Source: a virus. Taken from it: a stretch of DNA of 42,178 nucleotides. Positions 1 to 42,178 of this stretch are shown one piece after another. The notes beneath the pieces are model-generated. The model had not been told where the DNA came from. It searched no databases and saw nothing but the letters and a program-made list of their open reading frames with translations. The position numbers were made by a program, and so were the translations under genes. Within the stretch, counting starts at the first letter, position 1; each line of letters begins with the position of its first letter. The DNA lies in IMG/VR virus record IMGVR_UViG_3300032315_001292, positions 1-42,178 of that record, one strand, 5' to 3'.

Positions 1-248
1 ATTAAATCTCCGTCACCCTTAATTACTCTGTGATAGACATAAGGTGGTATTTCAATAATTGAATTTTTTTCAATTTTCTTGGGTAATTCATTATCCATTT
101 GAAATAACCAGTTTGTTTCATGTTCACAAATAACAATACGATGTTTCAGATCGTAATGCCACTTTAGTTCGTGACCTTTAACCTTGTTAGAAAATTTACG
201 AATAATTATATTATCTTCTTTTGTCTGTTTGAAAGGGCGTTTAGACAT
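1..248 (-). CDS. Cupin-like small phage protein, 3' part (runs off left edge)
   Basis: An open frame begins with ATG at 248 on the minus strand and stays open to base 1, giving about 82 residues without a stop. The first A of the ATG is the last A of the upstream gene's TAA stop, so the two genes are translationally coupled. The peptide contains ELKWHYDLKHR, then WLFQMDNELPKKI, and then EIPPYVYHRVIKGDG. The IPP..YHRV.KG pattern is the turn and histidine region of small cupin-fold proteins, and similar small proteins occur in large phages. The fold is an inference from this short motif; no enzymatic role can be assigned and the C-terminus is missing. Confidence 0.6.
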   Translation of the reverse strand, partial: MSKRPFKQTKEDNIIIRKFSNKVKGHELKWHYDLKHRIVICEHETNWLFQMDNELPKKIEKNSIIEIPPYVYHRVIKGDGDL

Positions 249-853
249 TACCAAGGACTTGATGATTTTATACCTAATTTTTTTCTGTACCTAGAGATAT
301 TACAAGACCAATACCCAGCAGTAGTTTTGTCTTTTTTGGTATGACATTTATGTCTAGCTCTAAAAGATTTAGCAGCTTTAGGATTATTACTTCTGACTCT
401 TAAGTTCGGGTCGCCAAAAGATACTTTTATCACATTTCCGGTTTTATTCTTTACATAAACTGAAAATTTTTTTGGACCACCTGGAGTTCTGAATGGGGAA
501 TTTAAATTAACTTTTCGACCTCTATATTCAGCTTCAGACAAAAAGTTTCCATCTCGGAATGGTATATCCAACCAAACTTCATCTCCATTGTAGTACGCTG
601 TTTTTCCGATGTCGGTGTTCACTAACCATTCATCTTCTTCATTCAACTCTATCATATCCATACTATAGAGTTCTCTTACTTCATTTATCAAATGAAAATA
701 GTTGTCAGAGTATGGTCTAAAAACGTTTTCTGACAAAGTTAGACGATTGTCTATGTGATGTTTTAAACTTTCTGAAATATTACAACTTTCCTTGAGTAAC
801 ATAGGTCGTTGTACTAGATCTTCACGTAAAATCTTTTTAATTACTTCTTTCAT
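248..853 (-). CDS. Conserved phage protein with FRARHKC/YWSC motif
   Basis: This is a 201-residue protein. The N-terminal 15 residues form a short basic helix (MKEVIKKILREDLV) followed by MLLKES, which resembles a prohead-protease-type tag. The C-terminal half carries a distinctive block: EAEYRGRKVNLNSPFRTPGG, then KFSVYVKNKTGNVIKVSFGD, then SFRARHKC and GYWSCNISRYR. I recall this block, with its two cysteines, as recurrent in hypothetical proteins of large myoviruses, sometimes near head genes; its function is unknown. The upstream region between this gene and the divergent endolysin (854-898) is an AT-only stretch with overlapping TATAAATA and TATTTATA boxes that could serve both genes. Confidence 0.75.
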   Translation of the reverse strand: MKEVIKKILREDLVQRPMLLKESCNISESLKHHIDNRLTLSENVFRPYSDNYFHLINEVRELYSMDMIELNEEDEWLVNTDIGKTAYYNGDEVWLDIPFRDGNFLSEAEYRGRKVNLNSPFRTPGGPKKFSVYVKNKTGNVIKVSFGDPNLRVRSNNPKAAKSFRARHKCHTKKDKTTAGYWSCNISRYRKKLGIKSSSPW

Positions 854-898
854 AATTTTTTTTTATAAATATAAATATTTATAAATAAAATTAAAATT
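854..898. promoter_or_regulatory. Divergent AT-rich promoter region with TATTTATA boxes
   Basis: The 45 bases between the two divergent start codons are almost pure A/T and contain TATAAATATTTATAAATA. Read in either gene's own direction this gives TATTTATA about 15-25 bases before the ATG. The same box recurs upstream of many genes in this window. T4-type late promoters are TATAAATA, and because the site is palindromic the orientation cannot be decided here. Confidence 0.4.
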
Positions 899-1735
899 AT
901 GATACTAAAATTAAATTCAAAAGGTGAAGATGTTAAAAAACTTCAAACTAAATTAGGTTTAACTCCTGATGGAATTTTTGGAGCAGGTACAGAGAAAAAA
1001 GTAAAAGAATGGCAATCAACAAACGGGCTGACCCCTGATGGTATTGTCGGTGATGGTACTTGGAGTAAAATGTTCCCAACAACATCAACCAAACCTGAAA
1101 TTGTTAAAGAAGATGTTGTAATTACCAAAACTTCCAATTTCAAATTAGAAAAATTAAAAGGTCATATACCAGACTCTGTAATTGCACAAATTCCAGATAC
1201 GGCTCAAAAATTTAATATAACAACACCTTTACGTCTTGCACATTTTTTAGCACAATGTGGCCATGAATCAGGTGGATTTAAACACATTCAAGAAAATTTA
1301 AACTATTCAGCCGACGGTCTAAAAAAGATTTTTCCAAAATATTTTCCAGGTAACTTAGCAGAATCCTACGCTAGAAATCCCGAAAAAATAGCATCGAAAG
1401 TGTATGGTGGAAGAATGGGTAATGGAGACGAAACAACAAAAGAAGGTTATAAATTCAGAGGTAGAGGATACATTCAATTAACAGGAAAACAAAACTATAC
1501 AAATTTTGCAAAATTTATTGGTGAAGATACCGTTGCTAATCCTGATTTAGTTGCTAACAAATATCCTTTGGCTTCTGCGGCATTTTTCTTTGATTCTAAC
1601 AAATTATGGGCTATTTGTGATAAAGGGGCTGACGACGCTACCGTTACTGCGGTAACAAAAAGAGTAAATGGGGGTGTTATTGGATTAAGTGATAGAATTA
1701 AACATTTCAAAGAATATTATTCATTGTTAAATTAA
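899..1735 (+). CDS. Endolysin: peptidoglycan-binding domain plus GH19 hydrolase
   Basis: A 278-residue lytic enzyme. Residues 3-60 are a peptidoglycan-binding type 1 domain (KLNSKGEDVKKLQTKLGL, then LTPDGIVGDGTWSKM). Residues about 85-278 are a glycoside hydrolase 19 (chitinase class I-like) domain. AHFLAQCGHESGGF holds the expected acid catalyst Glu123, and FRGRGYIQLTGKQNY and the C-terminal VTKRVNGG are typical GH19 blocks. There is no signal peptide or membrane segment, so release would depend on a holin, and small membrane proteins that could serve lie at 8.5-9.1 kb and 29.4 kb. The enzyme should cleave the glycan strand of host peptidoglycan at lysis. Family assignment is secure; exact bond specificity is not readable. 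Confidence 0.93.
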   Translation: MILKLNSKGEDVKKLQTKLGLTPDGIFGAGTEKKVKEWQSTNGLTPDGIVGDGTWSKMFPTTSTKPEIVKEDVVITKTSNFKLEKLKGHIPDSVIAQIPDTAQKFNITTPLRLAHFLAQCGHESGGFKHIQENLNYSADGLKKIFPKYFPGNLAESYARNPEKIASKVYGGRMGNGDETTKEGYKFRGRGYIQLTGKQNYTNFAKFIGEDTVANPDLVANKYPLASAAFFFDSNKLWAICDKGADDATVTAVTKRVNGGVIGLSDRIKHFKEYYSLLN

Positions 1736-1755
1736 TCTAATGATTCATCGGTATT

Positions 1756-2295
1756 ATGGTTAGTCGGATTGAAATTTTAGGACGTTTCCCAACAAAAGAA
1801 AATCTATTTAGATTTATAAAAGCTTATTACAAAATGTTTTCTAAAAAATTAGAAATAACATTAAACAACTTTGATGAAGACCTTATAAATAGTTATGTAG
1901 GATCTTATTGGAAATTTTGGGCTTCATTAGCAAATTCTATTGGAATGAATAAAGATGATGTAAGACAATTTTTTTTTATTATGAATTGTATTGCTGAAAA
2001 TATTGAAAATCTTGATAATGGTACCATTACATTGGACAATTTTGAGGTGCCCGAAATACAAACGTTTGAATTAGAGGTGGTTGTTACTATATGGGAAAGT
2101 GAATTTGGTACATATGACATAGATTATGAGGGATATATGACTAAGGAACAGTTAGAAATTAATTATGATGAGTTAATCCCAGATTGGTCATACCCGTTTG
2201 ATTGGGATTATGAATATACGGATACTGAACAGGATGAATCTGACACTGATCAACGAAGACTTAGAAAAATTAAATCTTTTCCAATATATGAATGA
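1756..2295 (+). CDS. Acidic hypothetical protein, first of a tandem paralogous pair
   Basis: A 179-residue acidic protein I do not recognise. It starts 20 bases after the endolysin stop and so probably shares its transcript. The middle contains an aromatic-rich segment (FFFIMNCIAENIENLDNG) and the C-terminal part reads TYDIDYEGYMTKEQLEINYDEL, then PDWSYPFDWDYEY. The next gene has the equivalent blocks in the same order (FFFFSMNLVIKNF, DYEVDIEGVFTEKQLKENLNEI, DWSDWYEF), so the two arose by duplication. No catalytic motif, signal peptide or membrane span is seen. Confidence 0.7.
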   Translation: MVSRIEILGRFPTKENLFRFIKAYYKMFSKKLEITLNNFDEDLINSYVGSYWKFWASLANSIGMNKDDVRQFFFIMNCIAENIENLDNGTITLDNFEVPEIQTFELEVVVTIWESEFGTYDIDYEGYMTKEQLEINYDELIPDWSYPFDWDYEYTDTEQDESDTDQRRLRKIKSFPIYE

Positions 2296-2788
2296 GTTTT
2301 TTAAAAACAAAGAAGATTGTTTTAATTATTTAAAATTTCTTTACGAAGAATTTTATAAAAATTATTCGAATGTTGAAATTAGTGAATCTGAAGTTAATCT
2401 TAATAATACTATTTATACAGATTTTTGGGTCGATTTTATAAACAACCCTAATGTTCCCAAATTTAGAGACTCAGAATCTTTCTTTTTCTTTTCTATGAAT
2501 CTAGTTATAAAAAATTTTAGTAGTTTGAAAAGAGATTTATTAAGAGTTGACAATATGGATATACCAGAAAAAAAATTTTTTAGGATGGTTTTTTCATTTA
2601 GAGAAAGTAAAAAAAGAAGAGGTGACTATGAAGTAGATATTGAGGGAGTATTCACAGAAAAACAATTAAAAGAAAATCTCAATGAAATAGCGGAGGATTG
2701 GAGTGATTGGTATGAGTTTTCACCTGATTTCGAAACTATAGATAGTGAATTTGATCGTGTAGAGCTTGATGACATTAGCGAACAATAA
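2198..2788 (+). CDS. Acidic hypothetical protein, second of the tandem pair
   Basis: Up to 196 residues, paralogous to the gene just upstream: both share the FFFF.MN block, the D-Y-x-V/I-D-x-E-G repeat and a DW-rich C-terminus. The start is uncertain. The first ATG (2198) overlaps the upstream gene by about 98 bases. In-frame ATGs at 2210, 2234 and 2288 are alternatives, and the one at 2288 gives a short ATGAATGA overlap with the upstream stop. The alignment with the paralogue needs residues before 2288, so 2234 is the best compromise. The function is unknown. Confidence 0.65.
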   Translation: MIGIMNIRILNRMNLTLINEDLEKLNLFQYMNEFFKNKEDCFNYLKFLYEEFYKNYSNVEISESEVNLNNTIYTDFWVDFINNPNVPKFRDSESFFFFSMNLVIKNFSSLKRDLLRVDNMDIPEKKFFRMVFSFRESKKRRGDYEVDIEGVFTEKQLKENLNEIAEDWSDWYEFSPDFETIDSEFDRVELDDISEQ

Positions 2789-2804
2789 TATACTTGATAC
2801 TTGA

Positions 2805-3209
2805 TCAATCTTTCTCAAAAGATTTCGATAGTGCCTGTCTTAATGCCGAGCTAAATTCAGTTCGTTCGAACGGTAATTTATCATCTTGAAGTTGTAATAT
2901 AGTAGAAGAAACTGAGGTTTTGTTAGTTCCCTCCCCAATATATTCTTTACCATCCATCGTGATTTTGGTTTTAACAATTGTTTTTTTCTGTTTAAACTCA
3001 AATGGTCCTACTCTTATCCCCTTTGTCGGAGCTTCTATAGACAAAATTTCTACAGTGACAGGTCTCCCGTTTTCACATAGACTATAATTTTCATTTACAA
3101 GTTCTGTTACAATTTGTTTTGCTCCATAAGTTAATTTTGTATCAGGAACTCCGTTCATATGTGCAAAAGTTATTACACTTGATATAAAATAACACACTAA
3201 TGTATCCAT
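2805..3209 (-). CDS. Small exported hypothetical protein, last gene of the envelope operon
   Basis: This is a 134-residue protein. Its first 20 residues (MDTLVCYFISSVITFAHM) are hydrophobic and look like a weak signal or anchor. The rest is a predicted beta-rich domain (VTVEILSIEAPTKGI, VGPFEFKQKKTIVKTKIT, DGKEYIGEG) ending in an amphipathic helix (FSSALRQALSKS). The gene starts 2 bases beyond the stop of the PA14 gene and closes the minus-strand operon that includes the CsgG-like lipoprotein. I do not recognise the family. A periplasmic partner of the CsgG-like protein is possible from the context only. Confidence 0.6.
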   Translation of the reverse strand: MDTLVCYFISSVITFAHMNGVPDTKLTYGAKQIVTELVNENYSLCENGRPVTVEILSIEAPTKGIRVGPFEFKQKKTIVKTKITMDGKEYIGEGTNKTSVSSTILQLQDDKLPFERTEFSSALRQALSKSFEKD

Positions 3210-3211
3210 AA

Positions 3212-4357
3212 TTAATAATTTAAATTTGATTGATTGGTAAAACCAGGAGAAAGAATATAAAGATTAGTAATACCACCTGAACTTGGTGTAAATGTGTAAG
3301 TATTTTGTACTCCAGGAATAGATGTTCTTAAATCTGCAGATCCTGTATTCAAACTATCCCATTGTGATTCTGTAAACAACAAAGTTCTTTTTGTATAATT
3401 TAATCCGTTTATTCTTTTTGATATAGTATAAATATCATTTATTGTAATAAGATTATCACCACTAACCTCATATTTGTGATAATGATATGATTTGATTGGT
3501 GTTCTTTGTAAAACAATATCGTCAATTCCTACAAAATCAGCAGAGGATAAGTTTGACGTTGTGATTGGTATAACAACTTCAATATACCATTCATCCCCAT
3601 TTGATACTGATTGTGAAAATGAATATTGTCCCGAAGTATTTGTTGTAGATGTAGTTTGTTGAGTCCAAGGAGTAAAAGTAGATGCTAAAATACCTAATTC
3701 CGATGTTTGTAGAGAATGTGTAGATTGTCCTGGCCTTCTCCAAACTACAGTTAACCCATCACCACCACCATATTCTTGCATTCTTGCTCTGAACGTATAT
3801 TGAGTCCCTGCGACTAAATTTATATTTCCATAAATTGGTCCACTCATTCCGTGTCCACCATAATAACTAACCACAAATGTTCCACCAATAAATAAATCAC
3901 TACCATCATCAGAATTTATTCCAAAAGAATAGGTCCCAGTTACAACAGGTATAAAAGTTCCTGTAACTTCAACTGAATAGTATTCTCCATTATTTGGAAC
4001 TGTCGCTCCAGCATTTCTAATTGTTGTATATGTTGTAAAATTTAAACATGTAGTTGTTGATAATGTTCCTGACCATCTAAGTTGTGTATTTGAAAACGAA
4101 GTATTAAACAATCTATCAAATTCTAGTGTATTGGTTGGATATTGACCATATTGGGACGTACTACCATTTCCATTATGTGTTGAAAATATCTTAACATTAA
4201 GATTATTTGATAATGTGTTTATTGTCCCTCGTTTATACAATTTAGATGTTATATTTGGAACAGGAATATCATTTTCAGTTCTAATTGAACCTGAATGTGT
4301 AAATGTCTGTCCAAATATTGATATGGGTAATAATAAAAATAGTATTAATTTTTTCAC
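3212..4357 (-). CDS. Secreted PA14-domain protein (GTG start)
   Basis: About 381 residues when started at GTG 4357, whose GTGA overlaps the stop of the upstream gene. This start puts KKLILFLLLPISIFGQ at the N-terminus as a Sec signal peptide, whereas an ATG 33 bases further upstream would bury it behind a charged extension. Residues about 95-200 form a PA14-type domain: EYYSVEVTGTFIPVVTGTY, then FGINSDDGSDLFIGG, then YTFRARMQEYGGGDGLTV. PA14 domains bind carbohydrates in many adhesins and glycosidases. The C-terminal half is a beta-rich region with no recognised domain. I infer an exported surface or periplasmic carbohydrate-binding protein, either for virion entry or for changing the surface of the infected cell. 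Confidence 0.8.
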   Translation of the reverse strand: MKKLILFLLLPISIFGQTFTHSGSIRTENDIPVPNITSKLYKRGTINTLSNNLNVKIFSTHNGNGSTSQYGQYPTNTLEFDRLFNTSFSNTQLRWSGTLSTTTCLNFTTYTTIRNAGATVPNNGEYYSVEVTGTFIPVVTGTYSFGINSDDGSDLFIGGTFVVSYYGGHGMSGPIYGNINLVAGTQYTFRARMQEYGGGDGLTVVWRRPGQSTHSLQTSELGILASTFTPWTQQTTSTTNTSGQYSFSQSVSNGDEWYIEVVIPITTSNLSSADFVGIDDIVLQRTPIKSYHYHKYEVSGDNLITINDIYTISKRINGLNYTKRTLLFTESQWDSLNTGSADLRTSIPGVQNTYTFTPSSGGITNLYILSPGFTNQSNLNY

Positions 4358-5556
4358 AACAAAATTTTTGTTCCGGTTAAAACTTGCCAATTTTGAAAAC
4401 TTTGATTCAGTTGGTATACACCTGAAAAACTAACAGTCCATTTAAATTTATCTGTAACTTTAAAATCTGTATTTACCATAGGTATAATCAAAAATCCACT
4501 TTTATACCACTGACCAGCATAAAAGAAAATATATGGAGAATATACACCTAACCCTAAAAAATTCAACCCTATTGATTTACCCCCTTTAAAGTTGGTAAAT
4601 CCCCCACCTATTAAAGACCAATTACGAAAATCATTCTTATTGATTTGTCCAGTCGTATAAGTTGTTCCTCCCATCAAAGTAACCTTGTTTAACTTTTGAG
4701 CATTTAACAAAGATGCCGTCAAAAACCAATCAGTATTAAAATTTGTCATAAATGAAGTGGAGAATATTCCCATATACCTTTTGTATTTCAATGATCCATA
4801 CCCAGATAAATTTAAAATGTTTTGACCCGTCTGATAGTTAATGTTTATTCCTTTGATAAAGGTCTGTTCCGTGTTTATGTGTGTTAGTGACGTGTTAAAC
4901 CTAAAATTATCATTTCCACTTTTTGTAATATTAGAATCATTTCTTATTATAACAATATCTCCAGTAGCAATTAAAGCACCATTAGATACTTTAGAAGAAC
5001 TTTTACCACCACCTCCACCATTATTTTCACTCTCACCACCACTTGCAATTTGTTGGTTTTTATCATCGGCTGTTGTTATTTCACTACCACCTTCGGATGA
5101 GCTGTTGTTATTATCATTATTAGACCCACTACCGCTATTTCTCGGTGGAGGTGGAGGTGTAGGTATATTACCAACAGAACTTCCAATAGAACTAGCCATA
5201 GAGACCACAGATGTAATATTAACCACTGCGTTTGCGGTAACACTACCTAAAAAATTAGATACGTTGTTGGACGTTTCTACACCTTCTGAGGCACATGGAT
5301 TAGCACCTAAAGGTAAAGCGTCCTTGATTCCTTGAACCCATAGATTGTATGCACCAGCGTCTAACTCTGCGTATGTGAAAGACCTAAATTGTCCCGCATA
5401 AAACATAGTAACACTAGAACTTTGAGTTTCAAGTTGTACTGACTCAGTCTTTCCGTTACAAGGGTTAATATAAAAATAGGTGAAATTTTGAGCGTGAGTT
5501 CCCAAAATTCCACCTAATAAAAAGATGAATAGAAATAAAATTTTTTTACCAACCAT
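4354..5556 (-). CDS. Exported protein with Gly/Ser/Pro linker and barrel-like C-terminal half
   Basis: A 400-residue protein starting at an ATG that overlaps the last 11 bases of the CsgG-like gene. An N-terminal Sec signal (KKILFLFIFLLGGILGTHAQ) is followed by a domain with a Cys pair (NPCNGK, NPCASEG). Residues about 133-190 are low-complexity, with a run of five prolines and then Asn/Ser/Gly. The C-terminal half consists of alternating polar/hydrophobic strands (YGSLKYKRYMGIFSTSFMTN, WSLIGGGFTNFKGGKSIGLN) and ends in strand-like WQVLTGTKILL, consistent with an outer-membrane barrel or barrel-like fold. I do not recognise a family. In curli systems CsgG works with small exported partners, and this gene sits where such a partner would be. 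Confidence 0.7.
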   Translation of the reverse strand: MVGKKILFLFIFLLGGILGTHAQNFTYFYINPCNGKTESVQLETQSSSVTMFYAGQFRSFTYAELDAGAYNLWVQGIKDALPLGANPCASEGVETSNNVSNFLGSVTANAVVNITSVVSMASSIGSSVGNIPTPPPPPRNSGSGSNNDNNNSSSEGGSEITTADDKNQQIASGGESENNGGGGGKSSSKVSNGALIATGDIVIIRNDSNITKSGNDNFRFNTSLTHINTEQTFIKGININYQTGQNILNLSGYGSLKYKRYMGIFSTSFMTNFNTDWFLTASLLNAQKLNKVTLMGGTTYTTGQINKNDFRNWSLIGGGFTNFKGGKSIGLNFLGLGVYSPYIFFYAGQWYKSGFLIIPMVNTDFKVTDKFKWTVSFSGVYQLNQSFQNWQVLTGTKILL

Positions 5557-6238
5557 TTTGCTCTAGACGCTTTACAAGGTTCATCGTAGCGACCTCTAAA
5601 GCTTTCTGAGTAGCAATACCAACGGTTGATTGGTCAAAACCCATTGTTGGATTTTTAAAATAACCCTCACCAAATTGAGTTGATTGACCTTGACCTGATG
5701 CAACTATGTATTGTGAGTTGTCAACTTTTACTAATCTAATTTGAATTCCTATGATGGTTGTATTGGTCTTCTTAGACTTACCCTTATCGTAACTTTCAGC
5801 ATATGATACGGAGAAGTCGTAAATTTCGGCATAAGCGATAAACTTCGGTAATCTAATACCATCTGTTTTAAGTTTTGTTTTACCGTCATCTAAACCTTCA
5901 ATTTTCTTCTCCCATGCATCTAACATTTGATTTACAATTGCATCTTTTTCTTCTGCAAATTCAAATCTGTTAGTGTAAAGTAAGTTCTCAACAATTCTAT
6001 TCGAAACACCTAAACCCAATCTTTTCTCTCTCAATTCAGGAAAACTCTCCCAAAGATCTTTATTGACATTTAATTTAGAAAGTTGCACTGTTTGTTTTTT
6101 ACCAGTGTAAGTAGAAATACTTTCTAGCGTACGATCAGTTTTTTCAAAATCGGCTTGATACTGTTGAGTCGAAATCGTTGATTTACAACCTAACAATAAA
6201 AATAAATTTAGAGTCGAAATAATAATAATTTTTTTCAT
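5546..6238 (-). CDS. csgG-like: CsgG-like outer-membrane lipoprotein
   Basis: A 230-residue lipoprotein: the signal ends in LFLLLGC with Cys18 as the lipidated residue. The body has the CsgG layout, with VQLSKLNVNKDLW near the N-terminus, then helices (LRE.RLGLGVSNRIVENLLYTNRFEFAEEKDAI), then FIAYAEIYDFSVSY and TTIIGIQIRLVKVDN strands, and a C-terminal helix (ATQKALEVATMNLVKRL). CsgG forms the outer-membrane nonameric channel for curli subunits. It is unusual for a phage to carry one next to other exported proteins. The start ATG overlaps the stop of the upstream gene (ATGA). I infer a channel used to export the neighbouring proteins or a lysis or superinfection role. Confidence 0.82.
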   Translation of the reverse strand: MKKIIIISTLNLFLLLGCKSTISTQQYQADFEKTDRTLESISTYTGKKQTVQLSKLNVNKDLWESFPELREKRLGLGVSNRIVENLLYTNRFEFAEEKDAIVNQMLDAWEKKIEGLDDGKTKLKTDGIRLPKFIAYAEIYDFSVSYAESYDKGKSKKTNTTIIGIQIRLVKVDNSQYIVASGQGQSTQFGEGYFKNPTMGFDQSTVGIATQKALEVATMNLVKRLEQNGW

Positions 6239-6630
6239 TCTTCTTCTTCGTTTTCCAACTGTTTAGCTCTCAATCTTTTCATTCTTTCGGCAGGTGTTTC
6301 TTTTTTCTCTTCAGCAGGTACTACCGCAGGTTGTGTTGCTGGTTGAGCTGCTGGAGCAACTTCTCTAATTGTTTCTTTTTCTCTAATTACAGTAGTTCCA
6401 CCTCCACCTGAAGACGCATTACTCTGGTTGTTATTCTCCAAGTTAAGATTAATAACTGGAGCCGCAGCTGGTGCTACTTGTTCGGTTTTAGTTTCTTCAT
6501 TATCACTTCCACCACCAAACAAAATTGTGGAAATCCATACACCCCCACCTGTTACGATAGTGGCAAGTGTTCCTACGATGGTTTTCTTTAAACCACCCCA
6601 AGAGCCATCATTTTCTGTTTCTTCTGACAT
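6235..6630 (-). CDS. Small membrane protein with Pro/Ala-rich tail
   Basis: A 131-residue protein with one hydrophobic helix at residues about 17-40 (TIVGTLATIVTGGGVWISTI), then an Asn/Ser/Gly stretch, an Ala/Pro/Gln-rich region and a charged tail (AERMKRLRAKQLENEEEE). There is no cleavable signal. The stop overlaps the start of the CsgG-like gene by the ATGA overlap, so the two are coupled. The shape (one membrane anchor plus a long flexible Pro-rich tail) resembles inner-membrane spanin-like or TonB-like linkers, but no family motif is present. Confidence 0.65.
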   Translation of the reverse strand: MSEETENDGSWGGLKKTIVGTLATIVTGGGVWISTILFGGGSDNEETKTEQVAPAAAPVINLNLENNNQSNASSGGGGTTVIREKETIREVAPAAQPATQPAVVPAEEKKETPAERMKRLRAKQLENEEEE

Positions 6631-6634
6631 AATT

Positions 6635-8536
6635 TTACTTTTTAATTATTTTATGAATCTTTTGTTTTTCATTGGTTGTTAATCTTACAAAGTAGAAACC
6701 TGGTTTTAAATTACTAACATCTATTTGTCTTGTGACAATTTCATTTTGAGTGACAAATTCCCTGTTTGTAAAGTATAACTTACCTGTGTAATCATAGATT
6801 TCGTAATATAAATATCCCCAATTTGTTTGATAGTAGTCAATACTCAAATTATCATTTACTGGGTTTGGATAAACTCTGAAACCGTTTACTAATTCATTGA
6901 CAAGTTCTCTTGCTCTTCTTCCATTGATAACTGTCGCATCAACAGGTGATGGAATAATATTTAGATCTTCGGCTTTATCGTTACCAGCGGCTTTGTTTGT
7001 GATTTTGATTGGTGATTGTTCCCAATTTGAATTCAAAATATTAAACTTGAAGTTGAACATTTGAGTTGAATTTGTTATTAAAGATGGTGACATTTTTGAC
7101 TCATGTCCTCCCCATAAAATTTCACCTGGTTTTGTGGAAATAAATGAGTTCCAAGAACTTGCCTCAGGACCAACATTAATTTCTGAAAATCTGAAAATAT
7201 TGGGATCGAATTGTAAACCTATTTGTGCCGCGCCAACTTTGTTACCATGAGTAATAAAAGTAACTCCAACGTTTACGGTGTTATCATCAGAGATCGTTAA
7301 TCTAGGTATTCTAAATTGTACTGAGTCTTGAATGTTTTGGTAAATAGTTCCCTCATCCAAAACATAAGAAGTCCCTACACTTGGGTTATTTACTCTTTGA
7401 ATTTGAAATGATAAATTATTTAATCCTGTATTGGTGACATCGCCCAAAACATATCCATAATATGTTATTCCATTAGTACCGTTCAGATTTTGGTCTATCA
7501 ATGTAGTTCCTATAATTCCTGTTTGGAAAATATTGGGATTGGCGATGATGGTATTATATTCATTTGTTGTGTAATATCTTACATTATACTCGTTTGCAAT
7601 AACAGGTGACCAAGATGAACGTCCTGTGGCTAAACGATTGAATATAAGGTAGGCATCAGATACCGATAAATTGCCACTTCTATTTACATCACCTTGTTGG
7701 AATTCATAGGACTGAGCAGTATCCGCATAAATACTCATGTCAGATAAACGGTAAGCATCAGTAATGTTTATAGATGAATTGTCTGATAAAGTGTCCAAAT
7801 TGGAAACTAATTTTATATTATAAAAGGAAGTGTCATATGGGATTTTTATAAGAGCGATACCATTTGTATTGGTTGTGAAACGATCTCCTCTAAAATAAAC
7901 CTGAGACGACTTAAGTTTGAAGTCGTAGGCAAATGGCATTTCAGGAGCTGGTGTACCATCAACATTCAACACTGTAATCGGAATACGAACGGTATCCATT
8001 TTAAATCTTCCACCATAGTTGAAAGTTCCCAAAGTGTTATCAAATCCATTCATTGTTGTTGCTATGTTAGAATAAGAAGGTGTACCCTGAACTCTCAATG
8101 AGTCAACTGAAGATGGATTGAATGTTGATGAATGCGGTAGTAAAATCTCAAAAACAGCTCCATCTGGAAAATCAAATATTGTTTGGTTTCCTGTATAAAT
8201 TGCAGTTGCGTTAACCCAACCAGGTTGTGTATAGTACGAACCATATTTTGTGGAAATTGTACTTACACTCGGACCCCATTTCACAATAGGAGTTTTGAAT
8301 GATTGAGGCGGATAAAAAAACCTTACTTGAAAACCAACATAGTTGGTCGTAGTTGGATTATGATAGTGTAAGTATACGACTGTCGTGTCATTGAGTATAC
8401 TACCCAACGTGAATACAGTATCTATCAAAAAATAAGGTGACGATGAATTGGGAGAAACTAATACTTCGTTTCTCCCATTCTGTCCATATACATTTACAGA
8501 AAGCAATAATAAAAATCCTAAAATTATTTTTTTCAT
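6635..8536 (-). CDS. Secreted protein with cohesin/dockerin-like domains and T9SS C-terminal sorting domain
   Basis: About 633 residues from ATG 8536; a longer frame exists, but this start exposes the signal peptide KKIILGFLLLLSVNVYGQ. Residues about 30-165 and 420-520 look like cohesin-type beta sandwiches (TVNVGVTFITHGNKVGAAQI, LQFDPNIFRFSEINVG). Residues about 282-305 are a dockerin-like calcium repeat (GDVNRSGNLSVSDAYLIF). The last 75 residues are a type A Por/T9SS sorting domain: FRVYPNPVNDNLSIDY, then EIYDYTGKLYF and DVSNLKPGFYFVRLTT, ending KIHKIIKK. Such domains send proteins through the type IX secretion system of Bacteroidota to the cell surface. I infer that the host T9SS exports this phage product during infection. 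Confidence 0.9.
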   Translation of the reverse strand: MKKIILGFLLLLSVNVYGQNGRNEVLVSPNSSSPYFLIDTVFTLGSILNDTTVVYLHYHNPTTTNYVGFQVRFFYPPQSFKTPIVKWGPSVSTISTKYGSYYTQPGWVNATAIYTGNQTIFDFPDGAVFEILLPHSSTFNPSSVDSLRVQGTPSYSNIATTMNGFDNTLGTFNYGGRFKMDTVRIPITVLNVDGTPAPEMPFAYDFKLKSSQVYFRGDRFTTNTNGIALIKIPYDTSFYNIKLVSNLDTLSDNSSINITDAYRLSDMSIYADTAQSYEFQQGDVNRSGNLSVSDAYLIFNRLATGRSSWSPVIANEYNVRYYTTNEYNTIIANPNIFQTGIIGTTLIDQNLNGTNGITYYGYVLGDVTNTGLNNLSFQIQRVNNPSVGTSYVLDEGTIYQNIQDSVQFRIPRLTISDDNTVNVGVTFITHGNKVGAAQIGLQFDPNIFRFSEINVGPEASSWNSFISTKPGEILWGGHESKMSPSLITNSTQMFNFKFNILNSNWEQSPIKITNKAAGNDKAEDLNIIPSPVDATVINGRRARELVNELVNGFRVYPNPVNDNLSIDYYQTNWGYLYYEIYDYTGKLYFTNREFVTQNEIVTRQIDVSNLKPGFYFVRLTTNEKQKIHKIIKK

Positions 8537-8543
8537 AATAGAA

Positions 8544-8894
8544 TCAGTTGACTTCGTTATTGGATGATAAAGAAACACCATCTTCTTCGTCCATTTTTTG
8601 AACTAACATTTTATCTCTATCTTCGTTTGAAAACCAAAAATCAATAACTTTATTCAAGTTACCAACAAAGGCACCTAAAAGAATAAGAAGTAACTCTTTC
8701 CATGCTTCTTCGATCGTTGCTTTAAACATTACTGCCATTACAATACCAAAAACGATAAAGAAAAAGGTAAATAAAATTAATAATGTAATTTTCCAACGAT
8801 TTGATTGCATTTGTTGTAACATAAAATTAAACCTTTGGTCGGGTTGTACATTTTGGAATTCCGTATTGTACAAAAGTGATTTAAATAATCCCAT
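8544..8894 (-). CDS. Two-span membrane protein
   Basis: A 116-residue protein with two hydrophobic helices: ITLLILFTFFFIVFGIVMAV (about residues 36-57) and ELLLILLGAFVGNLNKVIDF (about 67-88). A charged C-terminal tail follows (NEDRDKMLVQKMDEEDG). It lies 7 bases upstream of the T9SS cargo gene start and 1 base downstream of the holin-like gene. The size and topology fit a holin, antiholin or small virion-associated membrane protein. No specific family is recognised. Confidence 0.7.
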   Translation of the reverse strand: MGLFKSLLYNTEFQNVQPDQRFNFMLQQMQSNRWKITLLILFTFFFIVFGIVMAVMFKATIEEAWKELLLILLGAFVGNLNKVIDFWFSNEDRDKMLVQKMDEEDGVSLSSNNEVN

Positions 8895-8895
8895 A

Positions 8896-9129
8896 TTATT
8901 CTGAATTTTTTTTCGTAAAAATTTTATCAGCAGACGCTAGTCCGAGTGCACCAAAAGCCAAAGCGGCTACGGACTGAATTAATGCGGGTGCTGGGGCCAC
9001 ATCAACAGTCGAGAATGAGTTATGGTACATTGTGACGCATAAAGAAATTGCACACATTATTCCAACAAATCTTTTGCTGGAAAATGATCCTTTTTCGTCT
9101 TGGAAAATTTGAGTTAAGAATTTTTTCAT
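8896..9129 (-). CDS. Holin-like small membrane protein
   Basis: About 77 residues from ATG 9129. The longer frame adds 12 residues that cross a TATAAATA box, so I choose the shorter start. KKFLTQIFQDEKGSFSSKRFVG is followed by a hydrophobic helix (IMCAISLCVTMYH) and then a second one (SVAALAFGALGLASADKIF) before a lysine-rich tail. The 'KG..SSKRF.G' lead and two-helix hairpin are typical of small phage holin-like proteins of Bacteroidota and Proteobacteria phages. With the GH19 endolysin it could form the lysis set. Another holin-like gene lies at 29.4 kb. Confidence 0.68.
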   Translation of the reverse strand: MKKFLTQIFQDEKGSFSSKRFVGIMCAISLCVTMYHNSFSTVDVAPAPALIQSVAALAFGALGLASADKIFTKKNSE

Positions 9130-9186
9130 AATCTTGGTCGGTTGTCTATAAATATATCCAACCATTCAAAATTATAGTATTTTACA

Positions 9187-9372
9187 TTAAAATAATTTTT
9201 GAACTTCGACCATAATTTCTCTTTGTTTACCCTCGAAAAACTTTATTTGTTTTTGTTCTTCTAAAGTTTGGTCGAAATTATTACCCTTAATTTGTCTAAT
9301 TTTTTCAGTGAGAAAATCATGTTGTTCTAGCAACCACTGATATCTTTCAGCTTTTCTTTGATTTATATCCAT
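9187..9372 (-). CDS. Small coiled-coil protein
   Basis: A 61-residue, highly charged, helical peptide (RKAERYQWLLEQHDFLTEKIRQ, EEQKQIKFFEGKQREIMVEVQKLF) that would form a coiled coil. It lies 4 bases downstream of the paralogous pair and about 60 bases upstream of the holin-like gene. There is no recognised family; small coiled coils of this kind are common as phage structural or assembly helpers. Confidence 0.6.
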   Translation of the reverse strand: MDINQRKAERYQWLLEQHDFLTEKIRQIKGNNFDQTLEEQKQIKFFEGKQREIMVEVQKLF

Positions 9373-9376
9373 TTTT

Positions 9377-10318
9377 TTATTGTTCGATTAGTTTATGGTC
9401 AAATACTATTTTGATGTAACCATCTTCAGGTATTTGGTCAATGTCTAAATATGTACTTATTTTTTGAGGAGGTAAATACTCATGTAAATTTTTAGTGATA
9501 TTTTTGATTATTTTTTCTTCAACATCGGGTTTTTTTACTTGGACCGCCCAATAAAGAGAAACCGCAGAAACATCTCCATATTTCAAAGGACCATTTTTAT
9601 TATAGATACTGAAAATTGTAACAACTATTTCAATAGTATCATCATCTTTTTTTTGAATGTCTGTAACTTTGAATTTAATTTTTGGACTGTAATAAGATAA
9701 ATTTATATTTTTTTTTCTTGTAGGTATTAAACTATTATACCTACTTGTAAATTCTTCTTTTCTTTTTTTCAAAAGTTCTTCATTTGAAATAGGCGTGCCT
9801 GATCGTAATATTTTATACATGTCCCAAATGTTTATTGGAACTAATTTTGCATTAACATCTAGTTTCGGGTATGCCAACCAATGATGGGCTTCTCGAGAAT
9901 TTTTAGAAAAAAACCAAATACCATCACGATAGAGATAAATTGGACTATTATAAGATTTAACGAGATATATTAAATCACCATTAGAAATGTATCTCAAAGT
10001 TCCTGACATATTTGATGCCTTGAATGGAATTTTTTTGGAAATAAAATTTTTAATATGTTTACCATTTATTGTTGTAGTACCATATTCTTCTATTCTTTTT
10101 GCGAGGTCTTGTAACGTAATTTTTTCATAATTTCCATTTCGATTATAGAGTAATCTGTAAAGGTAAAGTAATACACTAGGGTCATAATTTGATAGTGGTG
10201 CAGCATTTAAAACACCTTTTATGAATTTTGCCGCGTCAAATTTATTCATTTTGAATAAATTTTTTTTGTTCAAATAATTAAATAATTTTGCTTCGGAATC
10301 ACTTAATAATTTTTCCAT
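9377..10318 (-). CDS. Hypothetical phage protein, second of a tandem paralogous pair
   Basis: About 313 residues from ATG 10318, chosen because MEKLLSDSEAKLFNYLNKKN then lines up with MSRPLTDKEIAFFKYFNKKN of the upstream paralogue. Both share F.KG.(F/L)N, YRQNY/YRLLYNRNG.YE.IT, SKMPF/SKKIPF.ASN, Y.R/F.DGIW and a C-terminal LPP(K/Q)K...YLD...(I/V)P..GY(I/L)K(I/F)..F.H. The strong conservation between copies suggests both are functional. No enzymatic motif is seen; the C-terminal block could be a beta-rich domain. The function is unknown. Confidence 0.72.
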   Translation of the reverse strand: MEKLLSDSEAKLFNYLNKKNLFKMNKFDAAKFIKGVLNAAPLSNYDPSVLLYLYRLLYNRNGNYEKITLQDLAKRIEEYGTTTINGKHIKNFISKKIPFKASNMSGTLRYISNGDLIYLVKSYNSPIYLYRDGIWFFSKNSREAHHWLAYPKLDVNAKLVPINIWDMYKILRSGTPISNEELLKKRKEEFTSRYNSLIPTRKKNINLSYYSPKIKFKVTDIQKKDDDTIEIVVTIFSIYNKNGPLKYGDVSAVSLYWAVQVKKPDVEEKIIKNITKNLHEYLPPQKISTYLDIDQIPEDGYIKIVFDHKLIEQ

Positions 10319-10322
10319 ATTT

Positions 10323-11285
10323 TCAATCAGTATTGTATTCAGGAAGTGGTTGATGCTCAAACGTAAATTTTAAATACCCTTCATCAGGAATCACATTTCT
10401 ATCTAAATATTTATCCATTTTTTTGGGCGGTAAATAATCTTGTAAATTGGAAAATAATTTTCTCACTATTATATTTTCTATTTCTTTTTCATTCATTGTC
10501 ACATATCTGAATTTTTCTTTAACTTTAGGGTCGTTGTAATTCACAGCAATTGGGCCATCGAATAACCCTAAAACGTTTATAATTACATTCACATCACCAT
10601 CTTGATCAATTTCTATTTTTTTAATTTTAAATTTGATTTTGAAATTTGCATTCCAAGCGGCTTTCAAATTTGTTAATTTTTTGGGTAAAAGATTTTCGAT
10701 TTCTTGTCCCAATTTATCTTTTCTCGATTTGATTATGTCTTCGTTACTCATTTCACCATATGTGTTAATGTCTTTCATAACATCTCGGTCGACCATAATC
10801 ATTTTTGACTCTCTGTCTCCACTAGGTAAAGAGCGACTAATGTGTTTTGCTGTTGTGACTGAGTATTTGTCTGAATTAATAAACCATATTCCATCTCTAA
10901 AAATGTAAATAGGGTAATGTCCATATGAATATACAACATAAATCAATTCTCCTTGATAGTTATATTTCCATTCCCCCTTCAAATTTGAGGCGACAAAAGG
11001 CATTTTACTAGCCGTGTACTCTCGAGCATTTGAGTTCGTGGTTCTTTTGGTTTTTATACTTGTTTTATCAACAAAATCATTCCAAGTAATATTTTCATAA
11101 TCTCCTTGTGGTCTGTAATTTTGTCGGTATAAGTAATATGTTTTTTTCCAATCACCCGTAGTATTTGTTGAATTAAACAAACCTTTAACAAAAGCTAACC
11201 CTTCTCTAGTCTTTTTATTCAATAAATTTTTTTTGTTAAAGTATTTGAAAAAAGCAATCTCTTTATCTGTAAGTGGTCTTGACAT
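10323..11285 (-). CDS. Hypothetical phage protein, first of a tandem paralogous pair
   Basis: A 320-residue protein paralogous to its downstream neighbour (4-base gap). Conserved blocks: PLTDKEIAFFKYFNKKNLL at the N-terminus, YFRD-like YIFRDGIWFINSD in the middle, and LPPKKMDKYLDRNVIPDEGY near the C-terminus. It starts divergently from the SET-domain gene, 18 bases away, with an AT-rich shared region. The first 35 residues are helical and charged. The function is unknown; duplication and divergence within a phage is the only firm observation. Confidence 0.72.
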   Translation of the reverse strand: MSRPLTDKEIAFFKYFNKKNLLNKKTREGLAFVKGLFNSTNTTGDWKKTYYLYRQNYRPQGDYENITWNDFVDKTSIKTKRTTNSNAREYTASKMPFVASNLKGEWKYNYQGELIYVVYSYGHYPIYIFRDGIWFINSDKYSVTTAKHISRSLPSGDRESKMIMVDRDVMKDINTYGEMSNEDIIKSRKDKLGQEIENLLPKKLTNLKAAWNANFKIKFKIKKIEIDQDGDVNVIINVLGLFDGPIAVNYNDPKVKEKFRYVTMNEKEIENIIVRKLFSNLQDYLPPKKMDKYLDRNVIPDEGYLKFTFEHQPLPEYNTD

Positions 11286-11303
11286 ATATTTTTAAATATT
11301 TTT

Positions 11304-11705
11304 ATGATAAATAGTCCAAAAAAAATTTTTATCAGACCTTCACATGGTAAAGGTTTGGGTGTTTTTGCTAGTGAGAGTATATCTCAAGGTGAAACTATCG
11401 AGGATTGTCCTTTGTTATCACTACCGATTAAAAAAGGTGAAAGTTCTAGTCTCTTGTTGGATTACCGATTCAATTATCCTTTAGGTTTAGATTTTGAAGA
11501 ACAAGTTATAGCATTAGGTTACGGTAGTTTGTATAATCATTCAGACACGCCCAATGCAATGTGGATCCATCATCCAAATTTAAAAAAAGTTTTTAGGTTT
11601 GTAGCAATCAAAGAGATTGCCCCAGGTGAAGAAATTTTGGTATTTTACGGAGACGAAACTTATTGGTCTGACGGAAGGATAAGTTCAAGGACTAAATTAG
11701 TTTGA
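11304..11705 (+). CDS. SET-domain protein (candidate lysine methyltransferase)
   Basis: A 133-residue minimal SET domain. It has the N-terminal SET block (SHGKGLGVFASESISQGETI), the pseudoknot core (GYGSLYNHSDTPNA, matching the family NHS.x.PN) and the C-terminal block (EIAPGEEILVFYGDETYW, matching E-I..GEE(I/L)...YG..YW). SET proteins move a methyl group from S-adenosylmethionine to protein lysines. Only the SET core is present, with no pre- or post-SET zinc cluster, as in other viral and bacterial SET proteins. The substrate is unknown. It lies alone on the plus strand between minus-strand genes. Confidence 0.9.
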   Translation: MINSPKKIFIRPSHGKGLGVFASESISQGETIEDCPLLSLPIKKGESSSLLLDYRFNYPLGLDFEEQVIALGYGSLYNHSDTPNAMWIHHPNLKKVFRFVAIKEIAPGEEILVFYGDETYWSDGRISSRTKLV

Positions 11706-11708
11706 AGA

Positions 11709-11918
11709 CTACTTACCTTTTATCAAAATCTCATCGTAATCTTCGACAAGTTTGGCTTTAAGTTTCTTTTCAACATAGGTCAATTCATCATCTGTTAAGG
11801 TGTTATACATTTTGTTGAGATTAATGAGAAGATTGTCAGGTACTGTCTCATCTTTTTTCCTCATGTCAAAAATTACAGATTCAAGATTCAGAATTTTTGC
11901 AATTTTTTCGCTGTTCAT
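11709..11918 (-). CDS. Small hypothetical protein
   Basis: A 69-residue helical, acidic/basic protein (EKIAKILNLESVIFDMRKK, DDELTYVEKKLKAKLVED). Its ATG overlaps the stop of the larger upstream gene (ATGA), so it is translated from the same message. It ends 3 bases from the convergent SET gene. No family is recognised. Confidence 0.6.
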   Translation of the reverse strand: MNSEKIAKILNLESVIFDMRKKDETVPDNLLINLNKMYNTLTDDELTYVEKKLKAKLVEDYDEILIKGK

Positions 11919-12946
11919 TTTTTCTTACTTTTTTTTGTGTAAAGTGGAGTTGTAATTGATTTTCCAGTTTTCAAGGCTGTTTGTGGTACAACAGTCTCAG
12001 AACCCTTTGCCGCTCTTTCAAATCTTTTTTTACAAATATAATTCATAAAAGGTAATTTTTTTGTCATAGGAATCAACCGATAAGTTTGCGCATCTGAAAA
12101 TCCTAATATTTTTCTATTAATTTTTACAAATTGTGGACTTAATAAAATTTCATTCAATTCAGCATTAATTTTTTCATAACTAGGTTCGTTCACTAATTGT
12201 GGATCATTCATTAATTTTTGGAAAGGTTTCCAACTAACAATACAAAATTTATTATCAGTAGGGTCTTCGTTGTTGTAGGTTGAAAATTTATTCCAATAGT
12301 TTAGTGCATTTGGTCCGAGTGTAGTTCCACCTACTCGTTCTTTGCCGAAATCAATAAATTTATTAGAAAAGTTCACATATGGTTGACTAAAATATACAAC
12401 ATTTTCCATTTTTTTCCCAGTTATTTTTTCAAATTCTTGAGTGAACGCATCTTTGTTGACTTTTTGTATCGAACTCATTTTAGATTTGAAGGATTCACCA
12501 TCCTGGAAAAAAAGTTGATTCCTCATTTTATTGGCTTCTTCTCTTCTAATTGGTTCGGGTGTAAGTGATTCGGGTTCACCAAAAAATTGTTTAAAATAGT
12601 TTGTGAAAAATCTGCTATCATAAGAATCGACATTATCCTCTGTTTCAGTAATCATTCTATCTACAATCCATTGATATAAATAACTGTCTTCGGGTTTGGT
12701 TGGTTGTCCATATTTGTCTACTGAAATTTCTCTATATTTATTATTTTTGTATCTATTTTTTGCTTGTGAAATCAACAAAGGAATCACTTCATTAGTTTTT
12801 TTACTCGTTACAGTGTAATAATTGTAAGTTTTACCATCAATTTGAAATGGAACTTTGTATACCGATACTAGGTCATCCGCTGTTTGAGCTTCACTCACAT
12901 AGTCTACGATGTATGTCAAATTTTTTTCGGACAAGATATATTTCAT
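11915..12946 (-). CDS. Hypothetical protein with N-terminal capsid-targeting-like tag
   Basis: A 343-residue protein of unknown family. The N-terminus (YILSEKNLTYIVDYVSEAQ) is a short helix that ends in VSE, the (L/I/V)xE form cut by T4-type prohead proteases; many proteins in this window share it. The rest is lysine-rich and without recognised motifs, with KPEDSYLYQWIVDRMI, MENVVYFSQPYVNFSNKFID and a basic C-terminus (KTGKSITTPLYTKKSKKK). The tag suggests a packaged internal protein. A divergent promoter region with an inverted repeat separates it from the methyltransferase. Confidence 0.65.
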   Translation of the reverse strand: MKYILSEKNLTYIVDYVSEAQTADDLVSVYKVPFQIDGKTYNYYTVTSKKTNEVIPLLISQAKNRYKNNKYREISVDKYGQPTKPEDSYLYQWIVDRMITETEDNVDSYDSRFFTNYFKQFFGEPESLTPEPIRREEANKMRNQLFFQDGESFKSKMSSIQKVNKDAFTQEFEKITGKKMENVVYFSQPYVNFSNKFIDFGKERVGGTTLGPNALNYWNKFSTYNNEDPTDNKFCIVSWKPFQKLMNDPQLVNEPSYEKINAELNEILLSPQFVKINRKILGFSDAQTYRLIPMTKKLPFMNYICKKRFERAAKGSETVVPQTALKTGKSITTPLYTKKSKKK

Positions 12947-13000
12947 AATTTTAGGACATTTTAATTTGATTAATAAGCATAACCCTTTATTATTCTATGG

Positions 13001-13018
13001 GTTACTATAAATAGTAAC
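13001..13018. repeat. Inverted repeat upstream of the methyltransferase
   Basis: GTTACTA at 13001-13007 pairs with TAGTAAC at 13012-13018 around a TAAA loop. It lies about 13 bases before the -33 element of the methyltransferase promoter and 55 bases from the divergent gene's start. An overlapping AACCC/GGGTT pair lies at 12981-13003. This could be an operator for self-regulation of the methyltransferase or a weak hairpin terminator. Confidence 0.4.
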
Positions 13019-13031
13019 TTTTAAAAAAAAA

Positions 13032-13062
13032 TTGACACTGTAGTCGTAAATTGTTATATTTA
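13032..13062 (+). promoter_or_regulatory. Bacteroidota-type promoter for the methyltransferase
   Basis: TTG at 13032-13034, 20 bases, then TATATTTA at 13055-13062, close to the TAnnTTTG -7 consensus of Bacteroidota. The start codon follows 12 bases later, so the leader is very short. The site lies inside the longer reading frame, which supports ATG 13075 over 13051. Confidence 0.55.
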
Positions 13063-13074
13063 TTAAAAAAAAAG

Positions 13075-14088
13075 ATGACTGATAAATTAAAAATAGTTTC
13101 ATTATTTTCAGGATATGGAACACAAGAATTGGCATTAAAATATATCGGAGTGAATTATGAGGTTATTGCTAACTGTGATAATTTTAACCAAGCAAATGAA
13201 TGTTATGATGTTTTACACCAAACCTCTAACGGTAATCTTGGTGATATTAAACTGATAAAAGAGAATGAATTTCCTAATTGTGACTTTTTGACATACTCTT
13301 TTCCGTGTGTTGATGTTTCAATTTCAGGTAAACAACAAGGAATCAAAGAAGGTACAAGAAGTGGTTTATTATTTGATGTGGAAAGAATCTTATCAGTGAA
13401 TAGACCGAAATACCTTTTAATGGAAAATGTAAAGAACCTAATATCTAAAAAACATATTGAATCATTTGAAAACCACATTCTTTTTCTGAAACAATTAGGA
13501 TATAGTTCTTTTTGGAAATTATTAAATGGTGCTGATTTTGGCTGTCCACAAAACAGAGAAAGAATTTTTATGATGTCTGTTCTAAATGGTGATCTAGAAG
13601 ACGTTAAACAAAAGATGATGAATGTTGATAAGTATAAAAAAACTAGAGTACCAATGTCGTTGTTCGTTGAGGAAACTGATGACTCATCATTGTTTATCAA
13701 TTGTCCATTCACATTACACAAAACAAAACAAAACACTGTCTGTAAGTTAGCCGCTAGACGAAATGATATTAATTATGATCAAGCAAAACGGATTTACTCT
13801 ATAGACGCTTGTTCACCTTGTTTAACCACTAGTGGGTCTCCACAAATTATGACACGGGATGGTAGAGTAAGAACACTTACCGCAAGAGAGGGGTATAGAT
13901 TTATGGGTGTCCATGACCAAGATATCGATAAACTATTAACAACATCTTTATCAACTAGAGCTCACATTTCATTAGCAGGTAATTCGATATGTGTTCCAGT
14001 TATGGAAGTAATCTTTAAAGAATTTTTCTACGAATACATTCAAGAACCTACAATCTCTGATACTATTACAGAAATAGTGGAAGTTTAA
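13075..14088 (+). CDS. DNA (cytosine-5) methyltransferase
   Basis: About 337 residues from ATG 13075. All core C5-methyltransferase motifs are present in order: motif I VSLFSGYGTQELALK (AdoMet binding), motif IV SFPCVDVSISG with catalytic Cys at about residue 78, motif VI LLMENVKNL, motif VIII QNRERIF, a variable target-recognition region, RTLTAREGYRFMG, and the closing motifs IX/X ending LAGNSICVPVMEVIF. It should methylate C5 of cytosine in a specific site. No restriction enzyme of matching type is adjacent, so it is probably a solitary methyltransferase that protects phage DNA. It has a host-type promoter, suggesting early expression. Confidence 0.95.
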   Translation: MTDKLKIVSLFSGYGTQELALKYIGVNYEVIANCDNFNQANECYDVLHQTSNGNLGDIKLIKENEFPNCDFLTYSFPCVDVSISGKQQGIKEGTRSGLLFDVERILSVNRPKYLLMENVKNLISKKHIESFENHILFLKQLGYSSFWKLLNGADFGCPQNRERIFMMSVLNGDLEDVKQKMMNVDKYKKTRVPMSLFVEETDDSSLFINCPFTLHKTKQNTVCKLAARRNDINYDQAKRIYSIDACSPCLTTSGSPQIMTRDGRVRTLTAREGYRFMGVHDQDIDKLLTTSLSTRAHISLAGNSICVPVMEVIFKEFFYEYIQEPTISDTITEIVEV

Positions 14089-14092
14089 TTTT

Positions 14093-15364
14093 TCACCCAA
14101 TATCTGATCGTGATGTATACCACCCTCCCATTGGGTAATTGTATGAAGTTAACACGGTACCTTTACCCATTTCTTCTATTTCATTCAAAAGTTTTTCTAG
14201 TTCGTTTATCAATTCGTCAGTTTTACCTGAATTATATTCGATCCTGATTAACTTTTCAGGTTCTCTAGTGTTTGGATTTTTAACGAATTCATTTTTAATT
14301 TTATCATTAGTAATTTGAGAGTCTAAATCACTACCTTTTATTATTGTAAAATGAAAAGCACCATCAATTTCTATAGCTATTTTAGATTTTGGTAAATAAA
14401 AATCAAATTTTAATTTTCTACATCGTCCTTTTAAGTTAGGTTTTCCTATACAATCTTCAAATTCTTTGGGAGAATCAAACTCTATATTTTTATTTTTAAA
14501 ATATTCCTTGACTATATTTTCACCTTTAGACTCATAACATTTTGGACACCCCGATCCACTCAAATGATCTTTGGGCATTACAGACCAAGCACCATGTTTT
14601 GGGCAAACTATTTTAACTTTTGTCTTCGCATCAACATAATCGGTATTTGTGTAGTCATAAATTAATTTTCCTTCTTTTTGATGAATACCTTCTGCAATGA
14701 TTTTATCTAACCAAGTGTACTTAGTATCTCTTCTCCCTCCACAAACTGGACAACCTACTTTTTTATTCGGGTTGACGTGGTTACTAGGTGAAACTGTAAA
14801 ATAACCATGTGGCTCTTCTTCAAAATTATTCAAATTTCCGTCTGGAAAGTTGTTTGATGACACAGGACAAAAAAGTTTGATCGGTGGACTAGTTTTTAGT
14901 TTTCCTAGAAATTTAATTTTATCATAACCCGTATATTTTAAAGTCCCGTCAGGATTTGACTGGTACTTTTTTACTTTTTCCATAAACCTTTCTTTTCTTT
15001 CTTCAGGTGTTTCTTTTTCACATTCTGGACAACCTTTTGGAGGATACGTTTTTCCGTGAGATAACTTTTTATAAAGATGAGAAAATGGAGTACGATAGAA
15101 ATCACCGTGATATGGACACGTAATTTTTATTTTTTTAGTTTTTTCTATCCCATCCCATGTAATAACATTTTCTGCTGGGTAAATATATCGAGGGTTTTTA
15201 TGTATAGTTCTTGCAGTTTGAACAAATTGAGAATACGGTATCTGGGTACTCTCATTTAAAAGATCTATTTTTGATTCCCAATTAATAACTTTTTTTATCA
15301 ATTTAACCAAATCGTTTTCGGTCAATCTGATAATTTTTGGAGAATAATTTGATAAATTTTTCAT
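14093..15364 (-). CDS. Tagged nuclease: zinc-ribbon repeats plus PD-(D/E)XK domain
   Basis: A 423-residue protein. The N-terminus (IIRLTENDLVKLIKKVI) is the same short helix found on other tagged proteins here. Three treble-clef-like repeats follow: ITCPYHGDFYRTPFSHL...GCPEC, LFCPVSSNN...VGCPVCGG and IVCPKHGAWSVMPKDHL...GCPKC. Such repeats bind DNA in homing-type and Vsr-like endonucleases. The C-terminal domain has KGENIVKEYF, then KLKFDFYLPKSKIAIEIDGAFHF, matching the PD-(D/E)XK core (E..., FD, EID). It is therefore probably a DNA endonuclease. The tag suggests it may be carried in the head and delivered with the DNA rather than being an ordinary homing enzyme. Confidence 0.8.
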   Translation of the reverse strand: MKNLSNYSPKIIRLTENDLVKLIKKVINWESKIDLLNESTQIPYSQFVQTARTIHKNPRYIYPAENVITWDGIEKTKKIKITCPYHGDFYRTPFSHLYKKLSHGKTYPPKGCPECEKETPEERKERFMEKVKKYQSNPDGTLKYTGYDKIKFLGKLKTSPPIKLFCPVSSNNFPDGNLNNFEEEPHGYFTVSPSNHVNPNKKVGCPVCGGRRDTKYTWLDKIIAEGIHQKEGKLIYDYTNTDYVDAKTKVKIVCPKHGAWSVMPKDHLSGSGCPKCYESKGENIVKEYFKNKNIEFDSPKEFEDCIGKPNLKGRCRKLKFDFYLPKSKIAIEIDGAFHFTIIKGSDLDSQITNDKIKNEFVKNPNTREPEKLIRIEYNSGKTDELINELEKLLNEIEEMGKGTVLTSYNYPMGGWYTSRSDIG

Positions 15365-15387
15365 AAGTTACAATCAGTGGAATTTGT

Positions 15388-16992
15388 TTACAAATCAGCT
15401 AATCTGTCAGAAAGGTAAGAATTAAACTCACTATCATCACACCATGGACTCCAACGACTATCTATAGAGAATGAAGGTTGTTTAATTATATTTCTGTAGT
15501 AGTCAAAAAGATAGTCTAGAAATATTTCAAACGAAGTTTCATTTACACTCTCCATAGATTCTGCAATCTCATCCAAATCAGAATTTTCTAAAAATGGTAG
15601 TAAATCAAAACCATTTATTTTTAATTTAACCCCAGCGTCGTTCATTTCAACCACTTCCCCGTATTGACTCAAAGCCCTTTTCAACGTGTCATAATAATGG
15701 TCATAAGTTGCGGTCTCTTCACAATCATTCCTTGCTGAATTCATAGCACTTTTTATATCTACCAAATCATTAAATTCCTCAATAGCCTCTTCTAACTCTT
15801 CAGGAATTTCTTCAATACTATGTTCCTTTGCGGTTTCTCTGATTATACCCCAAATAGTTTCTGCATTTTTTTCACTAACATCGTCTATAAGTTCACTCAG
15901 GGAATAATCATAATAGTCATGAAGTTCCCAAAGGTGTCCACTCAAAATTGTTTCAAAAAACCCAACTTGGATTGTTCTACCACTTGGGGTTGTTCTTCTT
16001 CTTACTGTCCAATCCCCATCGACATAATCTTTCACATATTCTGGGTTGATAGAAATTTCAAATGTAAGATCTTTACCTTCAAATGGGTTTTTATCAATTA
16101 ATCCCATTTTGGCAAGTTTATATTTTGTGATAAATCCATTGAAAAGGTCAGGTCTTTGGGACATTAAGGTGTCTATTTGGTCTTTGGAAAGATCCCAAAT
16201 TTGGAAATCTGTTTCAGGTCTATATTCACTTTTAAATTTATTTATAAGATATTCCGATTCATTATCAGGATCAGGGTTTTTCAAAGTAAGTAGTGGAAGT
16301 ATGTATTTGATATATTCTTCATCAGGTTTGGAATTTTTGGGTCCTTTCATTTGAATCACAACACCATCATCATCAATTGCCGCGGTAACGTGACTTCGGT
16401 TTATTGTAAATTTATCTGATAATTTTTGAAACGATCTTAAAGAATATAGATTAGCTCTAGACCTACCACAATGACCCATTCGTTCACATTCTTCAGGTGA
16501 GTTATTAGTTCCCAAATTTACCCAATAGTAACCCAAACCGTCAGAGTCCCTAAAATCTTTGATTATTTCATTTTTCTCGTCATAGTTGATATTTCCACTC
16601 CCTATTTGTAAACTTTGATGCCATTCATGTTGAAGTGCAGTTAGTTGAGACCAACTAAGTTGTTTAATTGAACTTGTGTCTCCATTTAAGTGTACTCGAA
16701 CATAGTCAATAATACCAACTATACTGCTACGATAGTTTCGAATAAAATTACTTACGTAACCATCTATAGTCCCAGGTTCAATTGACACATACGAAGGTCT
16801 ATTTCTTGGCCCAAAGGCTGATGTATCCAAAATTTTATTTGCAATCCACACAGAAAGATTTCCACATATTTTTTGTAGAGTTTCCGCGGTGGTTTGAGAT
16901 AAACCAAGTTTTTCTACCAAAATTTTGACCTTTGACCCTTCTAAGATCAAATTTGAAAGATTTTTAATTAGTTTCAAAACACTTTTTTTCAT
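15388..16992 (-). CDS. Large conserved phage protein with ERMGHCGRS motif
   Basis: A 534-residue acidic protein with an N-terminal helix (KSVLKLIKNLSNLILEGSK) that ends in ILE and fits the tag pattern. The most distinctive block is GYYWVNLG...ECERMGHCGRSRANLYSLRS...SHVTAAIDDDGVVIQMKGPKN. The 17.4 kb protein has an analogous block (SCKYGANTRWCTTE...YYIISK). In both, a Cys in a (G/W)xC context is followed by a beta strand that looks like a mixed alpha/beta core. I recall similar 'HCG/WCT' blocks in phage proteins and PcfJ-like domains, with unknown function. The remaining 300 residues are acidic and helical. It starts with a TATTTATG box close to the ATG. Confidence 0.65.
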   Translation of the reverse strand: MKKSVLKLIKNLSNLILEGSKVKILVEKLGLSQTTAETLQKICGNLSVWIANKILDTSAFGPRNRPSYVSIEPGTIDGYVSNFIRNYRSSIVGIIDYVRVHLNGDTSSIKQLSWSQLTALQHEWHQSLQIGSGNINYDEKNEIIKDFRDSDGLGYYWVNLGTNNSPEECERMGHCGRSRANLYSLRSFQKLSDKFTINRSHVTAAIDDDGVVIQMKGPKNSKPDEEYIKYILPLLTLKNPDPDNESEYLINKFKSEYRPETDFQIWDLSKDQIDTLMSQRPDLFNGFITKYKLAKMGLIDKNPFEGKDLTFEISINPEYVKDYVDGDWTVRRRTTPSGRTIQVGFFETILSGHLWELHDYYDYSLSELIDDVSEKNAETIWGIIRETAKEHSIEEIPEELEEAIEEFNDLVDIKSAMNSARNDCEETATYDHYYDTLKRALSQYGEVVEMNDAGVKLKINGFDLLPFLENSDLDEIAESMESVNETSFEIFLDYLFDYYRNIIKQPSFSIDSRWSPWCDDSEFNSYLSDRLADL

Positions 16993-17018
16993 AAATACAA
17001 ATACACTTAAAAAAAAAA

Positions 17019-17050
17019 TTTGATTTTCGAGAATTTTTCAATTATCTTTG
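17019..17050 (+). promoter_or_regulatory. Bacteroidota-type promoter
   Basis: TTTG at 17019-17022, 20 bases, then TATCTTTG at 17043-17050, a full match to the Bacteroidota consensus. The ATG at 17062 follows 11 bases after the -7 element. Transcription should run through the small membrane gene into the structured RNA at 17.27 kb. Confidence 0.7.
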
Positions 17051-17061
17051 TAAGAAAAAAT

Positions 17062-17265
17062 ATGATTACAGGATTAATAATTGGATTTTTGATTGGATTT
17101 CTAACCACTTTTGTAATTGGTTATTTGGTTTTTTTAAAATTTGTAAAAAGACCTATGAACAAATTAATTAATGAATCATTCTCAAATTTTTTAAATTTTG
17201 GAATCAAAAATGGTATAGATGTTGTGGACATTCAGAAAAAAATATACAAAAAAAACAAATTTTAA
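17062..17265 (+). CDS. Small single-span membrane protein
   Basis: About 67 residues from ATG 17062; a longer frame overlaps the promoter, so the shorter start is chosen. One strong hydrophobic helix (MITGLIIGFLIGFLTTFVIGYLVFLKF) is followed by a basic cytoplasmic tail (KRPMNKLINES...IQKKIYKKNKF). It is similar in shape to small phage membrane proteins that act on host membrane enzymes or on superinfection. No family is recognised. The consensus host-type promoter suggests early expression. Confidence 0.7.
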   Translation: MITGLIIGFLIGFLTTFVIGYLVFLKFVKRPMNKLINESFSNFLNFGIKNGIDVVDIQKKIYKKNKF

Positions 17266-17269
17266 AAGT

Positions 17270-17410
17270 CCGGCTTGAGATTGAGTGAGTTCTTTCTGGT
17301 AATCAATCTCAGGTAACAACCAGTCACTGTAGATCCACAGGATCGGTGTGAACAGAAAGGTCGTCAACCGGGAACACGGTACTGAAGAGGTAACCAGTCT
17401 CTTCTTTTTT
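17270..17410 (+). ncRNA. Candidate structured small RNA ending in a terminator
   Basis: The 140 bases after the small membrane gene have no coding frame and fold into hairpins. TGAGATTG (17276-17283) pairs with CAATCTCA (17304-17311). CTGT/ACAG pair at 17327-17340. ACCG/CGGT pair at 17367-17380. The final hairpin GAAGAG (17384-17389) with CTCTTC (17399-17404) is followed by TTTTTT, an intrinsic terminator. It would be made either as a 3' part of the 17.06 kb transcript or as a separate RNA. GC content is visibly higher than in the flanking genes. Confidence 0.55.
17384..17410 (+). terminator. Intrinsic terminator
   Basis: A 6 bp stem GAAGAG/CTCTTC (17384-17389 and 17399-17404) is followed directly by six T residues. 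It ends the plus-strand transcript from the promoter at 17.02 kb and abuts the stop codon of the convergent gene. Confidence 0.6.
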
Positions 17411-18279
17411 CAATATTCTATGCCAAACATTTCGAAATCTTCTTTAATTGTTTTCAACATATCTTTTGGATATACCATTGTGAGCAATTGTTTCCATTTA
17501 TATGCGATTTTGTCATCTATAGAATCCCACCAATCATAATCTTCAATATTTTCAGCATCCCTACTTAAATCAAAATGGATTGCCAATTTCTCAAAAGGAG
17601 ATTTGAGGACTTTAGATATTATGTAATATAGTGGGCCTTTTTGAGTAATATTTCTAAAATGGGTATCTGAAGTTTCAGTTGTACACCATCTTGTATTTGC
17701 TCCGTATTTACACGAGGCCGCATGATTTAACGGAACTACAACCAAATATTCGCCATCATCATATATTTTTTTAGCTTTTGGAGTATCACTCTCTTTTTGT
17801 TTTAAGATTTTTGAATACTCGTCTTTTACATCCGCAAAATATGGAAATTGATTGATATCCTGATAAGTAAACTTGTGGCTCATTCTATCGAAAAGAGAAA
17901 CCACTTTAACAAAATCATTTAGATACTCAATTTTTTCGACCCTAAGCGCCATAGTTCCCAAAATTTCTAACATCGTTCTGAGACTCCATTCTCTGTAATT
18001 TTCACTCGTGTCTAATGGATTTGATTTATTATACTCTACCACACGATCCCATCGAAATGGAGACATACCTGGGGAATACCAATTCTTTAACAAAAAATCT
18101 AAATATTTTTGTTTAGTACGTATCATAAATTCATTATTCAACGATAAGGTATACATGTTGGTATTACCTTCAGCAATGAACATACTTACTTCTATTTCCG
18201 CATCAATGTACTCCTTGTATTTAGATCTAATTTCTCTAATTCGACTTTCTGAAATTAAAAAACTCTTTTTGTGCATCTG
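17410..18279 (-). CDS. Conserved phage protein with GANTRWCTT motif
   Basis: About 289 residues from ATG 18279; the longer frame crosses the TATATTTATA box. The N-terminus (KKSFLISESRIREIRSKYKEY) is helical and resembles the tag group. The most conserved part is EYLVVVPLNHAASCKYGANTRWCTTE, then HFRNI, then GPLYYIISKV and KLAIHFD. I recall this 'ASC..G..T.WCT' block from proteins of large myoviruses; its function is unknown. The protein at 15.4 kb has an analogous GHCGRS block, so the window carries at least two members. The upstream 16 bases form a perfect palindrome (CTGTATA-AA-TATACAG) that may be promoter or operator. Confidence 0.68.
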   Translation of the reverse strand, partial: QMHKKSFLISESRIREIRSKYKEYIDAEIEVSMFIAEGNTNMYTLSLNNEFMIRTKQKYLDFLLKNWYSPGMSPFRWDRVVEYNKSNPLDTSENYREWSLRTMLEILGTMALRVEKIEYLNDFVKVVSLFDRMSHKFTYQDINQFPYFADVKDEYSKILKQKESDTPKAKKIYDDGEYLVVVPLNHAASCKYGANTRWCTTETSDTHFRNITQKGPLYYIISKVLKSPFEKLAIHFDLSRDAENIEDYDWWDSIDDKIAYKWKQLLTMVYPKDMLKTIKEDFEMFGIEY

Positions 18280-18292
18280 TATAAATATACAG
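18277..18292 (-). promoter_or_regulatory. Palindromic TATATTTATA box
   Basis: CTGTATA-AA-TATACAG is a perfect palindrome just upstream of the minus-strand ATG. Its arms recur as GTCCTGTA/TACAGGAC around TATATTTATA at 35791-35815, upstream of another minus-strand gene. The shared centre is the TATTTATA box of this window, here with symmetric CTGTA arms suggesting a dimeric protein site. Confidence 0.45.
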
Positions 18293-18300
18293 AAAAAAAA

Positions 18301-18331
18301 TTTGATTAAACTCAAGTTTGTTGTATCTTTG
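18301..18331 (+). promoter_or_regulatory. Promoter of the first RNA-array unit
   Basis: TTTG at 18301-18304, 19 bases, then TATCTTTG at 18324-18331. This matches the Bacteroidota promoter and lies 48 bases before the first tRNA. A boxA-like site follows in the leader. Confidence 0.7.
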
Positions 18332-18355
18332 TAAATGTTCGGGTCAAATTGGACT

Positions 18356-18369
18356 TGTTCTTTGAAATC
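18356..18369 (+). promoter_or_regulatory. boxA-like antitermination site
   Basis: TGTTCTTTGAAATC lies between the promoter and tRNA-Leu. It matches the boxA element of bacterial rRNA leaders (consensus TGCTCTTTAACA) and closely resembles the sequence before Bacteroidota rRNA genes. A second copy (TGTTCTTTGACATC) lies at 19147. It would recruit NusB/S10 so that untranslated RNA is transcribed without Rho termination. Confidence 0.6.
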
Positions 18370-18378
18370 ATGAAAATT

Positions 18379-18463
18379 GCCAGAGTGTTGGAATAGGCAG
18401 ACAAGATTGACTTAAAATTAATTGGGCTAAGCGCTCGTGTGGGTTCGAGTCCCATCTCTGGTA
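18379..18463 (+). tRNA. tRNA-Leu(UAA)
   Basis: Acceptor GCCAGAG/CTCTGGT, a Leu-type D arm, anticodon loop CTTAAAA (UAA) on an ATTGA/TTAAT stem, a long variable arm and T arm GTGGGTTCGAGTCCCAT. All parts are intact, in contrast to the Leu-like element that follows. Confidence 0.93.
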
Positions 18464-18510
18464 CAATATTGGATCCTTCATTGGTTAAACCCAACGGGGT
18501 CCAATATTTT

Positions 18511-18626
18511 AGTCAGGTGGCGGAATGGTAGACGCTAATTTTCAAAATGTGAGGTATAGATACTGGTTAAGTACACGCCGGGAACAGATACAAAATACCA
18601 TACAGGTTCGAATCCTGTCCTGACTA
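18511..18626 (+). ncRNA. tRNA-like RNA, AGTCAGG family, 66-nt insert in place of anticodon arm
   Basis: Acceptor AGTCAGG/CCTGACT, D arm GGCGGAATGGTAGACGC and T arm ACAGGTTCGAATCCTGT are perfect. Bases 18536-18601 replace the anticodon arm. They hold ATTT-TCA-AAAT and GGTA/TACC pairings but no 5 bp stem with a 7-base anticodon loop. This is one of eight such elements. Confidence 0.75.
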
Positions 18627-18687
18627 CTTTTTGGGGGATTGATTTTTTTTGAAGTATGGCTATATTTATAATAAATCCACCGAAAAA

Positions 18688-19029
18688 CCCATCGGTCTTT
18701 AGCCGATGGGATGTAAGGAGTGAATTGACTAAAATAAACCAAATGAAAAACATCCAAATTAAAGGATATAAACAAACATCGTCAGGAACTGACGATTACA
18801 GACGTGGAGATGAAATAAGACCAACTATTGTTGGCACAATCAATGAAGCGTCCAAAATTCTGAACTTAGTTTCAGAAACCCAACCATCTTTAGTGGTTGG
18901 GTAGTTCAAACAAACAAAAGTACGTTATGCTTTCACAAAAACTCTATATCAGTTTTAATCCGTCATGGTTCGATAGAACAGCCATAGGATATGACTTTTA
19001 CGGGTTTGTTTGATATGTACTCCTTACAT
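18688..19029 (+). ncRNA. IS605-derived structured RNA (omega-RNA-like remnant)
   Basis: Two hairpins with the same loop TCTTTAG bracket the element. The first is CCCATCGG/CCGATGGG at 18688-18710. The second, CCCAACCA/TGGTTGGG at 18879-18901, is identical to the right end of the TnpB genes at 37.87 and 41.76 kb. Between them the last 50 codons of TnpB remain. Downstream, two nested inverted repeats (ATGTAAGGAGT with ACTCCTTACAT, 18711-18721/19019-19029; TCAAACAAAC with GTTTGTTTGA, 18906-18915/19004-19013) close a further stem-loop. The 3' part of tnpB plus the right end is where omega RNAs are encoded, so this may be a guide-RNA gene without its nuclease. It is co-transcribed with tRNA-Leu. 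Confidence 0.55.
18755..18904 (+). pseudogene. tnpB: C-terminal remnant of tnpB
   Basis: About 49 codons read KGYKQTSSGTDDYRRGDE, then IRPT.VGTI.EASKILNLVSE, ending QPSLVVG and TAG. They match the C-terminus of the TnpB at the right edge nearly residue for residue. The RuvC and zinc-finger parts are gone, so no nuclease is made. The frame has stayed open, which suggests that RNA sequence is conserved or the loss is recent. Confidence 0.8.
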
Positions 19030-19042
19030 ATGAAAAAAAATT

Positions 19043-19070
19043 AAACCCGAAGAAATTCGGGTTTTTTTTT
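19043..19070 (+). terminator. Intrinsic terminator of the first RNA-array unit
   Basis: A 9 bp stem AAACCCGAA/TTCGGGTTT (19043-19051, 19056-19064) with a GAAA tetraloop and a run of T. It separates the tRNA-Leu/omega-like unit from the main array. Confidence 0.85.
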
Positions 19071-19103
19071 TCGTAAAAAGGATGAAACTAATAAAATCAT
19101 TCG

Positions 19104-19111
19104 TACCTTTG
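19104..19111 (+). promoter_or_regulatory. Promoter -7 element of the main RNA array
   Basis: TACCTTTG matches TAnnTTTG. No good TTTG is seen 19-21 bases upstream, but the element sits between the terminator and the second boxA, as expected for a second array promoter. Confidence 0.5.
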
Positions 19112-19146
19112 TAATGTTGATGGTTGAGAGATCAACAATCACAACT

Positions 19147-19160
19147 TGTTCTTTGACATC
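19147..19160 (+). promoter_or_regulatory. boxA-like antitermination site, second copy
   Basis: TGTTCTTTGACATC, followed by TTGGAAA, closely matches leaders of Bacteroidota rRNA operons. An inverted repeat (GGTTGAGAGATCAACAATC) precedes it. It should allow readthrough of the 5.5 kb untranslated array that follows. Confidence 0.65.
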
Positions 19161-19204
19161 TTGGAAAAAATTGAAATGTTTTGAGTCGTGAGACTTCAAA
19201 ATTT

Positions 19205-19287
19205 AGTCAGGTGGCGCAAATGGTAGACGGTTGGTGCTGGGCAGTGGCTCCTCCAAAGGCATACAGGTTCGAATCCTGTCCTGACGA
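19205..19287 (+). ncRNA. tRNA-like RNA, AGTCAGG family, 32-nt middle without anticodon stem
   Basis: It has the length of a normal tRNA-Leu (83 nt) and the family acceptor and T arm, but the bases where the anticodon stem should be do not pair at all. The acceptor ends CCTGACG (one mismatch) and the D stem has one mismatch. Confidence 0.65.
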
Positions 19288-19307
19288 CAATTACAAAAAC
19301 TAATAAT

Positions 19308-19407
19308 TTCTCCAACCAATGAAATATAGTGTAGTTATCATTGGACAAATGCTTGAAATAGCATTCAACGTTGATAGGGTGTGTATTAAGTTTTACACCT
19401 AGGAGAA
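19308..19407 (+). ncRNA. Cloverleaf-like structured spacer RNA
   Basis: A terminal helix TTCTCC/GGAGAA (19308-19313, 19402-19407) encloses three hairpins: CCAATG/CATTGG (19316-19344), AATGCT/AGCATT (19348-19365) and GGTGT/ACACC (19378-19399). This is a four-way junction of tRNA size without any tRNA consensus bases. It ends 5 bases before tRNA-Gln. Confidence 0.5.
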
Positions 19408-19412
19408 GGAAC

Positions 19413-19483
19413 TGTCCCCTCGTCTAACGGCAGGACAGCAGACTTTGATTCTGCTTATCGAGGTTCGAATCCTTGGGGGACAA
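19413..19483 (+). tRNA. tRNA-Gln(UUG)
   Basis: Acceptor TGTCCCC/GGGGACA, D arm with CTAACGGCAGG, anticodon loop CTTTGAT on GCAGA/TCTGC, T loop TTCGAAT. Confidence 0.92.
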
Positions 19484-19496
19484 CATAAAAAAATAT

Positions 19497-19592
19497 AGTC
19501 AGGTGGCGGAATGGTAGACGCATCGAAAGATAGGTACGGTATGGAGCCCGATTAAATAATCCTAATTACAGGTTCGAATCCTGTCCTGACTA
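19497..19592 (+). ncRNA. tRNA-like RNA, AGTCAGG family, 46-nt insert
   Basis: Family acceptor, D arm and T arm are perfect. The insert 19522-19567 starts with an ATC-GAAA-GAT tetraloop hairpin and has TAGG/CCTA pairing; no anticodon arm. Confidence 0.75.
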
Positions 19593-19594
19593 CC

Positions 19595-19679
19595 AAAGAA
19601 ACAAGTAAAACGCAAACGCACAGTCCCTTGATGCATCAGGTGAGGCACACACTGTATACTGGATGACCTCTGTTTCTTT
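19595..19679 (+). ncRNA. Structured spacer RNA with 9 bp terminal helix
   Basis: AAAGAAACA (19595-19603) pairs with TGTTTCTTT (19671-19679). Inside are ACAGT/ACTGT (19620-19655) and a TGATGCATCA palindrome. A T run follows. Confidence 0.45.
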
Positions 19680-19686
19680 TTTAATC

Positions 19687-19805
19687 AGTCAGGTGGCGGA
19701 ATGGTAGACGCTAAGAGTTTCTTTAATGAGGTGGTCCTAGAGTAGCTGACACACTTAGATACAACAAGGTAACTACTCGCACAGGTTCGAATCCTGTCCT
19801 GACTA
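19687..19805 (+). ncRNA. tRNA-like RNA, AGTCAGG family, 69-nt insert
   Basis: Family acceptor, D arm and T arm are perfect. The insert 19712-19780 contains GAGTAG/CTACTC closing a 27-nt loop; no anticodon stem-loop. Confidence 0.75.
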
Positions 19806-19810
19806 CAAAT

Positions 19811-19852
19811 CTTAGGAGTAATTAACCTAAGACTGAGAGGTTATAAACTCTC
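19811..19852 (+). ncRNA. Two adjacent hairpins between tRNA-like genes
   Basis: CTTAGG/CCTAAG (19811-19831) and GAGAG/CTCTC (19835-19852). They may act as processing signals. Confidence 0.35.
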
Positions 19853-19855
19853 GAT

Positions 19856-19968
19856 TGGCTATGGTGTAATGGAGCACAGAGAAACTGAGTATGAAAGGGA
19901 TTACGGGAATCTTCCCGCAAACATCAGAAATGGGACTCAGGATTATGGTTCGAATCCATTTTAGTCAA
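19856..19968 (+). ncRNA. tRNA-like RNA of a second acceptor type, long insert
   Basis: Acceptor TGGCTAT pairs with TTAGTCA (six of seven, one G-U). The D arm is GTG/CAC with TAATGGAG and the T arm is TATGGTTCGAATCCATT. In place of the anticodon arm is an insert of about 65 nt with CTGAGT/ACTCAG closing it and a GGGAA/TTCCC hairpin inside. It shows that the insert feature is not limited to one acceptor family. Confidence 0.6.
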
Positions 19969-19989
19969 CAAGCCGTCTTTTTTTCTTGT

Positions 19990-20050
19990 CTACCGTGGAC
20001 GTGGATTGTTGAGACGTAAAAGTAACAATCGATTGATTAGGGAACGGTAG
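19990..20050 (+). ncRNA. Structured spacer RNA (nested hairpin)
   Basis: CTACCGT/ACGGTAG (19990-19996, 20044-20050) encloses GATTGTT/AACAATC (20004-20010, 20024-20030). Flanking T runs are at 19977 and 20080. Confidence 0.45.
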
Positions 20051-20138
20051 GATACAGGTTCACTAGACGAAGGTAGAAGTTTTTTTTTGATAGATGGGTT
20101 TGAGTTCTTTATAACAACAAACCAACTATAATTCAGTA

Positions 20139-20169
20139 GGGACAAATGGGAGCGGCTTACTCCCGTCCC
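20139..20169 (+). ncRNA. Nested GC-rich hairpin
   Basis: GGGAC/GTCCC and GGGAG/CTCCC stack with an AAAT bulge, 6 bases before the next tRNA-like element. The bases 20051-20138 before it hold a T9 run and no clear gene. Confidence 0.45.
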
Positions 20170-20174
20170 GAAAT

Positions 20175-20277
20175 AGTCAGGAGCCCATTGGTTGGGGGCA
20201 CCTCCCCAAGGTTGAGTAACAGGTGATGCTGACTCTTTATGGTAAAGCCGAAACAGGTTCGAATCCTGTCCTGACTG
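20175..20277 (+). ncRNA. tRNA-like RNA, AGTCAGG family, divergent D region
   Basis: Acceptor and T arm match the family exactly, but the D arm is replaced too. A TTGGGG/CCCCAA hairpin (20192-20209) and CTTTA/TAAAG lie in the 71-nt middle. Only the acceptor-T domain of a tRNA is kept. Confidence 0.65.
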
Positions 20278-20279
20278 CA

Positions 20280-20416
20280 AAGACAATGGTTTTCCCCATT
20301 CAACGGATGTCGACAATCTAGAATGGAATCGGAATTCAGCACCCTCAGCCGAGGCCTCGTAAAACTACGATTAAGCTGTTAAGATTGGAGAGAGACGGGT
20401 ACTCCATCATTGTCTT
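20280..20416 (+). ncRNA. Structured spacer RNA with 9 bp terminal helix and internal branches
   Basis: AAGACAATG (20280-20288) pairs with CATTGTCTT (20408-20416). Inside, CAGC/GCTG encloses CCTC-AGCC-GAGG and CGTA-AAAC-TACG hairpins. It ends 4 bases before tRNA-Glu. Confidence 0.5.
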
Positions 20417-20420
20417 ATTT

Positions 20421-20492
20421 GGTCGGTTCATCTAGAGGTTAGGATACAAGATTTTCATTCTTGTCACATGGGTTCGATTCCCATACCGACTA
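20421..20492 (+). tRNA. tRNA-Glu(UUC)
   Basis: Acceptor GGTCGGT/ACCGACT, anticodon loop TTTTCAT on CAAGA/TCTTG, T arm CATGGGTTCGATTCCCA. Confidence 0.93.
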
Positions 20493-20494
20493 CC

Positions 20495-20564
20495 TTGGAG
20501 GTATAGGGGTAAACCCTTGAGGCGAAGTACAAGCCATAGTCACTGAACGTAAACTGACCTCCAA
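20495..20564 (+). ncRNA. Structured spacer RNA with 8 bp terminal helix
   Basis: TTGGAGGT (20495-20502) pairs with ACCTCCAA (20557-20564). GGG/CCC and AGT/ACT hairpins lie inside. Confidence 0.45.
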
Positions 20565-20568
20565 ACTA

Positions 20569-20654
20569 ATTAGAAGTGTCGCAATACGCGTTTCAATCTA
20601 ATTGATAGACGTATCAATGAAGATGTTCGAGGGTGAAAATCCCAAGCTTCTAAT
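20569..20654 (+). ncRNA. Cloverleaf-like structured spacer RNA
   Basis: ATTAGAAG (20569-20576) pairs with CTTCTAAT (20647-20654). Inside, in tRNA order: CGC-AATAC-GCG (20580-20590), TTGATA-GACG-TATCAA (20602-20617) and GGG-TGAAAAT-CCC (20631-20643) with a 7-base loop in the T-arm position. The usual GG and TTCRA consensus bases are absent. Confidence 0.5.
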
Positions 20655-20657
20655 CCT

Positions 20658-20892
20658 CCATTCTTAGTGTTATGTGGTAAAACACGTTGACTCTTACATC
20701 GCCTGGAGTGCTACAAATAAAAATGTGAGCTGTATTGAAATAGCCAGTTATAAGCCAACATAAAGTCGTTGGGTACAGACGGAGTAATTAACCAGAGTAT
20801 AGGCAGGAACTGTGACGATATAGCAAATACCCATTTGAGTATCCACTCCCGAATGTAAGACGAGTAAGTTGGTTCGAACCCAGCAGAATGGA
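20658..20892 (+). ncRNA. Giant tRNA-like RNA (235 nt) with about 170-nt insert
   Basis: Acceptor CCATTCT/AGAATGG is perfect; bases 8-9 are TA; D arm GTGT/ACAC holds TGTGGT; T arm GTTGG-TTCGAAC-CCAGC is good. Where the anticodon arm should be, CTTACAT (20693-20699) pairs with ATGTAAG (20853-20859). GGAGTG/CACTCC continue the helix inward around about 130 nt. It is far longer than any tRNA and lacks the tag-reading frame expected of tmRNA. Confidence 0.6.
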
Positions 20893-21105
20893 CAATGAGT
20901 AAGAGATACTCAGAGTCTTTGGTCTAAGACTTAAACAATAGACCCGCTTAAACTGGACAGCGGAACGCCAGTTCTTAGGGTCAAAGGACCAATCACAGCT
21001 CCTCCTTCGTAGTGTGACTTTTTTAATAGGGGATGCCCTGTAGGTTTCATCAATAGGAAAAAACCGGAATGACTACTCACTTGGAATCTCAGAGTGGGGA
21101 AACAC
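20893..21105 (+). other. Hairpin-rich spacer with possible weak terminator
   Basis: Contains AGTCTT/AAGACT (20914-20931), GACCC/GGGTC (20941-20982) enclosing AACTGG/CCAGTT, and TCACA/TGTGA (20993-21017) followed by a T6 run that could be a weak terminator. The last 20 bases repeat as the leader of the 24.3 kb element (GAATCTCAGAGT, then GGGAAA). No coding frame is convincing. Confidence 0.4.
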
Positions 21106-21190
21106 AGTCAGGTGGCGGAATGGATAGACGCGGCCCTATCAGGGGTAGAGGCGAAAGAAACTCATACAGGTTCGAATCCTGTCCTGACTA
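21106..21190 (+). ncRNA. tRNA-like RNA, AGTCAGG family, 34-nt middle
   Basis: Family acceptor, D and T arms are present. The middle has CAG behind U33, as a tRNA-Leu(CAG) would. However, CCCT-ATC-AGGG folds the anticodon into a stem and the canonical anticodon stem does not form, so it may be a decayed tRNA-Leu close to the ancestor of the family. Confidence 0.65.
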
Positions 21191-21436
21191 CACAGTGTTG
21201 GCTACAATCACCGAGTAGGGTAGTACACTTAAATAAAACAAGAACGGGGAAAACACCGAATCTGCAGATAACGGCGAAGTACCAACGAACGGTGTAATGG
21301 AATCAATTCAATACCTCTACGTGGTGGTTCTAGAAACATTCTTTGGAATGGCTAAATTGAAAAAGTTACATGGGTCGCTGGCAGAGTTGGTCTATTACAT
21401 CTGTATTGTTTTATACATTTCTTTATATTTATATCT
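21191..21436 (+). other. Spacer with tRNA-Ser-like 5' half interrupted by a homing endonuclease
   Basis: CACCG and CGGTG at about 21210 and 21288 could close another structured RNA. At 21372-21408 GGGTCGC, TG, GCAGAGTTGGTCTATTACA and CTGTATTG read like the 5' half of a Ser-type tRNA, but no matching 3' half follows before the endonuclease gene. A T arm with acceptor end lies on the other side at 22216-22240. Confidence 0.4.
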
Positions 21437-22156
21437 ATGGAAATATGTTCGTATGGTTGTGGTAAAGAAGCTAGATTCTTTTTTAAGACTGGAAATAAAT
21501 GTTGTGAAAAATCGCCTAATTCTTGTGAAAGCAAAAGGAATAAAGATTCTGAAAAGAAAAAAGGAAAATTTAAAGGAACACCATATTGGCAATTACCTGA
21601 AGACAAAAGAAAATTACCCTTTATACCTTGGAATAAAGGTAAAGTTGGGGTTTATACCGAAGAATACAGAAAAAAAATTAGTAATTCTTTAAAAGGAAGA
21701 ACTGATATTGGTAGAGCATCTACAGATGAAAAAGAAACCGAAAGAAAGAAAAAAATATCAGAAACAATGAAAAAAAATCCATTATGTGGAGGTTTAAGAA
21801 AATGTGGTGGTAGAGGAAAAAAAGGTAGATATAAAGGATATTGGTGTGATAGTAGTTGGGAATTGGCTTGGGTTATTTATAATTTAGAACACAATATCAA
21901 ATTTGAAAGAAACAATATTGGTTTTGAATATGAATATAAAGGACAAAAAAGAAAATATTATCCTGATTTTTTAATAACAGAAAACTATTATGAAATAAAA
22001 GGTAGGAGAAGTTTCGAAAAACTTGATGCTGTAAATAAAGAAAAAATTAGACAATTTAAGTTTAATCTAAAAGTCTTATATGAGAAGGATATGAAACCAT
22101 ATCTAACTTATGTTATAGAAAAATACGGAAAAGATTATACTAAATTGTATGAATAA
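21437..22156 (+). CDS. Homing endonuclease with NUMOD3-like repeats and PD-(D/E)XK-like domain
   Basis: A 239-residue basic protein inside the RNA array. The N-terminus is a zinc-binding segment (CSYGCGKEARFFFK...CCEKSPNSC). Residues about 72-115 hold two NUMOD3-type repeats (YTEEYRKKISNSLKGR, KKKISETMKKNP). The C-terminal domain has GYWCDSSWELAWVIY, then YEYKGQKRKYYPDFLITENY, then YEIKGRR; the E...PDF...EIK pattern is the PD-(D/E)XK nuclease core used by some phage homing endonucleases. It is flanked by tRNA-like half-genes, as if it had landed in a tRNA gene. A self-splicing intron around it was looked for but not established. Confidence 0.85.
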   Translation: MEICSYGCGKEARFFFKTGNKCCEKSPNSCESKRNKDSEKKKGKFKGTPYWQLPEDKRKLPFIPWNKGKVGVYTEEYRKKISNSLKGRTDIGRASTDEKETERKKKISETMKKNPLCGGLRKCGGRGKKGRYKGYWCDSSWELAWVIYNLEHNIKFERNNIGFEYEYKGQKRKYYPDFLITENYYEIKGRRSFEKLDAVNKEKIRQFKFNLKVLYEKDMKPYLTYVIEKYGKDYTKLYE

Positions 22157-22184
22157 AGAGAATATCCGAATGAACAAGGGTTCC

Positions 22185-22241
22185 AACTTAAAATCAGTTG
22201 GGTAGTAAAAGCTCCGTGAGTTCGAATCTCATTCCTTCCTC
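22185..22241 (+). pseudogene. 3' fragment of a tRNA (Leu/Ser type)
   Basis: CCAAC-TTAAAATCA-GTTGG resembles an anticodon arm with UAA, followed by a variable arm and T arm GTGAGTTCGAATCTCAT and TCCTTCC. No matching acceptor 5' strand (GGAAGGA) precedes it, so it is a fragment, possibly the 3' exon of the gene split by the endonuclease. Confidence 0.45.
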
Positions 22242-22248
22242 ACATTAT

Positions 22249-22321
22249 GCTCTCGTGGCGCAACGGTTAGCGCAAGATGCTTATACCATCGAGGTTACAG
22301 GTTCAAATCCTGTCGGGAGTA
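22249..22321 (+). tRNA. tRNA-Ile(UAU)
   Basis: Acceptor GCTCTCG/CGGGAGT, D arm GCGCAACGGTTAGCGC, anticodon loop CTTATAC (UAU), T arm ACAGGTTCAAATCCTGT. The anticodon stem has one mismatch at its base. Confidence 0.88.
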
Positions 22322-22326
22322 CAAAA

Positions 22327-22400
22327 GACCTCATAGCTTAATTGGTAAAGCACCTGGCTTTTAACCAGGGGAGTCCAGAGTTCGAGTCTCGGTGGGGTCA
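22327..22400 (+). tRNA. tRNA-Lys(UUU)
   Basis: Acceptor GACCTCA/TGGGGTC, anticodon loop CTTTTAA on CCTGG/CCAGG, T loop TTCGAGT. Confidence 0.93.
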
Positions 22401-22402
22401 CT

Positions 22403-22491
22403 ACAAAGGAAACTAAACCTACTACATAGGGTGAAGATATCTAAGGTCGTGATGTAGATGTCGACTTAAAGTTATTTGTTGTTTCTTTTGT
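22403..22491 (+). ncRNA. Structured spacer RNA with 11 bp terminal helix
   Basis: ACAAAGGAAAC (22403-22413) pairs with GTTTCTTTTGT (22481-22491, one G-U). CTACAT/ATGTAG (22422-22457) lies inside. Confidence 0.45.
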
Positions 22492-22496
22492 TTTAT

Positions 22497-22578
22497 GCCG
22501 ATGTGGTGAAATAGGTAGCCACGCTAGTTTTAGGCACTAGTGTCTAACGACGTGAAGGTTCGAGTCCTTTCATCGGTA
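22497..22578 (+). tRNA. tRNA-Leu(UAG)
   Basis: Acceptor GCCGATG/CATCGGT, anticodon loop TTTAGGC on CTAGT/ACTAG, long variable arm, T loop TTCGAGT. Confidence 0.93.
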
Positions 22579-22585
22579 CAAACAT

Positions 22586-22660
22586 ACATCCTTAGCTCAG
22601 TTGGTTCAGAGCATTTGCCTTACAAGCAAAGGGTCGGAGGTTCAAATCCTTCAGGGTGTA
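22586..22660 (+). tRNA. tRNA-Val(UAC)
   Basis: Acceptor ACATCCT/AGGGTGT, D arm GCTCAGTTGGTTCAGAGC, anticodon loop CTTACAA on TTTGC/GCAAA. Confidence 0.93.
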
Positions 22661-22664
22661 CATT

Positions 22665-22739
22665 GGTGAGATAGCGCAGATGGTCAGTTCGCACTGGACT
22701 GAAAATCCAGGGATATCGGTTCGAGTCCGATTCTCACCA
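22665..22739 (+). tRNA. tRNA-Phe(GAA)
   Basis: Acceptor GGTGAGA/TCTCACC, anticodon loop CTGAAAA on CTGGA/TCCAG, T arm ATCGGTTCGAGTCCGAT. Confidence 0.93.
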
Positions 22740-22745
22740 CACAAT

Positions 22746-22831
22746 ACGTCTGTATCGCATAGCGGCAATTGCAACTGACTGTAAATCAGTTCTCGTTTGA
22801 GTTCGGAGGTTTGAATGCCTCTGCAGGCACA
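22746..22831 (+). tRNA. tRNA-Tyr(GUA), imperfect acceptor
   Basis: Anticodon loop CTGTAAA on CTGA/TCAG, long variable arm. The first two acceptor pairs do not form (AC against AC) and the T arm has an 8-base loop, so function may be reduced. Confidence 0.8.
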
Positions 22832-22834
22832 CAT

Positions 22835-22908
22835 TGGAATATAGCTCAGTTGGTTAGAGCATTTGACTGATATTCAAAAGGTCGCTAGTTCGAATCTAGC
22901 TATTCCAA
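22835..22908 (+). tRNA. tRNA-Ile(GAU)
   Basis: Acceptor TGGAATA/TATTCCA, anticodon loop CTGATAT on TTTGA/TCAAA, T arm GCTAGTTCGAATCTAGC. Confidence 0.93.
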
Positions 22909-22913
22909 CATTT

Positions 22914-22984
22914 GGTACTGTGTCCGATTGGCAAGGTCGAGCTCTGCAAAAGCTCTTATGTTGGTTCAAATCCAACCAGTACCT
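22914..22984 (+). tRNA. tRNA-Cys(GCA)
   Basis: Acceptor GGTACTG/CAGTACC, anticodon loop CTGCAAA on GAGCT/AGCTC, T arm GTTGGTTCAAATCCAAC. Confidence 0.93.
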
Positions 22985-23029
22985 CAAAAAAAAGTGGGTG
23001 TGTTGAAACCTAACTAGTAGTGGAGAATA

Positions 23030-23104
23030 CACGCATCGTAGCTTAAGGAAGCAGCAGGTCTCCAAAACCTCGCATGGACATGGGTTCGATTCCCTGACGG
23101 TGTG
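23030..23104 (+). tRNA. tRNA-Trp(CCA), imperfect
   Basis: Anticodon loop CTCCAAA on AGGT/ACCT gives CCA. The T loop is TTCGATT but only three T-stem pairs form, and the acceptor has at least two mismatches, so ends are approximate and the gene may be decaying. Confidence 0.7.
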
Positions 23105-23108
23105 CAAT

Positions 23109-23179
23109 AGTTTCATAGTGTAATGGATAACACACTTCACTATGGAGGCAGTATCATGGTTCAAAACCTTGCACCCGCG
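23109..23179 (+). pseudogene. Degenerate tRNA-like sequence
   Basis: D arm GTGT/ACAC with AATGGATA and T arm CATGG-TTCAAAA-CCTTG are recognisable. The two acceptor strands (AGTTTCA, CACCCGC) do not pair and the anticodon arm is weak, with nominal AUG behind U33. It is probably a decayed tRNA or another noncanonical form. Confidence 0.5.
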
Positions 23180-23186
23180 CCAAAAT

Positions 23187-23260
23187 GGCGAGATAGCTCA
23201 GATGGTTAGAGCGTAGGATTCATAACCCTAAGGTCGGCAGTTCAATTCTGCTTCTCGCTA
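23187..23260 (+). tRNA. tRNA-Met(CAU), elongator type
   Basis: Acceptor GGCGAGA/TCTCGCT, anticodon loop TTCATAA, T arm GGCAGTTCAATTCTGCT. CAU could also be lysidine-modified Ile, but the second CAU gene is the initiator. Confidence 0.88.
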
Positions 23261-23273
23261 CTCTATTATTTAT

Positions 23274-23346
23274 GGTGTTTATAGTGTAATGGTAGCACGA
23301 CAGATTGTGATTCTGTTAGTATGGGTTCGAAACCCATTGATCACCC
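23274..23346 (+). tRNA. tRNA-His(GUG)
   Basis: Acceptor GGTGTTT with GATCACC (one mismatch), anticodon loop TTGTGAT on ACAGA/TCTGT, T arm ATGGGTTCGAAACCCAT. Confidence 0.88.
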
Positions 23347-23350
23347 TTTT

Positions 23351-23438
23351 GGAAGATTGGCTGAGTTGGTCTAAAGCGGCACCCTGCTAAGGTGTTAATT
23401 GGGAAACTGATTCATTGGTTCGAATCCAATATCTTCCG
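23351..23438 (+). tRNA. tRNA-Ser(GCU)
   Basis: Acceptor GGAAGAT/ATCTTCC, anticodon loop CTGCTAA on GCACC/GGTGT, long variable arm, T arm ATTGGTTCGAATCCAAT. Confidence 0.92.
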
Positions 23439-23473
23439 CACAATTTGGAAATACAAAAAAAATTCGTATATTT

Positions 23474-23545
23474 GTCTTGATAGCTCAGAGGTAGAGCAAG
23501 TGGCTGTTAACCACTAGGTCATAGGTTCGAATCCTTTTCAGGACG
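23474..23545 (+). tRNA. tRNA-Asn(GUU)
   Basis: Acceptor GTCTTGA/TCAGGAC, anticodon loop CTGTTAA on GTGG/CCAC, T loop TTCGAAT. Its first base is the G of a TATATTTG box. Confidence 0.9.
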
Positions 23546-23594
23546 CAAAAAAAATTTGAATATGTTACATAAAATGTAACTAGGATAAATTTTT

Positions 23595-23666
23595 GGTCTA
23601 TTAGTGTAGTGATTAACACGCCTCACTGTCTATGAGGTAGCCTCGGTTTGAATCCGTGATAGACCG
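23595..23666 (+). tRNA. tRNA-Asp(GUC)
   Basis: Acceptor GGTCTAT/ATAGACC, anticodon loop CTGTCTA on CCTCA/TGAGG, T loop TTTGAAT. Confidence 0.92.
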
Positions 23667-23725
23667 CCAACCAACAATGAGTGTTGTGCAAGAGTACCCG
23701 ATCTCTGAAGTCAAACAAAAGGGTT

Positions 23726-23835
23726 AGTCAGGTGGCGGAATGGTAGACGCAAAAACTGAAGGCGGATAAGTGATTTAAGAAGCATTATAAAAAAGCATGT
23801 CAAATCACATACAGGTTCGAATCCTGTCCTGACTG
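23726..23835 (+). ncRNA. tRNA-like RNA, AGTCAGG family, 60-nt insert
   Basis: Family acceptor, D and T arms are perfect. In insert 23751-23810, GTGATTT pairs with AAATCAC to give a 7 bp extension stem with an internal GC-AT hairpin. No anticodon loop. Confidence 0.75.
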
Positions 23836-23836
23836 C

Positions 23837-23941
23837 AAAAGTATTAACCACCCGACTCATTAGGGTGAAGTGTTTCGTACGAAAACGCTTGAATAAAGTG
23901 GGTGGCAACCATAAGAACGCCTTAAACTCGTTAATACTTTT
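23837..23941 (+). ncRNA. Structured spacer RNA with 11 bp terminal helix
   Basis: AAAAGTATTAA (23837-23847) pairs perfectly with TTAATACTTTT (23931-23941). Inside, CCACCC/GGGTGG (23848-23853, 23900-23905) encloses a hairpin of AAGTGTTT with AAACGCTT. It fills the whole space between the tRNA-like gene and initiator tRNA. Confidence 0.6.
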
Positions 23942-23947
23942 TTATAT

Positions 23948-24020
23948 TGCGGGGTAGAGCAGTTGGTAGTTCGTCGGGCTCATAACCCGAAGGTCGCAGG
24001 TTCAAATCCTGCCCCCGCAC
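23948..24020 (+). tRNA. Initiator tRNA-Met(CAU)
   Basis: Acceptor TGCGGGG/CCCCGCA, three consecutive G-C pairs in the anticodon stem (TCGGG/CCCGA) as in initiators, loop CTCATAA, T arm GCAGGTTCAAATCCTGC. Confidence 0.9.
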
Positions 24021-24024
24021 CAAA

Positions 24025-24098
24025 GGGCTGTCATGTACCAAGGTTGGCGATCTTCACTTGCAATGAAGATGTGGTGAGTTCGATTCTCACATGGTCCA
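24025..24098 (+). tRNA. tRNA-Ala(UGC)
   Basis: Acceptor GGGCTGT/ATGGTCC with several G-U pairs, anticodon loop CTTGCAA on CTTCA/TGAAG, T arm GTGAGTTCGATTCTCAC. The D arm is unusual. Confidence 0.82.
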
Positions 24099-24107
24099 CA
24101 AAAAAAT

Positions 24108-24178
24108 GCCTCTATAGTTAAACGGTATAACAATTGATTTGTAATCAATTATTCTTGGTTCGATTCCGAGTGGGGGCT
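24108..24178 (+). tRNA. tRNA-Thr(UGU)
   Basis: Acceptor GCCTCTA/TGGGGGC, anticodon loop TTTGTAA on ATTGA/TCAAT, T loop TTCGATT. Confidence 0.9.
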
Positions 24179-24221
24179 CTGATGCAATAGTAACTCAGGT
24201 ACTAGGGTTAGTTGCAACATC

Positions 24222-24293
24222 GCGAATATCGTATAGTGGTTATTACTCCATCCTTCCAAGTTGGAGACGACAGTTCGATTCTGTCTATTCGCT
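24222..24293 (+). tRNA. tRNA-Gly(UCC)
   Basis: Acceptor GCGAATA/TATTCGC, anticodon loop CTTCCAA on CCATC/GTTGG (one mismatch), T arm GACAGTTCGATTCTGTC. Confidence 0.9.
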
Positions 24294-24337
24294 CAGGGTT
24301 AGTCAAGACCCCCTCGAATCTCAGAGTCGGGAAAAAT

Positions 24338-24506
24338 AGTCAGGTGGCGGAATGGTAGACGCACACATTAACTCGCAAGGTTGATATTGCGCGCTGGACG
24401 TAAGCGGACATCGTGCAGGAGTGGCAAAACGCTGGTGGTACGGTTGCAAACGTAAATGGAAGAGAAAACCACAGATGGCATACAGGTTCGAATCCTGTCC
24501 TGACTA
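24338..24506 (+). ncRNA. tRNA-like RNA, AGTCAGG family, 119-nt insert
   Basis: The longest member of the family (169 nt). Family acceptor, D and T arms are perfect; insert 24363-24481 has several short hairpins and no anticodon arm. Its leader (GAATCTCAGAGT...GGGAAA, 24316-24334) is duplicated before the 21.1 kb element, so leader and gene were copied together. Confidence 0.75.
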
Positions 24507-24515
24507 CTTAAACAC

Positions 24516-24589
24516 AGGGGAATATATCAATTGGTTAGATTACGTGCTTTGGGAGCACGAGGTTGTGGGTTCGAGTCCCGCTTCCCCTA
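24516..24589 (+). tRNA. tRNA-Pro(UGG)
   Basis: Acceptor AGGGGAA/TTCCCCT, anticodon loop TTTGGGA on CGTGC/GCACG, T loop TTCGAGT. Confidence 0.93.
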
Positions 24590-24614
24590 CTGAGAAATTT
24601 TTCTCAATTAATTT

Positions 24615-24686
24615 GGGTCCATAGTTAAAGGGATATAACTTCTGCCTTCTAAGCTGACGTTCCAAGTTCGAATCTTGGTGGACCTA
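24615..24686 (+). tRNA. tRNA-Arg(UCU)
   Basis: Acceptor GGGTCCA/TGGACCT, anticodon loop CTTCTAA, T arm CCAAGTTCGAATCTTGG. One anticodon-stem mismatch. It is the last gene of the array. Confidence 0.9.
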
Positions 24687-24732
24687 CTAGATCAAAATAT
24701 TTCAATTTTTTTCAAGAATAAAAAGTATAAAG

Positions 24733-24764
24733 TTTGGTAATTTGAAAAAAAATATGTATATTTG
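24733..24764 (+). promoter_or_regulatory. Bacteroidota-type promoter
   Basis: TTTG at 24733-24736, 20 bases, TATATTTG at 24757-24764: a full consensus match, 17 bases before the ATG of the following gene. Confidence 0.75.
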
Positions 24765-24781
24765 TTTTCAATTTATTTCAA

Positions 24782-25273
24782 ATGACACCGGACGAGTTAC
24801 TTCATATCATAAACCATCAACCCAACAAATTGTCTTTGTTAATCGATACGTTGAATTTGTTGAAAAATTCTCATGGTTTTGAACAAGATTTATTGACACC
24901 AGGATTCATCAAAGAGTGGTTAGTGTCCGATATTTTGGGGCATAAATGTCACAAGACCAAACATGGCGCCGATGCTACTTCATTGGATGGCACAGAGAAA
25001 TACGAATACTTATCTTGTAAAGAAGGTGGTACATTCCAATTGGACCGTATTCATAGGAACAATCTTCATCGTATCGAAAGAAACAATGCGTTTTTTTTCG
25101 CTTTGTTCGATCAGAACGATGGGTTAAAATGTTTGAAGATATGGAAGGGGGCCACTTCGGATGTTCTCTCTGAATGTCTCAAGAAATTTGAAACTATGTC
25201 CACTAGTTCAAATCACATATGTATATCTAAAAAATGGGTAATGGACAATTGTCAATTGGTCTATGTGGGATGA
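24782..25273 (+). CDS. Candidate PD-(D/E)XK restriction-like nuclease
   Basis: A 163-residue protein with a strong host-type promoter. The core reads FIKEWLVSDILGHKCHKTKHGADATSLDG, then EKYEYLSCKEGGTFQLDRI, then ERNNAFFFALFDQNDGLKCLKIW. The arrangement (helix, GAD turn, E-Y...K strand, alternating strands) resembles the fold of small type II restriction endonucleases, but catalytic residues cannot be fixed. It carries no N-terminal tag. Early expression fits a function against host or rival DNA. An alternative is a non-catalytic phage protein with a related fold. Confidence 0.5.
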   Translation: MTPDELLHIINHQPNKLSLLIDTLNLLKNSHGFEQDLLTPGFIKEWLVSDILGHKCHKTKHGADATSLDGTEKYEYLSCKEGGTFQLDRIHRNNLHRIERNNAFFFALFDQNDGLKCLKIWKGATSDVLSECLKKFETMSTSSNHICISKKWVMDNCQLVYVG

Positions 25274-25316
25274 ATTGATTAGTCCACATTGTGACCATTT
25301 TTTTTTCAGGCCAATA

Positions 25317-26060
25317 CTAACATTCTCTCACTGGTGGTTTGTCATATCGAATGACATATCTATCACCTTGTCTTGAAATTGTTTCGGAGTTTCGATTTAA
25401 AAAAATCAAAATTTTATTGTCATTACTGTAAACCATAAAGTGTAGACGATCACTAGGATATTGTTTCATACCTATTGTGGTAATTTCCCATTTTCCATTT
25501 TTTTGGGTTGCATCGACTAATGGTTTTACTTGAAATCCTTTTCCATCCACCATAAAATCAATACCTTCTTTTTCATCTTCTGGAGAACCTTTACAAAAAA
25601 CCTTGATCCTATCATCCGTAAGTGTATTGTAGGCTTTTTTTAATCTTTGTAAGGTTGATTTCTCCAATTCAAATCCTCGAGCACTAGTCGACCAAACAAC
25701 ATCTCTCAATTGTTTTGCAATATCTCCCTCCTCTCCAAATAAAATTTCTTTATTTTCTTTTATCCATTCCATAAAATTATCAACCGTTTGGTCCTGTAGA
25801 GGAAAATCGATTTTGAAAAAACTATACATTTTTTTTCTCATTTTTCTATTGGAATAAAAGAAATTCAAAATAGACCAACTAGTATTTTCATCGACAGGAA
25901 ATATATCTAAAAACCCTTCACGAGTTTTACAAGGCGGTTCATCAATTTGTCCGAGATAATCTTGGTACATTTCTTCAAGTATTGATTGAATTAAATCAGA
26001 GACTTTTTTTGATAAAAAATCTTTTGGGAGTTCTTGTGAATAATTAGGTAATGGACTCAT
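25317..26060 (-). CDS. Hypothetical protein with PD-(D/E)XK-like core
   Basis: A 247-residue protein. A helical N-terminal half (FLSKKVSDLIQSILEEMYQDYL, ending ILEE and similar to the tag group) leads into KSTLQRLKKAYNTLTDDRIKVFC, then EKEGIDFMVDGKGFQVKPLV, then strands (LHFMVYSNDNKILIFLN). The G-(I)D-F...G-x-x-Q-V-K sequence matches the metal-binding core of PD-(D/E)XK nucleases. It is divergent from a HExxH gene with an AT-rich intergenic region containing TATATTTATT. Confidence 0.55.
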   Translation of the reverse strand: MSPLPNYSQELPKDFLSKKVSDLIQSILEEMYQDYLGQIDEPPCKTREGFLDIFPVDENTSWSILNFFYSNRKMRKKMYSFFKIDFPLQDQTVDNFMEWIKENKEILFGEEGDIAKQLRDVVWSTSARGFELEKSTLQRLKKAYNTLTDDRIKVFCKGSPEDEKEGIDFMVDGKGFQVKPLVDATQKNGKWEITTIGMKQYPSDRLHFMVYSNDNKILIFLNRNSETISRQGDRYVIRYDKPPVREC

Positions 26061-26114
26061 TCTATTTTTTTATGTTTTGAAATATTTAATAAATATACGA
26101 AATTATAGTTAATT

Positions 26115-27158
26115 GTGGTTAAAAATTTAATTACTGAGAAGCTTGGAGTTGCAGAACCAACTTTACCATATATTACCATAGTGTACGAGGAACTCAAAGG
26201 TAAGACAATAGAGTTTTATAATTCAAATTTAACGAAATATGAAGAAAAGATTGTAATAAATCTCAAAGATATGTCTTTCATTTACAAAGAGTATTTTTCA
26301 TTATTTGTTCAATTCCCTGTTGAAAAAATATTCATAAATTATACAGCAGTGAGAAAACCACAAAAAAATAAAGAACTAGTGAATTTAGGTGTAACATACT
26401 CAACTATGGGTGCGGCATATGAAATTGGTAGACGCGAAGATAATGTATCATACATCAAAAAAAGTAGTTCAAAACTACCTAAATATGTTTTAGAAGATAT
26501 TCAAAAAAGTTTAGTTCTTAAGTCTAATTTTGACGTAGAAATGAGTCCAACATCATCTGAAGAAGAATTAAAAACCATTCTGAATGATTTGGAAGATACA
26601 ATCTACCACGAATTCACACATTTTTATGAATACTATAAACGTTTAGAATCTGGTTCTAAAGCCCTAGACTTCACTTTATCCTATGCTGGATCTAAAAACT
26701 ACAATGTTCCCAAACCTATTTTTAAACTTTGGAGTAAATTTCTGTACCTCATTTATTTTTCAGAACCATATGAAGTTAGAGCTGTTACACAAGAAATTTC
26801 TAACAAACTGAAAAGAATGTCTCTAAGTGAATTCAGAAAAACGCCATATGGTATAATCATAGAAAAAATGATTAATTTCAACGCTGAGGAAGAATATAAT
26901 AAGATATTGGAAGAAATCTCAAATTATAATCCGAATTTGGAAACAAGTATTTTAACTCGATTGTACAATTGGTATATGAAAGATTATGTTTCTAGTGGTA
27001 ACCCACCTCTTGAAAAGATTGTGATGAAAGCTAAAGATATCAAGTCATTGATGAAAAAATTCGAACAACGAATTAATAAAGTTGGTAGAGATCTTAATAG
27101 AAAAGTACTCACCTTTTCGTCTATGAATTCAAAAGACCAGTTTGGAATCCCTTTGTAG
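26115..27158 (+). CDS. Tagged HExxH metallopeptidase-like protein (GTG start)
   Basis: A 347-residue protein with GTG start. The start is supported by the paralogue at 29.7 kb, whose KILNERLGVPDG aligns with KNLITEKLGVAEP here. The ITE/LNE endings fit the prohead-protease tag. The central motif TIYHEFTHFYEYYKRLESG gives the zinc-binding HExxH; a downstream Glu in EPYEVRAVTQEISN could be the third ligand. It is thus a zincin-type peptidase, probably carried in the head. The substrate is unknown. It is one of at least three HExxH proteins in this block. Confidence 0.72.
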   Translation: MVKNLITEKLGVAEPTLPYITIVYEELKGKTIEFYNSNLTKYEEKIVINLKDMSFIYKEYFSLFVQFPVEKIFINYTAVRKPQKNKELVNLGVTYSTMGAAYEIGRREDNVSYIKKSSSKLPKYVLEDIQKSLVLKSNFDVEMSPTSSEEELKTILNDLEDTIYHEFTHFYEYYKRLESGSKALDFTLSYAGSKNYNVPKPIFKLWSKFLYLIYFSEPYEVRAVTQEISNKLKRMSLSEFRKTPYGIIIEKMINFNAEEEYNKILEEISNYNPNLETSILTRLYNWYMKDYVSSGNPPLEKIVMKAKDIKSLMKKFEQRINKVGRDLNRKVLTFSSMNSKDQFGIPL

Positions 27159-27161
27159 ATT

Positions 27162-27869
27162 TCAAACTCGGAATATTTTTTCTATTTTTGGCGCCGAAGA
27201 TGCTACTACACTATCACGTCTATCTTGCATCGATAATTTAAAAAGTTCGTTGGGATTCAAGATATTTTGATTTCCAATTCTATTATTCAATTTGTTTGCA
27301 AATTTTTGAAAAAACCCTGGTCCATTCCAAGTAGCATATATGAAATGAAATTTTAATTTTGGATCGGAATTAACAATCTTAATACTTTCAGGGTTAAGAT
27401 ATTTTTTCGATAAATTATCATAAGACTTTTCTAGTATTCTACTCAATAAATTTCTTAACCTCTCACCAAGACTTCCTGTTGGTTTGTAATTATATTTCCA
27501 AACATCCTTATTTTTATTTTGATCCACTAGTTTCCAAAATTCTAATCCTTCAGGTGTAGTGTTTAAGTGACCACCATGTTTTCGATCTAAACCAAACAAG
27601 GTTTCTCCTGACTTACCCATTTTACTATTGTAATGCCATGAAGGGTTATAATATCCACCCTCTAAATCTTCAATAATTTTATCAGTTGCTTGTCTAAAAT
27701 TTTCGAATTTTACGTTAGACCCCATTCCAAAATCATCTCCGTATGTTTTGTTTCGATTTAAAAAAGTGTTTTTTTCATTTTCGAGTCCTTGTTTCAATAA
27801 ATCTAAAATGAAATTTTGTTCATACATCAACTGATGTTGTCTCAGAATTTCTTCATTTAATTTTTTCAT
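27162..27869 (-). CDS. Tagged lysozyme-like protein
   Basis: A 235-residue protein with N-terminal tag KKLNEEILRQHQLMYEQ (MYE cut site). DKIIEDLEGGYYNP, then SGETLFGLDRKHGGHLN, resembles the catalytic region of phage muramidases of the GH108 or related type (E-GGY.N.P...GGxT.FG(I/L)..R), with Glu in EDLEGG as the likely acid. LSRILEKSYDNLSKKY and LKFHFIYATWNGPGFFQKFANKLN also match the C-terminal region of such enzymes. A head-carried or tail-delivered peptidoglycan hydrolase for DNA entry is plausible. The family call is moderate. Confidence 0.62.
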   Translation of the reverse strand: MKKLNEEILRQHQLMYEQNFILDLLKQGLENEKNTFLNRNKTYGDDFGMGSNVKFENFRQATDKIIEDLEGGYYNPSWHYNSKMGKSGETLFGLDRKHGGHLNTTPEGLEFWKLVDQNKNKDVWKYNYKPTGSLGERLRNLLSRILEKSYDNLSKKYLNPESIKIVNSDPKLKFHFIYATWNGPGFFQKFANKLNNRIGNQNILNPNELFKLSMQDRRDSVVASSAPKIEKIFRV

Positions 27870-27895
27870 TTTTTTAAATTAATGTATTTATAAAT

Positions 27896-28399
27896 ATGTT
27901 CTACGATATAATTCTTCGACGAGAGACTGACGAAAAATTTCTTTTTAAGAATTTAGAAGACGAAACTTTATACAGAAACGCTTTAAAAAAATTATCCACA
28001 AATATTTTACGTAATTTAAAAAATCGTTCGTGGGGCAATTACCAAAAAGATTTTTTTGAATGTGTAGAAAGTATTGAAATATACCCTGCTCAATTTCTTC
28101 TTGCTATCTATGATGAAAAAGGTAATTTCTTGGATACTAAATACGAACGTACAAAAATATTGAGTGTATATGTTTATGTCACGAATGACTATCTTGATAC
28201 TGCACCGAGTATGAAAACTCAAAAACGATTGTTATTTCCCATAATTGACAAATTGTATTTTTATAATCTTGGTGTAATATCTATTCAAATTGACTCGGTA
28301 GTAAAAGAGGCACCAAGTGGATATTTTATTACAAATTATAAATCAGCAACCCTAAGGACTAGGCCAACAATATTAGATTTAAATCCGAAATCATTTTGA
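27896..28399 (+). CDS. Hypothetical protein
   Basis: A 167-residue protein I do not recognise. It has alternating strands and charged helices (YDIILRRETDEKFLFKNL, VYVYVTNDYLDTAPS). The ATG lies directly on TATTTATAAATATG, the divergent AT box shared with the lysozyme-like gene, so either the leader is nearly absent or a later start is used. It converges on the AT-hook gene with a 9-base overlap. Confidence 0.6.
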   Translation: MFYDIILRRETDEKFLFKNLEDETLYRNALKKLSTNILRNLKNRSWGNYQKDFFECVESIEIYPAQFLLAIYDEKGNFLDTKYERTKILSVYVYVTNDYLDTAPSMKTQKRLLFPIIDKLYFYNLGVISIQIDSVVKEAPSGYFITNYKSATLRTRPTILDLNPKSF

Positions 28400-28831
28400 T
28401 TTTGAATTGACAACAGCATTAAGTATCAATTCTCCCAAATCGTTCAATTGTTGTGTTGAGAATATATTTCGATCTAAATAACTTTTGAACTTATCGATGA
28501 TTTTTTCAGTATTTGCTGGTCTTCCTCTTGATCCAAGTGGAGATGGTATTTTTGGTTCTGAATCCAAATTCATTCTTGGTCTTCCACGTCTTTTCATTTC
28601 ACTAGAAATAGGTTCTGTAGTTGGGGTATCTAAAGGATTTTTACGAGGTCGACCTCTTTTTTTCATAGCAGGAATTCCTGGTTCAATTTCACTAGACATA
28701 CTTGATTTAGGTGATCTTGGTGGATCTATTTCGTAATAAGGTTTAAAACCCTCTTCCAAAATTGATTTACTATCGACCTTCAACCATTCGGCCAATTTCT
28801 GTAATTGCTGTTCATTTAATTTAACTTTCAT
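28391..28831 (-). CDS. Tagged AT-hook DNA-binding protein
   Basis: A 146-residue protein. The N-terminus (KLNEQQLQKLAEWLKVD then SILEE) is the tag. The middle carries three AT-hook minor-groove binding motifs: KKRGRPRKNP, KRRGRPRMN and GSRGRPANT, separated by Pro/Ser-rich linkers. The C-terminal 45 residues are helical (TEKIIDKFKSYLDRNIFSTQQL). AT-hooks bind AT-rich DNA, which suits this genome. I infer an internal head protein that coats or condenses phage DNA and enters the cell with it. Triple AT-hooks are common in eukaryotic chromatin proteins and rarer in phage. Confidence 0.85.
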   Translation of the reverse strand: MKVKLNEQQLQKLAEWLKVDSKSILEEGFKPYYEIDPPRSPKSSMSSEIEPGIPAMKKRGRPRKNPLDTPTTEPISSEMKRRGRPRMNLDSEPKIPSPLGSRGRPANTEKIIDKFKSYLDRNIFSTQQLNDLGELILNAVVNSKSK

Positions 28832-28866
28832 CTTAAATTTTATTTATAAATATATTTAAATAACAA

Positions 28867-28980
28867 ATGAGCGTTTTTTTAATTTTATTTTTTTTCTTGA
28901 TTGTCGGGAATGTAGGTGGTAGTTGTTATCCGAATAGTAAAAAAAAATTATTCGATTTTGGTAACACCAAGCGATGGTAA
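28867..28980 (+). CDS. Possible very small lipoprotein-like peptide
   Basis: A 37-codon frame beginning MSVFLILFFFLIVGNVGGSC is a hydrophobic helix ending in a cysteine, then a basic tail. It overlaps the 3' end of the convergent gene by 33 bases. There is no ribosome-binding evidence; it could be a small lipoprotein or chance. Confidence 0.3.
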   Translation: MSVFLILFFFLIVGNVGGSCYPNSKKKLFDFGNTKRW

Positions 28981-29364
28981 TATGGTTCCAGTATCGATTT
29001 TAGTTTGATTTAAATCACTATCAACAAAGTTTAGTATCTGTTTAATGGTATTATTGTTTAGTTCTTTTTCATAACCCATTTTTGTTATTATTTTGTAACC
29101 GCCTGAAATTGGTTTTAGCGAAACAACATTAACAATTCGGTTTAATGAAGGTACTGAAAATCTGAGTTTAATCATTTTTTTGTCTTTGTTTTCTAAAAAA
29201 ATTGACCCATCTCCGTTTATTTGAATTTTCCTACCCAAAAGTTGTAGATTACTTTGTTCATGAATGAATTGTGGTTTGATCAACGTGTTCATATTTTCTT
29301 TGTTCTCTTCAGAAATTAGACCCATAACTTGCCTAATCCTTTTTAATTCGTTCAATACTTCCAT
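28948..29364 (-). CDS. Small tagged hypothetical protein
   Basis: A 138-residue protein. N-terminus MEVLNELKRIRQVMGLISEE is a clear (L/I)xE tag, and a second run (FIHEQ) follows at residue 35. The mature part is beta-rich (LQLLGRKIQINGDGSIFLEN, MIKLRFSVPSLNRIVNVVSL). No family is recognised. The TATTTATAAACA box lies directly upstream of the ATG. Confidence 0.65.
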   Translation of the reverse strand: MEVLNELKRIRQVMGLISEENKENMNTLIKPQFIHEQSNLQLLGRKIQINGDGSIFLENKDKKMIKLRFSVPSLNRIVNVVSLKPISGGYKIITKMGYEKELNNNTIKQILNFVDSDLNQTKIDTGTILPSLGVTKIE

Positions 29365-29388
29365 TGTTTATAAATACTTTTAAAATGA

Positions 29389-29414
29389 AAAACCCCTCAC
29401 ATTGGAGGGGTTTT
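29389..29414 (-). terminator. Bidirectional-type terminator
   Basis: A 10 bp stem AAAACCCCTC/GAGGGGTTTT (29389-29398, 29405-29414) with a 6-base loop and T-rich flanks, between two minus-strand genes. It separates the holin-like gene's transcript from the next gene. Confidence 0.8.
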
Positions 29415-29431
29415 CTTCTTATTGGTGTGTA

Positions 29432-29602
29432 TTACTTTTTTTTATCGAATACTGACCAAATAGTTCCGATGAATGTAATTACAGCACCTGTAACTTCTTG
29501 TACCATCGTTTCATCAACAAGTCCTTTCATAAGTAAAAGACCTCCAACGAATGTGAGACCATGTCTTACGATCCCCATTAATTGTTCTTTTGATAATTTC
29601 AT
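29432..29602 (-). CDS. Small holin-like membrane protein
   Basis: 56 residues from ATG 29602; a longer frame adds 21 polar residues that cross a TATTTATA box. Two hydrophobic helices (GIVRHGLTFVGGLLLMKGL and VQEVTGAVITFIGTIWSVF) are joined by a short acidic turn, and the end is DKKK. The helical hairpin is typical of small class II holins. It stands alone between a terminator and the tagged cluster, so it is likely a separate lysis-timing gene. Confidence 0.68.
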   Translation of the reverse strand: MKLSKEQLMGIVRHGLTFVGGLLLMKGLVDETMVQEVTGAVITFIGTIWSVFDKKK

Positions 29603-29657
29603 ATTTTTTTGGTTTAACGGATTATGATTTGTAAGCGCTAACAATCCTTTATAAATA

Positions 29658-31178
29658 TCATTCAATCGGAAAGAACTCCCAACCTTTGAATCCGTAAATT
29701 ACACCATACTCATCAACCATAATTTTCATTTTCTCGGCTAATCTTTTAGCTTCAAAATCATTTTTTAGTTTACCAGCCACCGCTTCTCCTTCTTTAGGTT
29801 CGTCAATACGTTCAACTACATAGTAATAACCTTCGACGGGTTTGTCATTGATAAGTCTTACACTAAAATATTTTTCATTAGGTTCTGAAGAGTCTGACTC
29901 GTAAATATCCCAACCTTGTCTTCGGGCTTCTTCACCATGAGTCTCCTGAAACCACTCCACAAAATCTCTTACATTATCAAAATCATAGAAAATTTTTTCA
30001 AAATCGGATAAATTCCCTTGTTTATTAACAAAACTATCTTCAAAAATATTTTTGTTTTTTAACTGAGCATACAATTCAAAATTTACAATAGATTCATTCA
30101 TTTTTGCGTGACCGATATAGTCGTATAATTTGGATAATTTTTTAATCATTTTCATTGATACAATCTTAAACAATTTTTCCGTTTTGTCCAAAAATTTATT
30201 TGGATCTGACATAAGTTTATCCAACTTATTCTTAACAAATTTTTTGTAAATTTCACTTTTTTCTCCTTTAAAAACACCAAACATTCGTTCAATAAAATCA
30301 TCGGCTAAATAATGTGTGAAACTTTCTATATTACGGTTTCTAAAAGCTTTAACCCATAATTCAATCATGGCGTTAACCAATTCATCATCATTTTGATAAT
30401 CATCGAGGTTTTTGCCGACACCTTCCAAAATTTCTTTTATTTCATCAATATAATTGTACAAACTTTTTTTAAACTTTTCTTTGGAAAACTGTGATATTTT
30501 TTGTAGTCTTAGATAGGTTTTATTGGATAAAAGGAAATCCAAAAATTTGCTCTTATCAATGTCTTGTAAAATCATTTGTGTGGCGATTTCAGAAGGTCTC
30601 ACCAATGATTCAATATTTGAGGTATAATACAGATTAAACGCCAACCTCTGAAGAGGTTTTATCGATCCCATCATTTTTTTAGCCGCGTGATAGGATATTA
30701 ATTTTCTAGAATTAACTCCTTTCGACTTATAGTCATCATATAAATGTTTTAATTCATGAGCTATTGATGAAATTGACGATTTATAATTTTCGGATAAAAA
30801 TATTTTGAGGTCTGTCACGTCCCAATTTTCAGGAACCGCTATCTCTACTCCTAAATTGACTGATCCTACTTCTAACTTATTGTTAATTTTTAGTTTTTTA
30901 TCTTCGATTTTAGTTCTAATTTTACCTTTTTGAGTCCATTCTAAAAATTTTGGTGAATCAACTTTATCTGTTACAAATAATTTTACATCAAAATTTATAT
31001 TATCTAAATTCATATCACCAATCTGTGCTGGTGGGTTCAATTTAAAGTTTAAAGTATAATCAGTTTGTGATTCGTTGAGTTCATCCTCCAAATGTCTTAT
31101 AAACCCTTCGTATACTTTAACGGACGCTTGATATAATCCATCCGGTACACCTAATCTTTCATTAAGTATTTTTTTCAT
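29658..31178 (-). CDS. Tagged HExxH metallopeptidase-like protein
   Basis: About 506 residues from ATG 31178, 1 base after the upstream gene's stop. N-terminus MKKILNERLGVPDGLYQ is the same tag as in the 26.1 kb paralogue. SSIAHELKHLYDDYKSKG provides HExxH; YTSNIESLVRPSEIATQMI holds a candidate third ligand Glu. The long C-terminal helical region (about 250 residues) ends in DFVEWFQETHGEEARRQGW and a beta-rich domain. It is a zincin-like peptidase probably packaged with the DNA. The target is unknown. Confidence 0.72.
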   Translation of the reverse strand: MKKILNERLGVPDGLYQASVKVYEGFIRHLEDELNESQTDYTLNFKLNPPAQIGDMNLDNINFDVKLFVTDKVDSPKFLEWTQKGKIRTKIEDKKLKINNKLEVGSVNLGVEIAVPENWDVTDLKIFLSENYKSSISSIAHELKHLYDDYKSKGVNSRKLISYHAAKKMMGSIKPLQRLAFNLYYTSNIESLVRPSEIATQMILQDIDKSKFLDFLLSNKTYLRLQKISQFSKEKFKKSLYNYIDEIKEILEGVGKNLDDYQNDDELVNAMIELWVKAFRNRNIESFTHYLADDFIERMFGVFKGEKSEIYKKFVKNKLDKLMSDPNKFLDKTEKLFKIVSMKMIKKLSKLYDYIGHAKMNESIVNFELYAQLKNKNIFEDSFVNKQGNLSDFEKIFYDFDNVRDFVEWFQETHGEEARRQGWDIYESDSSEPNEKYFSVRLINDKPVEGYYYVVERIDEPKEGEAVAGKLKNDFEAKRLAEKMKIMVDEYGVIYGFKGWEFFPIE

Positions 31179-31179
31179 A

Positions 31180-31899
31180 TTAATTTTTTCTTTTAACCCA
31201 AGCAATTCTTAATAAATGAGCTGGTGTTGCTTGAACATTACCTCCAACATTATGTAACACAATTGGTACATTGTCCACAATGACCATTACTCTACCAACA
31301 TGCGTATTCATCGCCCACAAATTATTTTGATTCCTATTTTTATCACTCAAAAAACCTTCGTAAAATGCCTCCTCATGATGTGAAGATGGTGGATAAAATA
31401 TACCAACTAAATCTCCATTTTGTAGAGGAATATTTGGTCTAGATGGTACAATACCATTTACAAATTGTGCAACTTTGTCTTTATAAGGACCATTTTGAAC
31501 ACCACCTCCTTTTTGATTTATAGTATTCCACATTTGTTGAGCGTATTTAATTTTTTCAGGGGGAATGTTGTTGAATGCGGAATAGACTATCTTACCAGGA
31601 CCTTGTTTATAGGTTGTCCAAGCTTTACCAATATAATTCAAATCGTCGGAAATATCATTAATGAATTGTGCACAATTTTCATCGTTTGGTTTACAAATTC
31701 TGTTGGTAGAACTATCGGTACTAATCTCTGAAAAATCAATTTGTTTCTTGAATTCAGGATTCATTTGAGGATGAACAGCAATTTTTGGTTTTTCAATACC
31801 CAAAGTCCTTTTTATTTTTTTAAATAAGTTTTGTTCATTCAAAACCTTGTTGATTATATCAACCAATTCAGATTCGGTTAACTTGATTGTTTTTTTCAT
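31180..31899 (-). CDS. Tagged NlpC/P60-like hydrolase
   Basis: A 239-residue protein. N-terminus IKLTESELVDIINKVLNE is the clearest tag consensus. The catalytic candidates are Cys in CKPNDENCAQFINDISD and His in MNTHVGRVMVIVDN, with LQNGDLVGIFYPPSSHHEEAF between, an order and spacing like NlpC/P60 or CHAP cysteine peptidases of peptidoglycan. It might therefore help the DNA or the phage cross the cell wall. The family call rests on order of motifs and not on a full match. Confidence 0.6.
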   Translation of the reverse strand: MKKTIKLTESELVDIINKVLNEQNLFKKIKRTLGIEKPKIAVHPQMNPEFKKQIDFSEISTDSSTNRICKPNDENCAQFINDISDDLNYIGKAWTTYKQGPGKIVYSAFNNIPPEKIKYAQQMWNTINQKGGGVQNGPYKDKVAQFVNGIVPSRPNIPLQNGDLVGIFYPPSSHHEEAFYEGFLSDKNRNQNNLWAMNTHVGRVMVIVDNVPIVLHNVGGNVQATPAHLLRIAWVKRKN

Positions 31900-31961
31900 A
31901 AGTCAAACAATAAACCATTTTTTTTTGGTTTTTTAATAAATAGTAATCGATTAAAAAAAAA

Positions 31962-31992
31962 TTGTTTAAACGAACTTTTTCTATTATCTTTG
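31962..31992 (+). promoter_or_regulatory. Bacteroidota-type promoter
   Basis: TTG at 31962-31964, 20 bases, TATCTTTG at 31985-31992; ATG follows 5 bases after. The prom overlaps the first codons of a longer frame, so the true start is 31998. Confidence 0.65.
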
Positions 31993-31997
31993 GAATT

Positions 31998-32576
31998 ATG
32001 ATAAAGAAAACCTTATTAATTTTGATTTTTATTTTGATGACATCATCAATCCCATTTTTGAGTAAAAACCAAAAAATTTATATTCAACCTATGGGACATG
32101 TACCTCAAGATAAATTGAAAATAATCGAAGAAAATTTAACTAAAACATACAACACCGAAATCATTGTATTAGAAAAAGTCAAGATACCAAATGAAGTGAA
32201 AATAAAAAATACTGACAGACTCAGTGCCGATAAAATACTTAGGATCTACAATTCTGATTTTTTCTTTAATAATAAGAAGATTTTAGTTGTTACTTCGAAA
32301 GACATCTGTACCACTAGATTTTTGAACGGGAAAAAATTCAAGAATTGGGGGGTTTTCGGTTTGGGTACTATGTATGGGTCTGCATGTGTAGTTTCAACTT
32401 TTAGAATTAAATCGACTAGTAGACTTATAAAAGTCGCTATTCATGAAATAGGTCATACCAAAGGTCTCTCACATTGTAAAAATGTTAAATGCGTGATGAC
32501 AGATGCTAGAGGATTAGGTAGGACTGTTGATAACGCGGGATTTAAATTATGTGATAAATGTATAAAAGAACTTTAA
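31998..32576 (+). CDS. Secreted archaemetzincin-like zinc peptidase
   Basis: About 192 residues. A signal peptide (IKKTLLILIFILMTSSIPF) precedes a domain with the exact archaemetzincin signature. HEIGHTKGLSHC gives the zinc-binding HExxHxxGxxH plus C; after four residues comes CVM, then after 17 residues CDKC. The pattern HExxHxxGxxHCx4CxMx17CxxC is characteristic of peptidase family M54 and is complete here. Family members are mostly cytosolic aminopeptidase-like proteins; an exported phage version with its own host-type promoter is unusual. It should cleave peptides in the periplasm or outside. Confidence 0.88.
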   Translation: MIKKTLLILIFILMTSSIPFLSKNQKIYIQPMGHVPQDKLKIIEENLTKTYNTEIIVLEKVKIPNEVKIKNTDRLSADKILRIYNSDFFFNNKKILVVTSKDICTTRFLNGKKFKNWGVFGLGTMYGSACVVSTFRIKSTSRLIKVAIHEIGHTKGLSHCKNVKCVMTDARGLGRTVDNAGFKLCDKCIKEL

Positions 32577-32577
32577 T

Positions 32578-33819
32578 TTACGAAAATAAATCATAAATCG
32601 ATCTCACACATTTCTCACCCAAAGCAATTAATCCTGAAGTCCATTTTTCAAATGTCGTTATTTTTACTTCATCATCTTTACCATTATCTGGTAATATAAA
32701 CACCCATTCTGGTTCATATTGGTTTATCAACCGTAAAAAGTTTTCACCAACATTAATACATCCTGCACCAGCTCTAGTGTAATTTTTAATTGGTTGTCCA
32801 TCCTTACCTGCCCGCTGTCTCAGTTCTTTTCTTTTTTCACCAGCACTACCGTGTACCGCGGTGGGGTCGGTTAAAATGTCTGTAGCCCCTCTCAATTTAA
32901 ATGTGTTATCTATACCTTTACCATATCCTTCAAAACCTTTTGTTTGTGTTCCAGTAGACACTCTGTACGCTCCTGATGGTGTAAAATCTAAGCCAAGTTC
33001 TCTTTGTACTGTATATGAATAAGGAAAACCTTGGGGAAATTCTTTATCTGTGGGTGATATCATCCAATTCGTCGCATTTGGATATCTGTCTAAATATTTT
33101 TTAATTTTTTTGGATTCAGGATTATTTGGATTTTTTTTGGCAAACTCTAACGATCGTTTGTACCATTCTTCATATCCACCTTTACCTTCACCGACTCCTG
33201 GGTCCTTACTTCTACCTGTTGTTATAGTATCTTTACCTAAAAACTTATAATTTGGTCCGAATAAAGAAACAATTGAAGCATCTTTATTAACAATCATAAA
33301 AGTATCACCTTTGAATTCATTGTTAAGTTTCATGCGTTCTATAAATTTATAACTCCTTTCTGAAATTTGACCTGTCAAATTTTCAATTTGTTTTTTTTGA
33401 GTTGTTTGAGTTTTTTGTCCAACACCACTTGTCTTGATAGTTTGTCCTTTTTGTAACATTCTTATTTGATCATTACTCAATGGACTTACACCTAATTTTT
33501 TTGCAGTATTTGTACCTACAATCCCATCTGGTGTTAAACTATTTTTTCTTTGAAAGTCAACTATTGCATTCCGAGTCATTTTTCCATAAACTCCATCAAT
33601 TCCATCTCTATTTGGTCCTGAAGTACCCAAATTATATCCCAAACTCTTAAGTTTTGTTTGAATAGTGGCAATGTTTTTTGCACTTTGGGTATTTTGTGTA
33701 CGTGATATTATATCTTGACCGAAATTGGAAGGTATTGGTCTCCCTAAACCTTGTTCTGATAATACTTTATTAATTATTTTCAATAAATCAGATTCGTCTA
33801 GTTTAATTATTTTTTTCAT
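32578..33819 (-). CDS. Tagged L,D-transpeptidase-like protein with peptidoglycan-binding domain
   Basis: A 413-residue protein. N-terminus IKLDESDLLKIINKVLSE is a near twin of the tag on the 31.2 kb protein. Residues about 46-110 form a peptidoglycan-binding type 1 domain (IATIQTKLKSLGYNLG, YGKMTRNAIVDFQ). The C-terminal part has AVHGSAG (His323) and RAGAGCINVGENFLRL (Cys354), the His/Cys core of YkuD-type L,D-transpeptidases, with PSGAYRVSTG before it. It would link or cut peptide cross-links in peptidoglycan. Together with the nearby lysozyme-like and NlpC-like proteins it suggests cell-wall remodelling enzymes carried in the head. Confidence 0.8.
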   Translation of the reverse strand: MKKIIKLDESDLLKIINKVLSEQGLGRPIPSNFGQDIISRTQNTQSAKNIATIQTKLKSLGYNLGTSGPNRDGIDGVYGKMTRNAIVDFQRKNSLTPDGIVGTNTAKKLGVSPLSNDQIRMLQKGQTIKTSGVGQKTQTTQKKQIENLTGQISERSYKFIERMKLNNEFKGDTFMIVNKDASIVSLFGPNYKFLGKDTITTGRSKDPGVGEGKGGYEEWYKRSLEFAKKNPNNPESKKIKKYLDRYPNATNWMISPTDKEFPQGFPYSYTVQRELGLDFTPSGAYRVSTGTQTKGFEGYGKGIDNTFKLRGATDILTDPTAVHGSAGEKRKELRQRAGKDGQPIKNYTRAGAGCINVGENFLRLINQYEPEWVFILPDNGKDDEVKITTFEKWTSGLIALGEKCVRSIYDLFS

Positions 33820-33883
33820 GCGTGTTTTTTTGTATAAATACTTTTAATTTTTTTTTCGACCTTGACAATGTGCTCTCTGTGAA

Positions 33884-33921
33884 AACCCTTTTGGGTTATT
33901 ACAATTAATCTTTTAATTGTA
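33884..33921. other. Hairpin pair in intergenic region
   Basis: AACCC/GGGTT (33884-33888, 33893-33897) with a TTTT loop, followed by ACAATTAA/TTAATTGT (33901-33920). Neither is a strong terminator. The 138 bases from 33820 to 33958 hold no gene; GTATAAATAC at 33832 is the TATTTATA box of the upstream gene. Confidence 0.4.
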
Positions 33922-33958
33922 TTTTCATTAATTTGGAAGATCATATTGGTAAATATTA

Positions 33959-34858
33959 TCAATTTGTTCTGCGTAACACATTTCTCATTACACTTTCTGG
34001 TGTCATTACACTAGAATTTATACCTAATAAGTCTACAAATTGTATTCCTTTTTGTGGATCATAAATAAAATTACTTCTTTTAGGGTCAAGTTGTATTTTT
34101 TTACTATAAAGTTCTTGTAAATCGTTTTCGAAATTTTTTATATGATTCGAAGGAATCATGTGAATTTCTTCTTTTGTCATTTTTTCCATAGACTTACCAA
34201 TAGCTTTTTGTTGTACTAAATAAACTGTTTCATTACCTTTTGAATCGAGAAAAGATTTTACTTGTACAGTTTTCATGACTCTTGGTGATTTAACTGTATT
34301 CATAAATTTTAAATTTTGAATACCTGGATCAGTCCAACCTGTTCCAGCTTTAGCTACATATCCATCTCCTAAGTCAAATACACCTTTATTATTTAACCCT
34401 GCACCACCAGATATGTTTATTTTATTCTTTAATTGACTAGGAAATCGTAAAATATCTTTTTGTGGACTATTTTGTACTAATGTTTTGTTTTTATTTTGTA
34501 AAATTTTGTTTCTTAAAGCATTTTCAGCGTTTATTAAGTTTTTTGAATTATTAACATCCATTCCATATTTCAAATTTAATTTTTCTATTTCTTTGGTATA
34601 TTGTTCACGACTGATTTCTTTTTTTTTCAGTTTTTCTATAAAAAAATTCTGTTCTGATTGGTATTGTTGTTGTAAAGTTCTTATTTTATGTAATTTTTGT
34701 GTATTTTTTGGCTGAAAAATTTTTTTTACAAACTGAGATCCTGCATTGTAAATAGGTTGAATAAGTTTAGTACGATTTTCATTTAAAAATTTTTCTAGAA
34801 TATATTGTTTTAAATTTTCTTTAATTTCATTTTCAAAATGAATTTTATAAAGATTCAT
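33959..34858 (-). CDS. Tagged kinase-fold protein
   Basis: About 299 residues from ATG 34858 (ten residues shorter than the longest frame). N-terminus YKIHFENEIKENLKQYILEK and FLNEN is a tag-like helix with LNE. A coiled-coil region (residues about 45-110) is followed by a kinase-like core: ISGGAGLNNKGVFDLGDGYVAKAG (glycine-rich strand-turn and Lys), then SNHIKNFENDLQELYSKKIQL, then LDPKRSNFIYDPQKGIQFVDLLG, which matches the catalytic Asp-x4-Asn and metal-binding Asp of kinase-like folds. It is a candidate packaged protein kinase. Confidence 0.65.
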   Translation of the reverse strand: MNLYKIHFENEIKENLKQYILEKFLNENRTKLIQPIYNAGSQFVKKIFQPKNTQKLHKIRTLQQQYQSEQNFFIEKLKKKEISREQYTKEIEKLNLKYGMDVNNSKNLINAENALRNKILQNKNKTLVQNSPQKDILRFPSQLKNKINISGGAGLNNKGVFDLGDGYVAKAGTGWTDPGIQNLKFMNTVKSPRVMKTVQVKSFLDSKGNETVYLVQQKAIGKSMEKMTKEEIHMIPSNHIKNFENDLQELYSKKIQLDPKRSNFIYDPQKGIQFVDLLGINSSVMTPESVMRNVLRRTN

Positions 34859-34944
34859 AGTTTTTTTATTTTTCGGCTGAAAGACCATATCAGTAAATAT
34901 TCGAATTATTTAGTTTTGACGGGTGCATATTAAATATCTTGTCG

Positions 34945-34952
34945 TATATTTG
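34945..34952 (+). promoter_or_regulatory. Promoter -7 element for the SprT-like gene
   Basis: TATATTTG 20 bases before ATG 34973. A TTTG at 34915 is too far (26 bases), so the -33 element is weak or absent. Confidence 0.45.
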
Positions 34953-34972
34953 TCGTACAAAAAAAATAAACT

Positions 34973-35431
34973 ATGGACATACGACAAGCTAATCTGACGG
35001 CAATCGAATTGATGGATAAATATGGGTTGTTGGATAAAGGTTGGTGTTTCAAATTTGATAATGCAAAAATCAGATTTGGGTGTTGTAATTATACGGACAA
35101 AGTAATTACACTCTCACGACATCTGTGTAAGTTGAATTCAAAAGAAAAGGTTGTTGACACTATTTTACACGAAATAGCCCATGCTCTTTGTCCTGGACAA
35201 CATCACAACCATGTTTGGCGAAGGAAAGCTATCGAGATTGGTTGCTCCGGGAATCGTTGCTATAGTGCGACTGAGGTGGTTCAACCAAAACTTAAATACA
35301 CCGCGGTTTGTAAAGGTTGTAATACCGAGTTTAACAGAACCCGTGTTGTTCGGAAGAATTCTTCTTGCGGAAAGTGTTCAAATGGTGCTTACAATGAGAA
35401 TTTCAAGTTGTTTTTCAAACAAAATTACTGA
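34973..35431 (+). CDS. SprT-like zinc metalloprotease
   Basis: A 152-residue SprT/Spartan-type domain. LHEIAHALCPGQHHNHVWRR supplies HExxH and the third-ligand His; the C-terminal zinc ribbon is CKGCNTEF...CGKCSNGAYN. SprT-family proteins of bacteria are small and of unclear role; the eukaryotic homologue cuts DNA-protein cross-links. With its host-type promoter it is likely an early gene, and could clear proteins from phage DNA. It lacks an N-terminal tag. Confidence 0.88.
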   Translation: MDIRQANLTAIELMDKYGLLDKGWCFKFDNAKIRFGCCNYTDKVITLSRHLCKLNSKEKVVDTILHEIAHALCPGQHHNHVWRRKAIEIGCSGNRCYSATEVVQPKLKYTAVCKGCNTEFNRTRVVRKNSSCGKCSNGAYNENFKLFFKQNY

Positions 35432-35447
35432 TACAAATCAAATATGA

Positions 35448-35765
35448 TTACAGTTCTTCGAAATCGGTATACTCTTTGTAGTCTGTTATATTATCATCAT
35501 TATTTGTATACTTTTTGAAATAATCAAGTTCCATATTATATGGTAGACCCATCATATGCTCTAGATAATTTTGGAATACCTTCTGATAATTTTTTTCGGG
35601 TATACCCAATGATGCCATATGTTTTCTGATCCTTGATGGTATTTCTAGTGTGATTCGATAAGATAATGAATTATTTTGTATTTCTAGTTGCTCTTTTACA
35701 ACTCGTCTCTCCAAAATTTGATTGGATTTTTTAATATGTTCAATTTTCCTGAAATTAGTTTTCAT
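35448..35765 (-). CDS. Hypothetical protein
   Basis: A 105-residue charged protein (ERRVVKEQLEIQNNSLSYRIT, IPSRIRKHMASLGIPEKNYQ) with an acidic C-terminus. It is not recognised. Upstream lies the palindrome GTCCTGTA/TACAGGAC around TATATTTATA, which may be its promoter or operator. Confidence 0.6.
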   Translation of the reverse strand: MKTNFRKIEHIKKSNQILERRVVKEQLEIQNNSLSYRITLEIPSRIRKHMASLGIPEKNYQKVFQNYLEHMMGLPYNMELDYFKKYTNNDDNITDYKEYTDFEEL

Positions 35766-35782
35766 TTTTTAATTTTTAATTT

Positions 35783-36526
35783 TTAATAACGTCCTGTAAT
35801 ATAAATATACAGGACTTCGGGAATTTTAGTACAAACTGTTTCATTACCATCAAAATCGGTACAAGGGATCTCAGGAAGATTATTGACATAGGATCTAATT
35901 TCACGTGGAGCGATAAATTTACCACGTTTATCTTTACGTAACAATTTCTCGATTAATGGTTCACGTAAATACAATTTATTCCTATCGTAGTACTCTTTAA
36001 GAATAATGTTCAGATAATTTTTTGAACTCGTACTCAAGGATTCATTTTTACTTTTCTTGGTTTGATCTAAATTGGGTCTAATAAAAAAAGGTTTGTGTCG
36101 CAAAATATAAGCCACCGCATCATCGAATTGGTTTTCTTCGAAAAGTTTATTTTCAAGAATACCATTATGGTTTTTGAATATCTCTATTTGATCGCTCCCT
36201 AAAAATTCAATTAAAAAATAAAATTCATCCACCCAAGTATCTACTTCCCAACTTCTATCTGACATATGTGATAGTATAATACCATTTTTGGTTAATTCTT
36301 TCATTAACTCCGAACGTACATCTATAGGAGGATCGTCCTGATAATCGTCTGTATCAGGTTCTGAGGGTTCACTATAATCTCTATATTGGTTATAAGTCAT
36401 TAAAGGTTCTCCAGCAGAATTAAACGGCTGTTCATTTAAATACAAATTTTTGGTTGAGACTATGTGCATTTCTAAAATTCTGTCTCTGTCAGTATCCGAA
36501 ATGTAACTAAGTTTTTTATCAATCAT
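35783..36526 (-). CDS. Tagged hypothetical protein
   Basis: About 247 residues from ATG 36526, because the following block SYISDTDRDRILEMHIVSTK and NLYLNEQ is the conserved start. This block ends in LNE and resembles leaders of internal proteins in other large phages. Downstream are a Pro/Asp-rich linker (DYSEPSEPDTDDYQDDPPID), a helical core and a region with two cysteines near the C-terminus (PCTDFDGNETVCTK). The function is unknown. TATTTATTGATATG precedes the ATG. Confidence 0.62.
   Translation of the reverse strand: MIDKKLSYISDTDRDRILEMHIVSTKNLYLNEQPFNSAGEPLMTYNQYRDYSEPSEPDTDDYQDDPPIDVRSELMKELTKNGIILSHMSDRSWEVDTWVDEFYFLIEFLGSDQIEIFKNHNGILENKLFEENQFDDAVAYILRHKPFFIRPNLDQTKKSKNESLSTSSKNYLNIILKEYYDRNKLYLREPLIEKLLRKDKRGKFIAPREIRSYVNNLPEIPCTDFDGNETVCTKIPEVLYIYITGRY
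35791..35815 (-). promoter_or_regulatory. Palindrome around TATATTTATA
   Basis: GTCCTGTA at 35791-35798 and TACAGGAC at 35808-35815 flank the TATTTATA box. The same CTGTA arms occur at 18277. It overlaps the last codons of the upstream gene, and could be an operator. Confidence 0.45.
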
Positions 36527-36614
36527 ATCAATAAATATCATTGATTGAAAGAATATTTGATGATTTAATAATAGGGGTTTCTTTATGGAATATTTGATTT
36601 TTTTGACATAGTAA

Positions 36615-36666
36615 AGAATTTTTGTAAATATGTTTTCACAGAATACAAACATTTTACAAAAATTCT
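36615..36666. repeat. 14 bp perfect inverted repeat before tnpB
   Basis: AGAATTTTTGTAAA (36615-36628) and TTTACAAAAATTCT (36653-36666) form a stem with a 24-nt loop, about 34 bases before the tnpB ATG. It is a candidate left-end hairpin of the insertion element. Confidence 0.5.
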
Positions 36667-36699
36667 GTCTTTTGTAGATAATCAAGATATTTATAATAA

Positions 36700-37896
36700 A
36701 TGAAGATTATTCACAAATCATACAAGTTTAGAATTGAGCCGACATCAGAACAAATTGTTTTGTTATCAAAACATTTTGGTGCTTGTAGATTTGTATTTAA
36801 TAGATTTCTTCACGAAAGAAAAGAAAAATATTTAAACGAAAAAACTTCATTAAATTATTATGATAATGCAAGAACATTAACCGATTTAAAAAAAGAAGAA
36901 GATTTTGATTGGTTAAAGGAAATAAATTCACAATCTTTACAATCGGCAATTAGAAATCTTGATTCAGCATATAAAAACTTTTTTAATAAACAAAATAAGT
37001 TTCCAAGATTTAAATCAAAATACAATAAACAAAGTTTTAAAATACCTCAAAATGCTTTAATTAATGAAGGAAAATTAGTTATTCCAAAATTCAAGGAAGG
37101 AATTAAAATAAACTTACATAGAGAAATAGAAGGTGAAATATTATTTGCAACAATTACCAAATCAACTACAGGAAAATATTATGTCAGTATAACTTGTGAA
37201 GTTAATTACAAACCATTTGATAAAACAGGTTCAAAAGTAGGTATTGATACAGGTATTAAAGATTTGGCAATACTTTCAGATGGAAAAACCTATGAAAATA
37301 TTAAAGTTTTAAAATCAAAGTTAAAAAAACTTAAATATCAACAAAGACAACTATCCAAAAAACAAAAAGGTAGTAATAGCGGACAAAAACAAAAAATTAA
37401 ATTATCTTTAACTCACGAAAAAATAACTAATATCAGAAAAGATTACTTACATAAAATATCTACAGAAATAGTCAAAAACCACGACATTATATCTGTAGAA
37501 GATTTGTCAGTTAAAAATATGATGAAAAATCATAAATTGGCTCAATCCTTATCTGATGTTAGTTTAGGTATGTTCTATACAATGTTAGAATATAAGTCAA
37601 AATGGAATGATAAATCTTTTGTTAAAATTGATAGATTTTTTCCATCTAGTAAAACTTGTTCTAACTGCGGATGGATATATCAAGATTTAAATCTTTCCAT
37701 TAGAGAATGGACTTGTCCTTCTTGTAATGAACATCACGATAGAGATTTAAATGCTAGTAAAAATATCCTTAAACAAGGAATAAACATATTGTCTGGTTAC
37801 GGAATAGAATCGGACACTAAACAAAAACAGGAGGAGGCGTTACCATTAGGTGAGTCTGTGATTCCTGAAGCCCAACCATCTTTAGTGGTTGGGTAG
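36700..37896 (+). CDS. tnpB: TnpB RNA-guided nuclease (OrfB family), complete
   Basis: A 398-residue protein with the full TnpB layout. N-terminal helix-turn-helix region (KSYKFRIEPTSEQIVLLSKH, GACRFVFNRFLHERKEKY). RuvC motifs: VGIDTGIKDLAIL with Asp183, ISVEDLSVKNM with Glu267, and HHDRDLNAS with Asp347/349. The zinc finger CSNCGWIY...CPSCNE lies at 320-342. All catalytic residues are present. The 3' end of the gene together with the right-end hairpin would encode the omega RNA, and the guide would start just after TTCA (37897-37900). TnpB is a ready RNA-guided DNA nuclease that could aid spread or act against other phages. Confidence 0.95.
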   Translation: MKIIHKSYKFRIEPTSEQIVLLSKHFGACRFVFNRFLHERKEKYLNEKTSLNYYDNARTLTDLKKEEDFDWLKEINSQSLQSAIRNLDSAYKNFFNKQNKFPRFKSKYNKQSFKIPQNALINEGKLVIPKFKEGIKINLHREIEGEILFATITKSTTGKYYVSITCEVNYKPFDKTGSKVGIDTGIKDLAILSDGKTYENIKVLKSKLKKLKYQQRQLSKKQKGSNSGQKQKIKLSLTHEKITNIRKDYLHKISTEIVKNHDIISVEDLSVKNMMKNHKLAQSLSDVSLGMFYTMLEYKSKWNDKSFVKIDRFFPSSKTCSNCGWIYQDLNLSIREWTCPSCNEHHDRDLNASKNILKQGINILSGYGIESDTKQKQEEALPLGESVIPEAQPSLVVG

Positions 37897-37900
37897 TTCA
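37871..37900 (+). repeat. tnpB right-end hairpin and junction
   Basis: CCCAACCA, loop TCTTTAG, TGGTTGGG, then TAGTTCA. The stop codon TAG is in the junction. The next bases (CACATGGTATCAGACA) differ from those at the other copies, as expected for guide sequences. Confidence 0.75.
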
Positions 37901-37971
37901 CACATGGTATCAGACATGGTATTTCCTTGACAAATGGGTCACATTAATCCAATACTATATTTTTTTACAAT

Positions 37972-38547
37972 TCAATTTGAATTCAACTTGAACAATTCCA
38001 CATTTCCAACTTTAACGTAGTAATAAAAAAGATCTTTGATTTGTGAATGATCTGTAATTCCTTTTTCTTGGACTATTTTTCTGAATGTTTCTATAAATTT
38101 GATAAAATAAGTGAGAGGTACGTTTTTGTAATTTGGCATAATAGATTGTACCTCATTTTGAGATAACAACCCAACTTTCTGAAATTCTCGTAATTTTCTA
38201 ATCGCAAACTCGTCGGCAATATCCTCAATATATTTCATAAAATTTGCTGATTCTACTATTGGTTGTTCATTGAAATACATCAACCATTTTTTTGTTTGAC
38301 CATATTTTTTAAATTGATATGCATGTGCAAGTTCATGAAAAACGACGTATAAAAAGCTGACAAAGGAATATTTCAACACAGAAGAATCTATAATTACTCT
38401 ATCGTCCAAAGCAATTCCCAATGCGTGTTTAATCGGCATAAACTCAATTTCATCGACTCCTGAATTTTTAAGATACCTTTCGATTTCTTCTCTGTATTGT
38501 TGAGCCTCAGGGTTTTTTTCTATAATTATGTTGAGTAAATTTTTCAT
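37972..38547 (-). CDS. Tagged HExxH metallopeptidase-like protein
   Basis: About 191 residues from ATG 38547. N-terminus MKNLLNIIIEKNPEAQQYRE has the IIE tag. VVFHELAHAYQFKKYG is the zinc-binding helix; DIADEFAIRKLREF further on may give a third ligand. It is a minimal zincin (compare the larger HExxH proteins at 26.1 and 29.7 kb). It ends beside the tnpB right end. The longer upstream start would be TTG and would overlap the preceding gene, so the ATG is preferred. Confidence 0.7.
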   Translation of the reverse strand: MKNLLNIIIEKNPEAQQYREEIERYLKNSGVDEIEFMPIKHALGIALDDRVIIDSSVLKYSFVSFLYVVFHELAHAYQFKKYGQTKKWLMYFNEQPIVESANFMKYIEDIADEFAIRKLREFQKVGLLSQNEVQSIMPNYKNVPLTYFIKFIETFRKIVQEKGITDHSQIKDLFYYYVKVGNVELFKLNSN

Positions 38548-38564
38548 ACGTAATTCAATTGAAA

Positions 38565-39647
38565 TCAAGCAAACACATCAAAAAAAACATATTCACCATT
38601 TTTTATACCTACATTTCCATCGTGTAAGTCAAATTTATTGTATCCTACACCAAATTTTTCAATAGAATTTAATAATTTATACAAAGTTTGTTTAAAAGTT
38701 TCAAATTCAGGAATATTGACACTAGTTTTTGTTTTTTCTCTTATTTTTTTCAACCAAAAATCTTTCAATCGTCTATCATTTAAATAAATAGATCTTATTA
38801 CTGAAATATTTTTTTTATACCAATCTGACTCCCAGAGATATTGAAAACAAAACCACACATTATTTTTTTCTTCCTTAGAAAGTTTTTGAACTTTATCCAA
38901 ACAGATTACGTAAACTTTATCTCTTTTTGACGAGTTTGATTTTTGAAATCTTTTTATAAAGTTTTGAAAGTCTCTTTCGTATTTTTGTCTATCTTTTTTA
39001 TTCAAATTAAAATCTTTTCTTTGATCCTCTGGTGTATTCCAATAATCTGGACTGCGCATTTTTAAAAATAGTTCTTTTTTTTGCTCACGATTTAAAGGCT
39101 CATTCCTTGGGACGCCTAGTACAGAACTAAATGACAAATTGTTCGGTAAATCTATTTCTTTCACCCAATAATAATTGACAATTCCTGGATGAATTCCATT
39201 TTGTTTTTGGATTATTTCTTTTATTTTATCAGCTTCATGTTTATTTGTAGTAAATTTTAATATTACAGTTGAATTTTCAGGTTGTAGTATACCGAAAAAA
39301 TTATTTTGTGTGAAATTTGATGGTAAATTCAAATGTCCTTTCGGGGACATTGCAAAACCAAAAGCTCCCGCTCCAATAAAATTCAAATTTGAATTTGGAA
39401 AAATTTTTTGAATGAACTCTTTAATTGATAGTACATCATTTCCGAATGTACCTGCAAACTGATTACCATACTCTTTATTTGGTTTAAAATAAGGTTCTTT
39501 TTCTTTTTCTATTTTAATTGGTGGTCCACCAATAATTGTTTTATATTGTGTTTCGTCTGATGTTTTCGAATCTGTTGGGATATCGACATATTCCATCAAA
39601 AAATTTATTATTTGTTTGATTCTTGTAGTTTCTTTTAATAAATTCAT
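38565..39647 (-). CDS. Tagged protein-kinase-like protein
   Basis: A 360-residue protein. The tag is MNLLKETTRIKQIINFLME. The kinase-like core begins NFIGAGAFGFAMSP (glycine-rich loop, about residues 89-102), then VILKFTTNKHEADK with Lys131 and Glu138, and ends in KFDLHDGNVGIKNGEYVFFD, where Asp340, Asn345 and Asp357 match the catalytic loop and the metal-binding Asp. The last residues form the end of the fold. It therefore looks like an active kinase or phosphotransferase. Carried in the head it could phosphorylate host proteins as soon as the DNA enters, as T4 does with Alt (an ADP-ribosyltransferase). Confidence 0.78.
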   Translation of the reverse strand: MNLLKETTRIKQIINFLMEYVDIPTDSKTSDETQYKTIIGGPPIKIEKEKEPYFKPNKEYGNQFAGTFGNDVLSIKEFIQKIFPNSNLNFIGAGAFGFAMSPKGHLNLPSNFTQNNFFGILQPENSTVILKFTTNKHEADKIKEIIQKQNGIHPGIVNYYWVKEIDLPNNLSFSSVLGVPRNEPLNREQKKELFLKMRSPDYWNTPEDQRKDFNLNKKDRQKYERDFQNFIKRFQKSNSSKRDKVYVICLDKVQKLSKEEKNNVWFCFQYLWESDWYKKNISVIRSIYLNDRRLKDFWLKKIREKTKTSVNIPEFETFKQTLYKLLNSIEKFGVGYNKFDLHDGNVGIKNGEYVFFDVFA

Positions 39648-39716
39648 AAAGTATAAATATCATTTATAAACAATTATTAATATGTATTTCTAAAAAGTTA
39701 TTCAATTTCAAACTTG

Positions 39717-39746
39717 TTGAAATTTTCTAATTTATTACTATCTTTG
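39717..39746 (+). promoter_or_regulatory. Bacteroidota-type promoter
   Basis: TTG at 39717-39719, 19-20 bases, TATCTTTG ending at about 39746; the PspC-like ATG follows 22 bases later. Confidence 0.6.
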
Positions 39747-39768
39747 ATTTATAAAAGATATTTCAATT

Positions 39769-39939
39769 ATGAATGGTAGATTATATCGAGGTGATGGATA
39801 TATTGGAGGAGTTTGTGCTGGTCTTGGGGCATGGTCAGGTTTGCCTCCGATTTTATGGAGGATTGCATTTCTTTTCATTTTTCCCTACGCCTTTTGGATT
39901 TACATCATTTTATGGATCTTTCTCGAAAGAAATTTTTAA
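39769..39939 (+). CDS. PspC-domain small membrane protein
   Basis: A 56-residue protein starting NGRLYRGDGYIGGVCAGLGA, then WSGLPPILWRIAFLF and FPYAFWIYIILWIFLERNF. This is a minimal PspC domain: (L)YR....GGVCAGLA.., then P.L.R and the membrane helix. PspC senses and responds to membrane stress in bacteria; alone it may protect the membrane during infection. A different, longer frame overlaps it but has no protein-like features. It has a host-type promoter, so expression is likely early. Confidence 0.85.
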   Translation: MNGRLYRGDGYIGGVCAGLGAWSGLPPILWRIAFLFIFPYAFWIYIILWIFLERNF

Positions 39940-39950
39940 AATAAAAAAAT

Positions 39951-40166
39951 ATGACAGGAATTTTAAAAAAATAAAAAACAAATGATGGAAGTGGATGGTT
40001 TATTAATAATATTCCACTTCATACTGATGATATTGATAGTTTTGTTAATTACAATGAAAATGGCGAACTTATACATGATTATGAAAATAAAGAAGTGGAA
40101 TATTATGTGGAAGAATACAACCATAGTTTTTATGGTAAGTATGATGTTGTAAGGATATTGGTTTGA
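39951..40166 (+). pseudogene. Hypothetical frame with one in-frame TAA
   Basis: A frame reads ATG-ACA-GGA-ATT-TTA-AAA-AAA-TAA, then continues KTNDGSGWFINNIPLHTDD, then IDSFVNYNENGELIHDYENK to EYNHSFYGKYDVVRILV and TGA at 40166. The part after the stop has protein-like composition and no start codon of its own. The stop lies in an A-run, so a sequencing slip, a frameshift signal or a real nonsense mutation are possible. Confidence 0.45.
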
Positions 40167-40322
40167 TTTTTTATTTTATTATACATAACTACCGCATATA
40201 CGTAACTAAATATAACTAGTTATTTAATAGTCGGTTAGATTCAAATGATCTAAAAAATTATAAAGATTTGAAAAAAAAGTTTATACATTCTACTCATCCA
40301 AATCCATCAAAATCTCAATCAA
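40167..40322 (+). other. AT-rich intergenic region with a palindrome
   Basis: No gene. ATAACTAGTTAT at 40212-40223 is a perfect 12 bp palindrome, a candidate operator. The region also holds several short A/T runs. Confidence 0.35.
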
Positions 40323-40988
40323 ATGATCAATAACTTAGATCTAATCAAACCACTTTTGAACTTTGAAAATGAGGGTGATTTCTATATGCTATATGTATTC
40401 AAGCGTAAGAAAGATCAACCCGAGAGTGAAAGAGACAATCATCAATCGGTTCGCACCGTCAAAACATATTGTATCGAAAGTATTGATCACTTAGAAAAAC
40501 GATACGATGAAGTCAAACAACTTTGTGAAATGTTCAAGGCTCGGGCATATATCCACGTCCAAAAACAAAATCACCACGATGTTTCCTTAGATATGATGAT
40601 CTCACTTGCTGAGAGGATCCGAGGTGAACAACACAACCAAAAGAACCTATTCGACTCTGTGGTTGGCCAGCTCAAGACCAATGAGAAAAGGTGGATTGTG
40701 GACATTGATACCAAAGACCAAACTACCCTGTCCCACATTATGGATGTAATCAATAATGAATGTCGACCTTTTCGGACAAGGGCTGAAATCCATACTCATA
40801 AATCGGATGGCACGGTTGAAGTAAAAAACGATTATGTTTCAAAAGTTATTCAGATTATTCCAACAAAGAACGGATATCATATTATTACAGAACGATTCGA
40901 TGTCTTGGAGTTCAAAAAGAAATTTCCAGATATTGATATCCAAAAGAAAAATCCAACGCTACTTTATTTACCACACACCCTTTCTTGA
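40323..40988 (+). CDS. Conserved hypothetical phage protein
   Basis: A 221-residue protein. Distinctive segments: FYMLYVFKRKKDQPESERD, RTVKTYCIESIDHLEKRYDE, AYIHVQKQNHHDVSLDMM, then KRWIVDIDTKDQTT and NGYHIITERFDVLEFKKKF, and the end NPTLLYLPHTLS. The VDID pair and the later GYH-I strand resemble the metal and nucleotide core of archaeo-eukaryotic primase-like (AEP) folds, but this is weak. It is probably a DNA or RNA metabolism gene of large phages. Confidence 0.6.
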   Translation: MINNLDLIKPLLNFENEGDFYMLYVFKRKKDQPESERDNHQSVRTVKTYCIESIDHLEKRYDEVKQLCEMFKARAYIHVQKQNHHDVSLDMMISLAERIRGEQHNQKNLFDSVVGQLKTNEKRWIVDIDTKDQTTLSHIMDVINNECRPFRTRAEIHTHKSDGTVEVKNDYVSKVIQIIPTKNGYHIITERFDVLEFKKKFPDIDIQKKNPTLLYLPHTLS

Positions 40989-41031
40989 AAAAAAAATTTG
41001 AGTTCATAGATCATTTTACTCAAAACTTTTG

Positions 41032-41039
41032 TATATTTG
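41032..41039 (+). promoter_or_regulatory. Promoter -7 element
   Basis: TATATTTG 20 bases before the ATG at 41060. A TTTG lies 31 bases upstream, too far for a normal -33 element. Confidence 0.45.
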
Positions 41040-41059
41040 TGGTGTAAAAAAAAACGAAT

Positions 41060-41362
41060 ATGAAAACAATTTGGAAATTTTCAACCATTATAGAAGGACA
41101 AAAAAGGCAATTCAAGGAAAAGTTTACTTTGCAAATGCCAATGGGTGCAGAGATTTTGACCATCCAGACTGACGAAAAAAATAACCATCCTACAATTTGG
41201 GCACTAGTTGATCCACAAGCTGAGATGGAGGACCGATTCTTTGAGCTTTATGGAACTGGACACTCTATTCACGAGGATATGGGAATTGAAAGAAAATACA
41301 TTGGGACCTATCAGTATCAGAGGGGTGAGTTTGTAGGTCATATCTTTGAACGATTAAATTAA
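41060..41362 (+). CDS. Conserved small domain protein
   Basis: A 100-residue protein of a widespread bacterial and phage family of unknown function. MKTIWKF at the start, LQMPMGAEILTIQ, then IWALVDPQAEMEDRFFELYG and TGHSIHEDMG, IGTYQY and GHIFERL at the end are its conserved blocks. A host-type -7 element precedes it. It is co-directional with the membrane gene 4 bases downstream. Confidence 0.75.
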   Translation: MKTIWKFSTIIEGQKRQFKEKFTLQMPMGAEILTIQTDEKNNHPTIWALVDPQAEMEDRFFELYGTGHSIHEDMGIERKYIGTYQYQRGEFVGHIFERLN

Positions 41363-41366
41363 AGAA

Positions 41367-41726
41367 ATGAAAATATTGATAAAAGGATTCGTAAATTGGA
41401 TGAAAGAAGTGGGCTGGTTTGCCATTCCGCTTACCGTCTTTAATGTATTTTTTATTTGGTTGTTTGTATTCCACCAGGGCTCTTACTACCACTACAAAGT
41501 TCGCTTAACGTTCTGTGATAGCAGACCAGAAAGATATGTTCACCACTATGGGTTCAGGTGTACAGGAATTGTAACTGAAGGCAATGGAAGATATCACTCC
41601 AAGGCACTTAGCTCTTTTACTTATAAATCAGCAGACCATAGTCAGCATAAGGTGTTTAACGTTTGTGAGGCAGTTATTGTAGAAAAAGAATTTATAGGAG
41701 ATTATACCTGGCACGAAGTCCCATAA
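41367..41726 (+). CDS. Membrane protein
   Basis: A 119-residue protein with one strong transmembrane helix (GWFAIPLTVFNVFFIWLFVF, about residues 16-35) and a soluble C-terminal domain with two cysteines (LTFCDSRPERYV, FRCTGIVTEG). It starts 4 bases after the upstream gene. No family is recognised. Confidence 0.65.
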   Translation: MKILIKGFVNWMKEVGWFAIPLTVFNVFFIWLFVFHQGSYYHYKVRLTFCDSRPERYVHHYGFRCTGIVTEGNGRYHSKALSSFTYKSADHSQHKVFNVCEAVIVEKEFIGDYTWHEVP

Positions 41727-41752
41727 TTTATAGATGTTGGAGGTAAATTGTT

Positions 41753-41782
41753 TGAACTACCCAACCACTAAAGATGGTTGGG
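41753..41782 (-). repeat. tnpB right-end hairpin and junction, third copy
   Basis: The minus strand has the same stem CCCAACCA/TGGTTGGG with loop TCTTTAG, then TAGTTCA, followed by AACAATTTACCTCC. It marks the right end of the element at the window's edge. Confidence 0.75.
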
Positions 41783-42178
41783 ATTCTGAAACCAAGTTCA
41801 GAATTTTGGACGCCTCAGCGATTGTGCCAACGGGTGTTGGTCTTATTTCATCTCCACGTCTGTAATCGTCAGTTCCTGACGATATTTGTTTGTATCCTTC
41901 TTTAAGGATGTTTACGCTCGCATTTAAATCTCTATCTAATTTGGTATGACAAGACGGGCAAGACCACTCTCTATCATCTAATTTTAGATTTTGATTTATG
42001 TATCCACAACAATTACAAGTTTTAGAACTAGGAAAGAATCTATCAATTTTAACTATCTGTTTTTCATTCCATGCTGCTTTATAAGTTAAAAGTTCTATGA
42101 ACTTAGACCAGCTTGCATCAGAAATGTGTTTCGATAATTTATGATTTCTAATCATTCCTTTAATGTTCAGATCTTCTA
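41757..42178 (-). CDS. tnpB: TnpB nuclease, 3' part (runs off right edge)
   Basis: The frame is open from 42178 to a TAG at 41757, giving about 140 residues. EDLNIKG contains the RuvC Glu, followed by MIRNHKLSKHISDASWSKF, RFFPSSKTCNCCGYI, CPSCHTKLDRDLNASVNI (zinc finger and catalytic Asp), then the C-terminal tail KQISSGTDDYRRGDEIRPT and ending SQPSLVVG. It is related to, but not identical with, the 36.7 kb copy, which has a different C-tail. The 18.75 kb remnant is closest to this copy. Confidence 0.92.
   Translation of the reverse strand, partial: EDLNIKGMIRNHKLSKHISDASWSKFIELLTYKAAWNEKQIVKIDRFFPSSKTCNCCGYINQNLKLDDREWSCPSCHTKLDRDLNASVNILKEGYKQISSGTDDYRRGDEIRPTPVGTIAEASKILNLVSESQPSLVVG

Follow-up and report, generated by a model that had tools for sequence, protein, structure and literature searches.

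The window, meaning the whole stretch of viral DNA analysed here, is 42,178 nucleotides long (positions 1 to 42,178 of IMG/VR record IMGVR_UViG_3300032315_001292). Nine open reading frames lie within positions 2805-9372, all on the minus strand. In their own reading direction, the first is g9 (9187..9372), a charged protein of 61 amino acids. Next are g8 (8896..9129, alternative start 9165), a small holin-like membrane protein, and g7 (8544..8894), a small two-TM membrane protein with two hydrophobic segments. Then comes g6 (6635..8536), which has a signal peptide, a dockerin-like loop, a cohesin domain and a T9SS type A C-terminal sorting domain. In g5 (6235..6630) a probable inner-membrane anchor near the N-terminus is followed by a linker rich in Ala, Pro, Gln and Asn, while g4 (5546..6238) is a predicted CsgG-fold lipoprotein of 230 amino acids. 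The block continues with g3 (4354..5556), made up of a signal peptide, a small N-terminal domain, a Gly/Ser linker and a predicted C-terminal barrel, and with g2 (3212..4357), which has a signal peptide, a PA14 domain and a conserved C-terminal part of 155 amino acids. The last gene is g1 (2805..3209), 134 amino acids, CsgG-fold or anticodon-binding-like by prediction. A plus-strand neighbour at 899..1735 codes for a GH19 endolysin (PG_binding_1 and Glyco_hydro_19; PHROG 181 endolysin, E 6e-69).

The genes g5 and g4 overlap by ATGA, g4 and g3 by 11 bases (5546-5556), and the stop of g3 overlaps the start of g2 as GTGA. The start of g2 is most likely the GTG at 4357, and not the TTG at 4390 given in a mechanical list of open reading frames. 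Similarly, g6 most likely starts with the ATG at 8536, and not at 8581. These starts are preferred because both yield clean signal peptides. Scans for consensus promoters and terminators gave no excess over shuffles, and therefore no transcription unit is claimed. Pfam, PHROGs and NCBIfam gave no meaningful match for g1, g3, g4, g5, g7, g8 and g9.

In a survey of relatives, the order g6-g5-g4-g3-(slot)-g1, where the slot is taken by g2 in the window, recurs in nearly every one. The full six-gene order is kept across dozens of IMG/VR contigs, far beyond chance. It is also present in an isolate, Flavobacterium phage immuto, at 28-40% identity, with g6 there as two split genes. The immuto module corresponds to gp013-gp019, in which gp013 is the lectin, gp015 the cohesin part of g6, gp016 g5, gp017 g4 and gp018 g3. 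The carriers form a family of large flavobacterial phages. This conserved unit differs from the nine-gene block: g7 and g8 shift position or are missing, the slot gene varies, and matches to g9 are confined to the closest relatives (L001-L005). In some relatives (L112, L113, L124) g7 sits inside the module, in the g6/g5 or the g5/g4 gap. Most module members have a signal peptide or a lipobox. At its sensitivity, a pattern scan of 84,980 bacterial and archaeal genomes turned up no relative of g4 or g3.

The sorting domain of g6 is recognised by Pfam Por_Secre_tail (E 2e-14, 54 bits against a cut-off of 27) and by TIGR04183 (E 3e-12, 46 bits against 23). By this domain g6 is a T9SS type A cargo; its actual secretion is predicted. 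The Cohesin match in the window (E 3e-6, 27.8 bits) is above the curated cut-off of 24.1, and in immuto it reaches 36.7 bits. Dockerin_1 scores E 0.07 and 13.8 bits in the window's g6, under the curated cut-off of 22.9, and even the best dockerin score of 17.0 bits (L116) is under the Pfam cut-off. The dockerin loop motif itself is present in 47 of 55 g6 relatives, against 0.13 in shuffles; among slot proteins, only 12 of 40 show it. In the window's g2 the loop is degenerate and lies in the conserved C-terminal part.

The PA14 domain of g2 is clear (Pfam E 8e-13). Among slot proteins the ends are constant, and the middle is swapped among PA14, C-type lectin, laminin-G and GEVED. The ends of g2, for example, are 57% identical to those of a relative with a C-type lectin in the middle. 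No T9SS domain was detected in the slot proteins scanned, g2 included.

Much of the original prediction is borne out by these results: nine minus-strand genes with mostly exported products and with those three overlaps, a T9SS cargo, a PA14 protein, and an envelope-directed module that, going by signal peptides, lipobox and kept gene order, is conserved as a unit. It had missed the cohesin and dockerin-like parts of g6, and had not seen the PA14 protein as one form of a slot that swaps domains.

The same prediction named a CsgG-like lipoprotein, which is g4. Its AF2 model is of modest confidence (pLDDT 66). The top 25 Foldseek matches are all CsgG (E 1e-8 to 1e-6), with VIA Z 13-14 over 169-185 residues, and the next matches are PelC, LptE, FlgT and PqiC. 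On this model, g4 is predicted to have the CsgG fold. A lipobox-like site is found in 50 of 54 distinct g4 relatives, including the window's g4, and is missing from g4 of immuto, L112 and L113. Any cysteines in g4 relatives are confined to the signal/lipobox region. Predicted structure and lipobox thus uphold a CsgG-like lipoprotein, and Pfam does not: CsgG (PF03783) has no match in a six-frame search of the window, nor in 23 members. Searching PDB sequences with a profile of g4 found nothing.

The claim of a CsgG-like channel is not supported, because the stretches that form the barrel in CsgG are shorter in g4, by 8 and 14 residues. The beta3-beta4 segment has 30-34 residues in the g4 family and 38-39 in ten CsgGs, and beta4-alpha3 has 35-37 against 48-50, a comparison of lengths and so indirect. 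In the predicted model, the second barrel-forming segment also has no return strand. Indirectly, then, the model and these lengths lean against a pair of CsgG-sized transmembrane hairpins in g4. Very unlikely is a degenerate version of the curli (type VIII) secretion system of the pelagimyophages, with g4 as the CsgG pore. It does have in its favour that CsgG itself is the best match of the g4 model, and that the g4 family profile weakly matches true CsgG (E 5e-4, shuffles at best 0.02). Against this stand not only the shortened segments and the adjoining separate barrel gene, but also the missing Pfam CsgG match in any member, and the lack of CsgF or curlin-repeat Pfam matches among the module and slot proteins scanned. 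The parallel drawn earlier with CsgG-like proteins of other large phages is misleading too. The CsgG of the pelagimyophage and of Melnitz is, unlike the proteins here, a true CsgG, 37-40% identical to that of E. coli, and the HTVC008M and Melnitz loci contain CsgF and curlin-related genes.

The separate barrel is g3, for which a barrel-like protein with a linker had been anticipated. The AF2 model is again modest (mean pLDDT 55, about 65-75 in the barrel strands), and its best PDB matches are all outer-membrane barrels, including PelB (Z 12.2). With moderate confidence, the C-terminal part of g3 is predicted to be a 12-strand outer-membrane beta-barrel. The N-terminal domain has two conserved Cys. 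The g4 model in turn, with Z 9-10 to PelC and LptE, resembles lipoproteins of the PelC/LptE type, which pair with a separate barrel.

The g1 protein matches the g4 family in profile-profile comparison (hhalign) at E 8e-9. This holds for a diverse alignment set; shallow alignments gave nothing significant. None of 60 column-shuffled controls did better than 0.04, and the reversed control gave 0.5. Judged by these profiles, g1 is a second, divergent homologue of g4, which is new here and had previously been overlooked. Comparing g1 to the true CsgG profile was not significant. A g1 signal peptide is seen in distant relatives.

The holin-like protein at 8896-9129 was also called correctly. It is homologous (E 4e-9, 3e-7) to 2-TM proteins that immediately precede GH19 endolysins, and its relatives stand in that position in L114 and L116. 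Of 17 lineages, 11 have a holin-like gene and a GH19 endolysin at most 5 kb from the module, and in L068 and L115 the holin-like gene is inside it. That holin and endolysin genes accompany the module in many relatives had escaped earlier notice.

The main rival to the reading we prefer is a role in outer-membrane lysis. Here g5, in the inner membrane, and g4, as an outer-membrane lipoprotein, would act as an i-/o-spanin pair across the envelope, and together with g3 and the exported proteins would breach the outer membrane once holin and endolysin had done their work. The ATGA overlap of g5 and g4, and the pairing of a probable inner-membrane anchor with an outer-membrane lipoprotein, speak for this, and the lysis neighbours would fit lysis as well or better. 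In addition, the Bacteroidota phages B124-14, P2559S and P2559Y are listed without a recognisable spanin (PMC6139136). However, about 96% of known two-component spanins have periplasmic cysteines (PMC6139136), and these are found neither in g5 (no Cys across 48 distinct relatives) nor in the g4 relatives. The linker of g5 is low-complexity on inspection and not an obvious coiled coil, and its hydrophobic stretch, the probable inner-membrane anchor, scores under a simple TM threshold. Furthermore, g4 is a large globular protein, which lacks a lipobox in the three relatives named above, lysis has no need of swappable lectins, and the annotated holin-endolysin pair of immuto is ~28 kb from the module. 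We regard a lysis role as unlikely, if a serious contender.

Tail or baseplate adhesins, in other words virion components, are highly improbable. Phage tail proteins can contain PA14 domains, but signal peptides, lipobox and T9SS domain route proteins out of the cytoplasm, which is where virions form. In immuto the module is at 10.5-16.4 kb, and the genes annotated as tail, baseplate and head are at 82-160 kb. The module proteins are probably not virion structure, because most have a signal peptide or lipobox and lie far from these structural genes. A literature search turned up neither virion proteomics nor a published description of immuto.

The reading we prefer, tentatively and at somewhat less than an even chance, is a trans-envelope system that displays exchangeable lectins on the surface of the infected flavobacterial cell. 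It builds on gene order, signal peptides, domains and their swapping, g1-g4 homology and co-location with lysis genes, plus the predicted g4 fold and g3 barrel. In this system g4, and probably g1 too, would sit at the outer membrane, facing the periplasm, and be paired with the g3 barrel on the plan of PelC-PelB or LptE-LptD rather than as a CsgG pore. The complex would probably be tethered to the inner membrane by g5. The slot protein (here PA14), exported by Sec, would cross the outer membrane to arrive at the cell surface, where the T9SS-exported g6 scaffold could retain it through cohesin-dockerin binding. The exchangeable lectin would then determine which glycan is bound. We infer both the g4/g1/g3/g5 complex and this crossing. 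The module probably acts late in infection, because it is co-located with holin and endolysin in most lineages. Glycan binding may serve to prevent re-adsorption or superinfection, or to hold cells together.

Another explanation is superinfection exclusion or receptor masking: an altered or covered surface would stop phage binding or injection, and in some relatives a secreted nuclease would degrade incoming DNA. Swappable glycan-binding domains suit this, as does a secreted-looking Endonuclease_NS gene within the module in L119 and beside it in immuto (gp012). Yet the window's module has no nuclease, the receptor is hypothetical, and the frequent lysis-gene neighbours suggest late expression, when exclusion matters less. 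We consider it decidedly unlikely. Nutrient uptake was set aside, there being no SusC/SusD-like gene.

The fuller form of the display reading combines a pair of CsgG-fold proteins with a separate barrel and a tether in the inner membrane; a T9SS-anchored cohesin scaffold would hold the lectins, and the whole would be coupled to lysis. This is possible, though doubtful. Such a lysis-coupled lectin-display machine of large Bacteroidota phages would, if true, be an envelope device new to description. It would also add a second example, independent of the first, of phages putting a CsgG-fold apparatus into the host outer membrane, here with a complete and recognisable set of partners and a testable isolate, immuto on Flavobacterium strain LMO8. 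This bears on the role of phage-encoded CsgG-like proteins, and on how Bacteroidota phages, several of them lacking a recognised spanin, cope with the outer membrane as infection ends. The swappable lectin slot also lends itself to testing which surface sugar is important in these infections.

With curli or type VIII secretion, including that of Pelagibacter phage HTVC008M and Melnitz (PMC7029224, PMC9004378), the module shares the predicted CsgG fold and an outer-membrane lipoprotein, and with the phage curli loci also a proposed surface role. It differs in that no CsgF or curlin was found, the hairpin segments are shortened, the barrel is separate, a T9SS cargo and lectins take the place of amyloid, and lysis genes often adjoin. 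PelC-PelB and LptE-LptD have the same broad lipoprotein fold and a separate outer-membrane barrel, a likeness drawn from predicted structures and not from sequence; g3 differs in its predicted 12 barrel strands and long linker, and in lacking a TPR or jellyroll part.

Two-component spanins (Rz/Rz1) pair an inner-membrane protein with an outer-membrane lipoprotein; a possible parallel in the module is g5 with g4, likewise in overlapping genes and often near holin and endolysin. The module, in contrast, lacks the cysteines and an obvious coiled coil, has a globular, CsgG-fold lipoprotein by prediction, and extends to a larger conserved gene set, barrel and lectins included. Cellulosome scaffolds likewise have a cohesin, which in the module exceeds the Pfam cut-off, and neighbouring proteins with calcium loops of the dockerin type. 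Here the dockerins are under that cut-off, cohesin-dockerin binding is putative, there are no enzymes, and the genes are carried by a phage. Finally, T9SS type A sorting domains also occur in Cryophage genes (PMC7468147), whose positions vary and one of which has PA14. Those are described as single variable genes, whereas here the sorting domain is on g6 and not on the lectin, within an ordered module.

All nine minus-strand genes and their overlaps, as originally predicted, are present in the window sequence. By position they are g1 (2805-3209), g2 (3212-4357), g3 (4354-5556), g4 (5546-6238), g5 (6235-6630), g6 (6635-8536), g7 (8544-8894), g8 (8896-9129) and g9 (9187-9372). The products of most of g1 to g6 start with a signal peptide, a lipobox or a hydrophobic stretch. 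A T9SS sorting domain, together with relatives in a Flavobacterium phage, suggests that the 42,178-base record represents a phage of Bacteroidota.

A g4 scan of viral contigs yields 46 loci, and an alignment-based scan 79, many on the same contigs. Almost all retain the order g6-g5-g4-g3-(slot)-g1, here called the module, where the slot is the position of g2 in the window. The isolate Flavobacterium phage vB_FspM_immuto_2-6A (immuto) carries it as gp013-gp019, annotated as hypothetical or by domain only, with the slot gene placed in front and 28-40% identity to the window's proteins. Genes g7, g8 and g9 are inconstant among relatives; two contigs (L112, L113) place g7 between g6 and g5, and another (L124) between g5 and g4. 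A pattern-seeded scan of limited sensitivity found no relative of g4 or g3 among 84,980 bacterial and archaeal species, one genome each. No prior account of the module was found in the literature searched.

A Pfam search with g4 gives no match. An AlphaFold2 model based on 23 relatives has a mean pLDDT of 66 (70-85 in the core), and its 25 best PDB matches are all CsgG (E 1e-8 to 1e-6). VIA-align scores CsgG at Z 13-14 across 169-185 residues; FlgT, PelC, LptE and PqiC come next, at Z 8-10.5. The g4 profile aligns with one made from ten CsgGs over 188 columns at E 5e-4, where 60 column-shuffled controls reach 0.02 at best and the reversed profile 0.31. Because these model matches agree and the profile match beats its controls, the predicted fold of g4 is that of CsgG.

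The CsgG barrel is built from two hairpins per subunit. In g4 the beta3-beta4 segment has 30-34 residues, versus 38-39 in the ten CsgGs, and the beta4-to-last-helix segment 35-37, versus 48-50. With both segments shortened and the return strand of the latter absent from the model, the evidence leans towards a PelC- or LptE-like protein without a barrel of its own. The original prediction had a CsgG-like channel here: model and profile bear out the fold, and the shorter segments and the strand missing from the model lean, indirectly, against the channel.

The predicted barrel is elsewhere. After its signal peptide, g3 carries a small domain in which two cysteines are conserved. A Gly/Ser linker, ranging from about 100 to more than 200 residues, then leads to a C-terminal part that is twelve-stranded in the model. 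The best structural matches of this model are outer-membrane barrels, including autotransporter translocators, CymA, CdiB and PelB. Gene g1 has no match in the family databases searched; comparing profiles shows it to be a homologue of g4 (E 8e-9, against 0.04 at best for shuffles and 0.5 for the reversed control). Thus the module holds two members of a CsgG/anticodon-binding-like fold and one predicted barrel. In several lineages an additional signal-peptide protein of about 270 residues, ending in ...YDF, lies between g3 and the slot gene (L068:12155-12979 and relatives); it is possibly a second outer-membrane barrel.

In g6, the cohesin and T9SS sorting domains both score above curated cut-offs. 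A dockerin-type loop occurs in 47 of 55 g6 relatives, against 0.13 in shuffles; the Pfam dockerin score for g6 is under the cut-off. Immuto has two separate secreted proteins instead, one dockerin-like and one cohesin-T9SS (NC_055915.1:11598-13422).

The slot protein has constant ends and a middle that is exchanged among relatives. The window's g2, with PA14, and its L080 counterpart, with a C-type lectin, are 57% identical across the first 42 and last 155 residues. Other middles are laminin-G with pentraxin, Ig_7 or GEVED, and no T9SS domain was seen in any slot protein scanned. In L119 the slot is followed by a secreted-looking Endonuclease_NS gene (13396-13983) whose product has a signal-peptide-like N-terminal sequence; in immuto such a gene (9935-10513) stands ahead of the slot gene. 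A phage nuclease acting in the periplasm or outside the cell is unusual.

The module is most economically read as a display system with a sugar-binding protein as its exchangeable component. Its parts would be distributed over the inner membrane (g5, g7), the periplasm and outer membrane (g4, g1, g3) and the surface (g6, slot). The slot protein would cross the outer membrane via a single g4/g1/g3 complex, and g6 would retain it through cohesin-dockerin binding.

The main rival is a role in outer-membrane lysis. A GH19 endolysin is encoded at 899-1735 of the window. Of 17 representative lineages whose flanks reach 8 kb or more on both sides, 11 have a relative of this endolysin near the module. 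A holin-like gene is near in 11 of the 17, and within the module in L068 and L115; g8 is homologous to a 2-TM protein immediately preceding the endolysin in L114 and L116. The association is frequent, but not universal, since immuto has its annotated endolysin-holin pair at 43.7-44.8 kb, some 28 kb off the module; its structural genes are at 82-160 kb. Strict spanin features, namely the cysteines and a universal lipobox, are lacking, which counts against lysis.

Other parts of the window deserve mention. Two otherwise unlike proteins, at 31180-31899 (-) and 32578-33819 (-), have near-identical leaders (IKLTESELVDIINKVLNE, IKLDESDLLKIINKVLSE), with 2 matches where shuffling predicts 0.05, and a similar N-terminal leader is found on others (14093-15364). 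It could be a common targeting or processing signal. The protein at 32578-33819 resembles a peptidoglycan-binding plus L,D-transpeptidase-type protein. A small SET-domain-like protein (11304-11705, +) is a possible phage-encoded protein methyltransferase. At 18379-24687 (+), 24 tRNA genes are clustered, with a nuclease-like ORF (21437-22156) lodged among them. TnpB-like (IS605-type) genes lie at 36700-37896 (+) and 41757-42155 (-), the latter apparently partial.

Known phage systems offer some comparison. Cryophage has single T9SS-sorted genes, one carrying PA14 (PMC7468147). The CsgG loci of HTVC008M and Melnitz are genuine curli-type, with CsgF and curlin-related genes (PMC7029224, PMC9004378), and are therefore only distant analogues of the module.

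Follow-up and report, generated by a model that had tools for sequence, protein, structure and literature searches.

Why should a phage gene carry the sorting signal of the type IX secretion system (T9SS) of a bacterial cell, and what would the phage gain from placing the product on the surface of that cell? The question arises from a gene on the minus strand of a single IMG/VR virus record of 42,178 bases, the whole of which was analysed and is referred to here as the window. The initial annotation had regarded the product as T9SS cargo that combines cohesin-like and dockerin-like domains, may assemble into a lattice by itself, and may block receptors or act as an adhesin.

Domain architecture of the scaffold protein

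The gene is real, and its start is better placed at 8536 than at 8581, where the ORF as called (6635–8581, minus strand) begins, because homologues of the product, here named C, align from the Met at 8536. C was dissected with Pfam and NCBIfam, through its homologues, and by fold search with an AlphaFold (AF2) model that was built from 31 homologues and has a pLDDT of 78. From the N- to the C-terminus it consists of a signal peptide, a first cohesin-like domain, a dockerin-like module, a second cohesin (cohesin 2) and a type A sorting tail.

6635–8536, minus strand: C, scaffold protein of 633 aa with putative T9SS export
8480–8536, minus strand: signal peptide of C (MKKIILGFLLLLSVNVYGQ)
7991–8476, minus strand: N-terminal beta-sandwich of C, putatively cohesin-like
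7412–7831, minus strand: dockerin-like module of C, two F-hand-like repeats plus an extension
6917–7342, minus strand: cohesin 2 of C
6638–6883, minus strand: type A T9SS C-terminal sorting domain of C

The Sec signal and the Por C-terminal sorting domain claimed initially were both borne out. The former is recognisable by inspection, and its Met and hydrophobic core are aligned in the homologues. The latter scores 54.2 bits with Por_Secre_tail (PF18962; cut-off, 27) in Pfam and 45.7 bits with TIGR04183 (cut-off, 23) in NCBIfam, and residues 551–633 of the model match the C-terminal domains (CTDs) of T9SS cargo, namely those of NucA in 8glk (Z 10.7, 29% identity) and mirolase (Z 10.6). Por_Secre_tail and Cohesin are both matched in all 31 non-redundant clusters of C homologues, which range from 25 to 90% in identity. 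Judging from the coding sequences, the sorting tail is under purifying selection, with dN/dS values of 0.10–0.23 that are within the range of the other C domains.

The two internal claims held in part. Cohesin 2 is matched by Pfam (PF00963, 28.1 bits; cut-off, 24.1; one copy only), and residues 404–540 of the model resemble cohesins with Z up to 15.7, reached with 6kgf at an rmsd of 2.3 over 135 residues. That the N-terminal domain is also cohesin-like is plausible from the strands of the model and from a weak hhalign match to cohesin 2 (E 0.0012 over only 37 columns, compared with 0.04–0.06 for the same domain in two control comparisons). The match suggests a cohesin nature, so that the presence of two cohesins is at most likely. 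As for the dockerin-like calcium repeat, two F-hand-like repeats, DTLSDNSSINITDAYRL and DVNRSGNLSVSDAYLIFNRL, can be recognised by inspection, but the Dockerin_1 score of C (13.8 bits) lies under the cut-off of 22.9; among the 31 homologues, Dockerin_1 reaches E ≤ 0.01 in four. The same module is related to the C-terminal module of a neighbouring gene product, G (hhalign 97.8%).

A natural dissection of C is provided by vB_FspM_immuto_2-6A, hereafter immuto, a cultured 160-kb phage of Flavobacterium sp. LMO8 in which the scaffold is split into two secreted polypeptides.

L015:11598–13422: immuto gp014 and gp015, split scaffold

Of the parts of C, gp014 holds the N-terminal domain together with the dockerin-like module, and gp015 has the cohesin and the T9SS tail behind a signal peptide of its own. 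Immuto also encodes a protein, gp013, that joins a C-type lectin to the docking module. The domain split suggests an anchor that offers a docking port for a lectin, and it serves as a natural test of which domains need linkage. A lattice of C alone, as proposed initially, is disfavoured by this split and by the docking module common to C and G.

A syntenic cassette of eight genes

C belongs to a syntenic cassette of eight genes, A to H, that is accompanied in the window by an endolysin gene.

8896–9165, minus strand: A, small membrane protein, possibly holin-like
8544–8894, minus strand: B, protein with two TM-like segments, possibly holin-like
6235–6630, minus strand: D, short protein with a Gly/Thr-rich hydrophobic stretch and a Pro/Ala/Glu-rich tail
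5546–6238, minus strand: E, predicted CsgG-like outer-membrane protein
4354–5556, minus strand: F, secreted protein with a low-complexity middle and a barrel-like C-terminal part
3212–4390, minus strand: G, secreted lectin (PA14) with a dockerin-like C-terminal module
2805–3209, minus strand: H, small protein related to E (CsgG-like)
899–1735, plus strand: endolysin (phrog_181, 234.9 bits), neighbour of the cassette

C occurs at 77–99% identity in 13 viral contigs, where its neighbours A to H keep the same order and the flanks differ. A search with E reached 419 viral contigs, from which 79 loci were fetched. C and D, the latter recognised by alignment, stand beside E in 66 of the 69 loci with enough upstream sequence, and F and H, the conserved last gene, are found in every E locus with enough downstream sequence (66/66). 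The cassette occurs in dozens of the sampled phage contigs and probably in hundreds.

By its predicted fold, E is a CsgG-like protein. Foldseek ranked CsgG first for the E model, which is of low confidence (pLDDT 63.6), with 4uv2 at E 3.6e-8 and TM-scores near 0.4, and VIA-align gave Z 10.7 over 143 residues to CsgG, other CsgG-like lipoproteins being about equal. The Pfam CsgG model matches none of 23 E-family members, which have diverged too far for it, unlike CsgG of the pelagiphage HTVC008M, which scores 180 bits with the same library; hhalign of E against that CsgG is weak (2.9%). E and H are related to each other (hhalign 90.7%, E 1.2e-6). E has a lipobox, LLLGC, in the window, but its immuto counterpart has an ordinary signal peptide without a lipobox, and therefore lipid anchoring of E is not general. 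F looks outer-membrane-like; it had no meaningful match in PDB and no similarity to CsgF of HTVC008M. Profiles of E, F and H retrieved nothing useful from PDB sequences, nor did PHROGs for the cassette proteins. No Pfam match to Curlin_rpt or CsgF was obtained in the cassette proteins of the window, the C homologues or the lectin-slot proteins, and a curli system proper is ruled out by the lack of curlin repeats.

In relatives, A is located inside the cassette or immediately next to it, at times adjoining the endolysin gene, and B, whose membrane segments appear in its KD profile, is near or interleaved with cassette genes; these positions make a holin-like function conceivable for both. The endolysin gene adjoins the cassette in many relatives, and an endolysin or holin gene lies within 2.5 kb on either side in 18 of 31 cluster representatives. 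This adjacency fits late expression and equally a role in lysis. Because of it, the main rival explanation is a lysis module, in which the CsgG-like E, joined by F, H and three small membrane proteins (A, B and D), would breach the outer membrane or time lysis in place of spanins, and C and G would stabilise or target the module. The location of A and B near or among the cassette genes speaks for this explanation, and such a role was proposed for phage CsgGF in Melnitz (PMC9004378). Nevertheless, neither a T9SS tail nor cohesin/dockerin docking nor swappable lectins would be expected of a lysis module, and in immuto the endolysin–holin pair is about 28 kb from the cassette, so that we regard this explanation as unlikely. 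The receptor-blocking or adhesin role foreseen by the initial annotation fits the cassette, although that annotation had missed the partner genes, namely dockerin-tagged lectins and a CsgG-like pore, as well as the adjoining lysis genes.

Exchange of the lectin domain

In G, a signal peptide is combined with a PA14 domain (48.7 bits in Pfam) and the C-terminal docking module; a T9SS tail is absent. The kind of lectin in this slot differs between phages: among 39 lectin-slot proteins, gp013 of immuto included, 13 match Lectin_C (C-type lectin), 10 PA14 and 4 LamG. The slot matches lectin or docking profiles in 53 of 66 loci, about a fifth having no match.

Comparison of related cassettes locates the variation more finely. 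Between the window and one relative (L007), cassette DNA is about 61–86% identical, rises to 95–100% over the PA14 part of G and drops again at the docking module. The reverse pattern is seen between two other records (L010 and L013): the cassettes are mostly 97–100% identical, the lectin part of G falls to 52–64% or becomes unalignable, and identity recovers over the docking module. A shallower dip, to 83–93%, affects the N-terminal half of C. From these alignments, the lectin part of G is exchanged by recombination over a constant docking tail, a pattern that a display scaffold predicts.

Carriers of the cassette and their hosts

The carriers of the cassette are phages. Of 12 records tested, 8, immuto among them, encode a member of the T4-like Gp23 capsid family; the other four may be fragments. 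In 84,980 cellular genomes, E had four matches, of which two lie on phage-like contigs that also carry cassette genes and the others at bacterial loci; plasmids gave no match to E. An Ignavibacteriales MAG (L096:9974–13844) has an E-like gene and a second E/H-like gene followed by secreted-looking ORFs, and this locus may represent a cellular source of the E/H family. Proteins with a cohesin and a T9SS tail are familiar in Bacteroidota, and C might accordingly be a bacterial gene for a surface protein that was picked up by chance, or the DNA might belong to a host and have been wrongly binned as viral. This is scarcely credible in view of the synteny conserved across many independent viral contigs and of the cultured phage among the carriers, and host contamination in particular is rejected given the rarity of E in cellular genomes together with the capsid genes.

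Searches for C itself added few phages. No C homologue outside immuto was found in the annotated phage collection, where tblastn with the T9SS tail alone also detected no further confident phage. A search of viral structures with C revealed no new function; it retrieved a full-length homologue from an uncultured Caudovirales phage (A0A6J5M064), annotated as 'secretion system C-terminal sorting domain', and two more proteins whose lengths match the immuto halves.

That a phage protein uses the T9SS of its host, the central claim of the initial annotation, is well supported at the sequence level by the tail in all 31 clusters, by its dN/dS, and by the hosts. Flavobacterium, the host genus of immuto, is known for T9SS, and both bacterial MAGs that hold the cassette-bearing phage-like contigs encode SprA, the T9SS translocon. 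The accompanying statement that T9SS exists only in Bacteroidota is slightly too narrow; the system extends over the Fibrobacteres-Chlorobi-Bacteroidetes according to one report (PMC7468147).

The immuto cassette, gp013 to gp019, adjoins ribonucleotide reductase genes, and its position bears on the possibility that C and G end up as decoration or adhesion fibres on the virion and not on the cell. C-type lectin folds do occur in phage receptor-binding proteins. However, the Sec signals on C, F and G and the T9SS tail on C are unlike virion proteins, which are assembled in the cytoplasm, and the replication/ribonucleotide reductase genes beside the immuto cassette place it outside the tail region; a virion location is thus very improbable.

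A distant branch with a PorV/PorQ-family gene

In two loci of a distant branch (L067 and L069), E, F and H are present, and the protein encoded upstream of them, about 950 aa long, has a T9SS tail and matches cohesin weakly. It is followed by a gene of the PorV/PorQ family, an outer-membrane family of T9SS, which scores 98.6 bits in L067 and 95.1 bits in L069 against a curated cut-off of 90.

L067:8181–9035 and L069:8568–9413, also L109–L125: PorV/PorQ-family gene

The gene was found in 17 viral loci, in most of which the upstream protein ends in a T9SS-like tail. This branch strengthens the link of the cassette to T9SS.

Additional T9SS candidates were noticed in cassette-bearing phage records. 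One family, of about 520 aa, has a type A tail that exceeds the NCBIfam cut-off in one record and falls short of it in two; another candidate is a cargo of type B (CHU_C, 68 bits).

L106:2814–4370 (minus strand), L107:2241–3815, L108:2380–3930 and L108:3951–5552: further T9SS candidates

Other features of the window

The window contains a full TnpB/OrfB_IS605 gene at 36700–37896 (plus strand) and a second, truncated TnpB with a TNB domain at 41757–42155 (minus strand). The end of an ORF at 18656–18904 (plus strand) resembles the TnpB C-terminus, and all three have a similar C-terminal sequence ending in PSLVVG. An array of 24 predicted tRNA genes occupies 18379–24687 of the plus strand, with few long ORFs between them. 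Several unrelated proteins (31180–31899, 32578–33819, 14093–15364 and others) have a similar short N-terminal stretch, like KLTESELxxIIxKVLxEQ, which is possibly a targeting or processing leader. A small SET-domain protein (49.8 bits) is encoded at 11304–11705 (plus strand).

Comparison with known systems

Phage-encoded T9SS cargo is known from Cryophage, a phage of Bacteroidetes, whose cargo includes a PA14-domain protein (PMC7468147). Like the cassette, this phage has type A cargo, a PA14 protein included, that varies between phage variants, and superinfection exclusion was suggested for it; unlike in the cassette, the tail is on an enzyme or on the PA14 gene itself, and the excerpts of the description mention neither a cohesin/dockerin scaffold nor a CsgG-like pore (PMC7468147). 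In crAss-like phages, T9SS-tailed proteins occur near BACON genes (PMC6949934).

Phage CsgG/CsgF, belonging to a T8SS or curli operon, are known from pelagiphages and Melnitz (PMC7029224, PMC9599517, PMC9004378). Such an operon resembles the cassette in having a CsgG-like outer-membrane protein with secreted partners. The cassette differs in that the scanned proteins have no CsgF or curlin repeats by Pfam, a T9SS-tailed cohesin/dockerin scaffold taking the place of the amyloid. In the curli operon of HTVC008M, CsgF scores 59.6 bits next to the CsgG noted above, and gp018 (L095:10638–11963), annotated only as hypothetical, joins PA14 (27.7 bits) to curlin repeats (33.1 bits); the word PA14 is absent from a paper on phage curli (PMC9599517). 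Thus, two unrelated phage groups pair a CsgG-like exporter with a PA14 lectin on a surface-anchored carrier, which is an amyloid in HTVC008M, whose host is of a different phylum, and would be T9SS-anchored in the cassette.

The pelagiphage operon, with its CsgG-like pore and PA14 lectin, has the same kind of parts, and it lends some weight to another explanation, sibling capture, in which a sticky scaffold would let infected cells capture surfaces or siblings that are still uninfected and thereby help progeny to find hosts; this was put forward for pelagiphage curli in two reports (PMC7029224, PMC9599517). It is set back by Melnitz cultures, in which no clumping was seen (PMC9004378), and by the little time that would be left if adjacency to lysis genes means late expression. 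We consider it doubtful.

Two further systems are similar in principle to a display of lectins. In the cellulosome, as in the cassette, cohesins are on an anchored scaffold (scaffoldin) and dockerins are on exchangeable carbohydrate-binding subunits; the cassette is, by contrast, phage-encoded and T9SS-anchored, with lectins in place of enzymes and a cohesin–dockerin binding that is putative. Llp of T5 and Cor of T1 are exported phage proteins that mask the receptor of their own phage and spare progeny from debris, as is proposed for the cassette; each is one small lipoprotein binding FhuA or BtuB (PMC4728585, PMC13164509), whereas the cassette would build a multi-protein lectin scaffold with proposed glycan targets, and no common sequence is claimed.

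Phage T9SS cargo and phage curli pores are therefore known separately. In the open-access literature searched, no report was found to join T9SS, CsgG and phage, and the one paper there that brings together cohesin, dockerin, phage and viral contigs concerns Clostridium genomes; a report of the combined scaffold was not found. As a whole, the module stands a fair chance of representing a novel type of surface structure built by phages.

A model for lectin display on the infected cell

C is probably the cell-surface anchor of a phage-encoded module by which lectins are displayed at the surface. First, Sec would carry C, F, G, H and the lipoprotein E across the inner membrane, as their signal sequences indicate. 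Second, the type A tail of C, which sequence and model agree upon, would direct the protein into the host T9SS and so across the outer membrane, where it would become surface-anchored. Third, E with F and H would form a CsgG-like export complex in the outer membrane, in keeping with the predicted fold of E, and G, lacking a T9SS tail, would exit there. Fourth, G would dock by its dockerin-like module on a cohesin of C, the common docking module and the cohesin being recognisable in the sequences. Fifth, the displayed lectin, PA14, C-type lectin or LamG, exchangeable as its swapping suggests, would bind surface glycans of the infected cell. The purpose is more doubtful. By analogy with Llp of T5, the likeliest one is receptor masking late in infection, which would block superinfection and prevent loss of progeny to debris, a suggestion made with reserve.

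Tentatively, and with a little less reserve than for that purpose, a widespread group of Bacteroidota phages may build on infected cells a dedicated surface organelle composed of a T9SS-anchored cohesin scaffold and a CsgG-like exporter, which jointly display exchangeable lectins tagged with dockerin. The surface specificity of the infected cell would then evolve by domain swapping, like that of tail fibres, and some of the phages would bring their own PorV/PorQ-family component. This reading is testable in a cultured pair, immuto and Flavobacterium strain LMO8, and the conserved docking module is a candidate surface-display tool in Bacteroidota. Lectin display would also offer a concrete common denominator for the unexplained CsgG/curli genes of phages, and a lytic phage may, by combining two secretion routes, remodel the exterior of its host cell by means of a modular scaffold for lectins.

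Follow-up and report, generated by a model that had tools for sequence, protein, structure and literature searches.

The tRNA-like element at 20658-20892 (+ strand; 235 nt including discriminator A) of the window, that is, of the whole 42,178-nt stretch analysed (a 42-kb contig from an uncultivated virus, with endolysin and homing-endonuclease genes), belongs to a family of phage RNAs in which a tRNA-derived shell surrounds an inner domain that is not an anticodon arm and that differs between near-identical genomes. Such replacement suggests fast-changing RNA tools in a tRNA coat. We put at roughly 40% the probability that the shell serves processing and stability while the inner domain is an exchangeable effector of fast turnover, perhaps for counter-defence; family membership and swapping are independent of that functional reading. 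The structure reported in the initial annotation of this DNA stands, and its interpretation holds in part.

Anatomy of the 235-nt element

Every piece of the tRNA-like frame named in the initial annotation was found in the sequence. The acceptor strand CCATTCT (20658-20664) pairs with AGAATGG (20885-20891) and is kept in all homologs, with either C1-G or U1-G. T8 and A9 are both present, the D arm GTGT-TATGTGGTAAA-ACAC (20667-20685) has GG in its loop, and the T arm GTTGG-TTCGAAC-CCAGC (20868-20884) covaries among homologs (GTTGG/CCAAC, GCTGG/CCAGC). The element has the 7-bp acceptor and the D and T arms of a tRNA (RF00005), and no Rfam search listed a tRNA covariance-model match above cut-off at 20658-20892. 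The A14 and U48 marks are missing, and for the D-arm region of the homologs RNAalifold favours an alternative pairing. The anticodon stem is replaced by an extended arm whose outer helix joins CTTACAT (20693-20699) to ATGTAAG (20853-20859); an anticodon arm with a 7-nt loop is absent from the element and from its 104-nt homologs. The fold has a minimum free energy of -59.9 kcal/mol, while shuffles average -49.6 +/- 4.2, giving a z of -2.4. Scanning the whole window with the shell pattern gave 19 real matches, all on the + strand, and none in 40 dinucleotide shuffles.

Compact and long alleles

A search with the 3′ arm of the element returned six contigs besides L013, all relatives coming from other uncultivated phages. 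Their usual form is 104 nt, and the long form is confined to the window and a single sister, G029 (L147/L157). The 'giant' size once taken as the defining trait is thus peculiar to one lineage, in which an extra ~140 nt (a 141-nt arm) stand in place of the terminal hairpin. At this locus the window and G029 have 235 nt and G001 and G026 have 104 nt, with flanks 94-100% identical except on the downstream side of G026 (76%). In a search with a covariance model built on the 104-nt form, the model's own members score ~129 bits and the long allele appears as two half matches of ~30 bits each.

Four distinct 104-nt relatives retain the shell and the CTTACAT/ATGTAAG helix. Among homologs this outer helix also appears as CTCACAT/ATGTGAG and CTTATAT/ATATGAG, with compensatory changes in L145 and L148; over the arm and T stem of the four sequences 3 pairs are doubly changed and 1 cell is broken, which supports the outer helix. 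A second helix had been proposed as well, GGAGTG (20705-20710) with CACTCC (20844-20849). It is present in the window, closing the lineage-specific arm (20705-20849, + strand) that replaces the short compact hairpin GGTTAGCGCTRATCC in the window and G029/L147 only, but it changes to GGAGTT/CCCTCC in G029, and since it occurs in just these two sequences and two of its six pairs are lost in one of them, covariation gives it no support. The 141-nt insert, sought elsewhere, is present only in the window and G029; a match in L161 was rejected as it spans only 18 nt inside an apparent protein gene.

The element's length, and the arm it has where the anticodon belongs, might suggest an intron-containing tRNA that is spliced to a normal one, a reading we find scarcely credible. 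Compared with tmRNA and intron models, as the initial annotation had suggested, the element matches neither: tmRNA, introns and other Rfam families give no meaningful score (ARAGORN, Rfam), and no group I or II intron core is matched in Rfam even at thresholds relaxed to E 5. Because the long allele has no compact hairpin loop, excision of the insert would not regenerate the compact form. Anticodon arms occur in the family only at chance level, and the compact arm, inspected by eye, is without the archaeal-type bulge-helix-bulge (3-nt bulge, 4-bp helix, 3-nt bulge), its consensus having 1-nt and 3-nt bulges that flank 2 bp.

The shell family

In most members the tRNA-derived shell reads AGTCAGG...CCTGACTA and encloses a non-anticodon inner domain. 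The family occurs in >100 IMG/VR contigs, and the 5′ shell 24-mer AGTCAGGTGGCGGAATGGNAGACG has matches in at least 120 IMG/VR stretches. From fetched loci we gathered 177 elements (68-259 nt, median 106, the top of the range being inflated because some joined neighbours were included), with ~146 nonredundant inner domains. The discriminator is A in 132/146 nonredundant elements, and T stands at position 48, the partner in A15-U48, in 85 of the 91 elements with a standard D arm; T8 was demanded by the search pattern, so its conservation is no evidence. In the AGTCAGG family a properly placed anticodon arm was found in 1/91 members, which is no more than chance level (0.4 expected). In line with the initial annotation, the architecture extends beyond the AGTCAGG lineage, to the acceptors CCATTCT, TGGCTA, AGTCGGT and AATCGGG; 7/8 non-AGTCAGG acceptors are fully paired, against 2.2 with random partners.

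Middles are more stable than their shuffles, with a mean z of -0.69 compared with -0.16 for a genic control. In the AGTCAGG family a helix that closes the entire middle has a frequency of 0.35, the same as in shuffles (0.35), so the 'extended arm' is not general. No common motif was found among inner domains apart from occasional internal T arms (7 versus 0.2).

Among the 50,697 phage records of named isolates only short tRNA-arm or chance matches were found; one tRNA-Leu, from Arthrobacter phage Atuin, matches the 5′ side at 96% over ~25 bases, but its annotation is that of a regular tRNA-Leu(gag). In a cellular collection of 84,980 species the shell 24-mer was present in only 4 contigs, all of them MAG contigs and probably misbinned phage. 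We found no published description of such RNAs in the open-access literature and, going by this and by the Rfam non-matches, the family is apparently undescribed so far.

In the window, all on the + strand, the 113-nt element at 19856-19968 singled out in the initial annotation proved real: its TGGCTA/TAGTCA acceptor is TGATTA/TAATCA in G027, a compensatory change, and its inner part differs in sisters. AGTCAGG shells lie at 18511-18626, 19204-19287, 19497-19592, 19687-19805, 20175-20277 (with an unusual D region), 21106-21191 (called tRNA-Pro(agg) by ARAGORN), 23726-23835 and 24338-24506 (169 nt with discriminator). Of these AGTCAGG elements, some exceed the cut-off of the Rfam tRNA model, though weakly (38-43 bits).

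A recurring hairpin with constant loop AGTAATTA, at 19809-19833 in the window and also in L129, L140, L141, L150, L153, L154 and L158, has stems that vary and still pair (CTTAGG/CCTAAG, GTTCGG/CCGAAC, CAGGG/CCCTG, CCGAG/CTCGG); it resembles a module for binding protein or RNA. Many AGTCAGG elements have another repeated hairpin upstream (as in TGACAGCTCGGAAAGACGAGCAACATAGTCAGG), its loop kept and its stem variable, for example in L013, L084, L090 and L152. D-loop insertions with AGTAGTGGCGAGCGAAC or close variants occur in AGTCAGG elements of L128 (8065, +), L132 (1926, -) and L138 (1483, +); they agree with Escherichia coli 23S rRNA 241-257 at 16 of 17 bases and possibly have a 3D motif in common with it.

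Replacement of inner domains in place

In four related arrays the inner domain differs at the same locus between flanks that are mostly 90-100% identical, and canonical tRNA blocks of these arrays are 97-99% identical. The initial annotation had missed this exchange of inner domains within persisting shells. Clear replacement relative to G001, G029 or G026 is seen at six of ten window loci. Aligned by locus, with rows whose spans held extra elements left uncounted, the middles at 19204, 19856, 20658, 21106 (G029), 23726 (G029) and 24338 have 22-56% global identity, which would be about the level expected of unrelated sequences this short. At 19204-19287 an unrelated inner part occupies the locus in the sister G001, between flanks of 100% identity, and at 24338-24506 unrelated inner parts are found in G001, G029 and G026. 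BLAST alignment of the window with G001 breaks off in the D arm of the latter element (24358) and restarts at its T arm (24481), the middle being different; the window element with its inner RNA is matched instead by a different G001 locus, at 98%. The Gly(tcc)-Pro(tgg) locus holds four different cassettes in four arrays, and one cassette, with the inner RNA of 19687-19805, sits at two loci of G029.

All swapping and family evidence comes from metagenome assemblies, and the ~25-bp common arms are repeated up to ~13 times per contig, which raises the question of whether assemblers joined wrong middles through them. Such chimeric joining is possible within the AGTCAGG set and not readily so for the CCATTCT or TGGCTA elements; the latter have arms outside the repeated set, yet their inner parts are also replaced. 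Moreover, the same inner types, with covariation, appear in independent metagenomes. We therefore regard an assembly artefact as a very improbable source of the pattern.

Constraint on inner domains

Shell and inner RNA are separable. One inner RNA, GGAGTGGCCACAA...CATTACACGG, occurs in six contigs within three acceptor stems (AGTCGGT/ACCGACT, AGTCAGG/CCTGACT and AATCGGG/CCCGATT); 11 of the 43 pairs of this type are doubly changed, with compensation in the acceptor, D-position, inner and T helices. The other recurring inner types have 227 inner pairs, 11 of them doubly changed, and 8/566 broken cells, a count biased low because the structures were derived from those same alignments; for these types more weight belongs to the double changes. 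Compensatory changes in recurring types, together with one inner RNA in three acceptors, indicate that at least some inner parts are selected.

This selection bears on the two main rivals of an exchangeable effector. The shells might instead be processing punctuation, marking cut sites that free adjacent structured spacers and tRNAs while the inner part drifts freely or is replaced. Helix-closed spacers are indeed packed between shells on the + strand, at 20280-20416 (closing helix AAGACAATG/CATTGTCTT; z -2.0), 20495-20564 (TTGGAGGT/ACCTCCAA, with a cloverleaf-like fold; z -1.8) and 20568-20655 (9-bp closing helix; z -2.9; kept beside the 235-nt-type element in five other contigs), and the extreme diversity of inner parts with their just modest mean stability would also fit. 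However, compensatory changes hold inner base pairs in the recurring types and one inner RNA recurs in three acceptors, so that we consider punctuation unlikely.

The second rival makes the shell the working part, a decoy or substitute tRNA with no anticodon, possibly leucylated, that titrates tRNA nucleases, toxins or synthetases. The AGTCAGG shell retains A73, A14/A15-U48 and G18G19. Leucylation depends on A73 and D/T-loop contacts, the anticodon arm being dispensable (PMC9976931); on these rules a leucylated AGTCAGG shell is possible, the other shells being without the needed marks. In favour of a decoy, the variable loops of tRNAs are attacked by Septu and retron-Eco7, two systems that tRNAs of phages counteract (PMC13096335). 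But shells vary (CCATTCT, TGGCTA, AATCGGG), the 235-nt element is one of those without A14 and U48, and a decoy would have no need for specific conserved inner folds. We hold this reading to be quite unlikely.

Comparison with known RNAs

Like tmRNA (SsrA), the 235-nt element has a tRNA-like acceptor and T arm and a long arm where the anticodon stem belongs; unlike tmRNA, it has a real D arm and an A-U third acceptor pair in place of the alanine identity pair G3-U70, and no tag reading frame was found in it. YrlA, a bacterial Y RNA, carries a tRNA-like module at one end of its Ro-binding stem. It too is a non-coding RNA that mimics tRNA arms, whereas in the phage shells these arms are the RNA's own two ends (for YrlA the comparison by search covered Rfam).

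To our knowledge, a tRNA scaffold with a replaced anticodon arm is otherwise known only as an engineering method. Engineered scaffolds retain the acceptor, T and D arms and put an arbitrary structured RNA in the place of the anticodon arm, for stability (PMC3753655); they are artificial, while the phage shells are natural, of many types and exchanged between phages. Phage tRNA islands also encode GOLLD and ROOL (PMC12286853), structured RNAs whose function is unknown and which, too, lie near tRNA arrays; these are far bigger, belong to conserved families and make cages, and neither had an Rfam match here. The likeness to phage antitoxin mimics is functional only: phage PhiTE defeats ToxIN by RNA mimicry of the ToxI antitoxin (PMC3475682), an RNA that arises quickly in the phage and disarms the host's defence, and this is a repeat RNA without a tRNA shell.

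Proposed function

Under the preferred reading of shell and exchangeable effector, host RNase P, RNase Z and CCA addition would excise the shell RNA from the tRNA-array transcript, the shell would protect the inner RNA from decay, and the inner domain would be the working part. Recognition of the shell by tRNA maturation enzymes would have its parallel in the engineered scaffolds (PMC3753655). Recombination in the conserved arms would exchange inner domains between phages, and these domains may be RNAs that decoy or inhibit host defence or tRNA-targeting enzymes. A role in conflict appears most likely given the fast turnover of inner domains amid identical flanks; rapid replacement of cargo at fixed sites is the pattern of conflict genes. 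Precedents are the antitoxin mimicry of PhiTE (PMC3475682) and defences directed at tRNA, Septu among them (PMC13096335). No defence or counter-defence gene linked to shell elements was found.

Two other roles for the middles were tried and rejected, rRNA mimicry and antisense to phage DNA, as matches were in no clear excess over shuffles. Those to E. coli 16S, 23S and 5S rRNA were not in excess, and those to phage DNA, both strands taken together, were in slight excess at k 11 (2275 versus 2149 +/- 32) and in none at k 13-14.

Extended to a widespread phage system, in which tRNA shells are the standard chassis for RNA effectors that are exchanged by arm recombination and serve counter-defence or inter-phage competition as a fast-evolving repertoire of the tRNA islands, the reading becomes doubtful. 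If it is true, phages carry natural tRNA scaffolds whose contents are replaced in the manner of conflict genes, and phage tRNA islands may be RNA arsenals besides translation aids, which would make the purpose of the islands testable. It might also account for odd or weak tRNAs in searches of large phages, and it would provide a simple signature for locating hundreds of unknown structured RNAs.

Genomic setting

ARAGORN finds 24 tRNA genes at 18.3-24.7 kb of the window, the shell element at 21106-21191 being counted among them. A Bacteroidota-type promoter, TTTG-N19-TATCTTTG, lies at 18301 directly before the first tRNA; as ~2.4 matches of this type are expected in the window by chance, Bacteroidota is suggested only as host phylum, and a host genus was sought and not found.

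Three sister arrays (L129 5076-5162, L154 and L157) have an intact tRNA-Ser(UGA). Neither ARAGORN nor Rfam finds this tRNA in the window, where a ribozyme/endonuclease insertion lies (21302-22240). The HDV-like ribozyme (21298-21364, +) sits at the 5′ edge of this ~900-bp insertion, which has an endonuclease-like gene at 21437-22156. It scores 33.3 bits to HDV-F-prausnitzii, below the gathering threshold of 44 and with an E value of 6e-5 from a short search, and its core ACCTCTACGTGGTG and GGCTAA are conserved. HDV-like theta ribozymes are already known near phage tRNAs (PMC10879173).

Several unrelated proteins of the window, encoded on both strands (e.g. 31180-31899 and 32578-33819), start with a similar leader of ~20 residues (MKKxIKLxESxLxxIINKVLxEQ-like), which is perhaps a capsid-targeting tag.
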